This document shows, piece by piece, positions 1-64,000 of a stretch of 64,000 nt of DNA; the stretch's first letter is position 1; every line of letters starts with the position of its first letter. A program made the position numbers and the translations under genes. Location: positions 24,430,501 to 24,494,500 of the forward strand of contig OY727094.1 of assembly GCA_963402885.1 (NCBI GenBank), written 5' to 3'. The DNA comes from Antedon bifida (lineage: Eukaryota > Echinodermata > Crinoidea > Comatulida > Antedonidae). The notes beneath the pieces are model-generated. The model did not search any database and was not told the DNA's origin. It was given only the letters and a program-made list of their open reading frames with translations.

Positions 1-1480
1 ACACGGGAGAAATAAAAGATTTAAAATAAGGAATAATCATATTTACTTATAAGATAAATTGTAAGTATTTATTTTATTGAAAATCTGCATTACCGTAAAC
101 ACATAATCATGAGAAAAGACTGTAAGATTACAGACTCCATTGTAAATGTACGATAACAAGTCCTGTAAATAATGTTGACCTAAATTAGGAATACGCTAGC
201 GATTTTGTTTTGCATTCCTTTGTAAGCAGAGAAAGACAGGATGCGTAGACGACGAACACATCAATACATTATATATTACGTTTTGAAAGAATGAATAAAC
301 GTAATTTAAATGTTTATCAAATATACTGGGACATTACTAAATGCATTTCCACCTGTTTTGGACGTAATGTTTAATATGCCTACTAATTGAAAATAGAGCA
401 AAATATTGTATTACTTACAGTACAAGTAGGCCTAATTGGTGAAACTTATCATAAACAGATAACGGACAGTAAAATAAAGATTACAGTTTCTTATAGATTG
501 GTAAGCCTAAACTGTCCCCTAGCGGACCGTGTAATTTGAAATGCTTTCGTATCTTACCTTTCGTAAGCAGATCCGTTAAACGAAAACATTTCTCAAAACA
601 CTAAATCAATATATTTTATAAACAATTTTATAATTATAAATAAATCACAATATATTCAATTTTACAGTAGATGACCTTTAAATTATCCCACAGGATGTTC
701 GTTATAGTTTAGAGTTAAATTATAATTATTAAATTGTTTCTAAAAATACATACAATTGATTGTAATTAATGTAGTCCATTAAAAATAGCAATTGGTACGG
801 TTGGTTATATAATTTAGTTACCGACAATTTTAAATTTATGATTTATAATTATTGTTTTGACAAATGTAATGATGAATTACAATAAACAGTTAACATAACA
901 TATCTACTATAGATTAGCAACATATTAAAAACTGGGTTACATTAGGCCTACATCATCGCCCAATTTTTAGGCTGCCCTAAATATTTTGAAATGTTTACGA
1001 AATTAAAAATAATTATTATAAGTGCCCACAGATGTACTCACAACTTTGAAAATAAATGTTGTAAGCTAGATACATATCGTCCACATGTATAGTGACAGAT
1101 ACAGGCACGATGTTGATATGTAATCAAATAGAAATGTCACTCTGGGAATGACATATCGAAAGAATTGAATCCAAATATTGAATTAAATTAAGTCAAAGAA
1201 GAAACGAATTCTACTTATTGCAACATCGTGCTCACCGATTTCTTGTCTTGACACTTAATGAATTCGGGATAGTACCTTCACAAATATAACATTCGTATCA
1301 AATAACCGATCATGTGTGTATTAATAAATACACGTTTCGATCAATTGGAAATAATTGGACATATTCTAACATCCAAACTTATAAGTTTGCTGTCATGTCG
1401 AAGCTTGTGCCACGCTTTTCGTGAATAATAATATCACTACCGTCCGTATTTAATACTAGTGTCTGGCACTGCCAGGCTGT
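1..1480. other. Non-coding flank; holds an old copy of sequence upstream of the ANK-Roco gene
   Basis: No credible exon or long open frame on either strand. Parts of 381-925 resemble 25048-25200, which lies just upstream of the ANK-Roco start. Shared stretches include TTGAAAATAGAGCAAAA, the TAGGCCTRATTGGTGAAA region and the ACAATAAACA..AACATAACATA run. This looks like the decayed 5' flank of a duplicated gene. No exon of such a paralogue is seen here. Confidence 0.4.
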
Positions 1481-1486
1481 TGAGCC

Positions 1487-1700
1487 GTGAAATGTGCAAA
1501 AAGTCACATTTGTGCAAACAACCACATTTGTGCAAACATGTTGCCTTCAAATGTGCAACCAACCACATTTGTTCAAACATGGCACCTTCAGATGTGCAAA
1601 TCTGTAAAAATGTATAATCCACTAATGTGCAAACATCCCGCCGTTAAATGTAAAAACGATCAGTTTTGACGTTAAATGTGCAAATGAAATTCTACAAATG
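1487..1700. repeat. Degenerate short tandem repeat (ACATTTGTGCAAAC type)
   Basis: Eight or more imperfect copies of AAATGTGCAAA / ACATTTGTGCAAAC lie in alternating spacing and partly in inverted orientation. Open frames across it on both strands come from the repeat and are not considered genes. Confidence 0.6.
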
Positions 1701-1917
1701 TGCAAATCATTTTTGTTCAACCAAATTCGTTTATTAAAAATGATAATCTAATTATAAATAGTCACGGGGTTTCCTAACAATTTTTCAAGATATAGCATTA
1801 CATATATTGTAATGCAGGCTGAAATAATATTTTTGAAAAAAAAACCCCACAATCCGAATGTCCGGTCGGTGCTTTCTAGAGATGGTAACTTCCATAACGT
1901 TGTAATTTAAGTCCCTT

Positions 1918-2434
1918 ATACTTGTCCTCTTATTTTAAACGAAATTTACAAAACATAATGAACTGAGTTAATTTTATATTATTTTATTAATGTATTTCTG
2001 TTATGCGCGATTTGAACAATTTATGCAAATTGAATCAATATTCAAATTGCGCATGGTATTTTCAGCATTTGATAAAACCAAAGCTCATTGAAATCCGTAT
2101 ACATTTATAAAAAATGCAGGTAAAAGAATAAAATGTTATTAAAATTGCGCAAATTCAAATACGCAACGAAATCTTTGCGCTATCTTAAATCACGCATAAC
2201 ATGTACCTTCGCTTAAGGATTATACCATATTCATATGCCTACTTCATCTACATTATTTTTCTGTTAATTAATTTTGTTAAAGAAAATAATTTGCGTAAGA
2301 AAATCCTCACAATTTAAAATTGTTCAAATCACGTATAACAGAAATACATTTTAAATAAATAATATAAAAAAGTTGTCTTCTTATTTTAAAGTTACAACAT
2401 TTTTGTGAAATTCCTTTAAAATAAGAGGTCAACT
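1918..2434. repeat. Nested inverted-repeat MITE, TTGCGC family
   Basis: The outer arms near 1920-1935 and 2418-2432 share CCTCTTATTTTAAA in inverted orientation. Inside, about 1989-2030 and 2320-2355 are inverted copies of TGTATTTCTGTTATRCGYG followed by ATTTGAAC. The interior has several AAATTGCGCA words. The inner ends match the right end of the element at 17331-18140, so both belong to one non-autonomous family. No coding capacity. Confidence 0.65.
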
Positions 2435-3120
2435 TTAAAGATGTATTGCCCCTTGTCCCAAAAAAAAAAAAAAAAAGATTACGAAAAAAAGTGGGTCATT
2501 TTGAAGTATCATAATAGTTTTTTTTTACCAAAAATTTGTCGAAAAAAAAAATCATTTAACTGAAATACAGACGTTTTTTTGTTCAAAAAATAACTTTAAC
2601 TTCCAGTCAAAGTTTTCATAATGCAAAGGGCTTGTTTGTCTACTCTGTATGCATAATCATAACATTTCCTCGCGATCTGTGTGAAAACACCTTCTCAATC
2701 GTGATGACTTGTAAACAATCCTAATTAGCATCAAGCATAATGCATACTCGTGGTTTGAAATCTTTCTGTTTACTTTCGCTCGCGACGATTTTCCAGACGA
2801 AATGTAATCAAATTAATTTACCTGTTAATTACGTAAACTTGTTGTTTTTGGCTCGAACTTTCGACTTAAAGTGAACAACTTTAATATTACTTTGATATGG
2901 CCAATTTAAATTTAGAATATTTTGACCTTCATTTTTTGTGTTTCAAGGGACAATACATCTTTAACTGTGTAGGAACCCTACAGTAAATAAAATGTAAAAC
3001 ACTGGAATTTAGAAGAAACGTTGTACTTCATTCATTCAATTATGATACTTCAAAATGACCCACTTTTTTTGAAATCTTTTTTTTTTGGAATTAGTTAAAG
3101 GGACAATACATCTTTAACTA
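2434..3120. repeat. Inverted-repeat MITE with ~80-bp ends
   Basis: Left end 2434-2512 runs from TTAAAGATGTATTG through an A-tract to GTGGGTCATTTTGAAGTATC. Right end 3041-3118 is its inverted copy. A third copy of the terminal GGGACAATACATCTTTAA sits at 2947-2965, so a nested or rearranged insertion is likely. No coding capacity and no clear target duplication. Confidence 0.65.
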
Positions 3121-3313
3121 TTTTGTTTACCGCAATCATTACCAGCGTATTAGTGTAAGGTAGTCGTTATATTAATCCAGTGAAGAGTTAAATTTAAGCC
3201 TGCTTAAGTCATGCCTTAACCAGATGGGCATACACGTGTCTTCATTATTAATGAACTGCTATACTTCATTGTCAACAACTTGGTGGCCATGACGAAGGAT
3301 CAGCTGTTTTGGT

Positions 3314-3714
3314 ATGGAGAGTTTTGATGCTGATTCAATTAAATCTGCTAAAGGAATTGTATGTAAGTTCGTAAAGAAATCAAATCATGAAGTAATGAAG
3401 TGGTTAAGAAAAAACAAGAAATATATTATAAGCAAAGGCCTCCTATTAGGCCTACTAATGCCGTTGTTGCCTCTGCTTCTGTGCCTAATGCTTTAATTTC
3501 AGGCACACTAAAGAGTGATGAAGAAGAATGGATTTCTGTAAAGAAGAAGAAAATGTCCAATAACAAGACTAAACGGGGAACAGATTCTGGTCTTAGCATC
3601 AAGGCCAGGCCTCCCCCACCAATTCATGTTTATGTTGGAAATCTTGAAGCGAATACTTCTGCTAATGACATTAAGTCTTCCCTTAAGGACATTCATGATA
3701 TAACTCTAGTGTGA
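3314..3714 (+). pseudogene. LINE A ORF1-like remnant
   Basis: Two overlapping frames (3314-3420 and 3400-3714) look like one protein broken by a frameshift near 3400-3420. The second has a basic stretch (VKKKKMSNNKTKR) followed by PPIHVYVGNLEANTSANDIK, which resembles the start of an RRM-like fold as found in ORF1 proteins of some non-LTR retrotransposons. It stops at 3714, about 130 bp before the endonuclease start. Position and orientation fit an ORF1 of the same LINE; the family assignment is inference. Confidence 0.5.
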
Positions 3715-3842
3715 ACAAACTTACCTGTAAAGTTTGAGGTGATTGTTAAAAATGACAATAGTGTAAAATCATGTTTGCTACTGAAACCTATAGCCTGTTG
3801 GCTCTTACGTTAGAAGGTTTTTTGAGAATAAATTAAAGCATA

Positions 3843-4960
3843 ATGGAGGAAACTAGAATAAAAATTGTATCATTCAACTGCAAATCATACAAGTCAAGGA
3901 AGAAGGAGTTACATGATCTATGTGACACACACGATATTGTTTGCATACAGGAGCACTGGTTGCTTCATGAAAATCTATCTGAATTAAGGGATGTACATCC
4001 AGATTTGAATTGCTATGCTACATCAGCTGATGATAGCACTAAATTGCCCATTAGCCGTCCATACTGTGGTGTCGCCATCCTGTATAGAAAAGCTTTTCAA
4101 AGTATAGTGAGGCGTTTTAACTGTGAAGACAAGAGACTAAGAGCAATTGAGCTTGGTTCCGGTGCTGAAAAAATACCTACCTTCCGTGTGGTGATAATAA
4201 TTGTGAGAATATTGATGATTACTTGAGTTATTTGGGTAAAATATATTGTCTCATGTCTGAATACAGTACCAGCAATTCTTTCATTGTTGGAGACTTTAAT
4301 GCGGACCCTCAAATATCTTTCGGACATGAGCTGTTGGGTTTTTGTGATGAAAATGTTATTCATGTTGCTGAAGTTTATTCATGGATTCTAACACGTTTAC
4401 ATAATGTTAGTGATTCATATGGATCTACTGCATGGTTGGACCACATTCTTTGTTCATCCAGTGTATATAATAAGTTGAGCCACATGCTAGTTATTCTGGA
4501 TTATGTTGGCTCAGACCACTTCCCAATCAGTTTTGAATACGTCATCGATATCAGTGAAGATGCTACCTGTGGTGATAGTACCGGTAGTTCTTTTGTAAAT
4601 GTCAAGTGGGATAATGTTAATGGTGTTTCAGTTGAGAAATATCATAAGCGTACCGAGGCTCTTTTAAGTGATGTTGTCTTTGACTTAAATGCTTTTGCTT
4701 GTAATACACAGGGATGTGACTGTGAGATACATCGGGATGCCATCTCTAAGTTGTATGATGACATAATTAGTTCATTTAAGGATGCTTCTGATTCCTGTTT
4801 ACATCAGGCTAAGCGAAGAAGCTTTGATTTCATCTCTGGATGGACTGAAAATGTCAAGGACCTGCATGAAATTGCAAGGGAAAGTTTTCTTTTATGGGCT
4901 ACAAATGGGAAGCCAAGAGATGGCCCTTTCTACTATGAAAATTACCAGGGCACAATTTAG
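3843..4960 (+). pseudogene. LINE A endonuclease region (APE/EEP type), frameshifted
   Basis: Starts MEETRIKIVSFNCKSYKS, the opening strand of an exonuclease-endonuclease-phosphatase domain, with IVCIQEHWL as the catalytic Glu motif. A frameshift near 4175-4185 moves the frame to the one that reads IYCLMSEY, then FIVGDFNADP (GDFN motif) and YVGSDHFPISFE (SDH motif). The last part (to 4960) is the linker before the reverse transcriptase and contains a Cys-rich patch. It is a fragment of a jockey/CR1-like non-LTR element, dead because of the frameshift and stops. Confidence 0.85.
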
Positions 4961-5141
4961 ACTGGATCTTAAACGCTGCTAACAGGAATGAGGAAATGTC
5001 ACGGCCTGATGGTCAAACTCCTTTAAAAATAAAAATGTTAAGGACTTTTGGTCTAGCATCAATAAGATCAAAAAAAGAATGCACACGGAGAGCAGTAGGT
5101 TTGCAATATGTGGGCTCAGCACTATGAGGAGTTATTGAACT

Positions 5142-5570
5142 GTGTTAACTATGTTGATTATATTAATGCTAAAGAGTACTGTTCAGAGTTTCCCCCATAT
5201 TACAGATGATGAAGTTAAAAAGCATGTTCTTAACCTTAAACGTGGAAAGGCTGCAGGGTTTGACTCTATTTCTGCTGAACATTTTATTTTTGCTAGTTCT
5301 AGAGCTTTTATTCTTTTATCTTTATGTTTTAATGCTATGATTCGTCATGGTTATGTTCCACCATCCATGACTAAAGTTATTTAGGTGGTAATATCAAGTC
5401 AAAAAATAATTATCGTACCATTGATTTAGCCTGTGTTTCCCCTAAGGTTTTTGAGTGCATTTTAGTTGATTTTTGCAATAATTATTTAGTTACTAATGAT
5501 CGCCAATTTGCTTTTCAACCTAATCACTCTACGGATATGTGTATTTTATTCTTGAAACAGACTGTTATCG
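5142..5570 (+). pseudogene. LINE A reverse transcriptase, 5' part
   Basis: HITDDEVKKHVLNLKRGKAA followed by GFDSISAEHF is the fingers start of a non-LTR reverse transcriptase. After a frameshift at about 5385 the next frame reads NNYRTIDLA, VSPKVFECIL, then RQFAFQPNHSTDMCI, ending at LKQTVI. The frame is then cut at 5570/5571 by the giant palindrome. The next codons of the same domain (DNRNGSPVFACFLDASEAF) are found at 18287, so this is half of a split gene. Confidence 0.85.
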
Positions 5571-6101
5571 CACCCGATTCTGTAGCTGTTAGTACACTCA
5601 GTGTGGAAGACTGTCGACAGTCTGCCAGAGACCTGTCTGACTGTATTATGTACTTTTAATACACGATATCGCTGTCATTAGGTTCATATCTATAGACAAT
5701 TTGTAACGTTATAATATGTATTCAATATAAAATCCACTCGGCAACCAGAATAGTATTAGTAGCAGGTTTATCTTATCGTATTGCCATGCATGGATAGGTG
5801 TTTTCCGCCGCTTTTAGGTCTTCTAGGCCTAGGCTAGTCAATTATTGTTATTGATTATACGAATTACGTAATTAGTTTAGTAGCTCATCTACCTTTTTAG
5901 CAGGGCATAATGAATATCGTAGCTAGGCTAGGCCTACTAGCGTCAAATCAACCAATTATTTGGGTGGTACGAGTTTAGGGAGTTAAGTACGAGTTGGCAT
6001 GTACGAGTCGACCAGGGGGTGAATCGACAGGGTACACCTACTAGAGCATAGGCTATAGTCCTGCGAGAATGGGAAATCTGGCCTAGATAGGCATAGGCCT
6101 A

Positions 6102-6846
6102 GGGTAGATGTACCAGACCTCGGCAATGTGCCAAACCTCGGCAGGTTGTATTTATATTAGTTATAATTAATTAAATAATTGATATTTTTTGTTTATCTTA
6201 ACGTATAATATACTTCATTTATAGGTGGTAAATATAAACCACCGATCGTTTACTAGACACCAGCGAAACATGTCTGCCAGTAGCCATAAAAACTGAAACC
6301 TGAAAACCGGAAGTGACATTTCAGCAAAATAGACCAATGAGCTAACACGTGACTGTTCCATTTAAAGTTGCAGGGCATGAAAAATTACACACGAGGGACA
6401 CGTCTGGGATTTAATTAAATTAAATTATTTGCAATGTTGTTTATTAAATTTTATTCAAAATATAATTGTTGGTAAAATAAATTTAATATTGCTGTTTTTT
6501 GACTCATTTATTTCACATCTGGCCATGGCTAGGCCTAGCCTAGCTAGGCCTAGGCCTGCTATTTCATCGACGATCGATTGCGCAATCGCTCGCGCGTAAT
6601 TCCAGGGCTTGCTTGGGCAGCGTATGCCGAGGATTGGCACACACATGCCGAGGTTTGGTACATAAATAAAAAACACATTTTTTATTATTGTTTGTTAATT
6701 ATAAATATTTATTTGATAATTCACACTGTATTTACTACTTATATAAATACTAAAAACTCTACCAAAAAATATTTTGTGATGCTTTTAAAAAATACACGTA
6801 AATAACGAATTTCCCTGTAACCTGCCGAGGTCTGGTACATCTACCC
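6102..6846. mobile_element. MITE with GGGTAGATGTACC ends, private to the left arm
   Basis: Terminal inverted repeats: GGGTAGATGTACCAGACCT at 6102 and its complement ending at 6846. Further inverted copies of TGCCGAGG.TTGG words lie just inside, at 6113-6150 and 6620-6665. The right arm lacks it, which marks it as an insertion. A 3-bp CTA flanks both ends (6099-6101, 6847-6849) as a possible target duplication. No coding capacity. Confidence 0.75.
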
Positions 6847-7099
6847 CTACATTGGGTATGCCCAAAAAAAGCTATCCTATCATATCCTATGAGCATAAAA
6901 AGGCCTCGTAGAGCCAGAGGTGTTAGCCTACTATGGATCACTATTATTTAGGCCTAGCTAGCCTAGGCCTAGGAGTTAATTTTAAATTAAGTAGGTAGGC
7001 CTAGGCTCCAGTAATTTCGGTCGCGTTTTCGGCCTATTTTTCAGGAAATGTGAGAGGTGAGGTGGGTTAGCCCAGCTAGGCTAACCTAACCTGTAAGTA

Positions 7100-7440
7100 G
7101 TATTCTAGCCCATCCATGATGGGTACGGGTTGGCATTTGTACGGGTTGACCCGTATCTGTATTCTAGCTAGGGTGCTGGTCAACCCGTACCCATGCCAAC
7201 CCAACTTGGCTAACTCGTACCCAAATCATTGGTCAACTCGTACCCACTTGGGCTAACCCATACCCAAACCAATTCGTATGTAATATAAATATACTTTTAA
7301 TAGCATTCGCCATTAAACATAGGTACGGGCCAGCCCATGATTAGTACGAGCCAGCCCATGATGGGTACGAGTGAGCCAAAGTGTTGGGTACGAGTAAACC
7401 AAAATTTGGGTACGGGTTGACCTGTACCCTTCTAGCTAAT
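7100..7440. repeat. Cluster of GGGTACGAGTTGGCC-like words
   Basis: A dozen or more degenerate copies of GGGTACGRGTTGNCC and its complement occur at irregular spacing, in both orientations. The inverted counterpart is at 16240-16700 in the other arm. Function unknown; they could be protein-binding subterminal repeats of the palindromic element. Confidence 0.55.
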
Positions 7441-7451
7441 CGTACTAGGCC

Positions 7452-7545
7452 TCAAGTAGGTCTACGCTAAAGTCCGGCTACAATAATAGTCTACTCTGTT
7501 TATAGCTTTATTGATAGCTGGGTTCAAATCTGGATTGGGACGGCT
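7452..7545 (+). other. tRNA-like sequence in the palindrome arm (mirror copy near 16110-16205)
   Basis: TAGTCTACTCTG resembles a Pol III A box. About 35 bp further, GGGTTCAAATCTGG resembles a B box, with a small hairpin (TAGCTTTATTGATAGCT) at the anticodon-arm position. No complete cloverleaf can be drawn by eye. A tRNA-derived SINE head or chance are both possible. Confidence 0.25.
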
Positions 7546-10310
7546 TTTCCTCATTCTAAAACAGATTTATGGAAGGCAATCGCCGCCAAAAATACAAAAG
7601 TAAAACAAACAACGTACTTTCACGATTTCCTTATCATAATAAAATAATATATGAATTTAACTGTAATATTGTATACATAGTAATTGCCATTGCATATATT
7701 ATTATTATATATTATACGGTTTGGCTTTATTTGCTCTTATGCTTATTTCCTCCAACGTACAGAGTACGTAGGGCTTCCAATTTGCTTTTATACCTGTTAA
7801 TTTAAAAATTGTTTATGCCTATTGTTGCATAACGTTCAAATTTAGACTGTAAATACTGGGATGATCACCCTAAATTTTCTTTTTCAATTAACAATTTTAT
7901 ATTTCACAGCTAGAAAAAAGCATACAGAGTTTTTTTTATTCATAACTGTTGAATTGCATCCCAATACATGGTACCTATTGGTATTATATCTATAAATATA
8001 AAGTACTCTCTTATAAATAGATATCCAAACTACTCCAACTACCTAATCTAATAATAGTACTATTAGCATACTACTGTACACTTTGTAGACAAGAAATAAG
8101 TTGTATCCACCTAGAGGACTTATGGTAGTACTGTACAGTCGATCGTCCTCTCACTGGCCCGGTCAACATAATCTACGCCTAGATTATTACAGTAATTAAA
8201 ATACATATTTACAGAGATTTTTTTTTTTTTGCAGAAAAGTTATGTGTAGAGAAAGCAGTACTCGTATTAAAAACTAAGCAGGTTGTACTCTTGAACGCAA
8301 ACTGGCAGGATATTTTAAATATTTTTTATTGTTGAAATGATGGAATCCTAACTTCATTTTCCACGAATTGGAGACAAAGACATATTACGATCCTTTTATT
8401 TAAATTTATTTGGATAGACCTCCATGTAAATTCATTAAAGGCTATATGATTGTTTTATATTTTAATATGTGATAGAAAATCATTGTGCATAATGAGGACT
8501 AAGAATCTAATATTTACTTGCATTCTCATCTTTTTAAAATTGTATTTATAATGCTGGTAATGAGTTTACTATTGAAAAAGTCATGTTTCCACTTATCTCA
8601 AATTGTGGCACACCTCTAACCTTGTTAGAACTGACTGTGTTCTACATTATTCTGCTATATAATAGTGCTTCCACCATACTTCAACCTGGTAATTGAATAA
8701 ATTTCACCGGGGTAAAATTTAAACTAATTATCATCCTTTAACATAAAGTATCCTCCTGAAACATGTATTTGTACTGTACTTCATCTAATATCCATTACTT
8801 AATACTAATTTGGGTGATTTATGTCTAACTTCAGGAATGATCTGAGGCTAGAAAAACGAATTTCTGTACATATAATTTATATAAAAAATAAACCAATGTT
8901 TTCCTAATAACTTAACCCCTAGGTTGATAACTAACAAAGAAATTATTGAAATTGTGTTCTTACAATATAGGTGTACTGTATCTACATATGCATACTGCGT
9001 TGAAAAGAAGAATGTTTTATAGTTATTATAGGTTATTTCCAAATATTAAAGGTCTGATATCTAACAGAAACTAAATGTTACCAAACTATGTTTTTGAAAA
9101 TCTTTATGATATAATAATTATAATAATATGAACATAATATTAAATTATATTGACTATTTTTGATAATCATCATGTCCTTATAAATTCATTTATATTTATT
9201 TTGTGGTAATATAGTTCATATATTATGTATTAAATAAATTGGTAAGGCCCTATACTGTTTATATTTAAGGAAAGTTTATAATACACTATTATTTTATGCC
9301 TACCAATATTAGTATTAATTGTTTATGTAACTATTTTGTCTAATTGCATTGAATTTGTGTATAGGCCAATGGCATTAATGTTTTTCTCAAAGTAAATTAG
9401 CCTAATAATGCCATATTTAGACACATAATTCATTGATTTCTGATATTCTGTACTTGTGTATGCATTACTAAAATAGTAGTTATTTTATTACTTTTATAAT
9501 GTATGTATAAACATTTATTCATTTTTTTTTACATTTTTTAATTTAAAAATTATTAAAATACCTATCTACCTTTCTGTTATTGTTACTATTATAATATTTT
9601 TTGAGGCAGATTGATTTCAATAAAAAAAATTTAAAACAATTAATTTGACTTATACTGTACTATGTTAGTTCAGGAGATGAAGTGTGTGTGGGCAGAATCT
9701 GGTGTGTTGGGTGTTGGTGATGTGAGGTGTATTTTTGTCACTTTAAGACCTAAATTAGATGTTTTCTGAAGAAAAGAAGTAAGCGGATAGGCTTTCAAAC
9801 AACTTCAAGAAGATTCACACATAAATAATTACTTCCAAATAAAATAGTATGTAACAGTGTATATTACAGTACATTGAATAAACTCGAGCGGAAAAATAAC
9901 ACACATAAAAAAACATTCATTTTCTTGTCGAAAAGCGCCCTCTCTAGTTTTCTATTAATTTATTAATAATTATTATTAATGAGTAATATAAACATATTTT
10001 TAACATTTAATGCTTGAAGCTGATTCTACTCATAACAAAGTTTCATACCTCCAAATTTCATGAACGTATTCAAAGCACTTCAATAAATATCACATTGAAC
10101 ATTAAAAATTAGGTGAATAAGCGCATTTTGTAGGATTGTTGTAGGTAATAAATAAATAATTTTGTTTGACAAATCCAAAAGAAATTACTCACATTCTTTA
10201 GCTTTCGCCATCTTGTCTGATGGCTTGATCACAAGTGATCCGGATTCACGGATATTAGGAGTCGTTATGGTCAACACACAGTCAAAAGTATACGTGATCT
10301 CGAGAATACA

Positions 10311-10982
10311 GTGAAGAAAATAGCCCGCTATCAACAACACTTGACATTTACGCATCGTTGCAAAGATAACGGTATCACACCATCAAGCCTCCGGATCAGC
10401 TGCCCGATAAATACGGAGAAAGCCAGAAACATCATAAGAAAAGCCGAAAAAGATCTAGTAGGTGAACGTATCCGGGTAGTAAAGAACAAAATTAATGTTC
10501 TTGAACGTAAATCTGAATTGCAAAAACAAAAACTAGAAACACTGAATACCGATGACCGTCGCCATGTTGATTTACATATAGTAAACAAACGCGAATCAGA
10601 GGGAACAAAAACCAAACAGAGACATAAAGTAAAGCTCGAACGTCTCAAAGTTAAACATGAAACAAAACAGAAGTCTAACAAATTAACGGAACCCGACCTT
10701 AGCGGTACACAACTCAAAAAATGGCGTGAAAAATGGGTTAAAAACATCTCAAACAGAGTCCTTTCCGAGCCACAACAAAAGTTGCTCGCTCGAGGGTTGA
10801 ATTTTGCAGTGTCGGTTGACAAAATACCACATGAAGAATACATCGTTGCTTGTGAGTCAGTTTGTTCTAAACTACCAACGGAGGATGCTAAAAGCCTCAG
10901 AACAGAGATAGCAGGTATGTTAAAATCAGCAAAACCTCCCAAATCTAACATCTCAAAACAAGAAAGAGTTGCTCTTAATTAA
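10311..10982 (+). pseudogene. Penelope-like element, N-terminal region
   Basis: A 223-codon frame upstream of the Penelope reverse transcriptase. It is strongly basic and coiled-coil-like (KNKINVLERKSELQKQKLE) and ends SNISKQERVALN. This matches the N-terminal part of Penelope-like proteins. The frame stops at 10982. The next codons of the usual junction (LKKDKEIMVMGADKG) are read in another frame from about 10990, so a small indel near 10977-10990 separates this piece from the catalytic part. It could instead be a separate short ORF, but the direct continuation across the shift favours one broken protein. Confidence 0.7.
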
Positions 10983-11008
10983 ATACATTAAAAAAGGACA
11001 AAGAAATA

Positions 11009-12790
11009 ATGGTAATGGGTGCCGACAAGGGCAAGTGTATTGTCGTTCAAAATAAAAAAGAATACGAAAGCAAGGTTAAGGAAATGTTAAACGATCATAA
11101 CACGTATGAAAAGCTTACCAAAGATCCTACTCCGGGTTACAAACGGAAGTTAGTTGAGATATTGAAAAGACTAAAAACCGAAAACAAGATCAATGAAAGC
11201 CAATACAGGTTACTCTATCCTACCGCCGAAAATACACCTAGAATGTACTGTACCACCAAGATCCACAAACAGGGAAATCCTATAAGACCGATAGTGGATT
11301 ACACCGGGTCGATTGGATATCAAACCTCAAAAGCCCTTGCCGAGATACTCGCCCCGCTCGTAGGTACCACCGAACATCATGTTGTGAACTCCAAAGCTCT
11401 CGCGGAGGAAATGACAGCGATAATGATTGACGATGGGGACATTCTTAATTCTCACGACGTCGTATCATTGTTCACTAACACCCCTATCGAAAAAGCCTTG
11501 GACGTCATTAAAGATAGACTGATAAATGACAAAACTCTAAACCAAAGAACCAATTTAAACCCGGACGACGTTATTGCTCTTTTAGAATTTATCTGCACAA
11601 CAACATATTTCAGCTTCAGAGGACAAATTTATCGTCAGATATTTGGTGCTGCCATGGGCAGCCCTGTTAGTGCAATCCTGGCCAATCTGTTTATGGAATG
11701 GTTAGAGAGAGAAGCCATCACTACATCACCTCTCGATTGTAAGCCGAAGCTGTGGCGTCGCTACGTTGATGATGTGTTAGAGATAATTCAAAAAGACAGT
11801 ACACAGAAACTTACTGACCACCTCAACTCCATCGATCCAACGGGCAACATCAAGTTCACGTTTGAGGAAGAAGATCAGGGAAAAATCCCCTTCCTGGACA
11901 CATTAATCGTCAGGAAAGAAGATGGGTCACTGAAATTGCTGGTGTACAGGAAAAAGACACATACTGACCAGTACCTGAACTTCCAATCTCAACACCCGCT
12001 ACACCAAAAACTAGGGGTCATCAGAACGCTCATGGATAGAATGGAGAACATAGTTACAGAGGAGGCGGATAAGAAAGAAGAAGAAGTTAAGATCAGGAAA
12101 TGTGGATACCCCAAGTGGTCACTGGACAGAGTCAAACAACAAATAAAAAATAAACAACCAAAGCAAAGGAATAAAAACAAAGAGCCGGAGACACCATCAA
12201 AGGGTATGGTTGTTTTACCTTATGTCGAAGGAGTGGCAGAACAAGCTCAAAGGATTTTTAAGAAATACGGTATTTCCACCGCCATGCGTCCAACGAACAC
12301 TCTTAAAAGCATTCTAGTCCACCCCAAAGACAAGAAGGACATCACCCAAACAAGTGACATTGTTTACGACATTCCTTGCAAAAGTTGCAAGAAATCATAT
12401 ATTGGGGAAACAGGTCGTCAATTTGGAGTAAGACTGAAAGAACACCAAAAAGACACTGAAACGGTCACCGATCGTAAATACACCCGGGCAACTAAAAAGG
12501 AATCAACATCCGAAATCCACAAATCCGCCATCACAGACCATGCAGCGCAAGAAAACCACATCATCGATTGGGAGGGGGCCAAAATTCTTGACAGAGACTC
12601 TAACCCATTCAAGCGTAGAATCAGAGAGGCAATCCAAATCAGAAAGAGGGGGGCTAACGCAATCAACCGCGACGAAGGGGCTGTATATCTCGATCACGTA
12701 TACACATCATTGCTACGAAAAAGTATGACGTCACCTAGAAACAATAACAACAGATTTCCAGGAAGTAGCAGTGGACCGGATCACTTGTGA
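11009..12790 (+). CDS. Penelope-like reverse transcriptase with GIY-YIG endonuclease
   Basis: A 593-codon uninterrupted frame. Early residues MGADKGKCIVV and MYCTTKIHK are the Penelope RT entry. Motif A is at about 148 (HDVVSLFTNTPIEKAL), motif B reads GAAMGSPVSAILANLFMEW, and the catalytic YVDD is at about 252. After a basic linker, residues 447-480 carry a GIY-YIG nuclease (IVYDIPC then KKSYIGETGRQFGVRLKEH), with the expected Cys pair beside it. The polymerase copies RNA and the nuclease nicks the target. The ATG at 11009 is only the first in frame after the upstream shift, so the true start is probably in the piece at 10311. The stop codon lies inside the inverted repeat shared with the left arm. 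The sequence is clean enough to be recent. Confidence 0.9.
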   Translation: MVMGADKGKCIVVQNKKEYESKVKEMLNDHNTYEKLTKDPTPGYKRKLVEILKRLKTENKINESQYRLLYPTAENTPRMYCTTKIHKQGNPIRPIVDYTGSIGYQTSKALAEILAPLVGTTEHHVVNSKALAEEMTAIMIDDGDILNSHDVVSLFTNTPIEKALDVIKDRLINDKTLNQRTNLNPDDVIALLEFICTTTYFSFRGQIYRQIFGAAMGSPVSAILANLFMEWLEREAITTSPLDCKPKLWRRYVDDVLEIIQKDSTQKLTDHLNSIDPTGNIKFTFEEEDQGKIPFLDTLIVRKEDGSLKLLVYRKKTHTDQYLNFQSQHPLHQKLGVIRTLMDRMENIVTEEADKKEEEVKIRKCGYPKWSLDRVKQQIKNKQPKQRNKNKEPETPSKGMVVLPYVEGVAEQAQRIFKKYGISTAMRPTNTLKSILVHPKDKKDITQTSDIVYDIPCKSCKKSYIGETGRQFGVRLKEHQKDTETVTDRKYTRATKKESTSEIHKSAITDHAAQENHIIDWEGAKILDRDSNPFKRRIREAIQIRKRGANAINRDEGAVYLDHVYTSLLRKSMTSPRNNNNRFPGSSSGPDHL

Positions 12791-12880
12791 TCAAGCCATC
12801 AGACAAGATGGCGAAAGCTAAAGAATGTGAGTAATTTCTTTTGGATTTGTCAAACAAAATTATTTATTTATTAAAAATTA

Positions 12881-13284
12881 GGGTTATGATAGAATTTTGC
12901 TTAAAAACATATACAAAAAACATCGATAAAAAATACTTTTCGAATTTAAAAACATTTGAAACTTTTTTAATATGTTCAATATAGGTTGCTCTATTCACGG
13001 AAACAAAATTTCATTCATGAACGTTTTTTTTTCGTTGTTTTTCAAAATCGTTATTAGGTTTAAAAAATGCGTTGGAGTTGTATGATCTTTCATAAGTGTA
13101 CATTTTGTAAAAACGTAAATTTAAAAAATCAGTGATATGGCTCGATATTTATTTATTTTTTGCAATATGGATGGAGCAACCTATATTGAACATTTCTACC
13201 AAGTATCAAATGTTTTTGAATACGAAAAATATTTTTTATCGATGTTTTTTGTATATGTTTTTAAGCAAAATTCTATCATAACCC
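12881..13284. mobile_element. 404-bp MITE private to the right arm
   Basis: Inverted ends: GGGTTATGATAGAATTTTGC at the left and its complement finishing at 13284. Similarity extends inward for about 60 bp (ACATATACAAAAAACATCGAT). A TA dinucleotide flanks both sides. The mirror position near 10090-10150 in the left arm lacks it and has about 34 bp of other sequence. Confidence 0.8.
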
Positions 13285-16200
13285 TAATTTTTAATGTTCA
13301 ATGTGATATTTATTGAAGTGCTTTGAATACGTTGATGAAATTTGGAGGTATGAAACTTTGTTAGGAGTAGAATAAGCTTCAAGCAATAAATGTTAAAAAT
13401 ATGTTTATATTACTCATTAATTAATAATAATTATTAATAAATTAATAGAAAACTAGAGAGGGCACTTTTCGACAAGAAAATGAATGTTTTTTTATGTGTG
13501 TTATTTTTCCGCTCGAGTTTATTCAACGTACTGTAATAATTATAAACTGTTACATACTATTTTATTGGGAAGTAATTATTTCTGTGTGAATCTTCTTGAA
13601 GTTGTTTGAAAGCCTATCCTCTTACTTCTTTTCTTCAGAAAACATCTAATTTAGGACTTAAAGTGACAAAATTACACCTCACATCACCAACCTCCAACAC
13701 ACCAGATTCTGCCCACACACACTTCATCTTCTGAACTAACATAGTACAGTATAAGTCAAATTAATTGTTTTAAATTTTTTTTATTGAAATCAATCTGCCT
13801 CAAAAAATATTATAATAGTAACAATAACAGAAAGGTAGATAGGTATTTTAATAATTTTTAAATTAAAAAATGTAAAAAAAAAAATGAATAAATGTTTATA
13901 CATACATTATAAAAGTAATAAAATAACTACTATTTTAGTAATGCATACACAAGTACAGAATATCAGAAATCAATGAATTATGTGTCTAAATATGGCATTA
14001 TTAGGCTAATTTGCTTTGAGAAAAACATTAATGCCATTGGCCTATACAAAAATCCAATGGAATTAGACAAAATAGTTACATAAACAATTAATACTAATAT
14101 TAGTAGGCATAATTAATAATAGTGTATATAAACTTTCCTTAAATATAAACAGTATAGGGCCTTACCAATTTATTTAATACATAATATATGAACTATATTA
14201 CCACAAAATAAATATAAATGAATTTATAAGGACATGATGATTATCAAAAAATAGTCAATATAATTTAATATTATGTTCATATTATTATAATTATTATATC
14301 ATAAAGATTTTCAAAAACATAGTTTGGTAACATTTAGTTTCTGTTAGATATCAGACCTTTAATATTTGGAAATAACCTATAATAACTATAAAACATTCTT
14401 CTTTTCAACGCAGTATGCATATGTAGATACAGTACACCTATAGTGTAAGAACACAATTTCAATAATTTCTTTGTTAGTTATCAACCTAGGGGTTAAGTTA
14501 TTAGGAAAACATTGGTTTATTTTTTATATAAATTATATGTACAGAAATTCGTTTTTCTAGCCTCAGATCATTCCTGAAGTTAGACATAAATCACCCAAAT
14601 TAGTATTAAGTAATGGATATTAGATGAAGTACAGTACAAATACATGTTTCAGGAGGATACTTTATGTTAAAGGATGATAATTAGTTTAAATTTTACCCCG
14701 GTGAAATTTATTCAATTACCAGGTTGAAGTATGGTGGAAGCACTATTATATAGCAGAATAATGTAGAACACAGTCAGTTCTAACAAGGTTAGAGGTGTGC
14801 CACATATTGAGATAAGTGGAAACATGACTTTTTCAATAGTAAACTCATTACCAGCATTATAAATACAATTTTAAAAAGATGAGAATGCAAGTAAATATTA
14901 GATTCTTAGTCCTCATTATGCACAATGATTTTCTACTATCACATATTAAAATATAAAACAATCATATAGCCTTTAATGAATTTACATGGAGGTCTATCCA
15001 AATAAATTTAAATAAAAGGATCGTAATATGTCTTTGTCTCCAATTCGTAGAAAATGAAGTTAGGATTCCATCATTTCAACAATAAAAAATATTTAAAATA
15101 TCCTGCCAGTTTGCGTTCAAGAGTACAACCTGCTTAGTTTTTAATACGAGTACTGCTTTCTCTACACATAACTTTTCTGAAAAAAAAAAAAATCTCTGTA
15201 ATAATTACTGTAATAATCTAGGCGTAGATTATGTTGACCGGGCCAGTGACAGGACGATCGACTGTACTACCATAAGTCCTCTAGGTGGATACAATTTATT
15301 TCTTGTCTACAAAGTGTACAGTAGTATGCTAATTAGGTAGTTGGAGTAGTTTAGAGAGATACATCTATTTATAAGAGAGTACTGTATATATCAAACTATC
15401 TGTGTTGGCCACCTTTGTATTTTTAGATATAATACCAATAGGTACCATGTATTGGGATGCAATTTAACAGTTATGAATAAAAAGCTGTGAAATATAAAAT
15501 TGTTAATTGAAAAAGAAAATTTAGGGTGATCATCCCAGTATTTAAAGTCTAAATTTGATACAACAATAAATAAACGATTTTTAAATTAACATGTATATAA
15601 AAGCAAATTGAAAGCCCTACGTACTCTGTATTTGGAGGAAATAAGCATAAGAGCAAATAAAGTCTTGACCACAGGGTGTAATTCACTATTTTAAATCAGT
15701 AGTATGGCTGTACTTATGTGTTGGACCATACTGTAATGTGGTCCAGGTTGACGGGCCAGGAATGATGGTAGTACCAGTATACCGTGTACTGTAGTTTAGC
15801 CTCAAGAAAATACCATGTAGTAGTTGGAGTAGTTTGGAGAAATACAGTAGAGATTTACGAGACTTGGTGTGTGATGATTCAGTATGATAATTTGTGCTGT
15901 GAAAGACAAAATTGTTGAATTGTGAAGAAAATATTGTAAAATATAACAAGGAAATTATAGTTTTATACTATAGTATAATTAAGGGGTAACCGTATAATAT
16001 ATAATAATAATAATAAATGCAATGGCAATTACTAATATTATGTATACAATATTACAGTTAAATTCATATATTATTTTATTATGATAAGGAAATCTGTTTT
16101 AGAATGACAAAAAGCCGTCCCAACCCAGATTTGAACCAAGCTATCAATAAAGCTATAAACAGAATACCATTATTGTAGCCGGACTTGGTAGCGTAGACCT

Positions 16201-16395
16201 ACTCTACTAGGCCTAGTAAGATTAGCTAGAAGGATACAGGTCAACCCGTACCCATGCCAACTCGTACCCAACATTTTGGCTCACTCATACCCTCATGGGC
16301 TGGCTCGTACTCATCATGGGCTGGCCCGTACCTATGTTTAATGCTATTAAAAGTATATTTATATTCATTAAAAAGATTCATTCGGTTGGTATTCC

Positions 16396-16520
16396 AAATA
16401 AAATATAATAGTTAATTATATCTCAACCGTAACAGTAATAGTAATGGTAAATAAAATAATCGTTATTTACTAATATTACTATTACGGTTGAGATATAATT
16501 AACTATTATATTTTATATTT
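16396..16520. repeat. 125-bp near-perfect hairpin (MITE-like)
   Basis: AAATAAAATATAATAGTTAA at 16396 pairs with its complement ending at about 16520. The stem is about 60 bp with almost no loop. It is absent at the mirror site (7280-7320), so it is an insertion after the arms formed. Confidence 0.75.
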
Positions 16521-17330
16521 ATATTACATACGGGTTGGTTTAGGTATGGGTTAGCCCAGGGTACGAGTTGACCAATTATTTGGGTACGAGTTAGCTAAGT
16601 TGGATGGCATGGGTACGGGTTTACCAGCACCCTAGCTAGAAGAATACGGATACGGGTCAACATGTACCAATTCCAACCCGGGCGTACCCATCATGGATGG
16701 GCTAGAATACTACTTACAGGTTAGGTTAGCCTAGCTGGGCTAACCCACCTCACCTCTCACATTTCCTGAAAAATAGGCCGAAAACGCGACCGAAATTACT
16801 ACTGGAGCCCTAGGCCTACTTAATTTAAAATGAACTCTAGGCTAGGCCTAGCTAGTAGTAGTAGTGATGCGTAGTAGGCTAACACCGCTGGCTCTACGAG
16901 ACCTTTTAATGCTCATATGATGGCTTTTTTTTGGGCGTACACAATGCGATGGGGCGACTTTGTATTGGGCGACTTTGCGATGGGGCGACTTGACTGGATT
17001 CCTGTAGGCCTATGCCTTCTAGGCCAGATTTCCCATTCCCGCAGACCTATAGCCTATGTTCTTCTAGTAAGGCTAGTGGTTGTACCCTGGTCGACTCGTA
17101 CCATCCATGCCAACTCATACTTAACTTGAGTGTAGTAGGCCTAGCCTCTACGATATTGAGTATGCCCTGCTAAAAAGGTAGATGAGCTACTAAACTAATT
17201 ACGTAATTCGTATAATCAATAACAATAACTGACTAGAAGGCCAAAAAGCAGAGGAAAACGCCTATCCATTCTTGCATGGCAATACGATAAACCTGCTACT
17301 ATTCTGGTTGCCGAGTGGATTTTATATTGA

Positions 17331-18140
17331 ACAATTTGAAATTGCGCAAAAAATTCCTTGCGCAATTTGAAATTGCGCAAATAATTCCTGCGCAATTTGA
17401 AATTGCGCAAGGATTTTCTTGCGCAATATTAAATTGCGCAATCAACTTGCGCAATTTCAAATTGCGCAAGAAAATCCTTGCGCAATTTCAAATTGCGCTG
17501 CACAATTTGTAAAATTGTCAAATTGCGCAACAGAATTCTACCAGAATGCGTGCTAACGTCGACGATTGGTTAACAATAATAATTTATTTGAAACTAAAAA
17601 TTAAACATAATAAATGCGAAGATAACATGTGTATAATACACAACATAAATGGCATACACAATTAAATAATATTATCACTCATTGTAACTTGAAATAAATC
17701 AAAATAAATGTAAAAATAACAAAAAATAATGTAGTAATACACAACATAGTCTACCGCCACCAACGTTTAGACTTGCTATCAAAACGGAGCCAGTAGTAGT
17801 GCCTGGCTAGAGTATACCCGCCCGCCGGAGAACACCACCGCTTCGTTTTCCTTTGTCGGGTCTTCGTTGGTATGCTAACAATAACAACATTTTCACTATT
17901 AAAATAAGGAAATGCAATATTATCTTTAATTTTTAATCATTCTTAGAAATTACTATAAAAATATGGGTGTGCATGATTTCACAATCTGTCGAAAAACCTT
18001 GCGCAATTTGGAGATTACTTGCGCAATTTATTACGTTTCTTGCGCAATTTGAAACAGATGTTTCAATTTAAATTGCGCAAGGAATTCTTTGCGCAATTTT
18101 AAATTGCGCAAATCGTTCAAATTGCGCATAACAAATACAC
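17331..18140. mobile_element. ~810-bp MITE built from TTGCGCAATTT palindromes
   Basis: Both ends are dense in AAATTGCGCAA / TTGCGCAATTT words: 17335-17530 has about twelve and 18000-18130 about eight. The right end (GCGCAATTTGAAC and GTTATGCGC, read inward) matches the inner ends of the element at 1989-2355. It is absent from the left arm at 5713-5718, which gives the empty site. Non-coding; short frames across it arise from the repeat. Confidence 0.75.
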
Positions 18141-18286
18141 TATTATAACGTTACAAATTGTCTCTAGATAGGAACCTAATGACAGCGATATCGTGTATTA
18201 AAAGTACTTAATACAGTCAGACAGGTCTCTGGCAGACTGTCGACAGTCTTCCACACTGAGTGTACTAACAGCTACAGAATCGGGTG

Positions 18287-18915
18287 ACAATCGTAACGGC
18301 AGTCCTGTGTTTGCTTGTTTTTTAGATGCCTCAGAGGCTTTTGATTGTATTTGTCATTATAGATTATTTTGTAAACTTATATCCTGTAATGTGCATATTG
18401 ACATTATCCGTGTTCATGTTTGTTAGTATTTTAATCAAAGATGTTCTGTTAAGTGGAGAAATTGTGTTTCATATGATTTTTTTATTAGCAATGTTCGGCA
18501 GGGGTTCTTTCACCTTTACTGTACAATGTTTATGTTGATGACTTGACTGCATATCTTTCTAATTCTAGATATGGATGTGAAATAAATAATGTGATATTAA
18601 ATAATTTAGCCTATGCTATGCAGATGATATGGCCCTTCTAGCTCCATCTATCACTGCACTACAGGTACTTATTGATGAGTGCAAATACTTTGCTAAGGAC
18701 CATGACATTTTGTATAATACTAAAAAGACTCTGTGTATTACTTTTTTCCTTCTAATAATTTTAATCCTATTGTTTCCTTGTGTGGCAATCAGCATAATTT
18801 TGGTAGGAATATTATGTATCTTGGTCATTTGTTATGTTTTAATTGTGATATAAGTGATAATATGGATATTCGAAAACAGTATCGTGCTTTGTGTATTAGA
18901 TCTAATGTAAAATAA
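18287..18915 (+). pseudogene. LINE A reverse transcriptase, 3' part
   Basis: Resumes the frame left at 5570: NRNGSPVFACFLDASEAFDC is RT motif A. An in-frame stop comes near 18425. After further frameshifts the catalytic YADDMALLAPS box lies at about 18619-18650, followed by ILYNTKKT and YLGHLLCFNCDISDNMDI, as expected for the thumb of a jockey/CR1-like RT. It ends near RSNVK at 18915. Several stops and shifts make it inactive. No 3' tail is recognised before the Helitron relic at 19082. Confidence 0.85.
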
Positions 18916-19081
18916 AAAGTGTTTTATATTTCTTTTGTTGTTTCTGTATTTATAAAACTTTCTCCTACCACCGCAACCACAATTACTGTAAATACTTAAT
19001 TATTTATTTATATCTGTTTCTCCTGACAGTTAGGCAATTAAATGTTACCTCTCCCGATTTCCACAAAAACAAATCATAACC

Positions 19082-19372
19082 AACATTTTAACGGGTCCTT
19101 ACAAAAATGAAGATGTGTTCATACCAAAAATCTCAATTATACCAAAAGATCTTCCGTTTGAATATCGGCGTCTACAATTTCCAGTCCGCCTGTGCTTCGG
19201 TATGACGATCAGCAAATATCAGAGACAATCTCTCACCGTAGCAGGACTGGATTTAACATCGCCATGTATTTCACATGGTCAATTGTATGTTGGTTGTTCC
19301 ATAATTGGATCAACAAAATCATTGTATATACAATGCCAAGACAACAAAACAACAAAACATTATATTACATAG
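19082..19372 (+). pseudogene. Helitron PIF1-like helicase, C-terminal relic
   Basis: Reads NILTGPYKNEDVFIPKISII, then FEYRRLQFPVRLCFGMTISK, SPCISHGQLYVGCS and SLYIQCQDNKTTKHYIT. These are the last conserved helicase motifs of Rep-Hel Helitron proteins. The normally conserved SxGQ(G)QS box is altered to SKYQRQS. Only about 95 codons remain and no Rep domain is nearby, so it is a truncated piece. A host PIF1 gene is less likely because the flanks are all repeat. Confidence 0.8.
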
Positions 19373-19583
19373 CCTATGTAAATACGTGAACGTGATTGGT
19401 TGAAACTGCGTCACATGACTACCGCTGCGAGGATCGTAAATCGTATATATCCTCGAGAACGATGATATTGACCGATTAATTTTCGCGTAATTATCGTGTC
19501 CCCTGTCATTAAACATATACATTCTCGAGTTCGATGATATTGACTGTGTAATTTTCGTGTGGCAACACGATAAATAAACAAAA

Positions 19584-19659
19584 GTCATCTACTGGATTTG
19601 AACTCGGGTGGAATTGTCACTCCATCGCAAGACAACGCGTCCACCGTTGCGCCACGGAA
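19584..19659 (-). other. tRNA-like / SINE-head sequence
   Basis: On the minus strand TGGCGCAACGGTGG is a good A box and GAGTTCAAATCC a good B box 35-40 bp later, giving a tRNA-like 5' half and T arm. The anticodon arm does not close as a canonical 5+7 stem-loop (a GTC..GAC stem encloses 12 nt), so this is probably a tRNA pseudogene or the head of a tRNA-derived SINE. Confidence 0.4.
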
Positions 19660-20103
19660 GTTGCTTCAAGAAATTATTCATCTAAACTATTTAAACTATG
19701 CATACATAGCGCCCTCATTTGTTATTAGTCCTTCCTAAATGTGATGAAACACCGTTTGTGATTGGTCAATACTCACGGTAGTAACCTAGTAACTAGTACG
19801 CGCTGAACATCCGGAGATTCGGCTCCTCGCGAGAGAAGACGATGAATTGTTTATTCGGCCTACCTGATTATAATATTATTATTAATAGGCTTATTGATGG
19901 AAATTCTTCTGTTAATTTAAACGACCTAGGCCTAAGTGAATATTTTATTGCCAAGGAATCATTAATTAGTAATTATCTGTATATTATTCTTCGCAAGGTA
20001 AGGTGTCTTTCTAGGCAGGAGGCTTGTTTACATACAATACAAATACTAGAATAGGAGGCCTAGCCTAGCTTCACCCAACCCAGCAGACTTGTTCTTGGCT
20101 ATA
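19660..20103. other. No recognised gene
   Basis: Contains a 70-codon ATG frame (19842-20054) with no recognisable motif and no splice context. Nothing else supported. Confidence 0.4.
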
Positions 20104-20302
20104 TAATATAACAGATATCGCCTTTTATATCGGTAAAATATAAGATTTAACATCCCCTCGGGATGATATTATGTTCTCGGGGAATTATATATCCCTCAGC
20201 TGCCGCTTCGGGATATATATATTCCCTCGAACATAATATCATTCCCTCGGGGATGTCAAATCTTATATTTCACCTCTAAGCAGGCAATATCTGTATAATA
20301 TT
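20104..20302. repeat. 199-bp palindromic MITE
   Basis: ATATAACAGATATCGCC at the left mirrors GGCAATATCTGTATAATAT at the right. The arms continue through ATATAAGATTT, ACATCCCC and GATATTATGTTC to a centre near 20200-20212. Typical foldback MITE, non-coding. Confidence 0.75.
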
Positions 20303-21140
20303 TACCTACAGCACACAGTAATAACAAAAACACAGTACCATTAGAAAGAAATTTCAAATAATGTAATGTATAATACGTTCTTTCTTTTTAAATGTATTTT
20401 AAACCTTTTCTCACTGCAAAATATATATATAATATAGAAGCTTTTCAGTTACCATTTATTACTGTTTTTATTATATTGTAATCGATTATTATCCCAGTGT
20501 CTGAACATTCAGGGCATCACATAAATACGGTCTATTTAAGTACTATAAAATAACAAGGCCAACAGCCATTAAGTCGCATAAAAAATGTTGAAATGTTTAA
20601 AAACATTTATATTTTTTTAATTTACACGTGCGTAGCCTGTCACTTTTGACGTGCTCGTATAACGTAATTTCGAGTTGAAAAGTAAGTCAAGAAAACATAA
20701 ATCGGGCAAAAAGAGTGCGCAATAACATTTAACGCGCAGTGCGCGCGCAAAAATCTGCGCACTCATGGCAATTTTGTAAACGCTTAAAATTGCCTGAAAC
20801 GTACTCTTATTTCATCGAAAATAAATTTTGAAAATTTTAAGCGCGCGTACGCATGCGTTACATGCGCTACGCACGTAATTGTATTGTCATATGATGATTT
20901 ATGCCCTGAAATTTATGAGTACCAAATTTTATTTAATTGTGATTCATGGTTGTGAAGATATGATTACAAACGTGATTTCGTTAAATCGTGCGTAGACCGC
21001 GTAATTTTTTATTGCGCACCGTGAAAACATAACCACATCGATTCCTGGCCATAAGGAATATTCTGTGAAGAATTGACTTAGCTAGATTAAACTGATATCA
21101 AGATAAGGTCAGAAAGCGATAAAACGCATAGTGATACCGG

Positions 21141-21143
21141 ACC

Positions 21144-21182
<39 letters not shown>

Positions 21183-21187
21183 CGACA
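21141..21187. repeat. (GACA)n microsatellite
   Basis: About eleven consecutive GACA units, slightly interrupted at both ends by GACC. Confidence 0.9.
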
Positions 21188-22964
21188 TAGTGAACTATAG
21201 AGTCGCGTCCACGCGACTAAAAAACACACGACGACTGCGGTAAAGCCAACAACTTTTTTTTTTATTTCCTGAGGGCGACATAATGAAATAACTAATCTAA
21301 TTAGATTATTACTATACAGTACTTTTAAGTACAGTACTATTTTACTATTTATGTATCTTCTCATCGTTTTTATTTAAATGTCACGTATAGTTTAAAAAGT
21401 AAAATGTCAAACATTGTTCGTAACCATTTCATTCATATTGGTCTCCTTGCACTAAATGACAATACTCAATCACGAATGCAGCTCAGTATATTATTTGATA
21501 TTGACTTATTTAATTGGTATTACTATTAATTAATACTTATTAGTTAATACTTAATATTAGGCTGGTTACTTACTCAATAAAACTTTCAATTCAAATTTCT
21601 TTAAGATGTCTTAAAAAAAAAAAATTCCATATTCCAATTTATAATACTTCTCTCAATCATTTTCTCGGTTGAACTCTGTGCTTATTAGATATACCCCCGT
21701 CGAAGACGTGTACTGCTGCTAGTGTACTGTATATCTTAAAAACTGCTAGTATATTATAATGTGTGCAGTCACTAATACATTCCTAATGTCTATCACCTTG
21801 AGGATAGTCGAAGTTATTTTGTTTTTATTTGAATGAAACCACACGAATTTTATCATTTGTTCTGTTGTGTGTTTTTGTTTATTGTTTGTATAATTTTATT
21901 GCGGTTGGTGAAACTGACTTGGTGTACTAAATGTATCAATAATACTTACACAGTTAATCCTATTTATGAATACTAGACATTAATTTATAAAAAAAATGAT
22001 TTCGGCAAACAACAAACCGTCTTTAATTCAGAATGTATAGTATTTGTGAACACAGTCATGATAACACTCTTTTTGATCCACCTCTATCGAATTATTTGAC
22101 CCTGATTATGTATCTTATCAACCCTTATAATGTTTGTAGATATTTGCTAGCTATTTTATTTATAGGTCCAACTTATATGTCTGTGTTTGTTAACAGCGAT
22201 TTAATACTGTACTTTGTACCCATCTAGTCACAAACAATGTTTGTTTAATAAAAAGTATATTCTGACGCATTTCAACAACGCAACTACTGAACAACTAAAT
22301 GCTTTAAAGGATACCAGCTTTTTGGAATAAATTGTGAGTAATATAAACTATCATTATTCTTTAATATCATCCTGAATCACCTACAAAATAAGGATAATCA
22401 CAAAAATACTGACTACATTGTTTGATACCTAATTTTTAAGAAGGTAGATGAACCCTGTCAATGATATCTGACGCAAACTCTCAGCTCGGAGAGCATTTGT
22501 ATTTGGAGTCTTGGTTATTGCAAGTAAAAAACCTCCACCAAGCAAATTTTGCTACCGCTGCGACAAACGTTAAACAACGCATAATTTAATTTTCGCAAAT
22601 AACATACTACGTGTCCATGCTGTATAAATAAATGGTTCTCGAATATTGTTGTAATACAGGACATAGTGTATACCTGTTGTCCAGACGGAGCGAATACATA
22701 CATAAACGGTGATTTATGTCGTCAAATAAAATTATATACATAAATATATAAATACATGTCCTGGTATATTTGATGCATTTGGAGTGGTAGGTTCACAATT
22801 ACAATGTCGAACACGCTTATTATAAATTGAAATAGTGGCATGGCACTGGCATAATTTATTTTTTTAAATATATTTTCCACCTTCTGTAATGCAGTAATAG
22901 AGTTGGTTTGTGTTTTATAACAATGTACCATACTAAACACAGATGGTAACTGTTATAGATTGTG

Positions 22965-23602
22965 CTCAGGGAATGTATTATATATAAAACACTAAGTATT
23001 TCAGTATGAAATTATATCATGTGGTAATGTTCAGCCATCTTGTAGAACTCTTTATTAGTCTCCAATCCAGTTGTGAAATTGCTCATATGAATATATTACA
23101 TTACTTATTACCTTACCTTCTTTTAAAATTGAGTCACGTTATATAGGTATTGGTTCGTGGAATACTGCATTAATTATAATTTACCTTTTTATCTATAGCT
23201 CACTATGTCGGTCGGTCGGTCGGTAGGTTGGTCGGTCGGTAAACACTAACTCAAATTCATATTTTTTCGTTATTTTGACAGTGGATATTAATAATTGGAA
23301 GCAAATATAAATGATTTTAAAAATGTTTCAAAATTTTGTAGTCGCGTATTTTCAGCAATTTTGATCGGTTGGTCGGTCGGTAAACACTAAATATCGGTAA
23401 ACACTAACTCAAATTCATATTTTGCGATATTTTGACAATGGATATTATTACTTGGAGGCAAATATAAATGTTTTTAAAAATGTTTCCAAATTTGTTAACA
23501 TTTTCAGCAAATTCGGTCGGTTGTACAAGATGGCTGAACATTACCACATGATCTAATTCTTAATGAAATACTTGGTGTTATAATACATTCCCTGAACACT
23601 AA
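22965..23602. repeat. Inverted pair of ~80 bp (22965-23045 / 23520-23602)
   Basis: TCAGGGAATGTATTATA then CATGTGGTAATGTTCAGCC and ATCTTGTA at the left are mirrored at the right. The pair brackets the GGTC-rich tandem repeats. It may be the ends of another insertion or an inverted duplication. Confidence 0.6.
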
Positions 23603-23745
23603 CTCATATTCATATTTTTTCGTTATTTTGACAGTGGATATTAATACTTGGAGGCAAATATAAATGTTTTTAAAATTGTTCAACAATTTTTAACAATTTC
23701 AGCAATTTCGGTTGGTTGGTCGGTCGGTAGGTAAAACAGTAGCCA
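23205..23745. repeat. Three tandem units of ~150-180 bp with GGTCGGTCGGTA spacers
   Basis: Each unit reads AACACTAACTCAAATTCATAT ... TTTTGACARTGGATATTA ... GGAGGCAAATATAAATG ... TTCAGCAA, followed by GGTCGGTTGGTCGGTCGG. Starts are near 23245, 23400 and 23597. The last two are separated by the right half of the inverted pair above. Confidence 0.7.
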
Positions 23746-24330
23746 CTAACTCAAATTTGCGCACGCGACTGCAGCCATATGGCCTTGTTAAATGCATATA
23801 ACAAGAAAAAATATCTAAATTTAAATTAACTATTATAATGATTACATATTATTTCCCTTTTATGTCTCTCTATTTACATAGTAGTGTCCAACATCATGTG
23901 ATTAGGATATTACATGTCCTGTTTTACTTAATACTTCCTTGGACCTTATAATACCTTCATTACTACGCCATTTAGTAGTTTGTCTTTTACTTTTTTGGCA
24001 CTGAAAAGATTTTTCTGATTGTGTTTTAGGATATTTATGTAGTTTTTGACCATATTGTTTACATTCTATTTGTTCCGCTAAACTTCAATTTCTGATAAGA
24101 AATAGTTCAGATAGTGTACACTTAGTAAACTATTTTATTTTTATTCAGTCAAACCCAACAGCGATAAATACCGCCACTAACAGGTTTGAAACATAAAACA
24201 ATACAACATCAAAAATGGTTAACAATAAAATACAGATAAAAATATATATATAAATATAAAAACATAGATCAGCATGCCATAAACAATTTCAATTTAAAAT
24301 GTATATTAATATTAATATTAATAAAACGGG

Positions 24331-24750
24331 TTATGCAGGCTGTTCAAGAAGTGAACACATACTCTTCCTCTTAAAATAACCAAGCCTGTCATTAAAAATA
24401 TCAATATAATTGCTATTTAGATTATTAAATGTATATGGTAGTCTATGAAAAAATCCCCTCTTAGTACAGTCGACACGGCTAAAAGGAATATGCAATAAAT
24501 GTCTATTTCGTGTACGACCAGGGATATTTAAACTAAATAGTTAAATAATGAACAGTCATATTTAGAATTTAAATATTATATAAAAAAACCATATCAGATA
24601 TCGTTCGACGATTGCTGACAGAATCAATGGAAAAGGCAAAATTAACACAGTTAGGCCTATAAGACAGGAATCGTACAAACTTCCGTTGAACAGCGTCGAT
24701 TCGACGGGCCTGACATGGAGAAATTGAATTGAACATTTTGTTGCACGCAA
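24331..24750 (-). pseudogene. LINE C-terminus relic (LINE D)
   Basis: On the minus strand the sequence reads RRIDAVQRKFVRFLSYRP, NRRTISDMVFLYNI, then after a shift NIPGRTRNRHLLHIPFSRVD, KRGFFHRLPYTFNN and stops after LLEQPA at 24331. This is the conserved C-terminal region of a non-LTR reverse transcriptase (jockey/I-like). At least one frameshift or stop near 24540-24560. No upstream RT domain is present, so it is 5'-truncated. Sequence 24130-24330 is probably its 3' untranslated region. Confidence 0.75.
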
Positions 24751-25047
24751 CGTTGTATATTATCCCTTTTTCCTAAAATCAGTTGTTTGCATACATCATT
24801 TTAATGACTCTAAGCGATCTCTGCAGCCCCATAATTTGAAAACATTAATACAATACCATTAATTTTGCAAATTAAAATGTGTACATGTAAACTAAGGACT
24901 GCCTGTTGTCAAAAACAATTTCCTCGGGTAAACTGAAAGGTGCACATTTTACTGGTAGTTTTCATAATATGAACTACCTCAAACGAAGTTTACATGCAGA
25001 CTCATTACACCATCCTTGCTTTACATAATTAAATCTTATGTCTAATA

Positions 25048-25400
25048 GGCTTTCTAAATTGAAAATAGAGCAAAACAATGTATTACATAGACATGTAGGC
25101 CTGATTGGTGAAAACGACAACAGAAAATCAAATAAAAATAACATGTAAAATGTAATGATGAAGTACAATAAACAATAAACATAACATAATAGCTTTGCAA
25201 CAGTATACAACGAACAGAAAACACCCTATTTGGGCCAGATCGTTGAACCTAAATTCGTTTCAATAATTAATTATCTACCTCAATATAATTAGTAAACAGG
25301 ATTACATCAGGTGGTTAAAATCAGTACCGAAGGTACGAACCAACTTTATATACCATCGAGTAAACATTCTAGAAGTAACGCGCGATTTATCGAATGTTTC
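25048..25400 (+). promoter_or_regulatory. Candidate promoter of the ANK-Roco gene, present in several copies
   Basis: The stretch 25215-25400 has a close direct copy at 46785-46975 and a shorter one near 46030-46100, while 25048-25200 matches parts of 381-925. Shared words are CCTAAATTCGTTT, GGTTACATCAGGTGG-type sequence, ATCAGTACCGAA and AACTTTATATACCATCGAG. The TTTATATA at about 25342 is a plausible TATA box 330 bp upstream of the start codon. A short upstream frame (ATG GAT GAG TAA, 25636) precedes the main ATG. Copying of this segment without coding exons suggests promoter duplication; activity is inferred. Confidence 0.4.
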
Positions 25401-25672
25401 CCTTACGTAAATTGATATAAATAGATATAGAGCAGAGCCGTTTATCTGGTCGGCCTACTCTAATAAATATTAATTCTTGTAATTTTTCAATATGCCTACT
25501 ATTATACAAATGTATTTTTTTTTTATGTTCATTTTTCAATTAAGTATGAAATATTAGAAGTAATATACATATCAGTTTCGGTTACATTTTTCAGCAACCA
25601 CTGAATGATTAGCAACTACAGAGTGCATTTTTTCAATGGATGAGTAAGTTATTTCTTTAACCTGTGGGAGAA

Positions 25673-25680
25673 ATGGCGAA
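25673..25680 (+). CDS. ANK-Roco exon 1 (start codon, 8 bp)
   Basis: ATGGCGAA followed by the donor GTAAGC. Joined to exon 2 it reads Met-Ala-Lys-Tyr. A very short first coding exon; chosen because it gives the only ATG in phase with exon 2 and has a strong donor. Confidence 0.7.
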
Positions 25681-28600
25681 GTAAGCTTTACATTTTTATA
25701 TCCAACAAACTTGTAATATTATAAATAGTTCAAAGAAAATTGTATTTATTATTGTTTAGAAACATGAAAAATAAACATATTAACATTATCGACCGAATAT
25801 TCTTGCCATGATGCATTTTTATCTTCTTTTTTTTCAGATACATATTGCTAAAAGCTGTAAGAAGATATAACATAGGCTTGAAAGAAATTGAAGAAATATG
25901 TAAGAAATATCCACATCTTGTGAACTCCGTCGATCAGGTATAGAAACTATATTTATATAATTATACAATCCAAATATTTTAAAAGGATATTATTCACACT
26001 GAACACTGAATCCAGCGGATTAATAGACATACAGTAAATTGACTTTGCGGTCAGCGGATTAATACATACAACGTTCGGTATGAGCTTTCTCATAAGGATT
26101 AACCGGAGCTTCAAAAAGCTCTTCAGAGATACTTCTAATTGTTTTGAATATGATGTAACTTTTTTATAAGTTATACTAGCTTTTCAAGTGAATTTGACTT
26201 ATTTATGAAATAATACATCCTGCAAAAATTAACTAAATCTTTGCAAAGTATGTTATACTAAAAAAAATATGATATAAAACGTTACGGTGAAATTAAGTGA
26301 GTGAAAAACAAGAACCCTTTTATAAACTGTTGATTAATGTGTATGGAAACATTTATTAGTAAACAATAACAGACACAATCTACTCTACTAATAGACTATA
26401 ACTGCGGCCTCACTAGACACTTATTTGAGTTGAGATAACCCGTAAAAGAAAAAAAACGGAAGGCGTGTAATCAAGCCACAATAGAGATAATTTATTATAT
26501 AACTTCTCGATAGTATGACATAACATGTAGAAATCGCAATACAACTAAGACCTATGGTCTATACGCTAGTATCGTGAGATTTCTATTATACGCCACATGA
26601 TATTTCATGCAAATTATTCCAGATGAGCATACCTTCAACGACAATAACATAATTTATTCATTAACTCAGTTACACATACTGCCGTTACATTGCTCCCTGC
26701 AATATTTACACAAATCTTTTCATATTAGATTATTTTATCTGTTTTTTTGTATTATATCACTGTTCAGTTTTACCATTGATAGGCCTGTCTAACAATTATG
26801 CTTTGCGACGTGTTGACTCCTTTAAGGGAATGAACATCCAATACATTTAATGTGATTTAGAGTTCATTTTATCTGTCTGTTAATAAAACCATACTGAAAA
26901 ACAGTCTTATCTACATTAGAGTGGAATAAGCGAATATATTTTACTTCTGAAGCAACAACTTTACCCGATTCGTCATCAAATTAATCGGCCAACCGCCTTT
27001 GATTGTTAAGAACTACCTGATGAAGAAATGTAGAACTACTCACTCATCCGGTATCTGAAATCAATTGCTTACTGTAGCACGCACGGTTCTACTGACTGTA
27101 TCACTTGGATTAGAAGATGTTTTCTATGGAAGTTGCATCGCTGATTTTTTGTACCCGGTAGCTACATAAACTTTATATTTTTTTAGATTTTTAGCAGATA
27201 CGTGACCACTACTTTTCACAAGCATCTGATATATAATGAATTTCTGCCTGCTTGAGTTCTCCGAACCCTTGTGGTTTGTAGCATCGACTGACTTGTAGTT
27301 TTCCAGCAGATAAACGCATGTCTTCATACCACTTGGATTATATTTTTATTTTAGAATAAAAATATCTTTTAGGAATAGAAAATTCTGCTCCAAGTGATGT
27401 AATGAGAGGAGAATGTCGAGGATTCCCTATCCAAACTCCAAGTATCATTAATTTAATTCGTTAGTGGCTGAGAGTAAGCCAAATAGATTATGAAAAATTA
27501 AACAATGTTATGAAATTCAACATAGAAAAGCGCAACAATGAGCGATTTGGGTCAATGATGTAAAACTTATAATTATGTATAAAAGGATTTGGCAACATGG
27601 CATGCTCAACAGGTCAACAATATTTTTTATTTAAACATTTAAACAAAGGCGAGGCTTATTGAACACAATTCTATGAGATAATAGGTTACACTCTCTATAA
27701 GCTCCAATATTTCACACGCATTCAATATAAATTATGTTGGAATATAATGGAAGAATACTTAATTAAAATTACAAACATAGACACATTGTGACTAAACTAA
27801 GACTAGGAATATTATAACTAGAAAAAGGAAGATGGAATCGTATTAGGCCTAATAGAAATGATAGATGCAAATTATGCTCTCTACAATCAATTGAAGATGA
27901 ATTCCCTTTAGTTTATTCAGATAGTAGAACTAAGTATATGTTTTCCTCTTACACAAATAATCCATCTAAATTAAAATATATTGTCCTTATGTCTACTACA
28001 AATACTGATCTCATTACTAAGCTCAGAAAATATTTTTAAACGCACTCTATACATTGTATGTATTGCCGTCTGGTTTATTGAAACTACCCCCTCTATAATT
28101 ATTTAACGGCAAACTTGAGGGAAAGAGACGAGATACATTGTTGTTGTTGTTAAATCTCACAGTTGATAAATAGTAGTTTGTTATAATTGTTGTTTGATTC
28201 AATTTTTTACGCATTTATTGTGATTTTGAGATCCTCATCTCTCTTCCAAGAAGTTTTTTTATGACACTGGCCAAATGTGGTGAAACAGATTTTGCTACTT
28301 GTTTATTTGTTAGATAAACGAGCATGTTATGCGACGTTGGCAAGCATCCACAGCTAGGAAAGGTGAAATACAGTACAAAGAGGCAATGAAGTAATGTATA
28401 TGAGAATGTTTGATAATAACTATGTAGGCCCTAAACCACAATACTTTAATTTGTGAAAAATGTAATAATGATGAAATACCAACAACCTCTGAGAAATGTA
28501 AAACAAATTGTCCTGCTTGTCACATATTAAATAAATATAGTAAAGATATGATAAAATTGGTAAAATACAGACAGTACGACACTTTATTGATACATATTGG

Positions 28601-31600
28601 TAGCGTTGACAGAGATTTACTATTATTTAAATCATTAACGTTATTATTCGTAGTAGTTTAAAAAAATTGGTAAAATACAGACAGTACGACACCTATAGGA
28701 TAAAATACAAATGCAACAAATATAACAAAAAGGCAAATGTCATAATATAACTCGAAACATACACATAGCTTGCATTCAAAAGCCTCATATAGCAAGTGGG
28801 AGAAACGAATTACGTAATTTTTTTTTCCATTGTAGGATGAAGGTGGGATGGATAATATATTAATAATATAACAAAATATTTATTGAATTCACCGTAGAGT
28901 GTATTGTTGGAATTTGCAATTATGTTTTGAAGGCGGTTTGGTAAATACAGATCTACAAATTCAGTATTCATTAAAGTTTACTTGAATCTAAACGAAATAT
29001 CTAGGCTTAGGAATATGTTTATTAATTTAATAAATTATATTATTTAAAGTTATTAACCATCACCATATGATTTACGATATTTAAACATCATGTACTGTCA
29101 GCTGTCGAATTTGAGATTAAACAAGACGCTAAAATCAATACTTTCAAAATGATGTGCATTGCTAAATCCTCTGCATGTCTTAATTGAAATCAGTTAGTCA
29201 TTATTTTCTTAATACCAGGTATTTCTATATAATTTACATTCACTCTTAATGAATTAGAAAATTAATGTAGAAAAGGATAAATATGAAATATAATAATACT
29301 AACTTTCTTCTTTCCAGGATGGAAACACACCGCTACATGAACACGTTCAGTTTGGCAGTGGTAATGTAGAGATAGTGAACAGTCTCATAGCTCATGGAGC
29401 ATCAATCACGGCAACAAACAATGTAAATTACTCTTATACAATGATTTAAAAATCATTAACGTAATTATTTGTATATAGTTAACACTACAAGTTAATTTAC
29501 ATTATCTCCCGTTATAAGCAAACCATAGATTCGTTTAATGTGTTTTCATTGGGAAACAATATATAGTTATTATCAAAGCAAAAATACAATTTAAAATATA
29601 TTAAAAATCGTGCAGCTAACGATAGCATGGTCTCAACTAACTACCGTACACTAGCTAGTGAGATTTCTAATATACGTAGGCTAACATGGTATTTTATGCA
29701 AATTTTTCCCGATGAGCATATCTTCAACAACAATTATATAATCATTAAGTCAGTTACACATACTGCCGTTACATTGCTCCTTGCAATATTTACACCAATC
29801 TTTTCATATTATATTATTGCATGTGTTTTGTTGTATTATATCACTGTTAAGTTTACCATTGATAGGCATATCTAAAAAATATGCCTTACTACTTGTTGGC
29901 TCCTTTAAGGGGAATGAACATTCAATACATTTAATGTGATTTATAGTTCATTTTATCTGTCTGTTATAAAACCATTCTGAAACAACTTTGTAAACATTAG
30001 CGTGGAATGAGCAAATATATTTTAGTTCTGAAGCAACAACTTTACGCGATTCGTCATCGACTCGGCCAACCGCATTAGTTTGGTAAGACCTACATGGTGA
30101 ACAAATGTAGAACTACTCACTCATCCGGTATCTGAAATCAATTGCTTACTGTAGCACGCACGGCTCTACTGACTATATCACTCGGATTAGAAGATGTTTT
30201 CTATGGAAGTTGTATCGTTGTTTTTTTAGCTGGGGTAACTTTGGCTTTAAATAATAGTAGAGAAATAGAAGGAATATTATCAGGAGTTATCAATCTTAAA
30301 TACGTGCATTGACCACATACTATTCACTAATGAATTTCTGCCTGCTTGACTTCTCCGAACCCTTGTGGTTTGTAGCATCGACTGCCTGACTTGTAGTTTT
30401 CCAGCGTTTGAACAATTTCTTCATACCACTTGGATTATATTTTGATTTTAGAATAAAAATATATTTTAGGAATAGAAAATTCTGCTCCAAGTGATGTAAT
30501 GAGAGAGGAGAATGTCGAGGATTCCCTATCCAAACTCAAAGTATCATTAATTGAATTCGTTGTGGCTGAGAGTAAGCCAAATAGATTATGAAAAATTCAT
30601 TAAACAATGTTATGATTTTCAACATAGAAAAGCGCAACAAAATGGGTCAATGATGTAAAACTCATTATGTATAAATGGATTTGGCAACATGGCATGCTCA
30701 ACAGGTCAACAATATTTTTTATTTCAAAATTTAAACTAAGGCGAGGTTACACTCTCTATAAGCTCCAATATTTCACACGCATTCAATATAAATTATGTTG
30801 GAATGGAAGAATACTTAATTAAAATTACAAACATAGACACATTGTGACTAAACTAAGACTATTATAACTAGAAAAAGGAAGATGGAATCGTATTAGGCCT
30901 AATAGAAATGATAGACTATATGCAAATTATGATCTCTACAATCAATTGAAGATAAATCCCTTTAGTTTATTCAGATAGTAGCACTAAGTATATGTTTTCC
31001 TCTTACACAAATAATCCATCTAAATTAAAATATATTGTCCTTATGTCTACTACAAATACTGATCTCATTACTAAGCTCAGAAAATATTTTTAAACGCACT
31101 CTATACATTGTATGTTTGCCGTCTGTCAAAGTTTATTGAAACTACCCCCTCTATAATTATTTAACGGCAAGCTAGAGAGGGAAAGAGGCGAGATACATTG
31201 TATTGTTGTTGACGGTTTTGCTTGCTCTCAACTCAAGCATGCATTTAAATCTCACAGTAGATAAATAGTAGTTTGTTATTATTGTTGTTTGATTCAATTT
31301 TAACGCATTTATTGTGATTTTGAGATCCACTGGCCAAATGTGGTGAGACAGATTTTGTTACTTGTTTATTTGTTATTTGATAGTTAAACGAGCACTTTAT
31401 TAGTCCTATAGGGCCTAGGCCTACTAGGCTAGGCCTAGGCCTACTAGGCTAGGCCTAGGCCTAGCGGGTGTGTAGCGGTGGGCTAGCAACGTTGTACGTT
31501 TTATTTACGCCGTGGTTAGGATTCCGGCACCGGAACTCAACTTCTCAGCGTTAGGGAATCCGACACGCTATTGCGCATGCCCAGAGCGAAGTAATTATAG

Positions 31601-34600
31601 CTTCTTGCACACAGAGTATCGAGAGTAGTACTGTAGTAGTCGGAGTGTTAGGAGATTGAGTTAGTCGTCGGGCGAGAGCGATTGATGAAACTTGGCCTAG
31701 GCCATATATGAATTAATAATTAAAATACGACTACGCCGCGCGTTAAACTAATTATTATGATATTGATAAGAATCAGTATCTATCTAAGAATTGTAATGCT
31801 GTAATTTTAATAGACAGAGGTAGTATGAAGTTCGGAACGCCAAAAACACAGGCCTGCCCTAGTAGTATCATAAGGTAACGGGACGATTCGGCCCTGAGAC
31901 GATTCGGCCCGGGACGATTCGGCCCTGGGACGATTCGGCCCGGGACTATTCGGCCCGGGACGATTCGGCCCTGAGACGATTCGGCACACTTACATTTATC
32001 GGCTTTGATAAGCATTTATAAGCATAAAATAAGCTTTTTTCCCCAAACTTTATTTTCAGAGAGACTATTGGGTAGCACTACTAGGGATAAAGATGCAATA
32101 AAGCAAACATTTTGAAAACATTGTCGAAAATAATCATTTTTTAGTCACGCGAACGATGTAAACAAGTTACGCCCTCTGTTGGCCGCTTGGCGAATGCACG
32201 AAATAAACAAGGTTTTCGAAGTAATAAATTGAATATAAAATTACGTTTTTTTAGTAATTTATTATATATATTATATCAACTTTGTCAATATCAATAAAAT
32301 ACGGATTGTTAAACACCTTTAAAAACTTGATAAATAAAAAAAAAATGAATATGAATTTGGTCTAAAGTGAGACGTTTCGGCCCACAAAGTGGGATGTTTC
32401 GGCCCAAAAGTGGGCCGAATCGTCCCACCAAAAGTGGGCCGAATAGTCCCGGGCCGAATCGTCTCAGGGCCGAATCGTCCCTGAACCGTATCATAAACGA
32501 GCTCTCTCTGCTGTCTGTTATGTATCCGGGGTTCACACTACTATACATCAAGGTAGAAAGGAATGGACTGTGTACTATTTTTAGCATCATTTAACTAAAC
32601 CTCGAAAAGAAGCCCATAAGCTCTTGGTTGGGCTTCTTTTCGAGGTTACTTTACTATTTAGGCTTCTTTTCGAAATTATTGCAGAATAATTCAATTGTAC
32701 ATTTTTTGATATGATGGCATATGATTCTTTTTAGAGAAGCAGAGTTTAAGAAGATACAAATGCAATCCATTTGGAAACAATAAACTGTATAATAAATATG
32801 AGGCTTAGTTATAATTTCAAAGGGTTGTAATGTCATTGAACATGATGATACAGTATGTGCACTCTCATCATTCTGCATCAGATCTGTTATTAAATCACCC
32901 AACTAACTTGTAACCTTGTGTGTATTGTATATTTCTATTTCATTCACATACAGTTTATCTGAAAAAGATTTCGAGATGGGATTCTTTTTTAGATTACTAT
33001 TCTGTACTATGACAATTGATTAACATTATTATAGGTCGTTGACATTGATTTATTCATTTTGAAATAAACCGACTCTTTAAAACATGAACAAATGAATTGC
33101 TACATACAAATCAACTATAATAAAACCATTTAATGCCAAGATTTATCCTGTACGATCCATATTATTAAAGACACATTACCTGCAATTTGTAAAAAATAAT
33201 GCATTTAAATATTACATGAAGTCTGGTAAGTTAATACAATAAAAAAAGAGAAAAACATGATACCTGAAATGTATAAGTTTGGAAAGAGATTGTGTAACTA
33301 ATTCGTTGATTGATGCATGTCAGTATAGGCCTATATATAGCTTAATTTATTTTAAACATTTTTAACTGTTTAAAGACTTTAAAAATGACTACAATAGGCC
33401 CATAAATATAGGATTAATTTTTACAAAAATTGCAGTTTGGGAACTGAAAATATACTGAAAAAATGCAGGTAATCTGTTTTTAAACCAAATGCATGAATGT
33501 GATTAACTGAGCTTTAAATAACAAACTTTTGGTTTGCGTAACATCTTCGACAAAACCAGTATTTGGTTTTAGGCGTTTTCTTAATTGAGGCACATAAGAA
33601 ATGATGCCACTTTAGGCAAGCATCGCAGCATATGCTCTCCTCATCCACTTCGTCTTTACAAACATTACACATCCACGTTGGACGATTTCGGACCTTTCTG
33701 ACAACTTCTGTTACCAACAACCAAGCATCACTAGAAAAATAAACCCTCAAGCGACACAGGGTTACGTTTTCATCGATGATAGCAGGATTTACAAATTCTG
33801 GTCGAACTTCAACTTCACTTTCATCAACTAATTCTCCATCAAGGGGTTTCTTAATGCTTTTTTTCGAAAGCAACCATGAGAGCATAACTGTAAAAAAATC
33901 AAGTTGATTATGTCATTTATACAGACAGATATATTTATACAGATGATCACTACTTTCAACTAAAAATGTTTTAGAGTATTGCTGTATTAGTTTTGGGACA
34001 TATGATTATATGTAAAATACTGTTTAATGCAATATGTTTTTTTGTTTATGTCTGTTGCTAAATTTCTTACTTTTGTCTTTTTCAGCTGGTTGCTTTTTTA
34101 TAAATGGCACAGGTTTTCCACTTGATAACGGAACATTCTTTCTAGAGCGCTTTGATGGTAATCCAATTACCGTTAAATCTGCACCCTTTGGTCGTCCACG
34201 CTTTCGAATCACAGGTGGAATTTTTACTTTAGAAATGTCTGAAATTATAATGGGTATTGTAAATAACAACATTGTTTTGGGAACCCAAGGATTGAGAATA
34301 CTGCAGCATTTTTAAAAAATGTATTACTTACCATGGTCAGGTACAGACTTTACAACCTTTTTATTTTGATTGTTACTGGATAGGATGTCACTCGATGTAG
34401 TTGCCATTCCATTAATGTCTGAAATTATAATGGGTATTGTAAATAACAACATTGTTTTGGGAACCCAAGGATTGAAAATAATGCAGCGCTTTAAAAAAAA
34501 AAATTAATTACTTACCATAGTCAGGTACAGACTTTACAGCCTCTTTATTTTGATTGTAACTGGATGGGGCGTCACTGGATAGGGTGTCACTGGATGGGGT

Positions 34601-37600
34601 GTCACTAGATAGGGTGTCACTGGATGTAGTTGCCAGCATTCCATTAATGTCTGAAATTATAATGGGTATTGTAAATAACAACATTGTTTTGAGAACTCAA
34701 GGATTGAGAATACTGCAGTTTTTTTTTTAATTAATTACTTACCATAGTCAGGTACAGACTTTACAGCCTCTTTATTTTGATTGTAACTGGATGGGGCGTC
34801 ACTGGATAGGGTGTTACTGGATGGGGTGTCACTAGATAGGGTGTCACTGGATGTAGTTGCCAGCATTCCATTAATGTCTGAAATTATATTGCACTGGATG
34901 GGGTGTCACTGGATAGGATGTCACTCAATGTAGTTGCCGTTCCATTACTTTTTGTCTCATCTAGCATTTTTTTAAAAGAAAATTAAAATAATCTTAAAAT
35001 AGTATTTGACTGGCTAAAAAAAACGTCAAGAAGCGACAAGAGTATCAAATTTACCATAAACTTGTACCCCTACATATCTCCCATGGCTCCATGCATCACA
35101 TATTTTTTTTAAAACATCATACTGGTGGTGAAACTGACGCATTGGTGCCTCCGAAACTATAGATGACAATGTTTTGCAGAGCTTGGACACCTCACCATAT
35201 TTTTGCCGTGCTGACAGTATAGCAGATTGGGTATTGTCCACAACAACATTGCTTTGAAAACTTGTATCATTATCACGAAAGTTGTTGTTTACTGCATGTT
35301 TGGATTTGTAGTAATTAATAGACCAGCGTTGGTTGCAAAGGCCCTTGTAAAATAAGTCTTCGCCTTCAATATTTCTCACAGCAAATATATGGCGACATGG
35401 TAACTGCATGGAAGATCTAAAAAACAACCATAGATTAAACATGTGGCCATTTATATTTTTAACAAAGAAAGATCATCAGTCATGATGTAATAATGATAAA
35501 GAAGAAGATGATGATAATGAAGAAGATGATAATGAATAATTATAACAATACTGGTGACGGTAATTTTAATGAGTGGTGTAATTACCTGAAAGTACATTCA
35601 CATTGCAAAGTTGACACCTTCAACCTCAATGACTTGGACTGTATGATATACTGCTGACCATCATCATGCTTCTTCACATTTGTTAATTTTGCTGCCAATT
35701 CTAACTGCTGGACAACAAAGCCAAATGCATATGGTGTGAGCCAATCCATATACTTTGCTTGAGGTGAATCTGCACTGTAGATGCTCACAGAGCGCGTTTG
35801 GAAAACTGTCATAGCTTTGTGGTCTTGGGCTTGTCTGGTCGATTTGAGAAAGATCATAAAATCATGGTAGAATTCATCTAGGCTTGCATGTCGTCTACAC
35901 ACTTCTTTAATCTTCTGATTCAGCGATTCCAGTCGATTGTTTGTTCTGTTAAGGAATGTTAAGTTTTCAGACTTGAGCCCTTCCACCCACTCATGGTGGT
36001 TATCATGCCAGTTGTCCTCAAAATATTCAACAACACTGGTCATGCCTGTCATTTTTAATGACTCGTAAGCACAAGTGTATTGTTCTTCAGACTTGGCATA
36101 CACCATCTTCTGGAAAATCTCTAAACTTAGATTCCTCTGGTCAGCAGTGATGCCCATCTTTGCTGTGGTAACCTCTCTGCGAATTGTCCTAAGAACATGA
36201 AAGAGGCAAATCAATAAGTTGGCATCTGGAAACTCACTCTTTAAGACGAGCCTTTCAGTAAAGTCCTTGTCAGACATTATCGATTTTGTTTTTGTCCAAT
36301 CCGGATTGCTTCTCTTGAATATCTGTATCATTTTGGCAATAACATTCTTCTCCTCACTTGATAAAAGAAAGGTGGCAAATATCTCACTTTGCCCATTGCC
36401 ATCCTCTCCCATCATAATGTATAATGGCATTCGAAGCTCATTTAGTTTATATGTGGCGTCGATGAAAATAATTTCGGGGAAAGCAGAAAATGACTCTTTC
36501 ATTGATGTGTCTTGATAGTAGATTCCAAGCAAATTGTTTTCACTGTCCACTGCAATCTCTATGGTTGAACCTAAGATCGAAAACAAATCAAATTAAAGAT
36601 CAAAGAGGGATAAGCGACCATAGGGCTCTAAGTTTCGAAAACCCAGTTAGGAATAAATCAAGGCAAGGTAAATTGAAATGGTCAATGAATGTTGCAATTA
36701 TTTGTTACTAATACTAGAAATTTGATTTTGTAAAAATAATATTCTAATGAATTGTAACTGTCAGGTATAGAATGTTGTTTTATTTAACATATTTTATTTA
36801 ACATAGTAGTTGCAATTTAATTTACTATATAAACTACATTTACTCAAACGACTAGAACGACAATCCAAGAGTGCACACCTCTGCCTACTGTAAAAAGTCT
36901 CCTACATAAGATTTCACGGGGAAAACAAAAAAATATTTTTGTGTCTTAATGCTGTGTGCGAATAAGCTAATTTCACTACAACCTGTATTTTCATTTTGAT
37001 AAAGATCTTGCTATTACTTTTTGAGTAATCCTGCTAACAAACAGACAAACAAACACACTCAATCGACTACATATAAATAGTAAAACTGCTAACACAATCA
37101 TTACATTTATAATAAAGCTCTGATTGTACTGTTTGAAATGAAAAGATTATTCATCTGACATACCTTCATTTTGACGTAATTTCTTAACCAGATTTTCAAT
37201 GTCATTCTTGTTTTCTCCATGGTTGAGAAATTTGGCCCTAATATTTGAAATATCGCGTCCTGTTACAACCTTTCCTGTTAAATTTTGTAGGTGGTCTTGC
37301 AAAACTCTTTTGTTTGCTCGCATCTCCAACAATTTTACAGCTTCATTTGTTGCTGCTTCACCCAGCTTTCTTTGTTGGGGAAGATGGGAAAAACCAACCT
37401 AAAAAAATTAAATTTAAAAAGTAATAATAATAGTAATAATAATTAATTAATTACAATGAAGAGAAAATCAGTCAGCATCAAAATAATTTGACACAGCAAT
37501 CAATCAGCTGGTGTGGAAGCTATAAATATATTTGAATTGATCTTCAAACTTTGTTTGGGTTTTCATTATTAAACTTGCATCTAAGTACCTTGTACATGTT

Positions 37601-40600
37601 AAAACAACAAATCCTTTAGAGATGAAATGTCACTGAACAGCTGTCTAGCGCCACCATTTCTGATAGATTTTCAGTACCGATACAGTTAATGGTTAATAAT
37701 AGGAGGCAGATGTTTTGAAATTATAATTAGATGTAATTTATATATTTTACCTTACTACATTCATGATTATGATTATTATTACAATGAGTCACTTTCAAGC
37801 AGTTACCATCTCCTGTAAGCGTCAGTTTAATTTCAGCTGCACAATCACTTTTAAATGTTCTGAAATATATAAACAAAGTTGCAACAATGTATGTAATTAA
37901 TCTTTCTACCAGAAAAGAAGAATCACAAAAATTAACAGTGTTCAACAATTTTCAAACTATAGTGTTGTATGTATAAAACACTAGCAAGCTAGAAACAAGA
38001 GAAGTCATTTGATCAATTGTTCATTTTGTTCCTATATGGGAGTGAACAATTTCACCTTTATTTTTCATATTTTTGGGGAAAATACAAATTTAAATGAACA
38101 AATATCATACATAAAGAAGAATAATATGGCATAAAAAAGTATAGATAGTAATCAAAATAAAAAGTAGATTTATTAATAAATAACATCATTATGATACGTC
38201 CGTCGTCAGAACTTTCAGATCGATTCAGAACTTATCATCAAAATATTTTGCGTATTAAACATTGTTCTAGCCTATCTATAATAATGAACTCCCTAGCCTA
38301 CTTAGGCCTATACTACTACTAGGCCTACTACTACTAGCTAGGCCTAGGCTATCCTAAAATACTTACTATGGTAGGCTATGTAGTGCTACTACTTAGGCCA
38401 CCTCTGTGGATTAGGTAGTAGGCTAGGGTGTAGGGCCTAGTAGTTGTAGGCATTGATATAGATATAGGCGGCCTAGGACTAGCCTAGTTGTAGTATAATA
38501 GTAGGCCCAGCCATGCCAAAATAGACCTAGTAGTAAGCTAGCCAGTAGTCCTAGACTAGGCCTAGTAGTAGTAAGCCTAGCTAGTAGGCCTAGGCTATCA
38601 TCAGTATCTAGGCTAGTTAGAATAGTAGACCCAGCTACCAGCAGTAGTGGATTCAGGTGAATCTTTTGAGTCATGTCTGTTGTGTATGAAACTGTGCGTT
38701 GGTTCAATTAATTGACGAAAAAATTATATAGAACTTTATGATGCATCCCTACCTTTGGTTTGGCCGAATGCCTTTAGATTTCGAAGTGAATTTTTTTCCA
38801 CCTTTGATACACGAAAAAACTAAATACGTATACTTCAAATTTTCATTGATTTTTCGTTGTTTCTGAAGTCTTTTCAATGCAGCATTAACTGTTCTTGAAT
38901 CTTTGATATAATATTGAGTATATGTACGCCTTTGGAATAGTTCCAGGTCACGCTGAATTTCACTAAAAGAGTGGAATTCTTTATCAACTGGAAACAAATC
39001 CGCCATGATGGACACTCTCTACAACTGACACGGAGAGAGCGAAGAACAAGATCGATTATAGTGTGCGAATCTCTACCGCCAAAACACATTTTTATTGGCG
39101 CAAACTTTTTACACATGCGTATTTCAAGAAATGTACGAAAGTGAATAGCGTAGCGACCCCGGCTTCCCGATTTTTTCACTCATCATACGCGGCGGCTATG
39201 TGTATGAAATCTTTATTTTGTACTTGAAAAATCATAAAACTATTCATGTAATTATGTTTCATAATTATATGAAGTTTATATATGAATGAAGCAACCACTT
39301 TTTTTTAAATAATTACGAAATAAACAGGCCCACTGGTCACATCTAGCTGGTACTGTCTAGGCCTAGTGGAGTGGGCATATCTATCTCGGCTAGTCCTATA
39401 TATAGTAGCTATACATTACAGCATTACGATTCTTAGATAGATACTGATTCTTATCAATATCATAATTAGTTTAACGCGCGGCGTAGTCGTATTTTAATTA
39501 TTAATTCATGTATGGCCTAGGTCAAGTTTCATCCATCGCTCTTGCGCGACGACTAACTCAATCTCCTAACACACTCCGACTACTACTACTCTAGAGTAGT
39601 AGCTCTCGATACTGTGTGCAAGCAAAGATCTTGTGCAAGCTTATAATTACTTCGCTCTGGGCATGCGCAACAGCGTGTCGGATTCCCTAACGCTGAGAAG
39701 TTAAGTTCCGGTGCCGGAATCCTAACCACGGCGTTTTATTTAATGCTGTTGTGTTGCATTTCTTTCTAGTTTTCACCTGATTGTAAGAAAGTACATTAGG
39801 CCTAATAAAGAATAGTTTCCGAAATGTTATAGTGTGTTTCTTTATTGACCTTACCTCGGTTTGGCACCGGCACATGTATATTATTTCGGCCAAAGACCAT
39901 AAAATAAGTGTTTCTTGGATCATTCAAAGGAAAGAAAGAAATTAACCAACTGGTCCGTAAATTCAGATGCTAACGGGTTGTCTAAGTGTAAATTCTGCTT
40001 GCACATAGCCTGTAAAACTTTCATGTAAAGTACGGGAGCTGCGAATCCCAATGGATCATAAATCGAACAAATAATATCTAAAACAGTTCATCTATTATCT
40101 ATTTATTAGTATATTTTAGAAATACAAGCAACAAATAAAATAATTAACATGCATATACATGATAACTAGAAAATAAAGAGAAAGATTAAGAACAGAGACG
40201 CAGGCATTGGTAATATTAATAACTGATAATGATGCACTTGACCTGAAGTCAGTTTTCGGAAGCGTAAACCCAACAATGGATCGTAAAAACCAGCCGATCA
40301 GTGACGGAGGTGGTGGGTGGATTATGCGACGTTGGCAAGCATCCACAGCTTGGAAAGGTGAAATACTGTACTGTACAAGGAGGCAATGAAGTACTGTATA
40401 TGAGAATGTTTGATAATAACTATGTAGGCCATAAACCACAATATTTTAATTCGTGAAAAATATAATAATGATGAAATACCAACAAGCTCTGAGAAATGTA
40501 AAACAATTTGTACTGCTTGTCACAAAGAATAAAGATATGATAAAATTGGTAAAATACAGACAGTACGACACTTTATTGATACAGTTTGGTAGCGTTGACA

Positions 40601-43600
40601 GAGATTTACTATTATTTAATATCATTAACGTTATTATTCGTAGTAGTTAAACAAAAATTGGTAAAATAGAGACAGTACGACACCTATATGATAAAATACA
40701 AATGCAACAAATATAACAAAAAGGCAAATGTCATATAACTCGATACATACACATAGCTTGCATTCAAAAGCCTCATAGCAGATGGGAGAAACAAAATTAC
40801 GTAATATATTTTTTTTTTTCATTGTAGGATGAAGGTGGGATGGATAATAGATTAATAATATAACAAAATATTTATTGAATTCACCGTAGAGTGTATTGTT
40901 GGAATTTGCTGTTTTGAAGACGGTTTGATAAATACATACAGATCTACAAATTCAGTATTTATGAAAGTTTACTTGAATCTAAACGAAATGTCTAGGCGTA
41001 GGAATATGTTTATTAATTTAATAAATTATATTATTTATTATTAACCATCACTATATAATTTATGATATTTAAACATCATGTACAGCTGCACACCGCTACA
41101 TAAACATGTTTGGTATGGCCGTGGTAATGTAGAGATAGTGAACAGTCTCATAGGTCACGGAGCATCAATCACAGCAACAAACAATGTAAATTACAATGAT
41201 TTAAAAATCGTTAACGTAATTATTTGTATATACAGTAGTTAACACTACAAGTTAATTTACATTGTCTCCCGTTATAAGCAAACTCTAGATTCGTTTAATG
41301 TTTTTTCATTGAAAAAATGTATAGTTATCAAATTCAAAGCAAAAATACAATTTAAAATATATTGAAAATCGTATAGCTGTAGCGTTTTAGATTGAACAAG
41401 AGCCTAAATTAATACTTTTAAAATGTGTTTATTGCTAACCCGTCTGTATTATAATAATTTAAATCAACAAGTTGTATTATTTTCTTAATACCAAGTATTT
41501 CTATATAAATTACAGTCACTTTCGATGAACTACAAAATGAAATATAGAAAAAAAATGTATTATAATAATACCTGTATTCTTGAAAAAAATGCGTCAAGTT
41601 TAACACACCTCTACATAAACACGTTACGATTGGCCATGGTAATGTAGAGATAGTGAACAGTCTGATAGCTCATGGAGCATCAATTACAGCAACAAACAAT
41701 GTAAATTACTCTTTTACAATGATTTAAAAATCAATAACGCACTTTATACTCGTATTAGTTAACACTACAAGTTAATTTAAATTGTCTCCCGTTATAAGCA
41801 AACCTAGATTCGTTTTATGTGTTTTTCATTGGTAAAGTGTATAGTTATTATTAAAGCAAAAATACAATTTAAAATATATTTAAAATCGTGTAGCTGTAGC
41901 ATTTTAGATTGAACAAGATGCTGAATTAATACTGTGTTCATTGCTAGCCCGTCTTTATTATAATAATTAAAATCAACAAGTTGTATTATTTGCTTAATAC
42001 TAGGTCGTTCTATATAATTTACATTCACTCTTAATGAATTAGAAAATGAATGTAGAAAAGGATAAATATGCAATAAATACCTGTATTCTTAAAAAAAATG
42101 CATCAAGTTTAATCTAACTTTCTTCTTTCCAGTTTGGATACACACCTCTACATAGACACGTTGATTATGGCGTTGGTAATGTAGAGATAGTGAACAGTCT
42201 CATAGCTCACGGAGCATCAATCACAGCAACTGACATTGTAAATTACTCTTTTACAATGATTTAAAAATCAATAACGTAATTATTCGTATTAGTTAACACT
42301 ACAAGTGAATTTGTCTCCCGTTATAATCAAACCCTAGATTCGTTTATTGTGTTTTTCATTGGAATCAATGTATAGTTATTATCAAAGCAAAAATAAAATT
42401 TAAAATATATTAAAAATAGTGTAGCTGTAGCGTTTTAGATTGAACAAGAGCATAAATTAATACTTGTAAAATGTGTTCATTGCTAACCCTTCTGTATTAT
42501 AATAATTTAAATCAACAAGTTTTATTATTTTCTTAATACTAGGTTTTTCTATATAATTTACAGTCACTCTTAATAAATTACAAAATGAATGTAGAAAAGG
42601 ATAAATATGTAATATAATAATACCTGTATTCTTGAAAAAAATGCGTCAAGTTTAATCTAACTTTCTTCTTTCCAGCTTGGATACACACCGCTACATAGAC
42701 ATGTTATTGTTGGCCGTGGTAATGTAGAGATAGTGAACAGTCTGATAGCTCACGGAGCATCAATCACAGCAACAAACAATGTAAATTACTCTTTTACAAT
42801 GATTTAAAAATCATTAACGTAATTATTCGTATTAGTTAACACTACAAGTTAATTTACATTATCTCCCGTTATACATTACATTATTCGTATTAGTTAGCAA
42901 TATAAGTTAATTTAAATGAGCTCCCGTATAAACTAACCTTGGATTTGTTTAATTTGTTTTCATATATACGTATTTTAAATATCACAATAGCTGTCTCATT
43001 TAACAAGACGCTAATACCAATACTTTCAAAATTATGTTCATTGCTAACACCTCTCCACGTCCCAATTAAAATCAACTAGTTGTATTATTTACAGTACTGT
43101 TATACTGTGGTCTATCGTAGACAATTAACTACATATCCATTTACTTGACAATTTCTTGACCGTAGACCATCCAGACTATGATGCCGAACGAATAATGGCG
43201 CTTATGTGTATGTTTTTAACTCATTATGCGTGCACATGGCTCATAATAATACGATGTGACCCCGTTTACATTACTGAAGTCAATTTTTTACCCCAATTCA
43301 GATTTATCATCACACTTTCATTCTCTAATCGATAGACATATATGCTTGCAAACACGGATTCACATCCGTTGGACTCATTCCCGGCTGTCCACCCACCAGA
43401 CGCATTTCCAGTTGCCTCCAGTTTAAATAATTAGACTTGTATAATCGCCTACACCCGCCACATTCCCGGGTGTGCACTCGTCGGACCCATTCCCGGCCGC
43501 AAGTCCTGGCGATTTGGCTGGGATGATAATCAAAGTTACCTACTGAAAGACGAGTAGCCCACATTAATGTAATTATTTGTATTAGTTAACACTACAAGTT

Positions 43601-46600
43601 AATTTACATTATCTCCCGTTATAAGCAAAATAAATAAAAAATCGTGTAGCTGTACCGTTTTAGATTGAACAAGACGCTAAATGAATACTTTTAAAATGTG
43701 TTCATTGCTAACCCGTCTGTATTATAATAATTAAAATCAACAAGTTGTATTATTTTCTTAATACCAGGTCGTTCTATATAATTTACATTCACTCTCAATG
43801 AATTAGAAACTGAATGTAGAAAAGGATAAATATGTAATTTATAATAATACCTGTAAAAATGCGTCAAGTTTAATCTAACTTTCTTCTTTCCAGAATGGAA
43901 ACACACTGCTACATGAACACGTTGAACATGGCTATGGTAATGTAGAGATAGTGAACAGTCTCATAGCTCACGGAGCATCAATCACAGCAACAGAAAATGT
44001 AAATTACTCTTTTACAATGATTTTAAAAATCAAAAACGTAATTATTCGTATTAGTTAGCAATATAAGTTAATCTAAATGAGCTCCCGTATAAACTAACCT
44101 TGGATTTGTTTAATTTGTTTTCATATATAAGTATTTTAAATATCACAATAGCTGTCTCATTTAACAAGACGCTAATACCAATACTTTCAAATTTATGTTC
44201 ATAACACCTCTCCACGTCCCAATTAAAATCAACTAGTTGTATTATTTACAGTACTGTTATACTGTGGTCTATCGTAGACAATTAACTACATACTCCATTT
44301 ACATGACAATTTCTTAACCATAGACCATCCAGACTATGATGCCGAACGAATAATGGCGCTTTTGTGTATGTTTTTAACTCATTATGCGTGCACATGGCTC
44401 ATAATAATACGATGTGACCCCATTTACATTACTGAAGTCAATTTTTTACCCCAATTCAGATTTATCATCACACTTTCATTCTCTTATCGATAGACATATA
44501 TGCTTGCAAACACGGATTCACAACCGTTGAACTCATTCCCGGCTGTCCAACCACCAGACGCATTTCCAGTTGCCTCCAGTTTAAATAATTAGACTTGTAT
44601 AATCGCCTACACCCGCCACATTCCCGGGTGTGCGCTCGTCGGACCCATTCCCAGCCGCAAGTCCTGGCAATTTGGCTGGGATGATAATCAAAGTTACCTA
44701 TTGAAAGACGAGTAGCCCACGCGAACAAATTATACAATAACTAGATGCAGCAGTTAATTGCTTGTTGTAATTGTAGGAGTAGAACGAATACAATCTTAAA
44801 TGTGTTTAAACCTTAATGCTAGTATCTAAAGTGTAAAATGTATATTATAATACATAAAACTTTCTGCTTTCCAGAAGGGAAACACACCGCTACATGAACA
44901 CGTTTGGCTTGGCAGTGGTAATTTAGAAATAGTGAACAGTCTCATAGCTCATGGAGCATCACTTAAAGCAAGAAACAAGGTACCGTCAATTAATGCAAAA
45001 TTGCATTTGCATTTTTAATTGTGCTTCTTAAGCAAACCATTACGCCTATATCCAAGGTATACTCTTATTGTGATTAGGAGTATGTTATCAACTTCAAATT
45101 ATTTTGTACACACAGTAATCATCATCTTGATGGAGCCAAAGAATATCAGAAAGGGCGACAATTATTTAAAGCCATTATTTTAGCATGGTGGTAAAATATC
45201 ATAGATGCGATAATTAACATGTACATTTAATCAGTATCCCTATTCTTTTTTAATATTTTTCAATAGCATTTTTTAAGTGTATTCAATCACATTAAACATT
45301 AAATGATAGAGCAGTTAATGTTGTTGTTGGTTATTGCAAAGGTAGGTCTACTCAGATTGTGTCATATTAACTTATGAATGTGTTTTTATTACAATCCAGA
45401 TTACGTAAATTTCTAGTACTAGATGGTATCTAGGTCGTGCCCACAGATGTTTCTTGAATACATAGTAATGTTCAGCGTTAAAAAATGGCGATTTCAAATG
45501 TGTATCGCAGGACCAATTTCGTTTACAGGAACGAATAAATAGGCACGGTGATTTATGTACTCAACTATAATTAGCACCCTAGGAATTACTTCTGAAAGAG
45601 GAACTTGTCACAAAATGAGAACAATATTAATTGTTTGAGTCAAATTTAAACAAACTTAATTTGTGTTTTGTATGTAACATTAGGGTTGTGGGATGGGGAA
45701 TAGGATGAGTGCAAAGAGGGACAATTTTAAATATATTCTTTATCCATTCAGTAACGAAATATTAATTATTTTCATGTTTTACAAATAATATACAACTAAA
45801 CACAGTAAAACATTGCGATGTAATACTTTGTTAAAAATCTCACCATCATAGTCAATTGAAATAGTACAGCACATGTAATGATACACAAATACGACGTTTA
45901 TTTTTTTTTTGTAATGACAGTATTAATTAATACAAAAGTTGAGAAGCAACTGTCAGTAATAAAGTTTATTTGTATAGGCCTATGTGTTTATATAATGTAA
46001 AACAGTTTGTGAAAAACAATTTTATTCGGGGCAAATCGTAAATTCGCTTAATCGTCAATAAATAAACAATTATCTAATTCAACTTAATTATTAAGGCTAA
46101 TTCATTCATTCATTCAATCTTTTATTTCGGAATCTCTGGTCCATAGAAAGTAAAAATTACATGTAAATGAAATAAAATAAACGAGACTAATTACTACTAC
46201 TCATCTCAGGATGGCATTCCACCTTCAATTGTTTCTTAGAGCCAATTCATACTTTAAGTTGGTTCCTTAAGCCACCAAAGTAGGCCTAGTTCTGCGTTTA
46301 GGTCATGTACTGTAGGCCTATCCTATACTGGCATTACAACGATACTCATGCCATTGAGGGGGTGGGTGGTGGTGTGGGAGGTGGTTTAACTGCAATAAAG
46401 TTGATTGTTCAGATATAGACGGCGACTGAAAACGCTAGCTCATTATCTGCTAAAAAAATACCTATATCCAACCTCCGCAGCACAGATTTAAAAAAATGGA
46501 TTGAATTTCTGTTATGGGTGTACTTGCCTTTTATGTTATTACGAGGGAATAGACAATTATGGAAGAGAGATTGGAATGATCCATTTATCGCAAATCAATA

Positions 46601-49600
46601 CATTTGTTTAAACGTATATTAAATCTATTAAAATAGTATTTTTAAAAAAATCCGCCTGTCTTCAACATTATGATGCTGTACTCGAGCTGTTCAACCGGTT
46701 TTCAGCTAATAAAAACAATTATCGTAGAAGGAGATATTATTGTGTGCGGGTATTTTTTAAGATGACATCCATTAGACAGTGTGTACACCCCTATTTGAGG
46801 CAAATTGTTAAACCTAAATTCGTTTTAATTGTCAATAACTAATTATCTAACTCAATTTAATTAGTAAACAGGGTTACATCAGGTGGTTAAAATCAGTACC
46901 GAAAGTATGAACCAACTTTATATACCATCGAGTAAAAAGTCTAGAAGTAAGGCGCGATTTACCGAATTTTGCCCTTATTTTTCATTTCATTTTTCATTTC
47001 ATTTCATTCATTTTATTCATAAAAAAAAAACATAAAAATTATAAAACATGTCAAAGATAAAATGCATAAAAGATGAAAAGGATCAACAACAAAAAGCTAA
47101 ATGCTTGTACAAGGTTGAAGACCTAAAAAAACTAAACAGCTAAAACTATACAAGGATATATACAATATATTAATATATAAAATAACATTGACATCGGCAG
47201 AAATTAAGATTTGTACTTATTAATTAGATTCAATTTATACAATTTTTTAAAAACATTGATGGATTTTGCATTTTCAAAAGTCATATCTAAGTTGTTCCAG
47301 ACATGAGGACCCGAAACAGCAATACTAGGCCTATGACTTGTAGAAACTAGTCTTCGAAGAGGAGGTTGAAGTTTACATTTTCCTCTAGTATTGTACTTAT
47401 GACCATTACCATCAGTAACATTTTTAAAGTTTGAAAATCGTAAATCAGGATTATTCAATATTCGGAACATAAAAATGCCAATTTGGTAATTATGAATATC
47501 GTCAATTTTTAATACATTATGTATGTGGAAGAGAGGACTTGTTGGTGCACGATAATCAGACCAAGTTATAGCTCTTATCGCTTTTTTCAGGAGTTTAACA
47601 AGTTTATCAGTATAAGAAGCATATGAATTAAACCAAATAATGTTACAATAGCTGATAAGAGGTTGCATAAGTGACTTATAGATTGAAAGGAGTGACGAAT
47701 TTTGAAAAGTAAACTAACATATTTAGATATTTTTGAAGTAGTGAGATCAATATGAGTTTTAAAATTAACAAATTCGTCAACAAAGACTCCTAAAAACTTA
47801 TAGTAATTTGTTTGGGATATAGATTTATCAGCAATTTTAATGGATATTATTAACATTAATTTTACTTCTTTTAGTTCTAAAAATTATATATCTAGTCTTA
47901 TCACAGTTAAGAGAAAGTTTATTACACCTAAGCCATTTATCAATTTTAATAAGTTCAGAATTAACAATATCAATAAGTGTATTCAAATTGGGGTTTATGA
48001 GAACAGATTTGTATCGTCAGCGAATAAAGTCATGTTTAAATATCATTTGTATATATGATAAATAATAATGGCCCAAGAATACTTCCTTGGGGTATTCCAT
48101 AATTATTAGTTGTGTGTTCAGAAGAAATTCCGTTAATTACTGTATATTGCCTTCTTCCATATATAGTTTTTAAACCAAGGTAGTGCAGACCCCCTAATAC
48201 CATAGTTTTCAAGTTTCCATAATAAAATCGAATGGTCAATCGTGTCGAAAGCCTTACTCAGGTCAATAAATATTCCAATAGCAGTATCTCTTCTATCTAA
48301 GGCAGCTTGTACTTTTTCAATAAGATTAAGTATAGCCATAAAGGTTGAACTTTTTTTAAGAAACCCATATTGTTCTTTGTGGATGATTGCAAATTTATTT
48401 TAAAAGGAATACAAACGGTTATAAACAATACGCTCTAAGATTTTTGATAGAGCAGGTAAAATGGATATTGGACGATAATTATTAAACATGTTTTTATCAC
48501 CAGACTAAAATAGAGGAAATATCCTTGCTATTTTGCTTAGCTCAGGTACAACACCACTTTCAAGTGATGAATTAAAGATGTATGATAAAGGTGACGCTAC
48601 ATATGGAATAATATTAAGTAATTTACTGCTAATTTCATCAATGCCTTCAGAGTTAGATGGTTTCCTTTTTATTAACAATAGAAATAATTTCTAAATCATC
48701 AGTGGGCTTAAAATAAATTGAATTTGGAAAATTGCCATTAAGGTATTGCTTGTAGTTTTTATTTACAGGCAAGACAATATTTTTGGCAAAAGTTTCTCCT
48801 ACTTCATTGAAGTGTTTATTAATATTATTGACAATATCTACTTTGTTATGACCTTCAGAGTCAGGTAAGACAGTAACATGTTTCTTTCTGCCGAGCACAT
48901 CATTAATAATTGAGTCTGCTTTGCATTAAATAAAATACGAGAATAATAATAACGTTTACTAATTCTGATTAGATTAGTAAGCATATTTCAATATTTCTTA
49001 AATTTTGATATATTTAATTGTGTTGGGGATTTTAAATGTTTTTTATATAATAAATTTTTTTTATTGATTGACTTAAGAATACCTCTAGTAATCCATGGTT
49101 TTTTTATATGATTTTTTCTTGGTTTTAGGTGTTTTAGATGGAATAGTTTGTTCAATCGTATCTTGTATTTCTTTAATAAACATATTATAACTAGTATTAG
49201 TGTCATTTGAATTGGGTCATTCCATGTCAAATCACCCTACTTTCTTCAAATTTGGTTTTTGGGTTATTTTTAGCTAAAAAACCCGAAATTTTTAATTTGA
49301 GCGCCATACGACCAATTTTGCGCAAAATCGACGCGGCGGGCTATATTTAAATGACCGTATCTCCGTAATGTTTGGACCGATTTTGTTGTGACAGGTATCT
49401 TTGGAAAGCTAAGTGTTAAAGCTATCCAAATCTTCTATTACTTATGAGATGTACTTAAGATGTATAACTTATTCTATTGCATTTAACCTAGGATTTGACC
49501 TTGTATCTCCTACATGATATTTACATAATATAAAAAAATTGGAGATATAGTATTTTTTGTTTGCTTTCTAGCTCATTTCAAAGTTGGCTTACTTCAACAA

Positions 49601-52600
49601 TTCTGGTATTTCTATACAGTGTAGATGTATTGTCGACATTATATCACTACCAAATTTACCTCTTAATACTATGCGTTTTAAAAATGCATAAAATGGCAGC
49701 TAGACGGCATGGACCGGGGCAAGTTGTATTTTATGAAATGAGTGAACCCTACTTGCCCCAACCCATGTATCGTCACCCCGGTCCATGCCGTTTATAACGT
49801 AATTATAGCCCTATAAATCATGCATTTATATTGCATTTTTTATTTAAAAAAAAGTTAAATTGTAGTAACGTTTTAAAATTGCATAAAATGGCAGCTAGAC
49901 GGCATGGACCGGGGCAAGTGGTATTTGTATGCAATGACTGGACCCTACTTGCCCCAACAAATGTATCGTCACCCCGGTCCATGTCGTTTATAACGTAATA
50001 TAGCCTTATAAATCATGCGGTTATATTACATTTTTTACAAAAATGTAAAATTGTAGTAACGTTTTAAAATTGCATAAAATGGCAGCTAGACGGCATGGAC
50101 CGGGGCAAGTGGTATTTTTATGCAATGACTGGACCCTACTTGCCCCAACCAATGTATCGTCACCCCGGTCCATGCCGTTTATAACGTAATTATAGCCCTA
50201 TAAATCATGCGTTTATATTGCATTTTTTATAAAACGTAAAATTGTAGTAACGTTTTAAAATTGCATAAACTAGCAGCTAGACGGCATGGACCGGGGCAAG
50301 TGGTTTTTTTCTGAAATGACTGGACCCTACTTGCCCCAACCCATGTATCTTCACCCCGGTCCATGCCGTTTATAACATAATTATAGCCCTATAAATAATG
50401 TGGTTATATTGCATTTCTTATAAAAAAGTTAAATTGTAGTAACGTTTTAAAATTGCACAAAATGGCAGCTAGACAGCATGGACCGGGGCAAGTGGTATTT
50501 TTCTGAAATGACTGGACCCTATTTGCCCCAACCCACGTATCGTCACCCCGGTCCATACCATTTATAACGTAATTATAGCCTAATTATGAGTGAAAAAATA
50601 AGTGAACAAAATACAATGAACAAAAATGTAAAATAATGATGAACAGCAAAGAACAATCAATGTTTTCAAAGTTATCATCAAACTAAAGAATGATTCAATT
50701 TGCTTGAACGTGTGAAAAGAGTGCCATAAACTGATGGTACTTCCTTGGCTAACCACATGGGATAATCAAATGGTGTACATATGTTTACCTAAGTAATAAT
50801 TATTTTGTATGGAGCATGAAAATATAATTAAAGCATTTTGTTATAGTTTTAAATAATCTGACATCGGTCCACAAATTACGTAGATACGGTCATTTAAATG
50901 TAGCCCGCCACGTCGATTTTACGCAAAAACATGAAGAAACGACGGCGCGTAGCGCGCGAACCGTTGGTCGTATGGCGCTCAAATTAAAAATAACCCAAAA
51001 CCAAAATTTGAGCAAATTTGAAGAAAGTAAGATTTAAAATGTGGTTTTTTTTGGGTGATTTGGTATGGAATGACCCAATTGTAAAGTGGATTCCAATTAA
51101 TTCGCACAATTTTAGTAATTAATAAGATCATTAATTGTAGTTTGATTAATGATTTCAATTTTTGTAGATGATGCCGTGTTATGTAAGGGCATATTGAGAT
51201 CATTCAAAATAATATAAATGGGATAATGGTCAGTTATTTCAGATGTGATAATACCAGATTGTAATGGTTCAGGATTCAGATTTCTATAATTAGTTAAAAT
51301 ATTATCTATAAGTGTTGCAGTTGTTTCAGTTACACGAGTTGGATTGTTTATTAATGGAAAGTAAGAGGAAGATTCAATGTTACCAATAAATGTTTTGGTA
51401 TTAGCTGTATTTTTACTAATATCAATATTGAAATCGCCTAGGATAAAGCAGTGTTTATTTTCCTTATTAACTGCATGGAGGACCTTTTCAAGATTATCAG
51501 TAAAATCGGAAATCGTAGAGCTAGGAGGGCGGTAAATAATACCAACAATAATATTTTTAGTTTTTTGGGGAATTTCAATGAAGAGCGAGTCGGATATATT
51601 ATCATCTATAGTCAGGTCGTGATTTGAAATTTAAACTTTCTTTAACATATAGATTGACTTCACCTCCCTCTCTACCTTCTCTGTTTTTGTTTATCATATT
51701 GTAACCATCAAGTTTAAGATGATCAATATAGGTATTATCCTTAATCCATGTTTCTGTGAATCCAAGAATACTAAATTTGTGTCCAGAGTAAGATAATAGG
51801 GTTGATATTTCATCAAAATGAAGAGGCAGACTTCGGGAATTTAAATGTAGCAAAGAAAAAGCGTCATTACTAAATTTATCTAATCTATGGATTTCATTAG
51901 GTGCAATATACGTATTATTAATGTTTGCATCATAGGCAGAGCAGACCTGGTCAATTACGTTATCATAAACGTTAAAAATGATTTAAAAACAAGACAGTTT
52001 TTAAAAAAAAATATAAATATATATACTACAACAACTAACTAAAAGGGAGTTAAAAAGTTCTAAACAAAGGTTAAAAAAAAAAAGTTCTTTAAAAAGTTTT
52101 AAAAGTTTTTAAAAAAGTTCTTAAAAAGTTCAAAAATTCGAGATACACTAAGCTACACATAAACGAATGATATTATGATTGATCAACACTGATTGTTTAA
52201 AAATCAAGAGTTCTTCTAAGTCTTGCAATATCTGCTTCCTTTGTAATGACAACTTTTTTGTCCAAATTCGATAAAACATGTATCCTACCATCCTGGGTCC
52301 ACGTTGCCTTAATGTTTGTACTGAACATGCGCTTGACCTGCTTCAAAAGGCCAGAGCGTTTTATTGTCAAGTTTTCGTGAATGTACAATCTTGAGTTCTT
52401 TAGGTACTTCTTGGCTCTATTTATTATACCTCGTATCGTTTGTTATAGTTACTAAATTTGATTATAATACCTCTTGGGTTTTTATTGCGTACTGGACCGA
52501 GCCTATGGCTTCTATCAATGTCCTTAGGATGTACAGTAACAGATAGGTTATTAGAAATAATGTCAATTACCTTATTATCGGTATTTTCGTTTGTTTGCTC

Positions 52601-55600
52601 GGGAATGCCATATAAAATTAAGCAGTTCCGTCTGGAATATTGTTCAGATTCGTCCATGTCATCCTCCATGCTATCAATTGTGGCCTGGGCTATTTGCTCA
52701 GTTAAATCTGCAGCCAGTTGTGTTTTAATCATTGTAGTAACCTTAGTAGCAATGTTAGACATCATATCCGAATTATCATTGAAAAAACTTTGTATTTGAG
52801 TGAGTATTATGTCCGCCACTTCACCGTCAACTAGGCCGCCATTATCCGCATTCTTCCTATCAAGGTTGGAATTCGCGCTATTTTCCTTTGTGCTGGTGTC
52901 AGGTGATTGGTCCTTCTTCGCTTTAGTTGTTTTCGGCATAGCTGGGCTAGCTTCTCAAATGATTAAAAACTTATAAAAAACAAGAGTAAATATTCAGAAA
53001 TATATAGCACAGGTAGAGAAACAATGTAAAGCAGAGTAAATTATTGTTGTATCGGTGAACAATCAAGTGAAATGAAGTAGCTTAGTGATAAACCCGGAGC
53101 TACGATTAGACACGTCCATTCAGCATGACGTTCAAATGTTCATATGTAAATTTATATATAGATTAGTAAAGTAACAGTGGATAATACTTTAATACATTTT
53201 TTGTATAGCGAGGACAAACACCAGCATCTGTTTTGAAGGATAATGATTATATCTCCAAAGAGAAGAAAAATAAGATATTGAAGTTACTTGACAGTAAGTT
53301 TGTATTAATACACTTTTCTTGAGTTTTTGCATCATGACTATTATTATTAAACTGTGTATTACTAATGACACACATTGAACATTGTGCTGAACCTTTGAAC
53401 TGTATGAATGTGACGAAGATGAGCTGTCATAATGACATTTTTAAAACTATGGCTTTGAATTGATTCTTAAGTGTAAAATATTTGTATTTGTTTTTGTATA
53501 TTTTATTTACATTTATTTTAATTGCAATTTAGTTCCAGTTGAAATATTAGCTAGAGGTGAGAGCGCCATTAGATCATTTCAAAATGAACTTGAAAATGGT
53601 GAGATTGCAGTTGTAAATTCAAGATGTATGTTTCTCGGGAAAGAAGGTGCTGGAAAAACTAGTTGTGTAAAGGCCATGCTTGGACAAAGGTAACAAAAGA
53701 GCAAAGTTATTTTATAAGGGAGATGCACCAATAAAATATACATGATCTTTATCAATATACAGCATTTATAATACAAGTTGAATAGTGTTTTTACCATTAC
53801 AATAGATGAAGTGCTCATTTATTTCAAATCGTGTATTCATGTTCTCTATAATAGTCATGGCATAACATTATCAGAAAATATACTAAAATCACTCTTTTGT
53901 TCTTTGAACCATTTAATAAACAACTTTATCTTTAATGCAATTGACAACATTTAAAGAGTTGTTTGGTTTACCTTTTTTATAGTAAGTTTGGTGCTGAGTA
54001 TTTTGATATATAAAATACAGAAATTGGCATTAGTGAGGTTCTTATTATAAATAGTTGATACCTGAAGTTTCGTGTTTGAGTAACGGGTTTTTATTCCTTT
54101 TCGAATAATAATAAATATTCGAAAAGGAATGAAAACCCGTTACTCAAACACGAAACTTCAGGTATCAACTATTTATAATAATGATTATGATGATGATGAT
54201 TATAATGACGATGATGATGATGATAATGATGATGACGGTGACATATTGACGGTGATGGTGACGACGCTGTTTATGCAAATGCTGCTGCTGAAGGTTTCAG
54301 TTTGTTTTAAATATCTCATTTGCTTATTTACTTGTGTTTTTATTTTAAATATATTAATATTTTAAGATGAACTATTGGATACATTCTACTTTCTTTAAAT
54401 CCAACCTTTTAGAGTTCATTATTCATTATTATAGATTTAAATCCAACGAACCATCTACTGATGGTATTGTTATTACAACGACATTGTTTCAAGCAATTGG
54501 AAAAGACTGTGACAAGTGGAAGAAGGAAGATATTGACGGTAAGTTTGAAAAGAAGAAGTCAACCATACCAAATGACACATTAACTGTTCGTTCAAAGTGG
54601 GCTGTCCCCACAAAAGAGAGAAACTCTCTCTTTCTTCTTCCTTCAACAAACGCATAATTTCCTGCTTTGGCCAATTTGTGTATAGAGATTAATTAGTATC
54701 ATAATAAAGGTAAACACGTACCGGTAAGGTACATTGGAAATAATATTTTTATTAAATACTTAAATGCATTTTGGTCTATAATTACATAAATGACCTACAT
54801 ATTATTTTATTTACAGGTGATTATGATGATTTGATTTCATTTCTCTAATATTAGTATTTTAATTTATCTCTATGATGTGTACCGTACAACCTTATTTCAC
54901 CTTGCTTTTTTTTTTACAGTTATGGAGCTCAACAAGAAAATACGGGAAGATGCACTTGCAGAAAAACTTGCAACACAGTTAATAAAGGAAGAAATGGATG
55001 ATGGTGAAGGAAGTTCAGATATGTCAACATCTAAATCTGATTCCCAACTGGAATCATCAGCAATCTCTTCTTTGGATCTAGACAAAACAGGTATGATGAA
55101 TATCTACTACAATTTCTATTACAAGGGTATTTTTAAACAAACTGTATTGGTGATCATAATCAAGTTAAGATGCACTCATACAGTATAGAAACATACATAA
55201 AAGTGAAATGTTAGACATTTTATATATTGTATCAAAAATATGTTATAATGAATTGCAGGAACATCCCAGAAAACGCCTGAACACATCACAGCAAAGATGA
55301 AAAAACAAACGTCAACTGAAACCAAATTACATTTACAAGGTGCAGTTTCAACATCTTCAATATCTGATCCCGAATGTTCAATATCTTCTGACTCTGTGTC
55401 TTTAGTGGAAGGTTTGAGTATTTTTTTTTATACTTTTAAAGTGTTCAAATAAACATCAGTAATATAATACGTACTGACGATCATTTTGCATAAATAAAGT
55501 TTGGTTGTTTCGCATTTTAATCACTTTACTATAACAAGTCATCACGCGAATTAATAGCAACAAATTAATTTAATGACAAGAAAAGAAATTAAAATTTTAG

Positions 55601-58600
55601 ATTATTGTTTAATCCAATTTAATAAACCAATTTAATGTAAATAATAAATTAATGTAGTGTATTATACATGCTGATGCTGAAATATACACGAAATTATTAT
55701 TTTTATTGTTATGAGTGCAACACGACACAAATAATCATTTTTGTTTTACATTTTCGCCGACAGAAAACTCGAGATTCAAGCAAACCCAGCGAATATTTGA
55801 AGAGGCTGTAGTGGAAGAAAGTACATCAAAGATGAAAGAAAGAACATCTTTCAACGAACTTCCTTTAGGCGAGGCTTCTACATCTGATTCCAGAGAGTCT
55901 GATTACACGTCATTGGCAGTGGAATCGGCAAGAAAGGGTTGGACTCATTATTTGGTTTTCTTAATTTTTGATAAAATAATATGTATGGCATTATACCATT
56001 ATTATAAAACATTCTGGAAAATGTTGTCCTCAAAAAGTTATTCCATCCAGGGAAGAGTGACATTTTCTTTTCTTGTTGCAAACAAATAAATGTATTAAAA
56101 TGCAAATATTGCATTGGTATTAAAACTGGGCAATCAAAAATATTCGCTGCTCGTTCAATTCTTTAATAATCCTGAATGATGTATTTATTTATTGTATACA
56201 CTTTTTTATCTATTTTAACATTCACTATGTCTACTCACAACAAATCAGACCAGTCCATCTATCCATATCTAATGTACACACACACCATTGATTTGTAGTC
56301 ATTATTTGAATTTAGAGAGTCAACTAAAAGAAAATCCGACAATTCCCGACTCCATTCAAAGAAAAGTTGTTGCTAAAATAAAAAAGCGAAGACAGAAAGA
56401 TAGTTGGGCGATGAAAATGATTAGAAAATTTGTAAAAAGTGATGATTCAGAAAGTATTCCAAGTGACGTAACTACTATATGGGACTACGCAGGTCAACTG
56501 GACTACTACATAACGCATAGGGTATGTTCCTATTTTGTTGTTTGCTATTACTTAAAAATGTCTTAAAAATTTAAAAATAAATTTATTGGTGCATGTTTAA
56601 AAAAAGGGTCTTGATTTGCTTGTTTACGTATCTATTTTATTAAACAGACCTTTAAATTATATTTTAAAATTTTATTTGATTTATGTATTTTTTTTGTTTG
56701 TCTTTTTTGTTTCATATGTTAAATAATTATTAAAAAATAAAGATATTTGCTCATAGTGACAGTACGACATTGTGTTGTGGTATAACATTTTCAATAAAGT
56801 ATTATTGCATGTATCAATTACCACATTCCTAATAAATGTCTTGGAGTATAAAAAAAGTTATTCTTATCAATTGTGTTTTGTTTAGTTTTTCCTCACAAAT
56901 AGAGTATCCTACTGTGTAACGTTTAATGCGTGTGATAACTTGGATGAACTAGCTAATCCGCGAGATTCAACCACAGTGAGTTGACTACCTACTTATTTCG
57001 CTCGAATTCACTTTATTAAATATGTCTTTGTTATTGAGAATATTTTAGCTTACTTTATAAGATTGCATTTTATTTGTGATTTTAGAGTACACTAGGTATG
57101 ACCAATTTGGAAATGAATATGTTCTGGATAAGGTCCATTTATGAACATACTGTGGCACAACATGGTCCAGGAAGTCCCATTAATATTGATGGCAAGATCA
57201 TCGAGTCACCTCCTATCTGTTTGGTTGCTACACATATGGACACATTTAGTAAAAAGTCAAAATCAAAAAATTGGATCAAGGTAACAGACGTACATTAACA
57301 TTAAATAAGCTTACAATTTTGCAACGGTATGTGGTATACACGGACGGGATTAAGGCTGAATTAGTTAAAACCGATACAGTGATGAAATATAAATAGCGTA
57401 GCCTACGGTCCTCAAATTAAATCGTGTATTAAGTTTAATTATCGGTTAGAATTATTCAAATCAGAATTAGATGAGTGGAAATAGATGAAAAATAGGCGTT
57501 GAGTCAAACAAATTGCAATAGTTTGTTTTTTTTGCTGAAACATGCTCAACTATATGTAGATATTATCATATCCAAAATCTACCCTGATCTGCCCATTATA
57601 AATTACCTAATTTGCATAAAATCAAAATGGCTGCCATTTGACAACTTTCATCCCAATTATCTCTTAAACCATAAAGAAATTGGTATAAGAATGTATTAAA
57701 CACGAATATAAACATGACCCCAAAGATTCAGAATAATGTATTTGATTTGTCTTTGGGGTCAAGGTCAAAGGTCATTCCAGTAGGCCATCTAAGGGCCTGT
57801 TTCTGCTGCATACAAAATAACCGGTTAAAATCGGTGTGAATAAATTAAAATCGGTGTGAATAAATTAACTCCATTTTCTTGGCAGCAGAAACAGGACAAA
57901 TTTGTGGTAACCGGTTAAAAGGCAGCGCAAAATAACCGGTTAAAAACACCAATTTAAATCGGTGTTAGAACGCCGTTTAACCGGTTATCGCTGAGCAATT
58001 CTTAGCTGCAACACGAAATAACGGTTATTTGATTGACAGTTGTGACCCCGGGTCAGATACCGTCGCGAACCATGTGTGTTTTCCTCGTGGTTTTGACAGT
58101 CGAACGAAGAAGTGAACATGCATGTGGATGAATGAAATCACAAGATATGTTATTCAGTTGTGGGGGAGAAGAGAAAGTACGGGGAAGGATGGCAGGCAAT
58201 AGAAAAGATTCACAGATATATAAGAGCATTTTTGCGAAAGTAAAAGAGGAATTCGGGGTGGAGTTCCAAAATACCCAAGCTAAACAATTTGAGAAGGGTA
58301 TGATCCTATAAACACCAAAACGGAAACAAAAGGGACTCAGAATGTTGCAAATACCTACCAAACGAGAATAGATAATGGTTAATTAATTATGAAAACCCAA
58401 ATTTTATAGCAAAAATCGTCCGAATTTATGTTAAAAACGATGAATTTAGCAACAAAAACTGAAACTAAACGAGCGTATTTATGGCACGCCCTTAGTGCCT
58501 TTAATAGGAGAACAATGAACAATCTTACTTTGATCGTTTTACATAATATCATTTTTTATAAAAACATCACATCGACCGAAAACAAAGGTTATCAGAGCCT

Positions 58601-61600
58601 TTGATAATATATTAAATATGATTTTATTAAGCATATGTGTTATTATTTATGTTAGTAGGCCTACATAAATATACGAAATAATGTTCAATACTCATTATTC
58701 TATTAAAGGCACTATGTGCGTGCGATATTCTATGACTTGCATACTCTCGTTTGATTTAAGTTTTTGTGGCTAAACTCATCGTTTTTAACATAAATTCGGA
58801 CGATTTTTGCTATATAAGTTGGGTTTTCATAATTAATTAACAATTATCTACTCTCGTTTGGTAGGTATTGCAACATTGAGTCTCGTTTTTGTTTCCGTTT
58901 GGTGTTTAGTAGGACCGCGCTCGCGAAAGACAACAGTCGTTCACGTGGGAAGGGCCGTGTGACATCGCCTTTTTGAGGAATTAGGCTAGATAATAATTAT
59001 CCTATTATTGAAGGAGCCATGAGAATTAATTTTATTAGCGATGTTAAGTAGGCTTTACAAAAAACAAAACTTGTAGATCTGGAGACAACATTTTATTATG
59101 TTATCATGTTTGAGATGTTCGGCGATATCACACACGTGTGTACTGTGACGTCGATGTAAACAAACAGCCAACTTACTACTTCCGTCTGAGTGTATTGCAT
59201 TTTGGGTAATGATGACGTTTTGCTCGACGACCACCCATAGATTTAACCGGTTATTTCGGAGCACAAATTGAGCAGAAACGCGGTCTTGTTATTGTTATCT
59301 ATTTTTAATCTATTTTAAAATAACCGGTTAAATCGCGTTATGCAGCAGAAACAGACCCTAAAATATGCTAATATCTCTTAATCCAATAGGTATTTTGAAC
59401 AAGAATGTACAAGTACAAACATAAACATGACCCTTAAGATTCAGAATAGCACATTTGATTTTTCATCTTACCCTGGGGTCACTGGGTCAAAGGTCGCAAT
59501 ATAAAAACATTCAAATTATCCTTTAAATCAATTTGCATAGTAGTCTTACAACTACTAAAAACATAGCATATACAGTACAGACATTGCAGCATATTGATAT
59601 CTGCACACTGCGCCCACACCGCTCCCACCCAGAGATTACTAGGTCACTGATTTTAGCTTAAACATTTTGAAAAACTTGAATGTTATAACTACTAAATTTA
59701 CATAGGATCAGTAGGTCATTTACTTTATACCATACAGTATCTTATTCTGATAATACATTACTTTTACATTTAGGCCTACCTACTTTAGTAGCTTACATTT
59801 CGGAAACATTGGTCATAAACATTTCTAAATAATTCTTGGGTGGGACTCGATTGTCAATGGACTTATTTTTAAGATGTTTTTGCCATACTAAGGACCAATT
59901 TTGTTAAAGTATACTTTAGTAAGTATCACAATGAATTACTGTCTTACTGTATTCATTACATTCTGGATTAAAGCATCATTTTGCTAATAAAAGTATTAAT
60001 AAATACTGTTACTTAATCCTAATATATACTGATACTTTCAATTCAATTCAAAGCAACATTTATTTTCTCCTTTCGTATACAAATTGATTTCAATGAACAA
60101 TATATATTTAAACAACATTTCGAAAGAAGAAGGTACAAGCCCAGAAAGATGAAAAACACATTTATGAGGGCGTACCTAATACTGACACAGACAATAAAAA
60201 TTTAAAAAAATATAAATAATAAATAAATAAAAAATTGACCGAAGAATAGTTAATATTTGGAAATAAGGTGACTTTTAAGTTTAGATAAAAATGATTTACT
60301 AGAAACAGAGTTTAAGATGGGGAGTGGCAGATCGTTCCAAAAAGTGGGTCCGGAATACCTAATGTTGTGTTGAAAGTGGTTGGTTTTATGGGTTGGAATA
60401 TGTAATTTTGAACTACTACGGGTATGATGATAATGAATTGAAGAATTAGGAGTGAACATGGAGCAAAGATGTTTTGGAAGGTTAGAATTAATAGAAGAAA
60501 AGATGAAAGAGCCTTGTTGGGTTAGATTGATATCAAAGACTTTGAGAAGATGAAGCTTAGAAAAAAGATGAGATGAATGAGACAGGGGTGGGGCGCCAGA
60601 TATAACCCTGATGGCCTTTTTTTGAAGAGTTTGAAGTTTTTTAATATTGGAAGGATAAGAGTTGCACCAGACAATATTGCAATAGTTAAGATAAGGCAGC
60701 ATAAGTGAGCAGTAAAGAATACGAAGAATGTTAGGGGGTAAAAAAGAAGAAAGTCTAGTGATGATGCCTAGACTTTTGGAAATTTTATTCTCAACAAAAT
60801 TGATGTGATTTTTCCATAAAAGTCGACTGTCTAGATGAACTCCTAACTAGACATGAAACTCGTCACTTTGACGAGTTAGTTATCTGCACCACGACAAACG
60901 CCACGTGCACGTCATACGTGCGCGCGTAACTTCTTGTGAAACATGCCATTTTTAATCCGTAGAAAGTTTGCCCCTGATATGACTTAAATTTTGTCAAAGT
61001 GTCAATACTAAATGACTTTTGGTTTTTAATCTATGATCAATCATTGAAATTCATAAAATTGCGCGTAAGTCACGTTGCGCAACTATGACGTCATTCAAAA
61101 ATAGGAGGTGCACAACTTCACGTAAATGCCCATATGTTGTCAAAGTTATGAAATGTTATGTTTACACATTTTAGAGAAACGCGACTCACAAAAAGGAAGG
61201 AAGGAAAGAAGAATAATACAGAAAAAAAATATTGATCCCATACAATAACAAGGAGTTATCCGCTCTACCAAGCGGATAACTAAAAATGTAGCAGATTGGA
61301 CTGAGGGAATATCATGATTGTTAATAGAAATGTTATAGTTTGCAGTATCAATGTTTTTAATTTTCTGAGGGGTCCCAAACAGGATGAAGTTACATTTTTT
61401 GTGGTTAAGAGAAAGTTTGTTAGCTGAAAAGTATTGAGACATGAGGGTCAGATTGGTATTAACAGTAACACTTTAAAATGTTTACACCAAGGGTATTTAA
61501 ATAATATATTAATACAAACTGCACTTATTTTTAATGGCTGGATTTTTTTTAAATTTTCATCCATCTCAAACTGAAAAATTTAAGGTGTTACGAAAGTTTC

Positions 61601-63505
61601 TTTAAATGTATCCCTATATTTTCTGTATTTGTGTCATTTGAGAGCAGAGGACTCGTTCTTATACCAAAGTAAACTATAGACACTTGTTCTAAAGATCTTT
61701 AGTTCACATAGTCTCTGTATTCCTAATATACAGAATGTCATCTTTCACTACTGCACCCACTTTGGTTAGAATACAACTTAACTTTCCCCAATGTTAGGTT
61801 CAGGTTTGTTTAAAAAGTGGTCTGTTACTGCTTGAACCACATGACCTCCATTTTCACAGTTACAAATTTTGTTTTGAAGAGGGTAAAGGTGTTTCGCAAA
61901 ACTGTCAGCCTTAGATACTAAAGCTACCGCTATGAAACAGCTTATTAATGAATATTTCCTCCTGGGACATAGCCGCGGCGCGAAAAAAACCAAATATAAT
62001 AAATGTAATTCCTTACAATAAATAGATATGATTTGTTCATAGGTACATCATCCAAATTCAAATGAATACACTTCATAATTAGAGTATTTTATATCGTAAG
62101 ATAATGACATTTTATCTTGACCCTAAATACAAATCAAATGCAAATCAAAGGACATATTATATTTCTATTAAATACATTCTTGTTCAAAATACCTGATGTT
62201 TTGAGAGATAATTAGCATATTTTATATGGCATAATTAGATGACATTTGACTTTGACCCCATATACAAATCCATTGCATTTATTCTGAATATTTAGGGTCA
62301 TATTTATTTTAAATACATTCTTGTTAAAAATACCTGATGTTTTGAGAGTTATTTTCAAATTTTATATAGTGTAATTAGATAACCTTTTAAACCTTGAACC
62401 CTAATACAACTCAATTACATTATTCTAAACCTTTAGGGTCATGTTTATATTTGTACTATAGTTATCATTCTTATTCAAAATACCTAATGGATAGATTATA
62501 GAGATAATTAGCATATTTTAGAGGCCATACTGGAATGACCTTTGACCTTGACCCCAAAGACTAATCAAATACATTATTTTGAATCTTTAGGGTCACATTT
62601 ACCTAGTAATCTCTGGGGGTGGGGTATCAATCTGCTGCAATGTCTGTACTGTATATGCTATGTTTTTAGTAGTAGTAAGACTACTATGCAAATTGATTTA
62701 AAGGATAATTTGAATGTTTTTATATTGTGACCTTTGACCCAATGACCCCAGGGTAAGATGAAAAATCAAATGTGCTATTCTGAATCTTAAGGGTCATGTT
62801 TATATTTGTACTTGTACATTCTTATTCAAAATAACTAATGGATTAAGAGATAATTAGCATATTTTAGATGTCATACTGGAATGACCTTTGACCTTGACCC
62901 CAAAGACAATTCAAATATATTATTCTGAATCTTTGGGGTCATGTTTATATTTGTGTTCAATACATTCTTATACCAAATTCTTTATGGTTTAAGAGATAAT
63001 TGGGATCAAAGTTGTAAAATGGCAGCCATTTTGATTTTATGCAAATTAGGTAATTTATAATGGGCAGATCAGGGTAGATTTTGGATATGATAATATCTAC
63101 ATATAGTTGAGCATGTTTCAGCAAAAAAACAAACTGTTGCAATTTGTTTGACTGAAAAGTCTATTTCCACTCATCTAAATATGAAATAACAGTTTGTAAG
63201 AATAATTAAATTCTTGTTGTTGTTCTAGCTTGTAATTATGAAAACACTTTTTATTAAAGGAAGTGGAGGATAAGTTTTGTAAAATGTTTGAAAAAATGGA
63301 AGGAATGCCATATGCCGATCATGTAGATCGTGAGATGTACATGGTTGATAACACTGTAAAATCGCATGAAGGTATAAAACAACTAAGGAGAAACGTTGGT
63401 CGTTACATGAAGGCCATGGTGAGAAGTGTTCCATTAAAATGGGTGGATTTGCAAGAACAGTTGCAAGAAATTGGAAAAACAACACTGTGTATTACTTTTA
63501 CTGAG
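25673..63505 (+). CDS. ANK-ROC-COR (Roco family) protein, 5' complete, 3' end beyond the window
   Basis: Sixteen coding exons with GT/AG borders join in one frame: 25673-25680, 25838-25937, 29318-29422, 42133-42237, 42676-42780, 43894-43998, 44875-44979, 53209-53293, 53533-53689, 54435-54538, 54920-55090, 55259-55411, 55764-55937, 56316-56521, 56886-56975, 57086-57280, 63260-63505 (the first carries only eight bases). They give 738 codons. Residues 1-36 are a helical cap, 37-211 five ankyrin repeats of 35 residues, and about 212-656 a Roc GTPase. The GTPase has its P-loop GKEGAGKTS at 275, WDYAGQ at 548 and THMD at 640. About 657-738 begin a COR domain. Roco proteins are cytoplasmic GTPases that act as signalling switches. 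No kinase is seen, and what follows COR is outside the window. Large introns (3.4, 12.7, 8.2 and 6.0 kb) are filled with transposons. No disabling mutation is seen. One of a multi-copy family is likely. Confidence 0.88.
25838..25937 (+). CDS. ANK-Roco exon 2 (N-terminal cap)
   Basis: Acceptor TTTTTTTTCAG, donor GTATAG. Codes ILLKAVRRYNIGLKEIEEIC then KKYPHLVNSVDQ, two amphipathic helices typical of the cap before an ankyrin stack. Ends in phase 0, the phase shared by all ankyrin exons. Confidence 0.8.
26560..28320. repeat. Block A, first copy of a ~1.75-kb duplication in intron 2
   Basis: Collinear with 29620-31395, with numerous small indels. Shared landmarks: CAGTTACACATACTGCCG, GTGGCTGAGAGTAAGCC, GGCATGCTCAACAGGTCAAC and CTGGCCAAATGTGGTGA. 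It is followed by block B (28325-28900), which recurs at 40325-40870. A unit [A-B-ankyrin exon] was therefore duplicated in tandem. Confidence 0.8.
27745..28040 (+). pseudogene. LINE C-terminal relic inside block A
   Basis: Reads EKGRWNRIRPNRNDRCKLCS then LQSIEDEF and, after a shift, KLKYIVLMSTTNTDLITKLR before a stop near 28039. The Cys pair and the IEDEFHF-like motif are the C-terminal tail of many non-LTR reverse transcriptases. Several frame breaks. Confidence 0.6.
29318..29422 (+). CDS. ANK-Roco exon 3, ankyrin repeat 1
   Basis: A 105-bp phase 0-0 exon with acceptor CTTTCTTCTTTCCAG and donor GTAAAT. Codes DGNTPLHEHVQFGSG then NVEIVNSLIAHGASITATNN, one 35-residue ankyrin repeat with TPLH and the VxxLIxHGA helix-2 pattern. 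The usual AA in helix 1 is replaced by HV, as in all copies here. Confidence 0.9.
29620..31395. repeat. Block A', second copy of the duplication
   Basis: Second copy of 26560-28320. Its collinearity ends at AAACGAGCA (31395). The expected continuation (TATGCGACGTTGGCAAGC) is found only at 40321, so about 8.9 kb, including the MULE, was inserted here after the duplication. Confidence 0.8.
30800..31095 (+). pseudogene. LINE C-terminal relic inside block A'
   Basis: Second copy of the relic at 27745-28040, carrying the same breaks plus small private indels. It was duplicated with the block, not inserted independently. Confidence 0.6.
31396..31498. repeat. TAGGCCTA-rich tandem stretch
   Basis: AGGCCTAGGCCTACTAGGCT repeated about three times just left of the MULE target site. 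Low complexity; no gene. Confidence 0.7.
31508..31805. repeat. MULE left terminal inverted repeat
   Basis: About 300 bp, mirrored at 39417-39733 with scattered substitutions and small indels. It is at the 3' side of the transposase gene. Confidence 0.9.
31874..32487. mobile_element. Nested MITE with GGGACGATTCGGCCC minisatellite ends
   Basis: Both ends are arrays of the 15-bp unit GGGACGATTCGGCCC: about seven units at 31880-31987 and about six in inverse orientation at 32371-32482. A 9-bp GTATCATAA flanks both sides (31865-31873, 32488-32496). The core is AT-rich and non-coding. The 9-bp duplication suggests it was moved by a MULE-type transposase, but its ends do not match the host MULE. 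Confidence 0.85.
32598..32647. repeat. Perfect 19-bp hairpin downstream of the MULE gene
   Basis: AACCTCGAAAAGAAGCCCA and its exact complement TGGGCTTCTTTTCGAGGTT enclose a 12-nt loop. A third copy of the core (AGGCTTCTTTTCGA) follows at about 32660. It lies about 870 bp beyond the transposase stop; its role, perhaps in 3' end formation, is unknown. Confidence 0.6.
33514..33887 (-). CDS. MULE transposase exon 10 (PHD finger, stop)
   Basis: Last exon. An acidic stretch (ELVDESEVEVRPEF) precedes a PHD finger MCNVCKDEVDEESICCDACL, KWHHFLC, WFCRRC, with the C4HC3 ligands and the conserved Trp before the last Cys pair, then a stop at 33514. A PHD finger at the end of a transposase could read histone tails. 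Confidence 0.9.
33514..39006 (-). CDS. MULE transposase with FLYWCH/FAR1-like N-terminus, SWIM finger, AT-hook and PHD finger
   Basis: Ten exons (minus strand) join in phase to 947 codons: 39006-38753, 37859-37751, 37398-37164, 36570-35586, 35416-35055, 34877-34743, 34650-34516, 34418-34332, 34238-34071, 33887-33514. The N-terminal zinc-binding/FAR1-like region covers residues 1-130 (FSCIKGGKK, SKGIRPNQRTFKSDC, HNHECSK). The MULE catalytic core has IFIDATYKL (Asp237), SDKD (Asp300) and CLFH (Cys321, His324). The SWIM finger is CECTF..CRH (523-537). A Ser/Asp-rich linker from three duplicated exons follows, then the AT-hook KRGRPKG (780-786) and a C-terminal C4HC3 PHD finger (about 897-939). 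It should cut the ends at the TIRs and join them to new DNA. The tail modules suggest DNA or histone-tail contact during target choice, which is inference. The ATG at 39006 was chosen for the MADLFPVDKEFHSF start. Confidence 0.92.
34071..34238 (-). CDS. MULE transposase exon 9 (AT-hook)
   Basis: Codes ISKVKIPPVIRKRGRPKGAD and ends KKQPAEKDK. KRGRPKG is a clear AT-hook for minor-groove binding. Basic, probably disordered and nuclear-targeting. Its first bases keep the ACAT start of the duplicated exons. Confidence 0.85.
34332..34418 (-). CDS. MULE transposase exon 8, shortened linker copy 3
   Basis: An 87-bp phase 1-1 copy that has lost most SSDTL repeats but keeps both splice sites and the VPDY end. 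It can be included or skipped without changing frame. Confidence 0.75.
34516..34650 (-). CDS. MULE transposase exon 7, duplicated linker copy 2
   Basis: Second 135-bp phase 1-1 copy, with four SSD(T/A)(L/P) pentapeptides. The adjoining intron (GGGTATTGTAAATAACAAC) is also repeated. Confidence 0.8.
34743..34877 (-). CDS. MULE transposase exon 6, duplicated linker copy 1
   Basis: A 135-bp phase 1-1 exon coding INGMLATTSSDTLSSDTPSS then NQNKEAVKSVPDY. Acceptor ATATAATTTCAG, donor GTAAGT. Nearly the same as 34516-34650, including the flanking intron. Confidence 0.8.
34890..34985 (-). pseudogene. Decayed fourth copy of the duplicated linker exon
   Basis: NGTATTLSDILSSDTPSS is readable after an AG, but the copy runs straight into the acceptor of exon 6 without its own donor and meets a stop. 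A truncated relic at the tandem array edge. Confidence 0.6.
35055..35416 (-). CDS. MULE transposase exon 5
   Basis: Completes the SWIM finger (SSMQLPCRHIFAVR), followed by CNQRWSINYYKSKH and a helical region ending VGVQVY. Acceptor TTTTTTAG, donor GTAAAT, ends in phase 1 like the exons after it. Confidence 0.9.
35586..36570 (-). CDS. MULE transposase exon 4 (catalytic core)
   Basis: A 985-bp exon holding the first two catalytic Asp residues, the Cys-x-x-His of the MULE core and the following helical region, and the first half of the SWIM finger (CECTF). The third acidic residue is expected in the helical part (for example NNRLESLN) but cannot be fixed by eye. Acceptor ATCTTAG, donor GTAATT. 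Confidence 0.93.
37164..37398 (-). CDS. MULE transposase exon 3
   Basis: Codes VGFSHLPQQRKLG, LLEMRANKRVLQDHLQ and KKLRQNE, a helical linker between the zinc-binding domain and the catalytic core. Acceptor TTTTTTTAG, donor GTATGT, phase 0 to 1. Confidence 0.88.
37751..37859 (-). CDS. MULE transposase exon 2
   Basis: Codes TFKSDCAAEIKLTL, then VTHCNNNHNHECSK, the second half of the N-terminal zinc-binding domain (Cys..His-x-His). Acceptor ATATTTCAG, donor GTAAAA. Confidence 0.88.
37860..38752. other. MULE intron 1, TAGGCCTA-rich
   Basis: No exon is seen. 38270-38650 is dense in TAGGCCTA/CTAGTAGTAG words. A 94-codon frame on the minus strand (38423-38707) arises from this low-complexity sequence. 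Confidence 0.6.
38753..39006 (-). CDS. MULE transposase exon 1
   Basis: Starts ATGGCGGATTTG. Codes MADLFPVDKEFHSFSEIQRD and ends SKGIRPNQ, the N-terminal half of a FAR1/ZSWIM-type zinc-binding domain. Donor GTAGGG, phase 2. The ATG sits about 410 bp inside the right TIR, so the promoter is probably in or beside the TIR. Confidence 0.85.
39417..39733. repeat. MULE right terminal inverted repeat
   Basis: Mirror of 31508-31805. It ends ..AACCACGGCG at 39733 next to the TTTTATTTA target duplication. Lies at the 5' side of the transposase gene. Confidence 0.9.
39920..40082 (-). pseudogene. BEL/Pao-type retroelement RT/RNaseH junction relic
   Basis: On the minus strand it reads DIICSIYDPLGFAAPVLYMK, VLQAMCKQNLHLDNPLASEF, then a stop. 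The SIYDPLGF.AP motif is diagnostic of the region after the RT in BEL/Pao elements. Only about 53 codons remain; no LTRs are seen nearby. Confidence 0.7.
40321..40870. repeat. Block B', second copy of 28325-28900
   Basis: Shares GCGACGTTGGCAAGCATCC, ATACAGACAGTACGACAC and GGATGAAGGTGGGATGGATA with block B. It leads directly to the broken ankyrin exon at 41092, as block B leads to exon 3. It marks the resumption of the duplicated unit after the MULE-containing insertion. Confidence 0.8.
41092..41185 (+). pseudogene. Broken ankyrin exon copy a
   Basis: Reads TPLHKHVWYGRGNVEIVNSL then IGHGASITATNN with the usual GTAAAT donor, but the acceptor and first codons were deleted. The only nearby AG (TACAG) puts it out of frame with an early stop. 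Not used in the gene model. Confidence 0.8.
41599..41700 (+). pseudogene. Ankyrin exon copy b with lost acceptor (cryptic AG in frame)
   Basis: Reads FNTPLHKHVTIGHG then NVEIVNSLIAHGASITATNN. A deletion of about 29 bp removed the pyrimidine tract and normal acceptor. A CAAG immediately before 41599 would give an in-frame 102-bp, 34-codon exon. Without a pyrimidine tract, use is doubtful. Confidence 0.6.
42133..42237 (+). CDS. ANK-Roco exon 4, ankyrin repeat 2
   Basis: 105 bp, phase 0-0, acceptor TTTCTTCTTTCCAG. FGYTPLHRHVDYGVG then NVEIVNSLIAHGASITATDI. Differs from repeat 1 mainly at repeat positions 1, 3, 8, 11, 12 and 14. Confidence 0.88.
42676..42780 (+). CDS. ANK-Roco exon 5, ankyrin repeat 3
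   Basis: 105 bp, phase 0-0, same acceptor and donor. LGYTPLHRHVIVGRG then NVEIVNSLIAHGASITATNN. It starts 543 bp after exon 4, with collinear introns, showing unit duplication. Confidence 0.88.
42880..43560. repeat. Intron duplication, copy 1 (second copy 44040-44720)
   Basis: A 680-bp segment repeated with few changes. In both copies a minus-strand frame stays open (43325-43564; 44468-44737) reading ATRLSVGNFDYHPSQIARTC or close to it, with WVRR.HTRECGGCRRLYKSN. No domain is recognised and no ATG is shared, so it is left as repeat. Confidence 0.7.
43894..43998 (+). CDS. ANK-Roco exon 6, ankyrin repeat 4
   Basis: 105 bp, phase 0-0. NGNTLLHEHVEHGYG then NVEIVNSLIAHGASITATEN. The Pro of TPLH is replaced by Leu, which may loosen the turn. 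Confidence 0.88.
44040..44720. repeat. Intron duplication, copy 2
   Basis: Second copy of 42880-43560. It directly follows exon 6, so this segment was copied with an exon-containing unit. Small differences include loss of 5-6 bp near 44200. Confidence 0.7.
44875..44979 (+). CDS. ANK-Roco exon 7, ankyrin repeat 5
   Basis: 105 bp, phase 0-0, donor GTACCG. KGNTPLHEHVWLGSG then NLEIVNSLIAHGASLKARNK. More diverged at its end; its flanking introns differ from the array, so it is the older terminal repeat. It joins exon 8 (RGQTPASVLKD) in phase. Confidence 0.88.
44980..46784. other. Intron 7, 5' part; no gene seen
   Basis: AT-rich intron. 46030-46100 is a short relative of the candidate promoter repeat. 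46088-46240 (CATTCATTCATTC then TTTTATTTCGG) resembles a minus-strand LINE 3' tail. Nothing else supported. Confidence 0.4.
46785..46975 (+). repeat. Copy of the ANK-Roco upstream region inside intron 7
   Basis: Closely matches 25215-25400, including AACTTTATATACCATCGAG and GGTTACATCAGGTGG. LINE B begins immediately after it. If active it would start transcripts just upstream of the Roc exons, giving an ankyrin-less product. Confidence 0.6.
47204..49213 (-). pseudogene. LINE B reverse transcriptase and C-terminal region
   Basis: Order on the minus strand: KPRKNHIKKPWIT, VTVLPDSEGHNKVDI, MFNNYRPISILPALSKILER, AIGIFIDLSKAFDTIDHSI (motif A), IPQGSILGPLLFIIYTNDI (motif B), catalytic FADD near 48000-48030, YYKFLGVFVDEFVNFKTHI, then the C-terminal LISYCNIIWFNSYAS and GPHVWNNL to a stop at 47204. 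Several frameshifts and an internal stop after YTNDI. Confidence 0.88.
49214..51076. mobile_element. 1863-bp foldback element inside LINE B
   Basis: Inverted ends of about 180-200 bp begin GGGTCATTCCATGTCAAATC and mirror at 51076. The 4-bp AATT flanks both sides (49210-49213, 51077-51080). LINE B coding sequence is continuous around it. The interior has five tandem units and no open frame. Superfamily not assigned; a 4-bp duplication is compatible with several, including Sola-like. Confidence 0.85.
49665..50585. repeat. Five ~192-bp tandem units, each a hairpin
   Basis: Units begin at ATGGCAGCTAGACGG near 49692, 49888, 50079, 50270 and 50461. In each, GGCATGGACCGGGGCAAG pairs with CCCCGGTCCATGCC about 90 bp later, and CTACTTGCCCCAACC lies between. 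Base pairing is conserved in all five. Confidence 0.9.
51195..51853 (-). pseudogene. LINE B endonuclease domain
   Basis: LHLNSRSLPLHFDEISTLL, ILGFTETWIKDN (catalytic Glu), then after a frameshift near 51600 VGIIYRPPSS, CFILGDFNIDI (GDFN) and SEITDHYPIYI (DH motif). An APE-like nicking endonuclease of a non-LTR element, frameshifted. Confidence 0.85.
52197..52939 (-). pseudogene. LINE B ORF1 protein
   Basis: MPKTTKAKKDQSPD start, then MDESEQYSRRNCLILYGIPE, DIDRSHRLGPVRNKNPRGII and, after a one-base shift near 52430, IHENLTIKRSGLLKQVKRMF. The EQYSRRNCL..GIPE and SHRLG motifs are those of the RRM-like nucleic-acid-binding ORF1p of two-ORF LINEs. It stops at 52197, before the endonuclease. Confidence 0.8.
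53209..53293 (+). CDS. ANK-Roco exon 8
   Basis: Acceptor TTTTTTGTATAG, donor GTAAGT. RGQTPASVLKDNDYISKEKK then NKILKLLD: C-terminal ankyrin cap and helix leading to Roc. Phase 0 to 1. Confidence 0.85.
53533..53689 (+). CDS. ANK-Roco exon 9 (Roc P-loop)
   Basis: PVEILARGESAIRSFQNELE then CMFLGKEGAGKTSCVKAMLG. GKEGAGKTS is the G1/P-loop that binds nucleotide phosphates. Acceptor CAATTTAG, donor GTAACA, phase 1 to 2. Confidence 0.93.
54042..54181. repeat. 140-bp near-perfect palindrome in the Roc intron
   Basis: TTATAAATAGTTGATACCTG and on to TATTCCTTTTCGAAT pairs with the complement on the right. The stem is about 62-65 bp with one or two mismatches and a loop of about 10 nt near 54110. A (GAT)n-type microsatellite follows to about 54260. 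Confidence 0.85.
54435..54538 (+). CDS. ANK-Roco exon 10 (Roc switch I region)
   Basis: FKSNEPSTDGIVITTTLFQA then IGKDCDKWKKEDID. STDGI corresponds to the Thr-containing G2 loop seen in Roc domains. Phase 2 to 1. Confidence 0.88.
54920..55090 (+). CDS. ANK-Roco exon 11, Roc insert 1
   Basis: 171 bp, phase 1-1. A charged helix (MELNKKIREDALAEKLATQL) followed by Ser-rich MSTSKSDSQLESSAISSLDL. Not part of the GTPase fold; probably a disordered loop. Skipping it keeps the frame. Confidence 0.82.
55259..55411 (+). CDS. ANK-Roco exon 12, Roc insert 2
   Basis: 153 bp, phase 1-1. SQKTPEHITAKMKKQTSTET then VSTSSISDPECSISSDSVSL. Same Ser-rich style as exons 11 and 13, suggesting exon duplication. Confidence 0.8.
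55764..55937 (+). CDS. ANK-Roco exon 13, Roc insert 3
   Basis: 174 bp, phase 1-1. FKQTQRIFEEAVVEESTSKM then EASTSDSRESDYTSLAVESA. The donor GTTGGA is non-consensus, so use may be inefficient or alternative. The open frame continues to 56089 without a match to the family. Confidence 0.7.
56316..56521 (+). CDS. ANK-Roco exon 14 (Roc G3)
   Basis: SQLKENPTIPDSIQRKVVAK, a very basic KKRRQKDSWAMKMIRKF, then TTIWDYAGQLDYYITHR. WDYAGQ is the G3/switch II motif of Roc. Acceptor GAATTTAG, donor GTATGT. Confidence 0.92.
56886..56975 (+). CDS. ANK-Roco exon 15
   Basis: 90 bp, phase 0-0. FFLTNRVSYCVTFNACDNLD then ELANPRDSTT: the beta-strand after switch II of Roc (normally VFLT..SIYLLV-like). Confidence 0.9.
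57086..57280 (+). CDS. ANK-Roco exon 16 (Roc G4)
   Basis: 195 bp, phase 0-0. LEMNMFWIRSIYEHTVAQHG, then PPICLVATHMDTFSKK. THMD is the guanine-specificity G4 motif in Roco form. Acceptor GATTTTAG, donor GTAACA. Confidence 0.92.
58187..58312 (+). pseudogene. Myb/SANT-like relic of a Harbinger element
   Basis: Reads GRMAGNRKDSQIYKSIFAKV then EEFGVEFQNTQAKQFEKG before a stop. The spacing resembles the last helices of the Myb/MADF-like protein of Harbinger transposons. Short and interrupted by the nested palindrome; the assignment is tentative. Confidence 0.4.
58305..58908. mobile_element. ~600-bp nested palindromic MITE
   Basis: AAACACCAAAACGGAAACAAA at the left mirrors GTTTCCGTTTGGTGTTT at the right. 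Inverted identity continues through GCAAATACCTACCAAACGAG, CGTCCGAATTTATG and GCCTTTAATAG. Non-coding. Confidence 0.75.
59600..60060. other. Intron sequence, no gene seen
   Basis: AT-rich, no recognisable domain or repeat beyond short simple sequence. Confidence 0.4.
60250..61470 (-). pseudogene. LINE C, RT C-terminal part (split by an insertion)
   Basis: Minus strand: VNTNLTLMSQYFSANKLSLN, INNHDIPSVQSATFL (61470-61284), then, beyond an insertion, GVHLDSRLLWKNHINFVENK, LYCSLMLPYLNYCNIVWCNS, KLQTLQKKAIRVISG and YSGPTFWNDLPLPIL to a stop at 60250. This is the region after the RT active site of a jockey/CR1-like LINE, 5' truncated. The frame is open apart from the insertion. 60036-60250 is its 3' UTR with a CAATT-rich tail. 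Confidence 0.85.
60847..61280. mobile_element. 434-bp insertion with hairpins at both ends
   Basis: It splits LINE C codons exactly, with TAA on both sides (60844-60846, 61281-61283). No inverted termini are seen. Instead the left end has CTCGTCACTTTGACGAG and the right end GTTATCCGCTCTACCAAGCG closing with GATAAC, two independent hairpins. Non-coding. Class unknown. Confidence 0.75.
61471..62090. other. Intron sequence, no gene supported
   Basis: A 71-codon minus-strand frame (61778-61993) reads ICNCENGGHVVQAVTDHF but has no recognised family and no splice context. Otherwise nothing seen. Confidence 0.35.
62113..62960. repeat. ~140-160-bp tandem units with TGACCTTTGACCTTGACCCC
   Basis: Units start at TTTGAC(C)TTGACCCY near 62113, 62248, 62385 and 62538, and again at 62882. 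Each continues to TTCTGAATCTTTAGGGTCAT, AATACATTCTTGTTCAAAAT and GAGATAATTAGCATATTTTA. The same unit is present in inverse form at 57660-57780 and 59370-59490. Confidence 0.75.
63260..63505 (+). CDS. ANK-Roco exon 17 (end of Roc, start of COR)
   Basis: 246 bp, phase 0-0. VEDKFCKMFEKMEGMPYADH, MYMVDNTVKSHEGIKQLRRN, then VGRYMKAMVRSVPLKWVDLQ and EQLQEIGKT. The M..VDN....G...L and VPLKWVDLQ patterns are the Roc-COR linker and the start of COR, the dimerisation module of Roco proteins. Donor GTAAGA; the rest lies beyond the window. Confidence 0.92.
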
Positions 63506-64000
63506 GTAAGATTTTGGTTTTAAATGTATAACTGTGAATTGTATGTTGTCACAACTGTAAACACAGATTTATAAAACATATAGAGTATGAACACTTGTAC
63601 TTATTATCTTATTAAAAATAGAGTACTATACGGTAACAATTATAATGTATAAGGTCATAATTTGAAGGTCACATTTCTGTCTACAATGTAATGTTGCCAA
63701 TTTCTTTGTTGAGCCAGTGATGTGAATTAATATTACAATAGTAAATATAGATGTCTTGTCATTTTTAGTATTTGGAAGTCTTCATCATTATTGTACTATT
63801 TTTCTTGTTTTAGTTGTTCCCACAAAACATGAGCAACTAAAATTATTAATGAAATCAAACATTGAATTGTTTATTTCGTAATGTTAATAAAAAGCTAGTT
63901 ATCATCCTAAAACAACTGAACAAATATAATGTAAAATAAATAAAAAACATGCAAGGAAACAGTTACATTTAACCAGAAATAGGCCTTCTCAACAATGCGA
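63506..64000. other. Start of the next ANK-Roco intron
   Basis: AT-rich, no exon recognised before the window ends, so the remaining COR and any C-terminal domain lie to the right. Confidence 0.5.

What the first reader, a model, noticed from the sequence alone, without database searches (positions are those of the whole stretch)
29318..44979. Ankyrin exon array that varies only at ligand-facing positions
Seven 105-bp-type exon copies (five usable, two damaged) code 35-residue repeats. Positions 16-30 (NVEIVNSLIAHGASI) are almost invariant, even at DNA level, while residues 1, 3, 8, 11, 12 and 14 differ: QF/S, WY/R, TI/H, DY/V, IV/R, EH/Y, WL/S at 11-12/14. In ankyrin repeats these are the beta-turn and helix-1 residues that contact ligands. 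With duplicated introns, this looks like a recognition surface diversified by exon duplication plus selection, joined to a Roc GTPase switch. An innate-immune receptor-like role is inference.
Basis: partly seen in the sequence, partly recalled or inferred. Interest (0 to 1): 0.78.

Follow-up and report, generated by a model that had tools for sequence, protein, structure and literature searches.

The report
Crinoid ankyrin exons diversifying their binding surface
A feather-star gene carries a row of very similar ankyrin exons that differ mostly at a few residues expected to touch a binding partner, the pattern of a recognition protein under strong pressure to change, as in some fungal and algal candidate immune receptors.

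Summary
The window is crinoid DNA; its best protein matches are Antedon mediterranea. Seven 105-nt ankyrin exon copies lie at 29318-44979; two have lost their acceptor. They belong to a 17-exon model (25636-63505, all introns GT-AG, 738 codons, no stop): N-cap, five ANK, linker, Roc, start of COR. Relatives carry COR and sub-threshold death-effector-domain matches.

Codons 1, 11, 12 and 14 (not 3; 8 marginally) fit omega 14-16; 0 of 100 null simulations reach the observed ratio. In four young copies these codons differ at 60% of bases, introns at 5%. Third bases of codons 12 and 14 never differ (0 of 42 comparisons). Positions taken from DARPin design are enriched. Paralogue P0003 shows a similar, less clean pattern.

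Correction: the near-identity of codons 16-30 mostly reflects young copies (introns are nearly as alike), plus moderate purifying selection.

Closest precedents: fungal NLR repeats and brown-algal LRR-ROCO exon arrays. A new variant of that kind, in an animal. Immune function, splicing, copy-number variation and structure remain untested.

The parts
25636..25643 (+). start-codon exon (ATG GAT GA), donor gtaagt
   Evidence: read by eye, checked; frame matches the start of paralogue P0003 (MDE...)
25838..25937 (+). N-terminal cap exon of the ankyrin domain
   Evidence: tblastn of the P0003 N-terminus (residues 5-35), 72% identity, E 2e-11; splice sites
29318..29422 (+). ANK exon E1, intact, phase 0/0
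41081..41185 (+). ANK exon copy E2, acceptor and exon start lost by deletion
41596..41700 (+). ANK exon copy E3, acceptor lost by deletion
42133..42237 (+). ANK exon E4, intact
42676..42780 (+). ANK exon E5, intact
43894..43998 (+). ANK exon E6, intact
44875..44979 (+). ANK exon E7, intact; terminal-repeat type (SLKARNK end, shared with P0001 and P0003), intron flanks unrelated to the others
53209..53293 (+). linker exon between ANK array and Roc
   Evidence: tblastn of P0001, 96% identity over 28 residues; splice sites
53533..53689 (+). Roc exon with P-loop GKEGAGKT
   Evidence: Pfam Roc 42.6 bits on the gene model, cut-off 27
54435..54538 (+). Roc exon, switch-I region
54920..55090 (+). acidic/Ser-rich insert in Roc, exon 1
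55259..55411 (+). Ser-rich insert in Roc, exon 2
55764..55937 (+). Ser-rich insert in Roc, exon 3
56316..56521 (+). Roc exon with WDYAGQ (G3)
56886..56975 (+). Roc exon
57086..57280 (+). Roc exon with ATHMD (G4-like)
63260..63505 (+). end of Roc / start of COR; gene continues past the window
   Evidence: COR-A in P0001 starts at residue 552, this exon aligns to 493-576

Best explanation
This is an ANK-ROC-COR (Roco) gene of a feather star whose ankyrin domain is a modular binding surface. Shown: one 105-nt phase-0 exon per repeat has been duplicated; in four of the copies gap-free intron flanks are 93-97% alike and the other 31 codons about 92% alike; codons 1, 11, 12 and 14 have been driven apart at the amino-acid level. 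Inferred: those residues (beta-turn tip, end of helix 1 and the helix 1-2 turn) form a concave paratope that reads a fast-evolving ligand; adding, losing or exchanging exons changes the surface without breaking frame; ligand binding switches the Roc GTPase, and in complete paralogues the signal passes through a C-terminal death-effector-like domain. The likeliest role is an intracellular non-self or pathogen sensor, working like fungal NLR repeat domains and brown-algal LRR-ROCOs.
For: Positive selection (own implementation): M1a vs M2a 2dlnL 43.2 (exon tree, 7 copies), 47.5 (star, 7 copies), 29.0 (star, 5 intact copies); naive empirical Bayes posterior >0.9 at codons 1, 11, 12, 14 in all three fits; omega 14-16. 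0 of 100 null simulations on the star tree reach the observed value, maximum 8.45. Codons taken from DARPin randomised positions (1, 3, 11, 12, 33, 35), not from these data though I had seen them: omega 6.2 against 0.48 elsewhere, above 1 at p=1e-6; 10 of 100,000 random 6-codon sets reach the observed variability with 7 copies. Neutral yardstick: flanks 0.048, selected codons 0.597; intron-calibrated omega 48.5, or 24.3 if the intron time is doubled. Codons 12 and 14: first base differs in 34 of 42 comparisons, second 26 of 42, third 0 of 42. Paralogue P0003: six repeats on the same scaffold; between genes, five intact window repeats against five of the six P0003 repeats, identity 0.10 at 1/11/12/14 and 0.85 over 30 scaffold positions. 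Roc matched. COR-A above cut-off in 10 of 13 relatives scanned, DED below cut-off in 8 of 13. Precedents: PMC4986451, PMC1805685, PMC11378527 (passages and two sections).
Against: No ligand, expression or immune phenotype is known. Only seven copies from one array give DNA, so the site models are small; recombination among copies violates the tree (an inferred tree and a star agree, but this is not a full control). The exon's third positions outside the four codons (0.11 in four copies) differ more than the introns (0.048), so the intron yardstick may be about twofold too slow. In P0003 (five repeats counted) positions 16, 23 and 31 are as variable as 11 and 14 (1.37 bits). DED matches lie below Pfam's cut-off (25-32 against 35.9 bits) and outside the window. 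Codon 14 is not a DARPin binding position. Repeat identity (about 76%) misses the fungal 85% threshold. None of the 17 Anneissia relatives scanned has a homogeneous array by my quick profile, so the pattern is not general for crinoid Rocos.
Confidence: 0.6

Rival explanations
1. Relaxed constraint: surface codons are simply free to drift, while the scaffold is held by folding constraint.
For: The variable positions align to exposed positions of designed ankyrin proteins. The rest of the exon is under some purifying selection (omega 0.26-0.48).
Against: Drift should not exceed the neutral rate: 43 of 72 base differences at codons 1/11/12/14 in four copies, against a neutral-simulation mean of 3.5 and maximum 23 in 200,000. 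Third bases of codons 12 and 14 are unchanged.
Confidence: 0.05
2. Old diversity preserved: the repeats are old and differ anciently; gene conversion homogenised introns and scaffold while selection kept the binding codons distinct.
For: E7 has unrelated introns yet 0-2 of 12-13 fourfold sites differ from each of five other copies (homology to E1 spans 138 nt), so exon-sized homogenisation is likely.
Against: Third bases of codons 12 and 14 are identical in all seven copies, so those codons look young; codon 11 does vary at its third base, and codon 1 in E7.
Confidence: 0.22
3. The array binds a fast-changing self partner (gamete, allorecognition, endogenous element) rather than a pathogen.
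For: The same selection signature drives fungal allorecognition (PMC1805685, passages); nothing here is pathogen-specific.
Against: A death-fold-like C-terminus in relatives and a multigene family fit defence at least as well.
Confidence: 0.25
4. A targeted mutator (template- or A-directed, as in diversity-generating retroelements) hits these codons.
For: First and second bases vary and third bases do not at codons 12 and 14; several variable codons are of AAN type in some copies.
Against: Six fourfold sites with A as third base (codons 4, 6, 27, 28, 29, 32) are unchanged in all seven copies, against one varying of five non-A sites; codons 31 and 33, left out of that count, each have one copy with a third-base change from A. 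No template was searched for. Protein-level selection explains the base pattern.
Confidence: 0.03

Closest known systems
Fungal NLRs with internally conserved ANK/TPR/WD repeats (Podospora NWD family; HET-D/HET-E)
   Same: Similar repeats, concerted evolution, a handful of positively selected codons per repeat on the concave or interaction face; the ANK case is included (PMC4986451, passages and section 13); four codons per WD repeat (PMC1805685, passages)
   Different: NACHT-type switch, not Roc; here one exon per repeat; identity about 76% here against their >85% criterion
Brown-algal LRR-ROC-COR (ROCO) genes
   Same: Roco switch, one repeat per same-phase exon, exon duplication, M1/M2-type selection at concave residues, multigene family (PMC11378527, passages and section 11; Zambounis 2012 known only through it)
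   Different: LRR (72-nt, phase-2 exons) instead of ANK (105-nt, phase-0); splice variants reported there, untested here
DAPK1 (kinase-ANK-ROC-COR-death domain)
   Same: Order ANK, ROC-COR, C-terminal death-fold domain (PMC4917528, passages)
   Different: No kinase in the model or the 13 relatives scanned; sub-threshold DED rather than death domain; diversified array
PRDM9 zinc-finger arrays
   Same: Repeat variants differ mostly by nonsynonymous changes at ligand-contacting codons (PMC3890296, passages)
   Different: DNA ligand, coding minisatellite rather than separate exons
Dscam exon arrays
   Same: Tandem exons coding alternative recognition modules
   Different: No evidence of positive selection between paralogous exons (low power) and no gene conversion found there (PMC3236188, passages)

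Membership tests
Roco (ROC-COR) family | Roc GTPase domain | tested here: met
   Pfam PF08477 42.6 bits, cut-off 27; P-loop, DYAGQ and THMD motifs readable (motif names recalled)
Roco (ROC-COR) family | COR domain directly after Roc | tested here: inconclusive
   window ends in the first part of COR; P0001 has COR-A (55.6 bits, cut-off 35.3) just there
Ankyrin repeat proteins | ANK consensus repeats in tandem | tested here: met
   Pfam Ank_2 109 bits on the gene model; repeats are 35 residues, two more than the 33-residue Pfam model
DAPK family | N-terminal kinase | tested here: not met
   no kinase match in the 738-residue model or in the 13 relatives scanned
DAPK-like ANK-ROC-COR with death fold | C-terminal death-fold domain | tested here: inconclusive
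   outside the window; DED at 25-32 bits, below the 35.9 cut-off, in 8 of 13 relatives scanned
Fungal NLR/STAND | NACHT or NB-ARC domain | tested here: not met
   Roc found instead, no NACHT/NB-ARC in the Pfam scan
High internal conservation repeats (fungal criterion) | >85% identity over at least 100 residues | tested here: not met
   mean amino-acid difference among 5 intact repeats 0.243, so about 76% identity
Brown-algal-type ROCO exon arrays | one repeat per exon, uniform phase | tested here: met
   five 105-nt phase-0/0 exons
Brown-algal-type ROCO exon arrays | positive selection at repeat codons | tested here: met
   codons 1, 11, 12, 14; their concave position rests on alignment only, and 14 is in an insert
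Brown-algal-type ROCO exon arrays | LRR repeat type | tested here: not met
   ankyrin repeats
Brown-algal-type ROCO exon arrays | alternative splicing of array exons | not testable with these tools
   no RNA data

The most novel reading that the evidence does not exclude
An animal intracellular receptor repertoire built from swappable one-exon paratope cassettes: each 105-nt phase-0 exon carries its own four-residue specificity, cassettes are exchanged between paralogous ANK-Roco genes and array positions, and array length or splicing combines them, giving a crinoid counterpart of fungal allorecognition NLRs and brown-algal ROCOs that arose independently.
Probability: 0.22. Interest if true: 0.88.

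Novelty: new variant of a known kind. Interest (0 to 1): 0.7.

Why it matters
In the papers I saw, fungi and brown algae are the cases where intracellular receptor repeats stay alike while their contact residues diversify; internally conserved repeats were reported as rare in metazoans (0.8%, PMC4986451, section 13). A crinoid ANK-ROC-COR gene doing much the same would be convergent evolution of a recognition device on a different combination of repeat and switch. Because selected codons stand out so clearly from a young scaffold and young introns, the array gives a sharp natural test of how such repertoires diversify, and it points to Roco proteins as candidate animal immune receptors.

Tried and rejected
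Relaxed constraint was rejected with the intron yardstick. An A-directed mutator was tested through fourfold A sites and not supported. Rfam found no RNA family in the window at gathering thresholds. Searches for further paralogues: (proteins of 271-863 residues) showed no Antedon protein beyond P0003 among the best 120 listed of 4055; one search showed three new ones, P0241, P0246 and P0277, among the best 120 listed of 3863. The quick ANK profile used for scanning and counting was built from five generic repeats and under-calls degenerate repeats: it missed the cap exon, and Pfam still finds ANKs in Anneissia P0008 and P0013. Literature searches (I saw the listings, at most 20 papers each) listed no report of this system in crinoids or other echinoderms; the library holds open-licence papers only. 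Zambounis 2012 is not held.
Full report
What is there. Seven copies of a 105-nt ankyrin exon lie on the + strand between 29318 and 44979. A quick profile scan of stop-free frames on both strands found these seven and otherwise only two weak matches of 5.9 and 7.4 bits. Five copies are spliceable; E2 and E3 have lost their acceptor by deletions. They belong to a larger gene. A cap exon at 25838-25937 and a linker exon at 53209-53293 were found by comparison with Antedon proteins, and with the Roc exons they give a 17-exon model from an ATG at 25636 to 63505, every intron GT-AG, 738 codons without a stop. Pfam gives ankyrin repeats (Ank_2, 109 bits) and Roc (42.6 bits, cut-off 27) on that model. 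The model was built from homology and splice rules, not RNA.

Whose it is. The best matches in a database of 5.8 billion proteins (7995 candidates scored) are Antedon mediterranea proteins: P0002 93% over 67% of the query, P0001 84% over 84%. Antedon is a feather star. No listed protein is marked as the window's own, so the species could also be a congener, or the gene unannotated. Of the 83 hits, 7 are named Antedon and 17 the crinoid Anneissia japonica; one search added three from Antedon among its best 120.

Selection. I wrote a codon model with classes M1a and M2a. Positive selection is favoured with 2dlnL 43.2 on an exon tree, 47.5 on a star with seven copies, and 29.0 on a star with the five intact copies. 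Codons 1, 11, 12 and 14 have naive empirical Bayes posterior above 0.9 in all three; codon 8 reaches 0.66 once; codon 3 does not. About half of the codons fit omega 0.00-0.07 in the same models. None of 100 simulations under M1a on the star tree reached the observed value; the largest was 8.45. For a set not drawn from these data (though I had seen them) I used the randomised binding positions of designed ankyrin proteins, recalled and then mapped through alignments: exon codons 1, 3, 11, 12, 33, 35. This set fits omega 6.2 against 0.48 for the rest and is above 1 at p=1e-6. It ranks first of 35 rotations, and 10, 2 and 90 of 100,000 random six-codon sets do as well for all seven, five intact and four young copies. 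Within the set, 3, 33 and 35 contribute less than 1, 11 and 12.

A neutral yardstick. E1, E4, E5 and E6 have alignable introns on both sides. I used 120 nt upstream and 65 nt downstream, gap-free columns only, and dropped E2, E3 and E7, whose upstream or both flanks are lost, damaged or unrelated. Over 146 flank columns the mean pairwise difference is 0.048; over codons 1, 11, 12, 14 it is 0.597; over the other 31 codons 0.077. With branch lengths fixed from introns, omega is 48.5 at the four codons and 1.65, not different from 1, elsewhere; with doubled intron time 24.3 and 0.82. Doubling is a fair caution, since third positions of the other codons differ at 0.11 in these copies. The anomaly is in the four codons. 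At codons 12 and 14 the first base differs in 34 of 42 comparisons, the second in 26 of 42, the third in 0 of 42. That is selection on the amino acid in young copies, and it speaks against old diversity merely spared by gene conversion. Codon 11 does vary at its third base.

Homogenisation. E7 shares only 138 nt with E1, its flanks do not align (0.43-0.64 difference), yet 0 to 2 of 12-13 fourfold sites differ from each of the five copies compared (E2 not compared). E7 is the terminal type, seen also at the end of the arrays of P0001 and P0003. Exon-sized exchange is the simplest reading; it is not proven.

Paralogues. P0003 has six repeats on the same scaffold. Over five of them (the sixth is one residue shorter and was left out) the most variable positions are 1 and 8 (1.92 bits) and 12 (1.52), but 16, 23 and 31 are as variable as 11 and 14 (1.37 bits), so the pattern is similar but less clean. 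Between the two genes, identity is 0.10 at codons 1/11/12/14 and 0.85 over 30 scaffold positions. P0246, P0277 and P0241 carry other fairly homogeneous ANK arrays whose variation, by eye, sits largely around the end of helix 1 and the following loop. By a simple profile, 4 of 10 Antedon proteins have several similar repeats (mean identity 0.74-0.87, raised in P0241 and P0277 by short stretches) and 0 of 17 Anneissia proteins do; amplification in the Antedon lineage is suggested, not shown. COR-A is above its cut-off in 10 of 13 relatives scanned; death-effector-domain matches appear in 8 of 13, always below Pfam's cut-off.

How it most likely works. Shown: duplication of one-exon repeats, diversifying selection at four codons, an open Roc reading frame. 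Inferred from ankyrin and Roco knowledge: the selected residues line a concave surface (DARPins bind by randomised positions on that face, PMC8229355, passage); ligand binding acts on the Roc switch; a death-fold domain signals. The role as a non-self sensor is inference, held at about 0.5-0.6.

Comparison. Fungal NLRs show the same signature, including ANK repeats with selected sites mostly on the concave face (PMC4986451, passages and section 13), and HET-D/E WD repeats with four selected codons (PMC1805685, passages). Brown-algal ROCOs show it with one LRR per exon (PMC11378527, passages and section 11). The present gene combines a fungal repeat type with the algal switch and exon layout, in an animal. 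It is not a fungal-type NLR (no NACHT) and not a DAPK (no kinase). Its repeats, about 76% identical, miss the 85% fungal criterion.

Limits. Seven copies are few; recombination breaks tree assumptions; the whole genome could not be searched and no structure could be predicted, so the concave mapping rests on alignment. Copy-number variation, splicing and function are untested.

Noticed in passing
54050-54173: Near-perfect inverted repeat (58-bp arms, 8-nt loop) inside a Roc intron (fold energy z -23), possibly a small hairpin transposon.
   Followed up: partly
44875-44979: E7 is homologous to E1 over little more than the exon; flanks are unrelated but fourfold sites hardly differ. Exon-sized homogenisation is unexplained.
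   Followed up: partly
33517-36592 (-): MULE/ZSWIM-type transposase (35585-36592) and a PHD finger ORF (33517-33912) in the stretch between E1 and E2.
   Followed up: no
10239-12787 (+): Long ORFs of what looks like a Penelope-like retroelement (name recalled; only a weak RVT_1 match below cut-off).
   Followed up: no
3837-4957 (+), 48136-51630 (-): Endonuclease/reverse-transcriptase retroelement fragments.
   Followed up: no
26574-31210: About 3-kb tandem duplication around E1 (26574-28151 vs 29658-31210, 87-89%), and 28327-29095 repeated before E2 (91%).
   Followed up: no
49674-50580: 191-nt tandem repeat, 4.7 copies.
   Followed up: no
P0001 residues 1-15: The public gene model appears to start with an ANK exon read in another frame (METHRYIDTFGLAVV), so arrays of this family may be under-annotated.
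   Followed up: no
P0246, P0277, P0241: Other Antedon proteins with similar ANK repeats and longer, variable helix 1-2 loops; P0246 and P0277 are ANK-ROC-COR with sub-threshold DED matches.
   Followed up: partly
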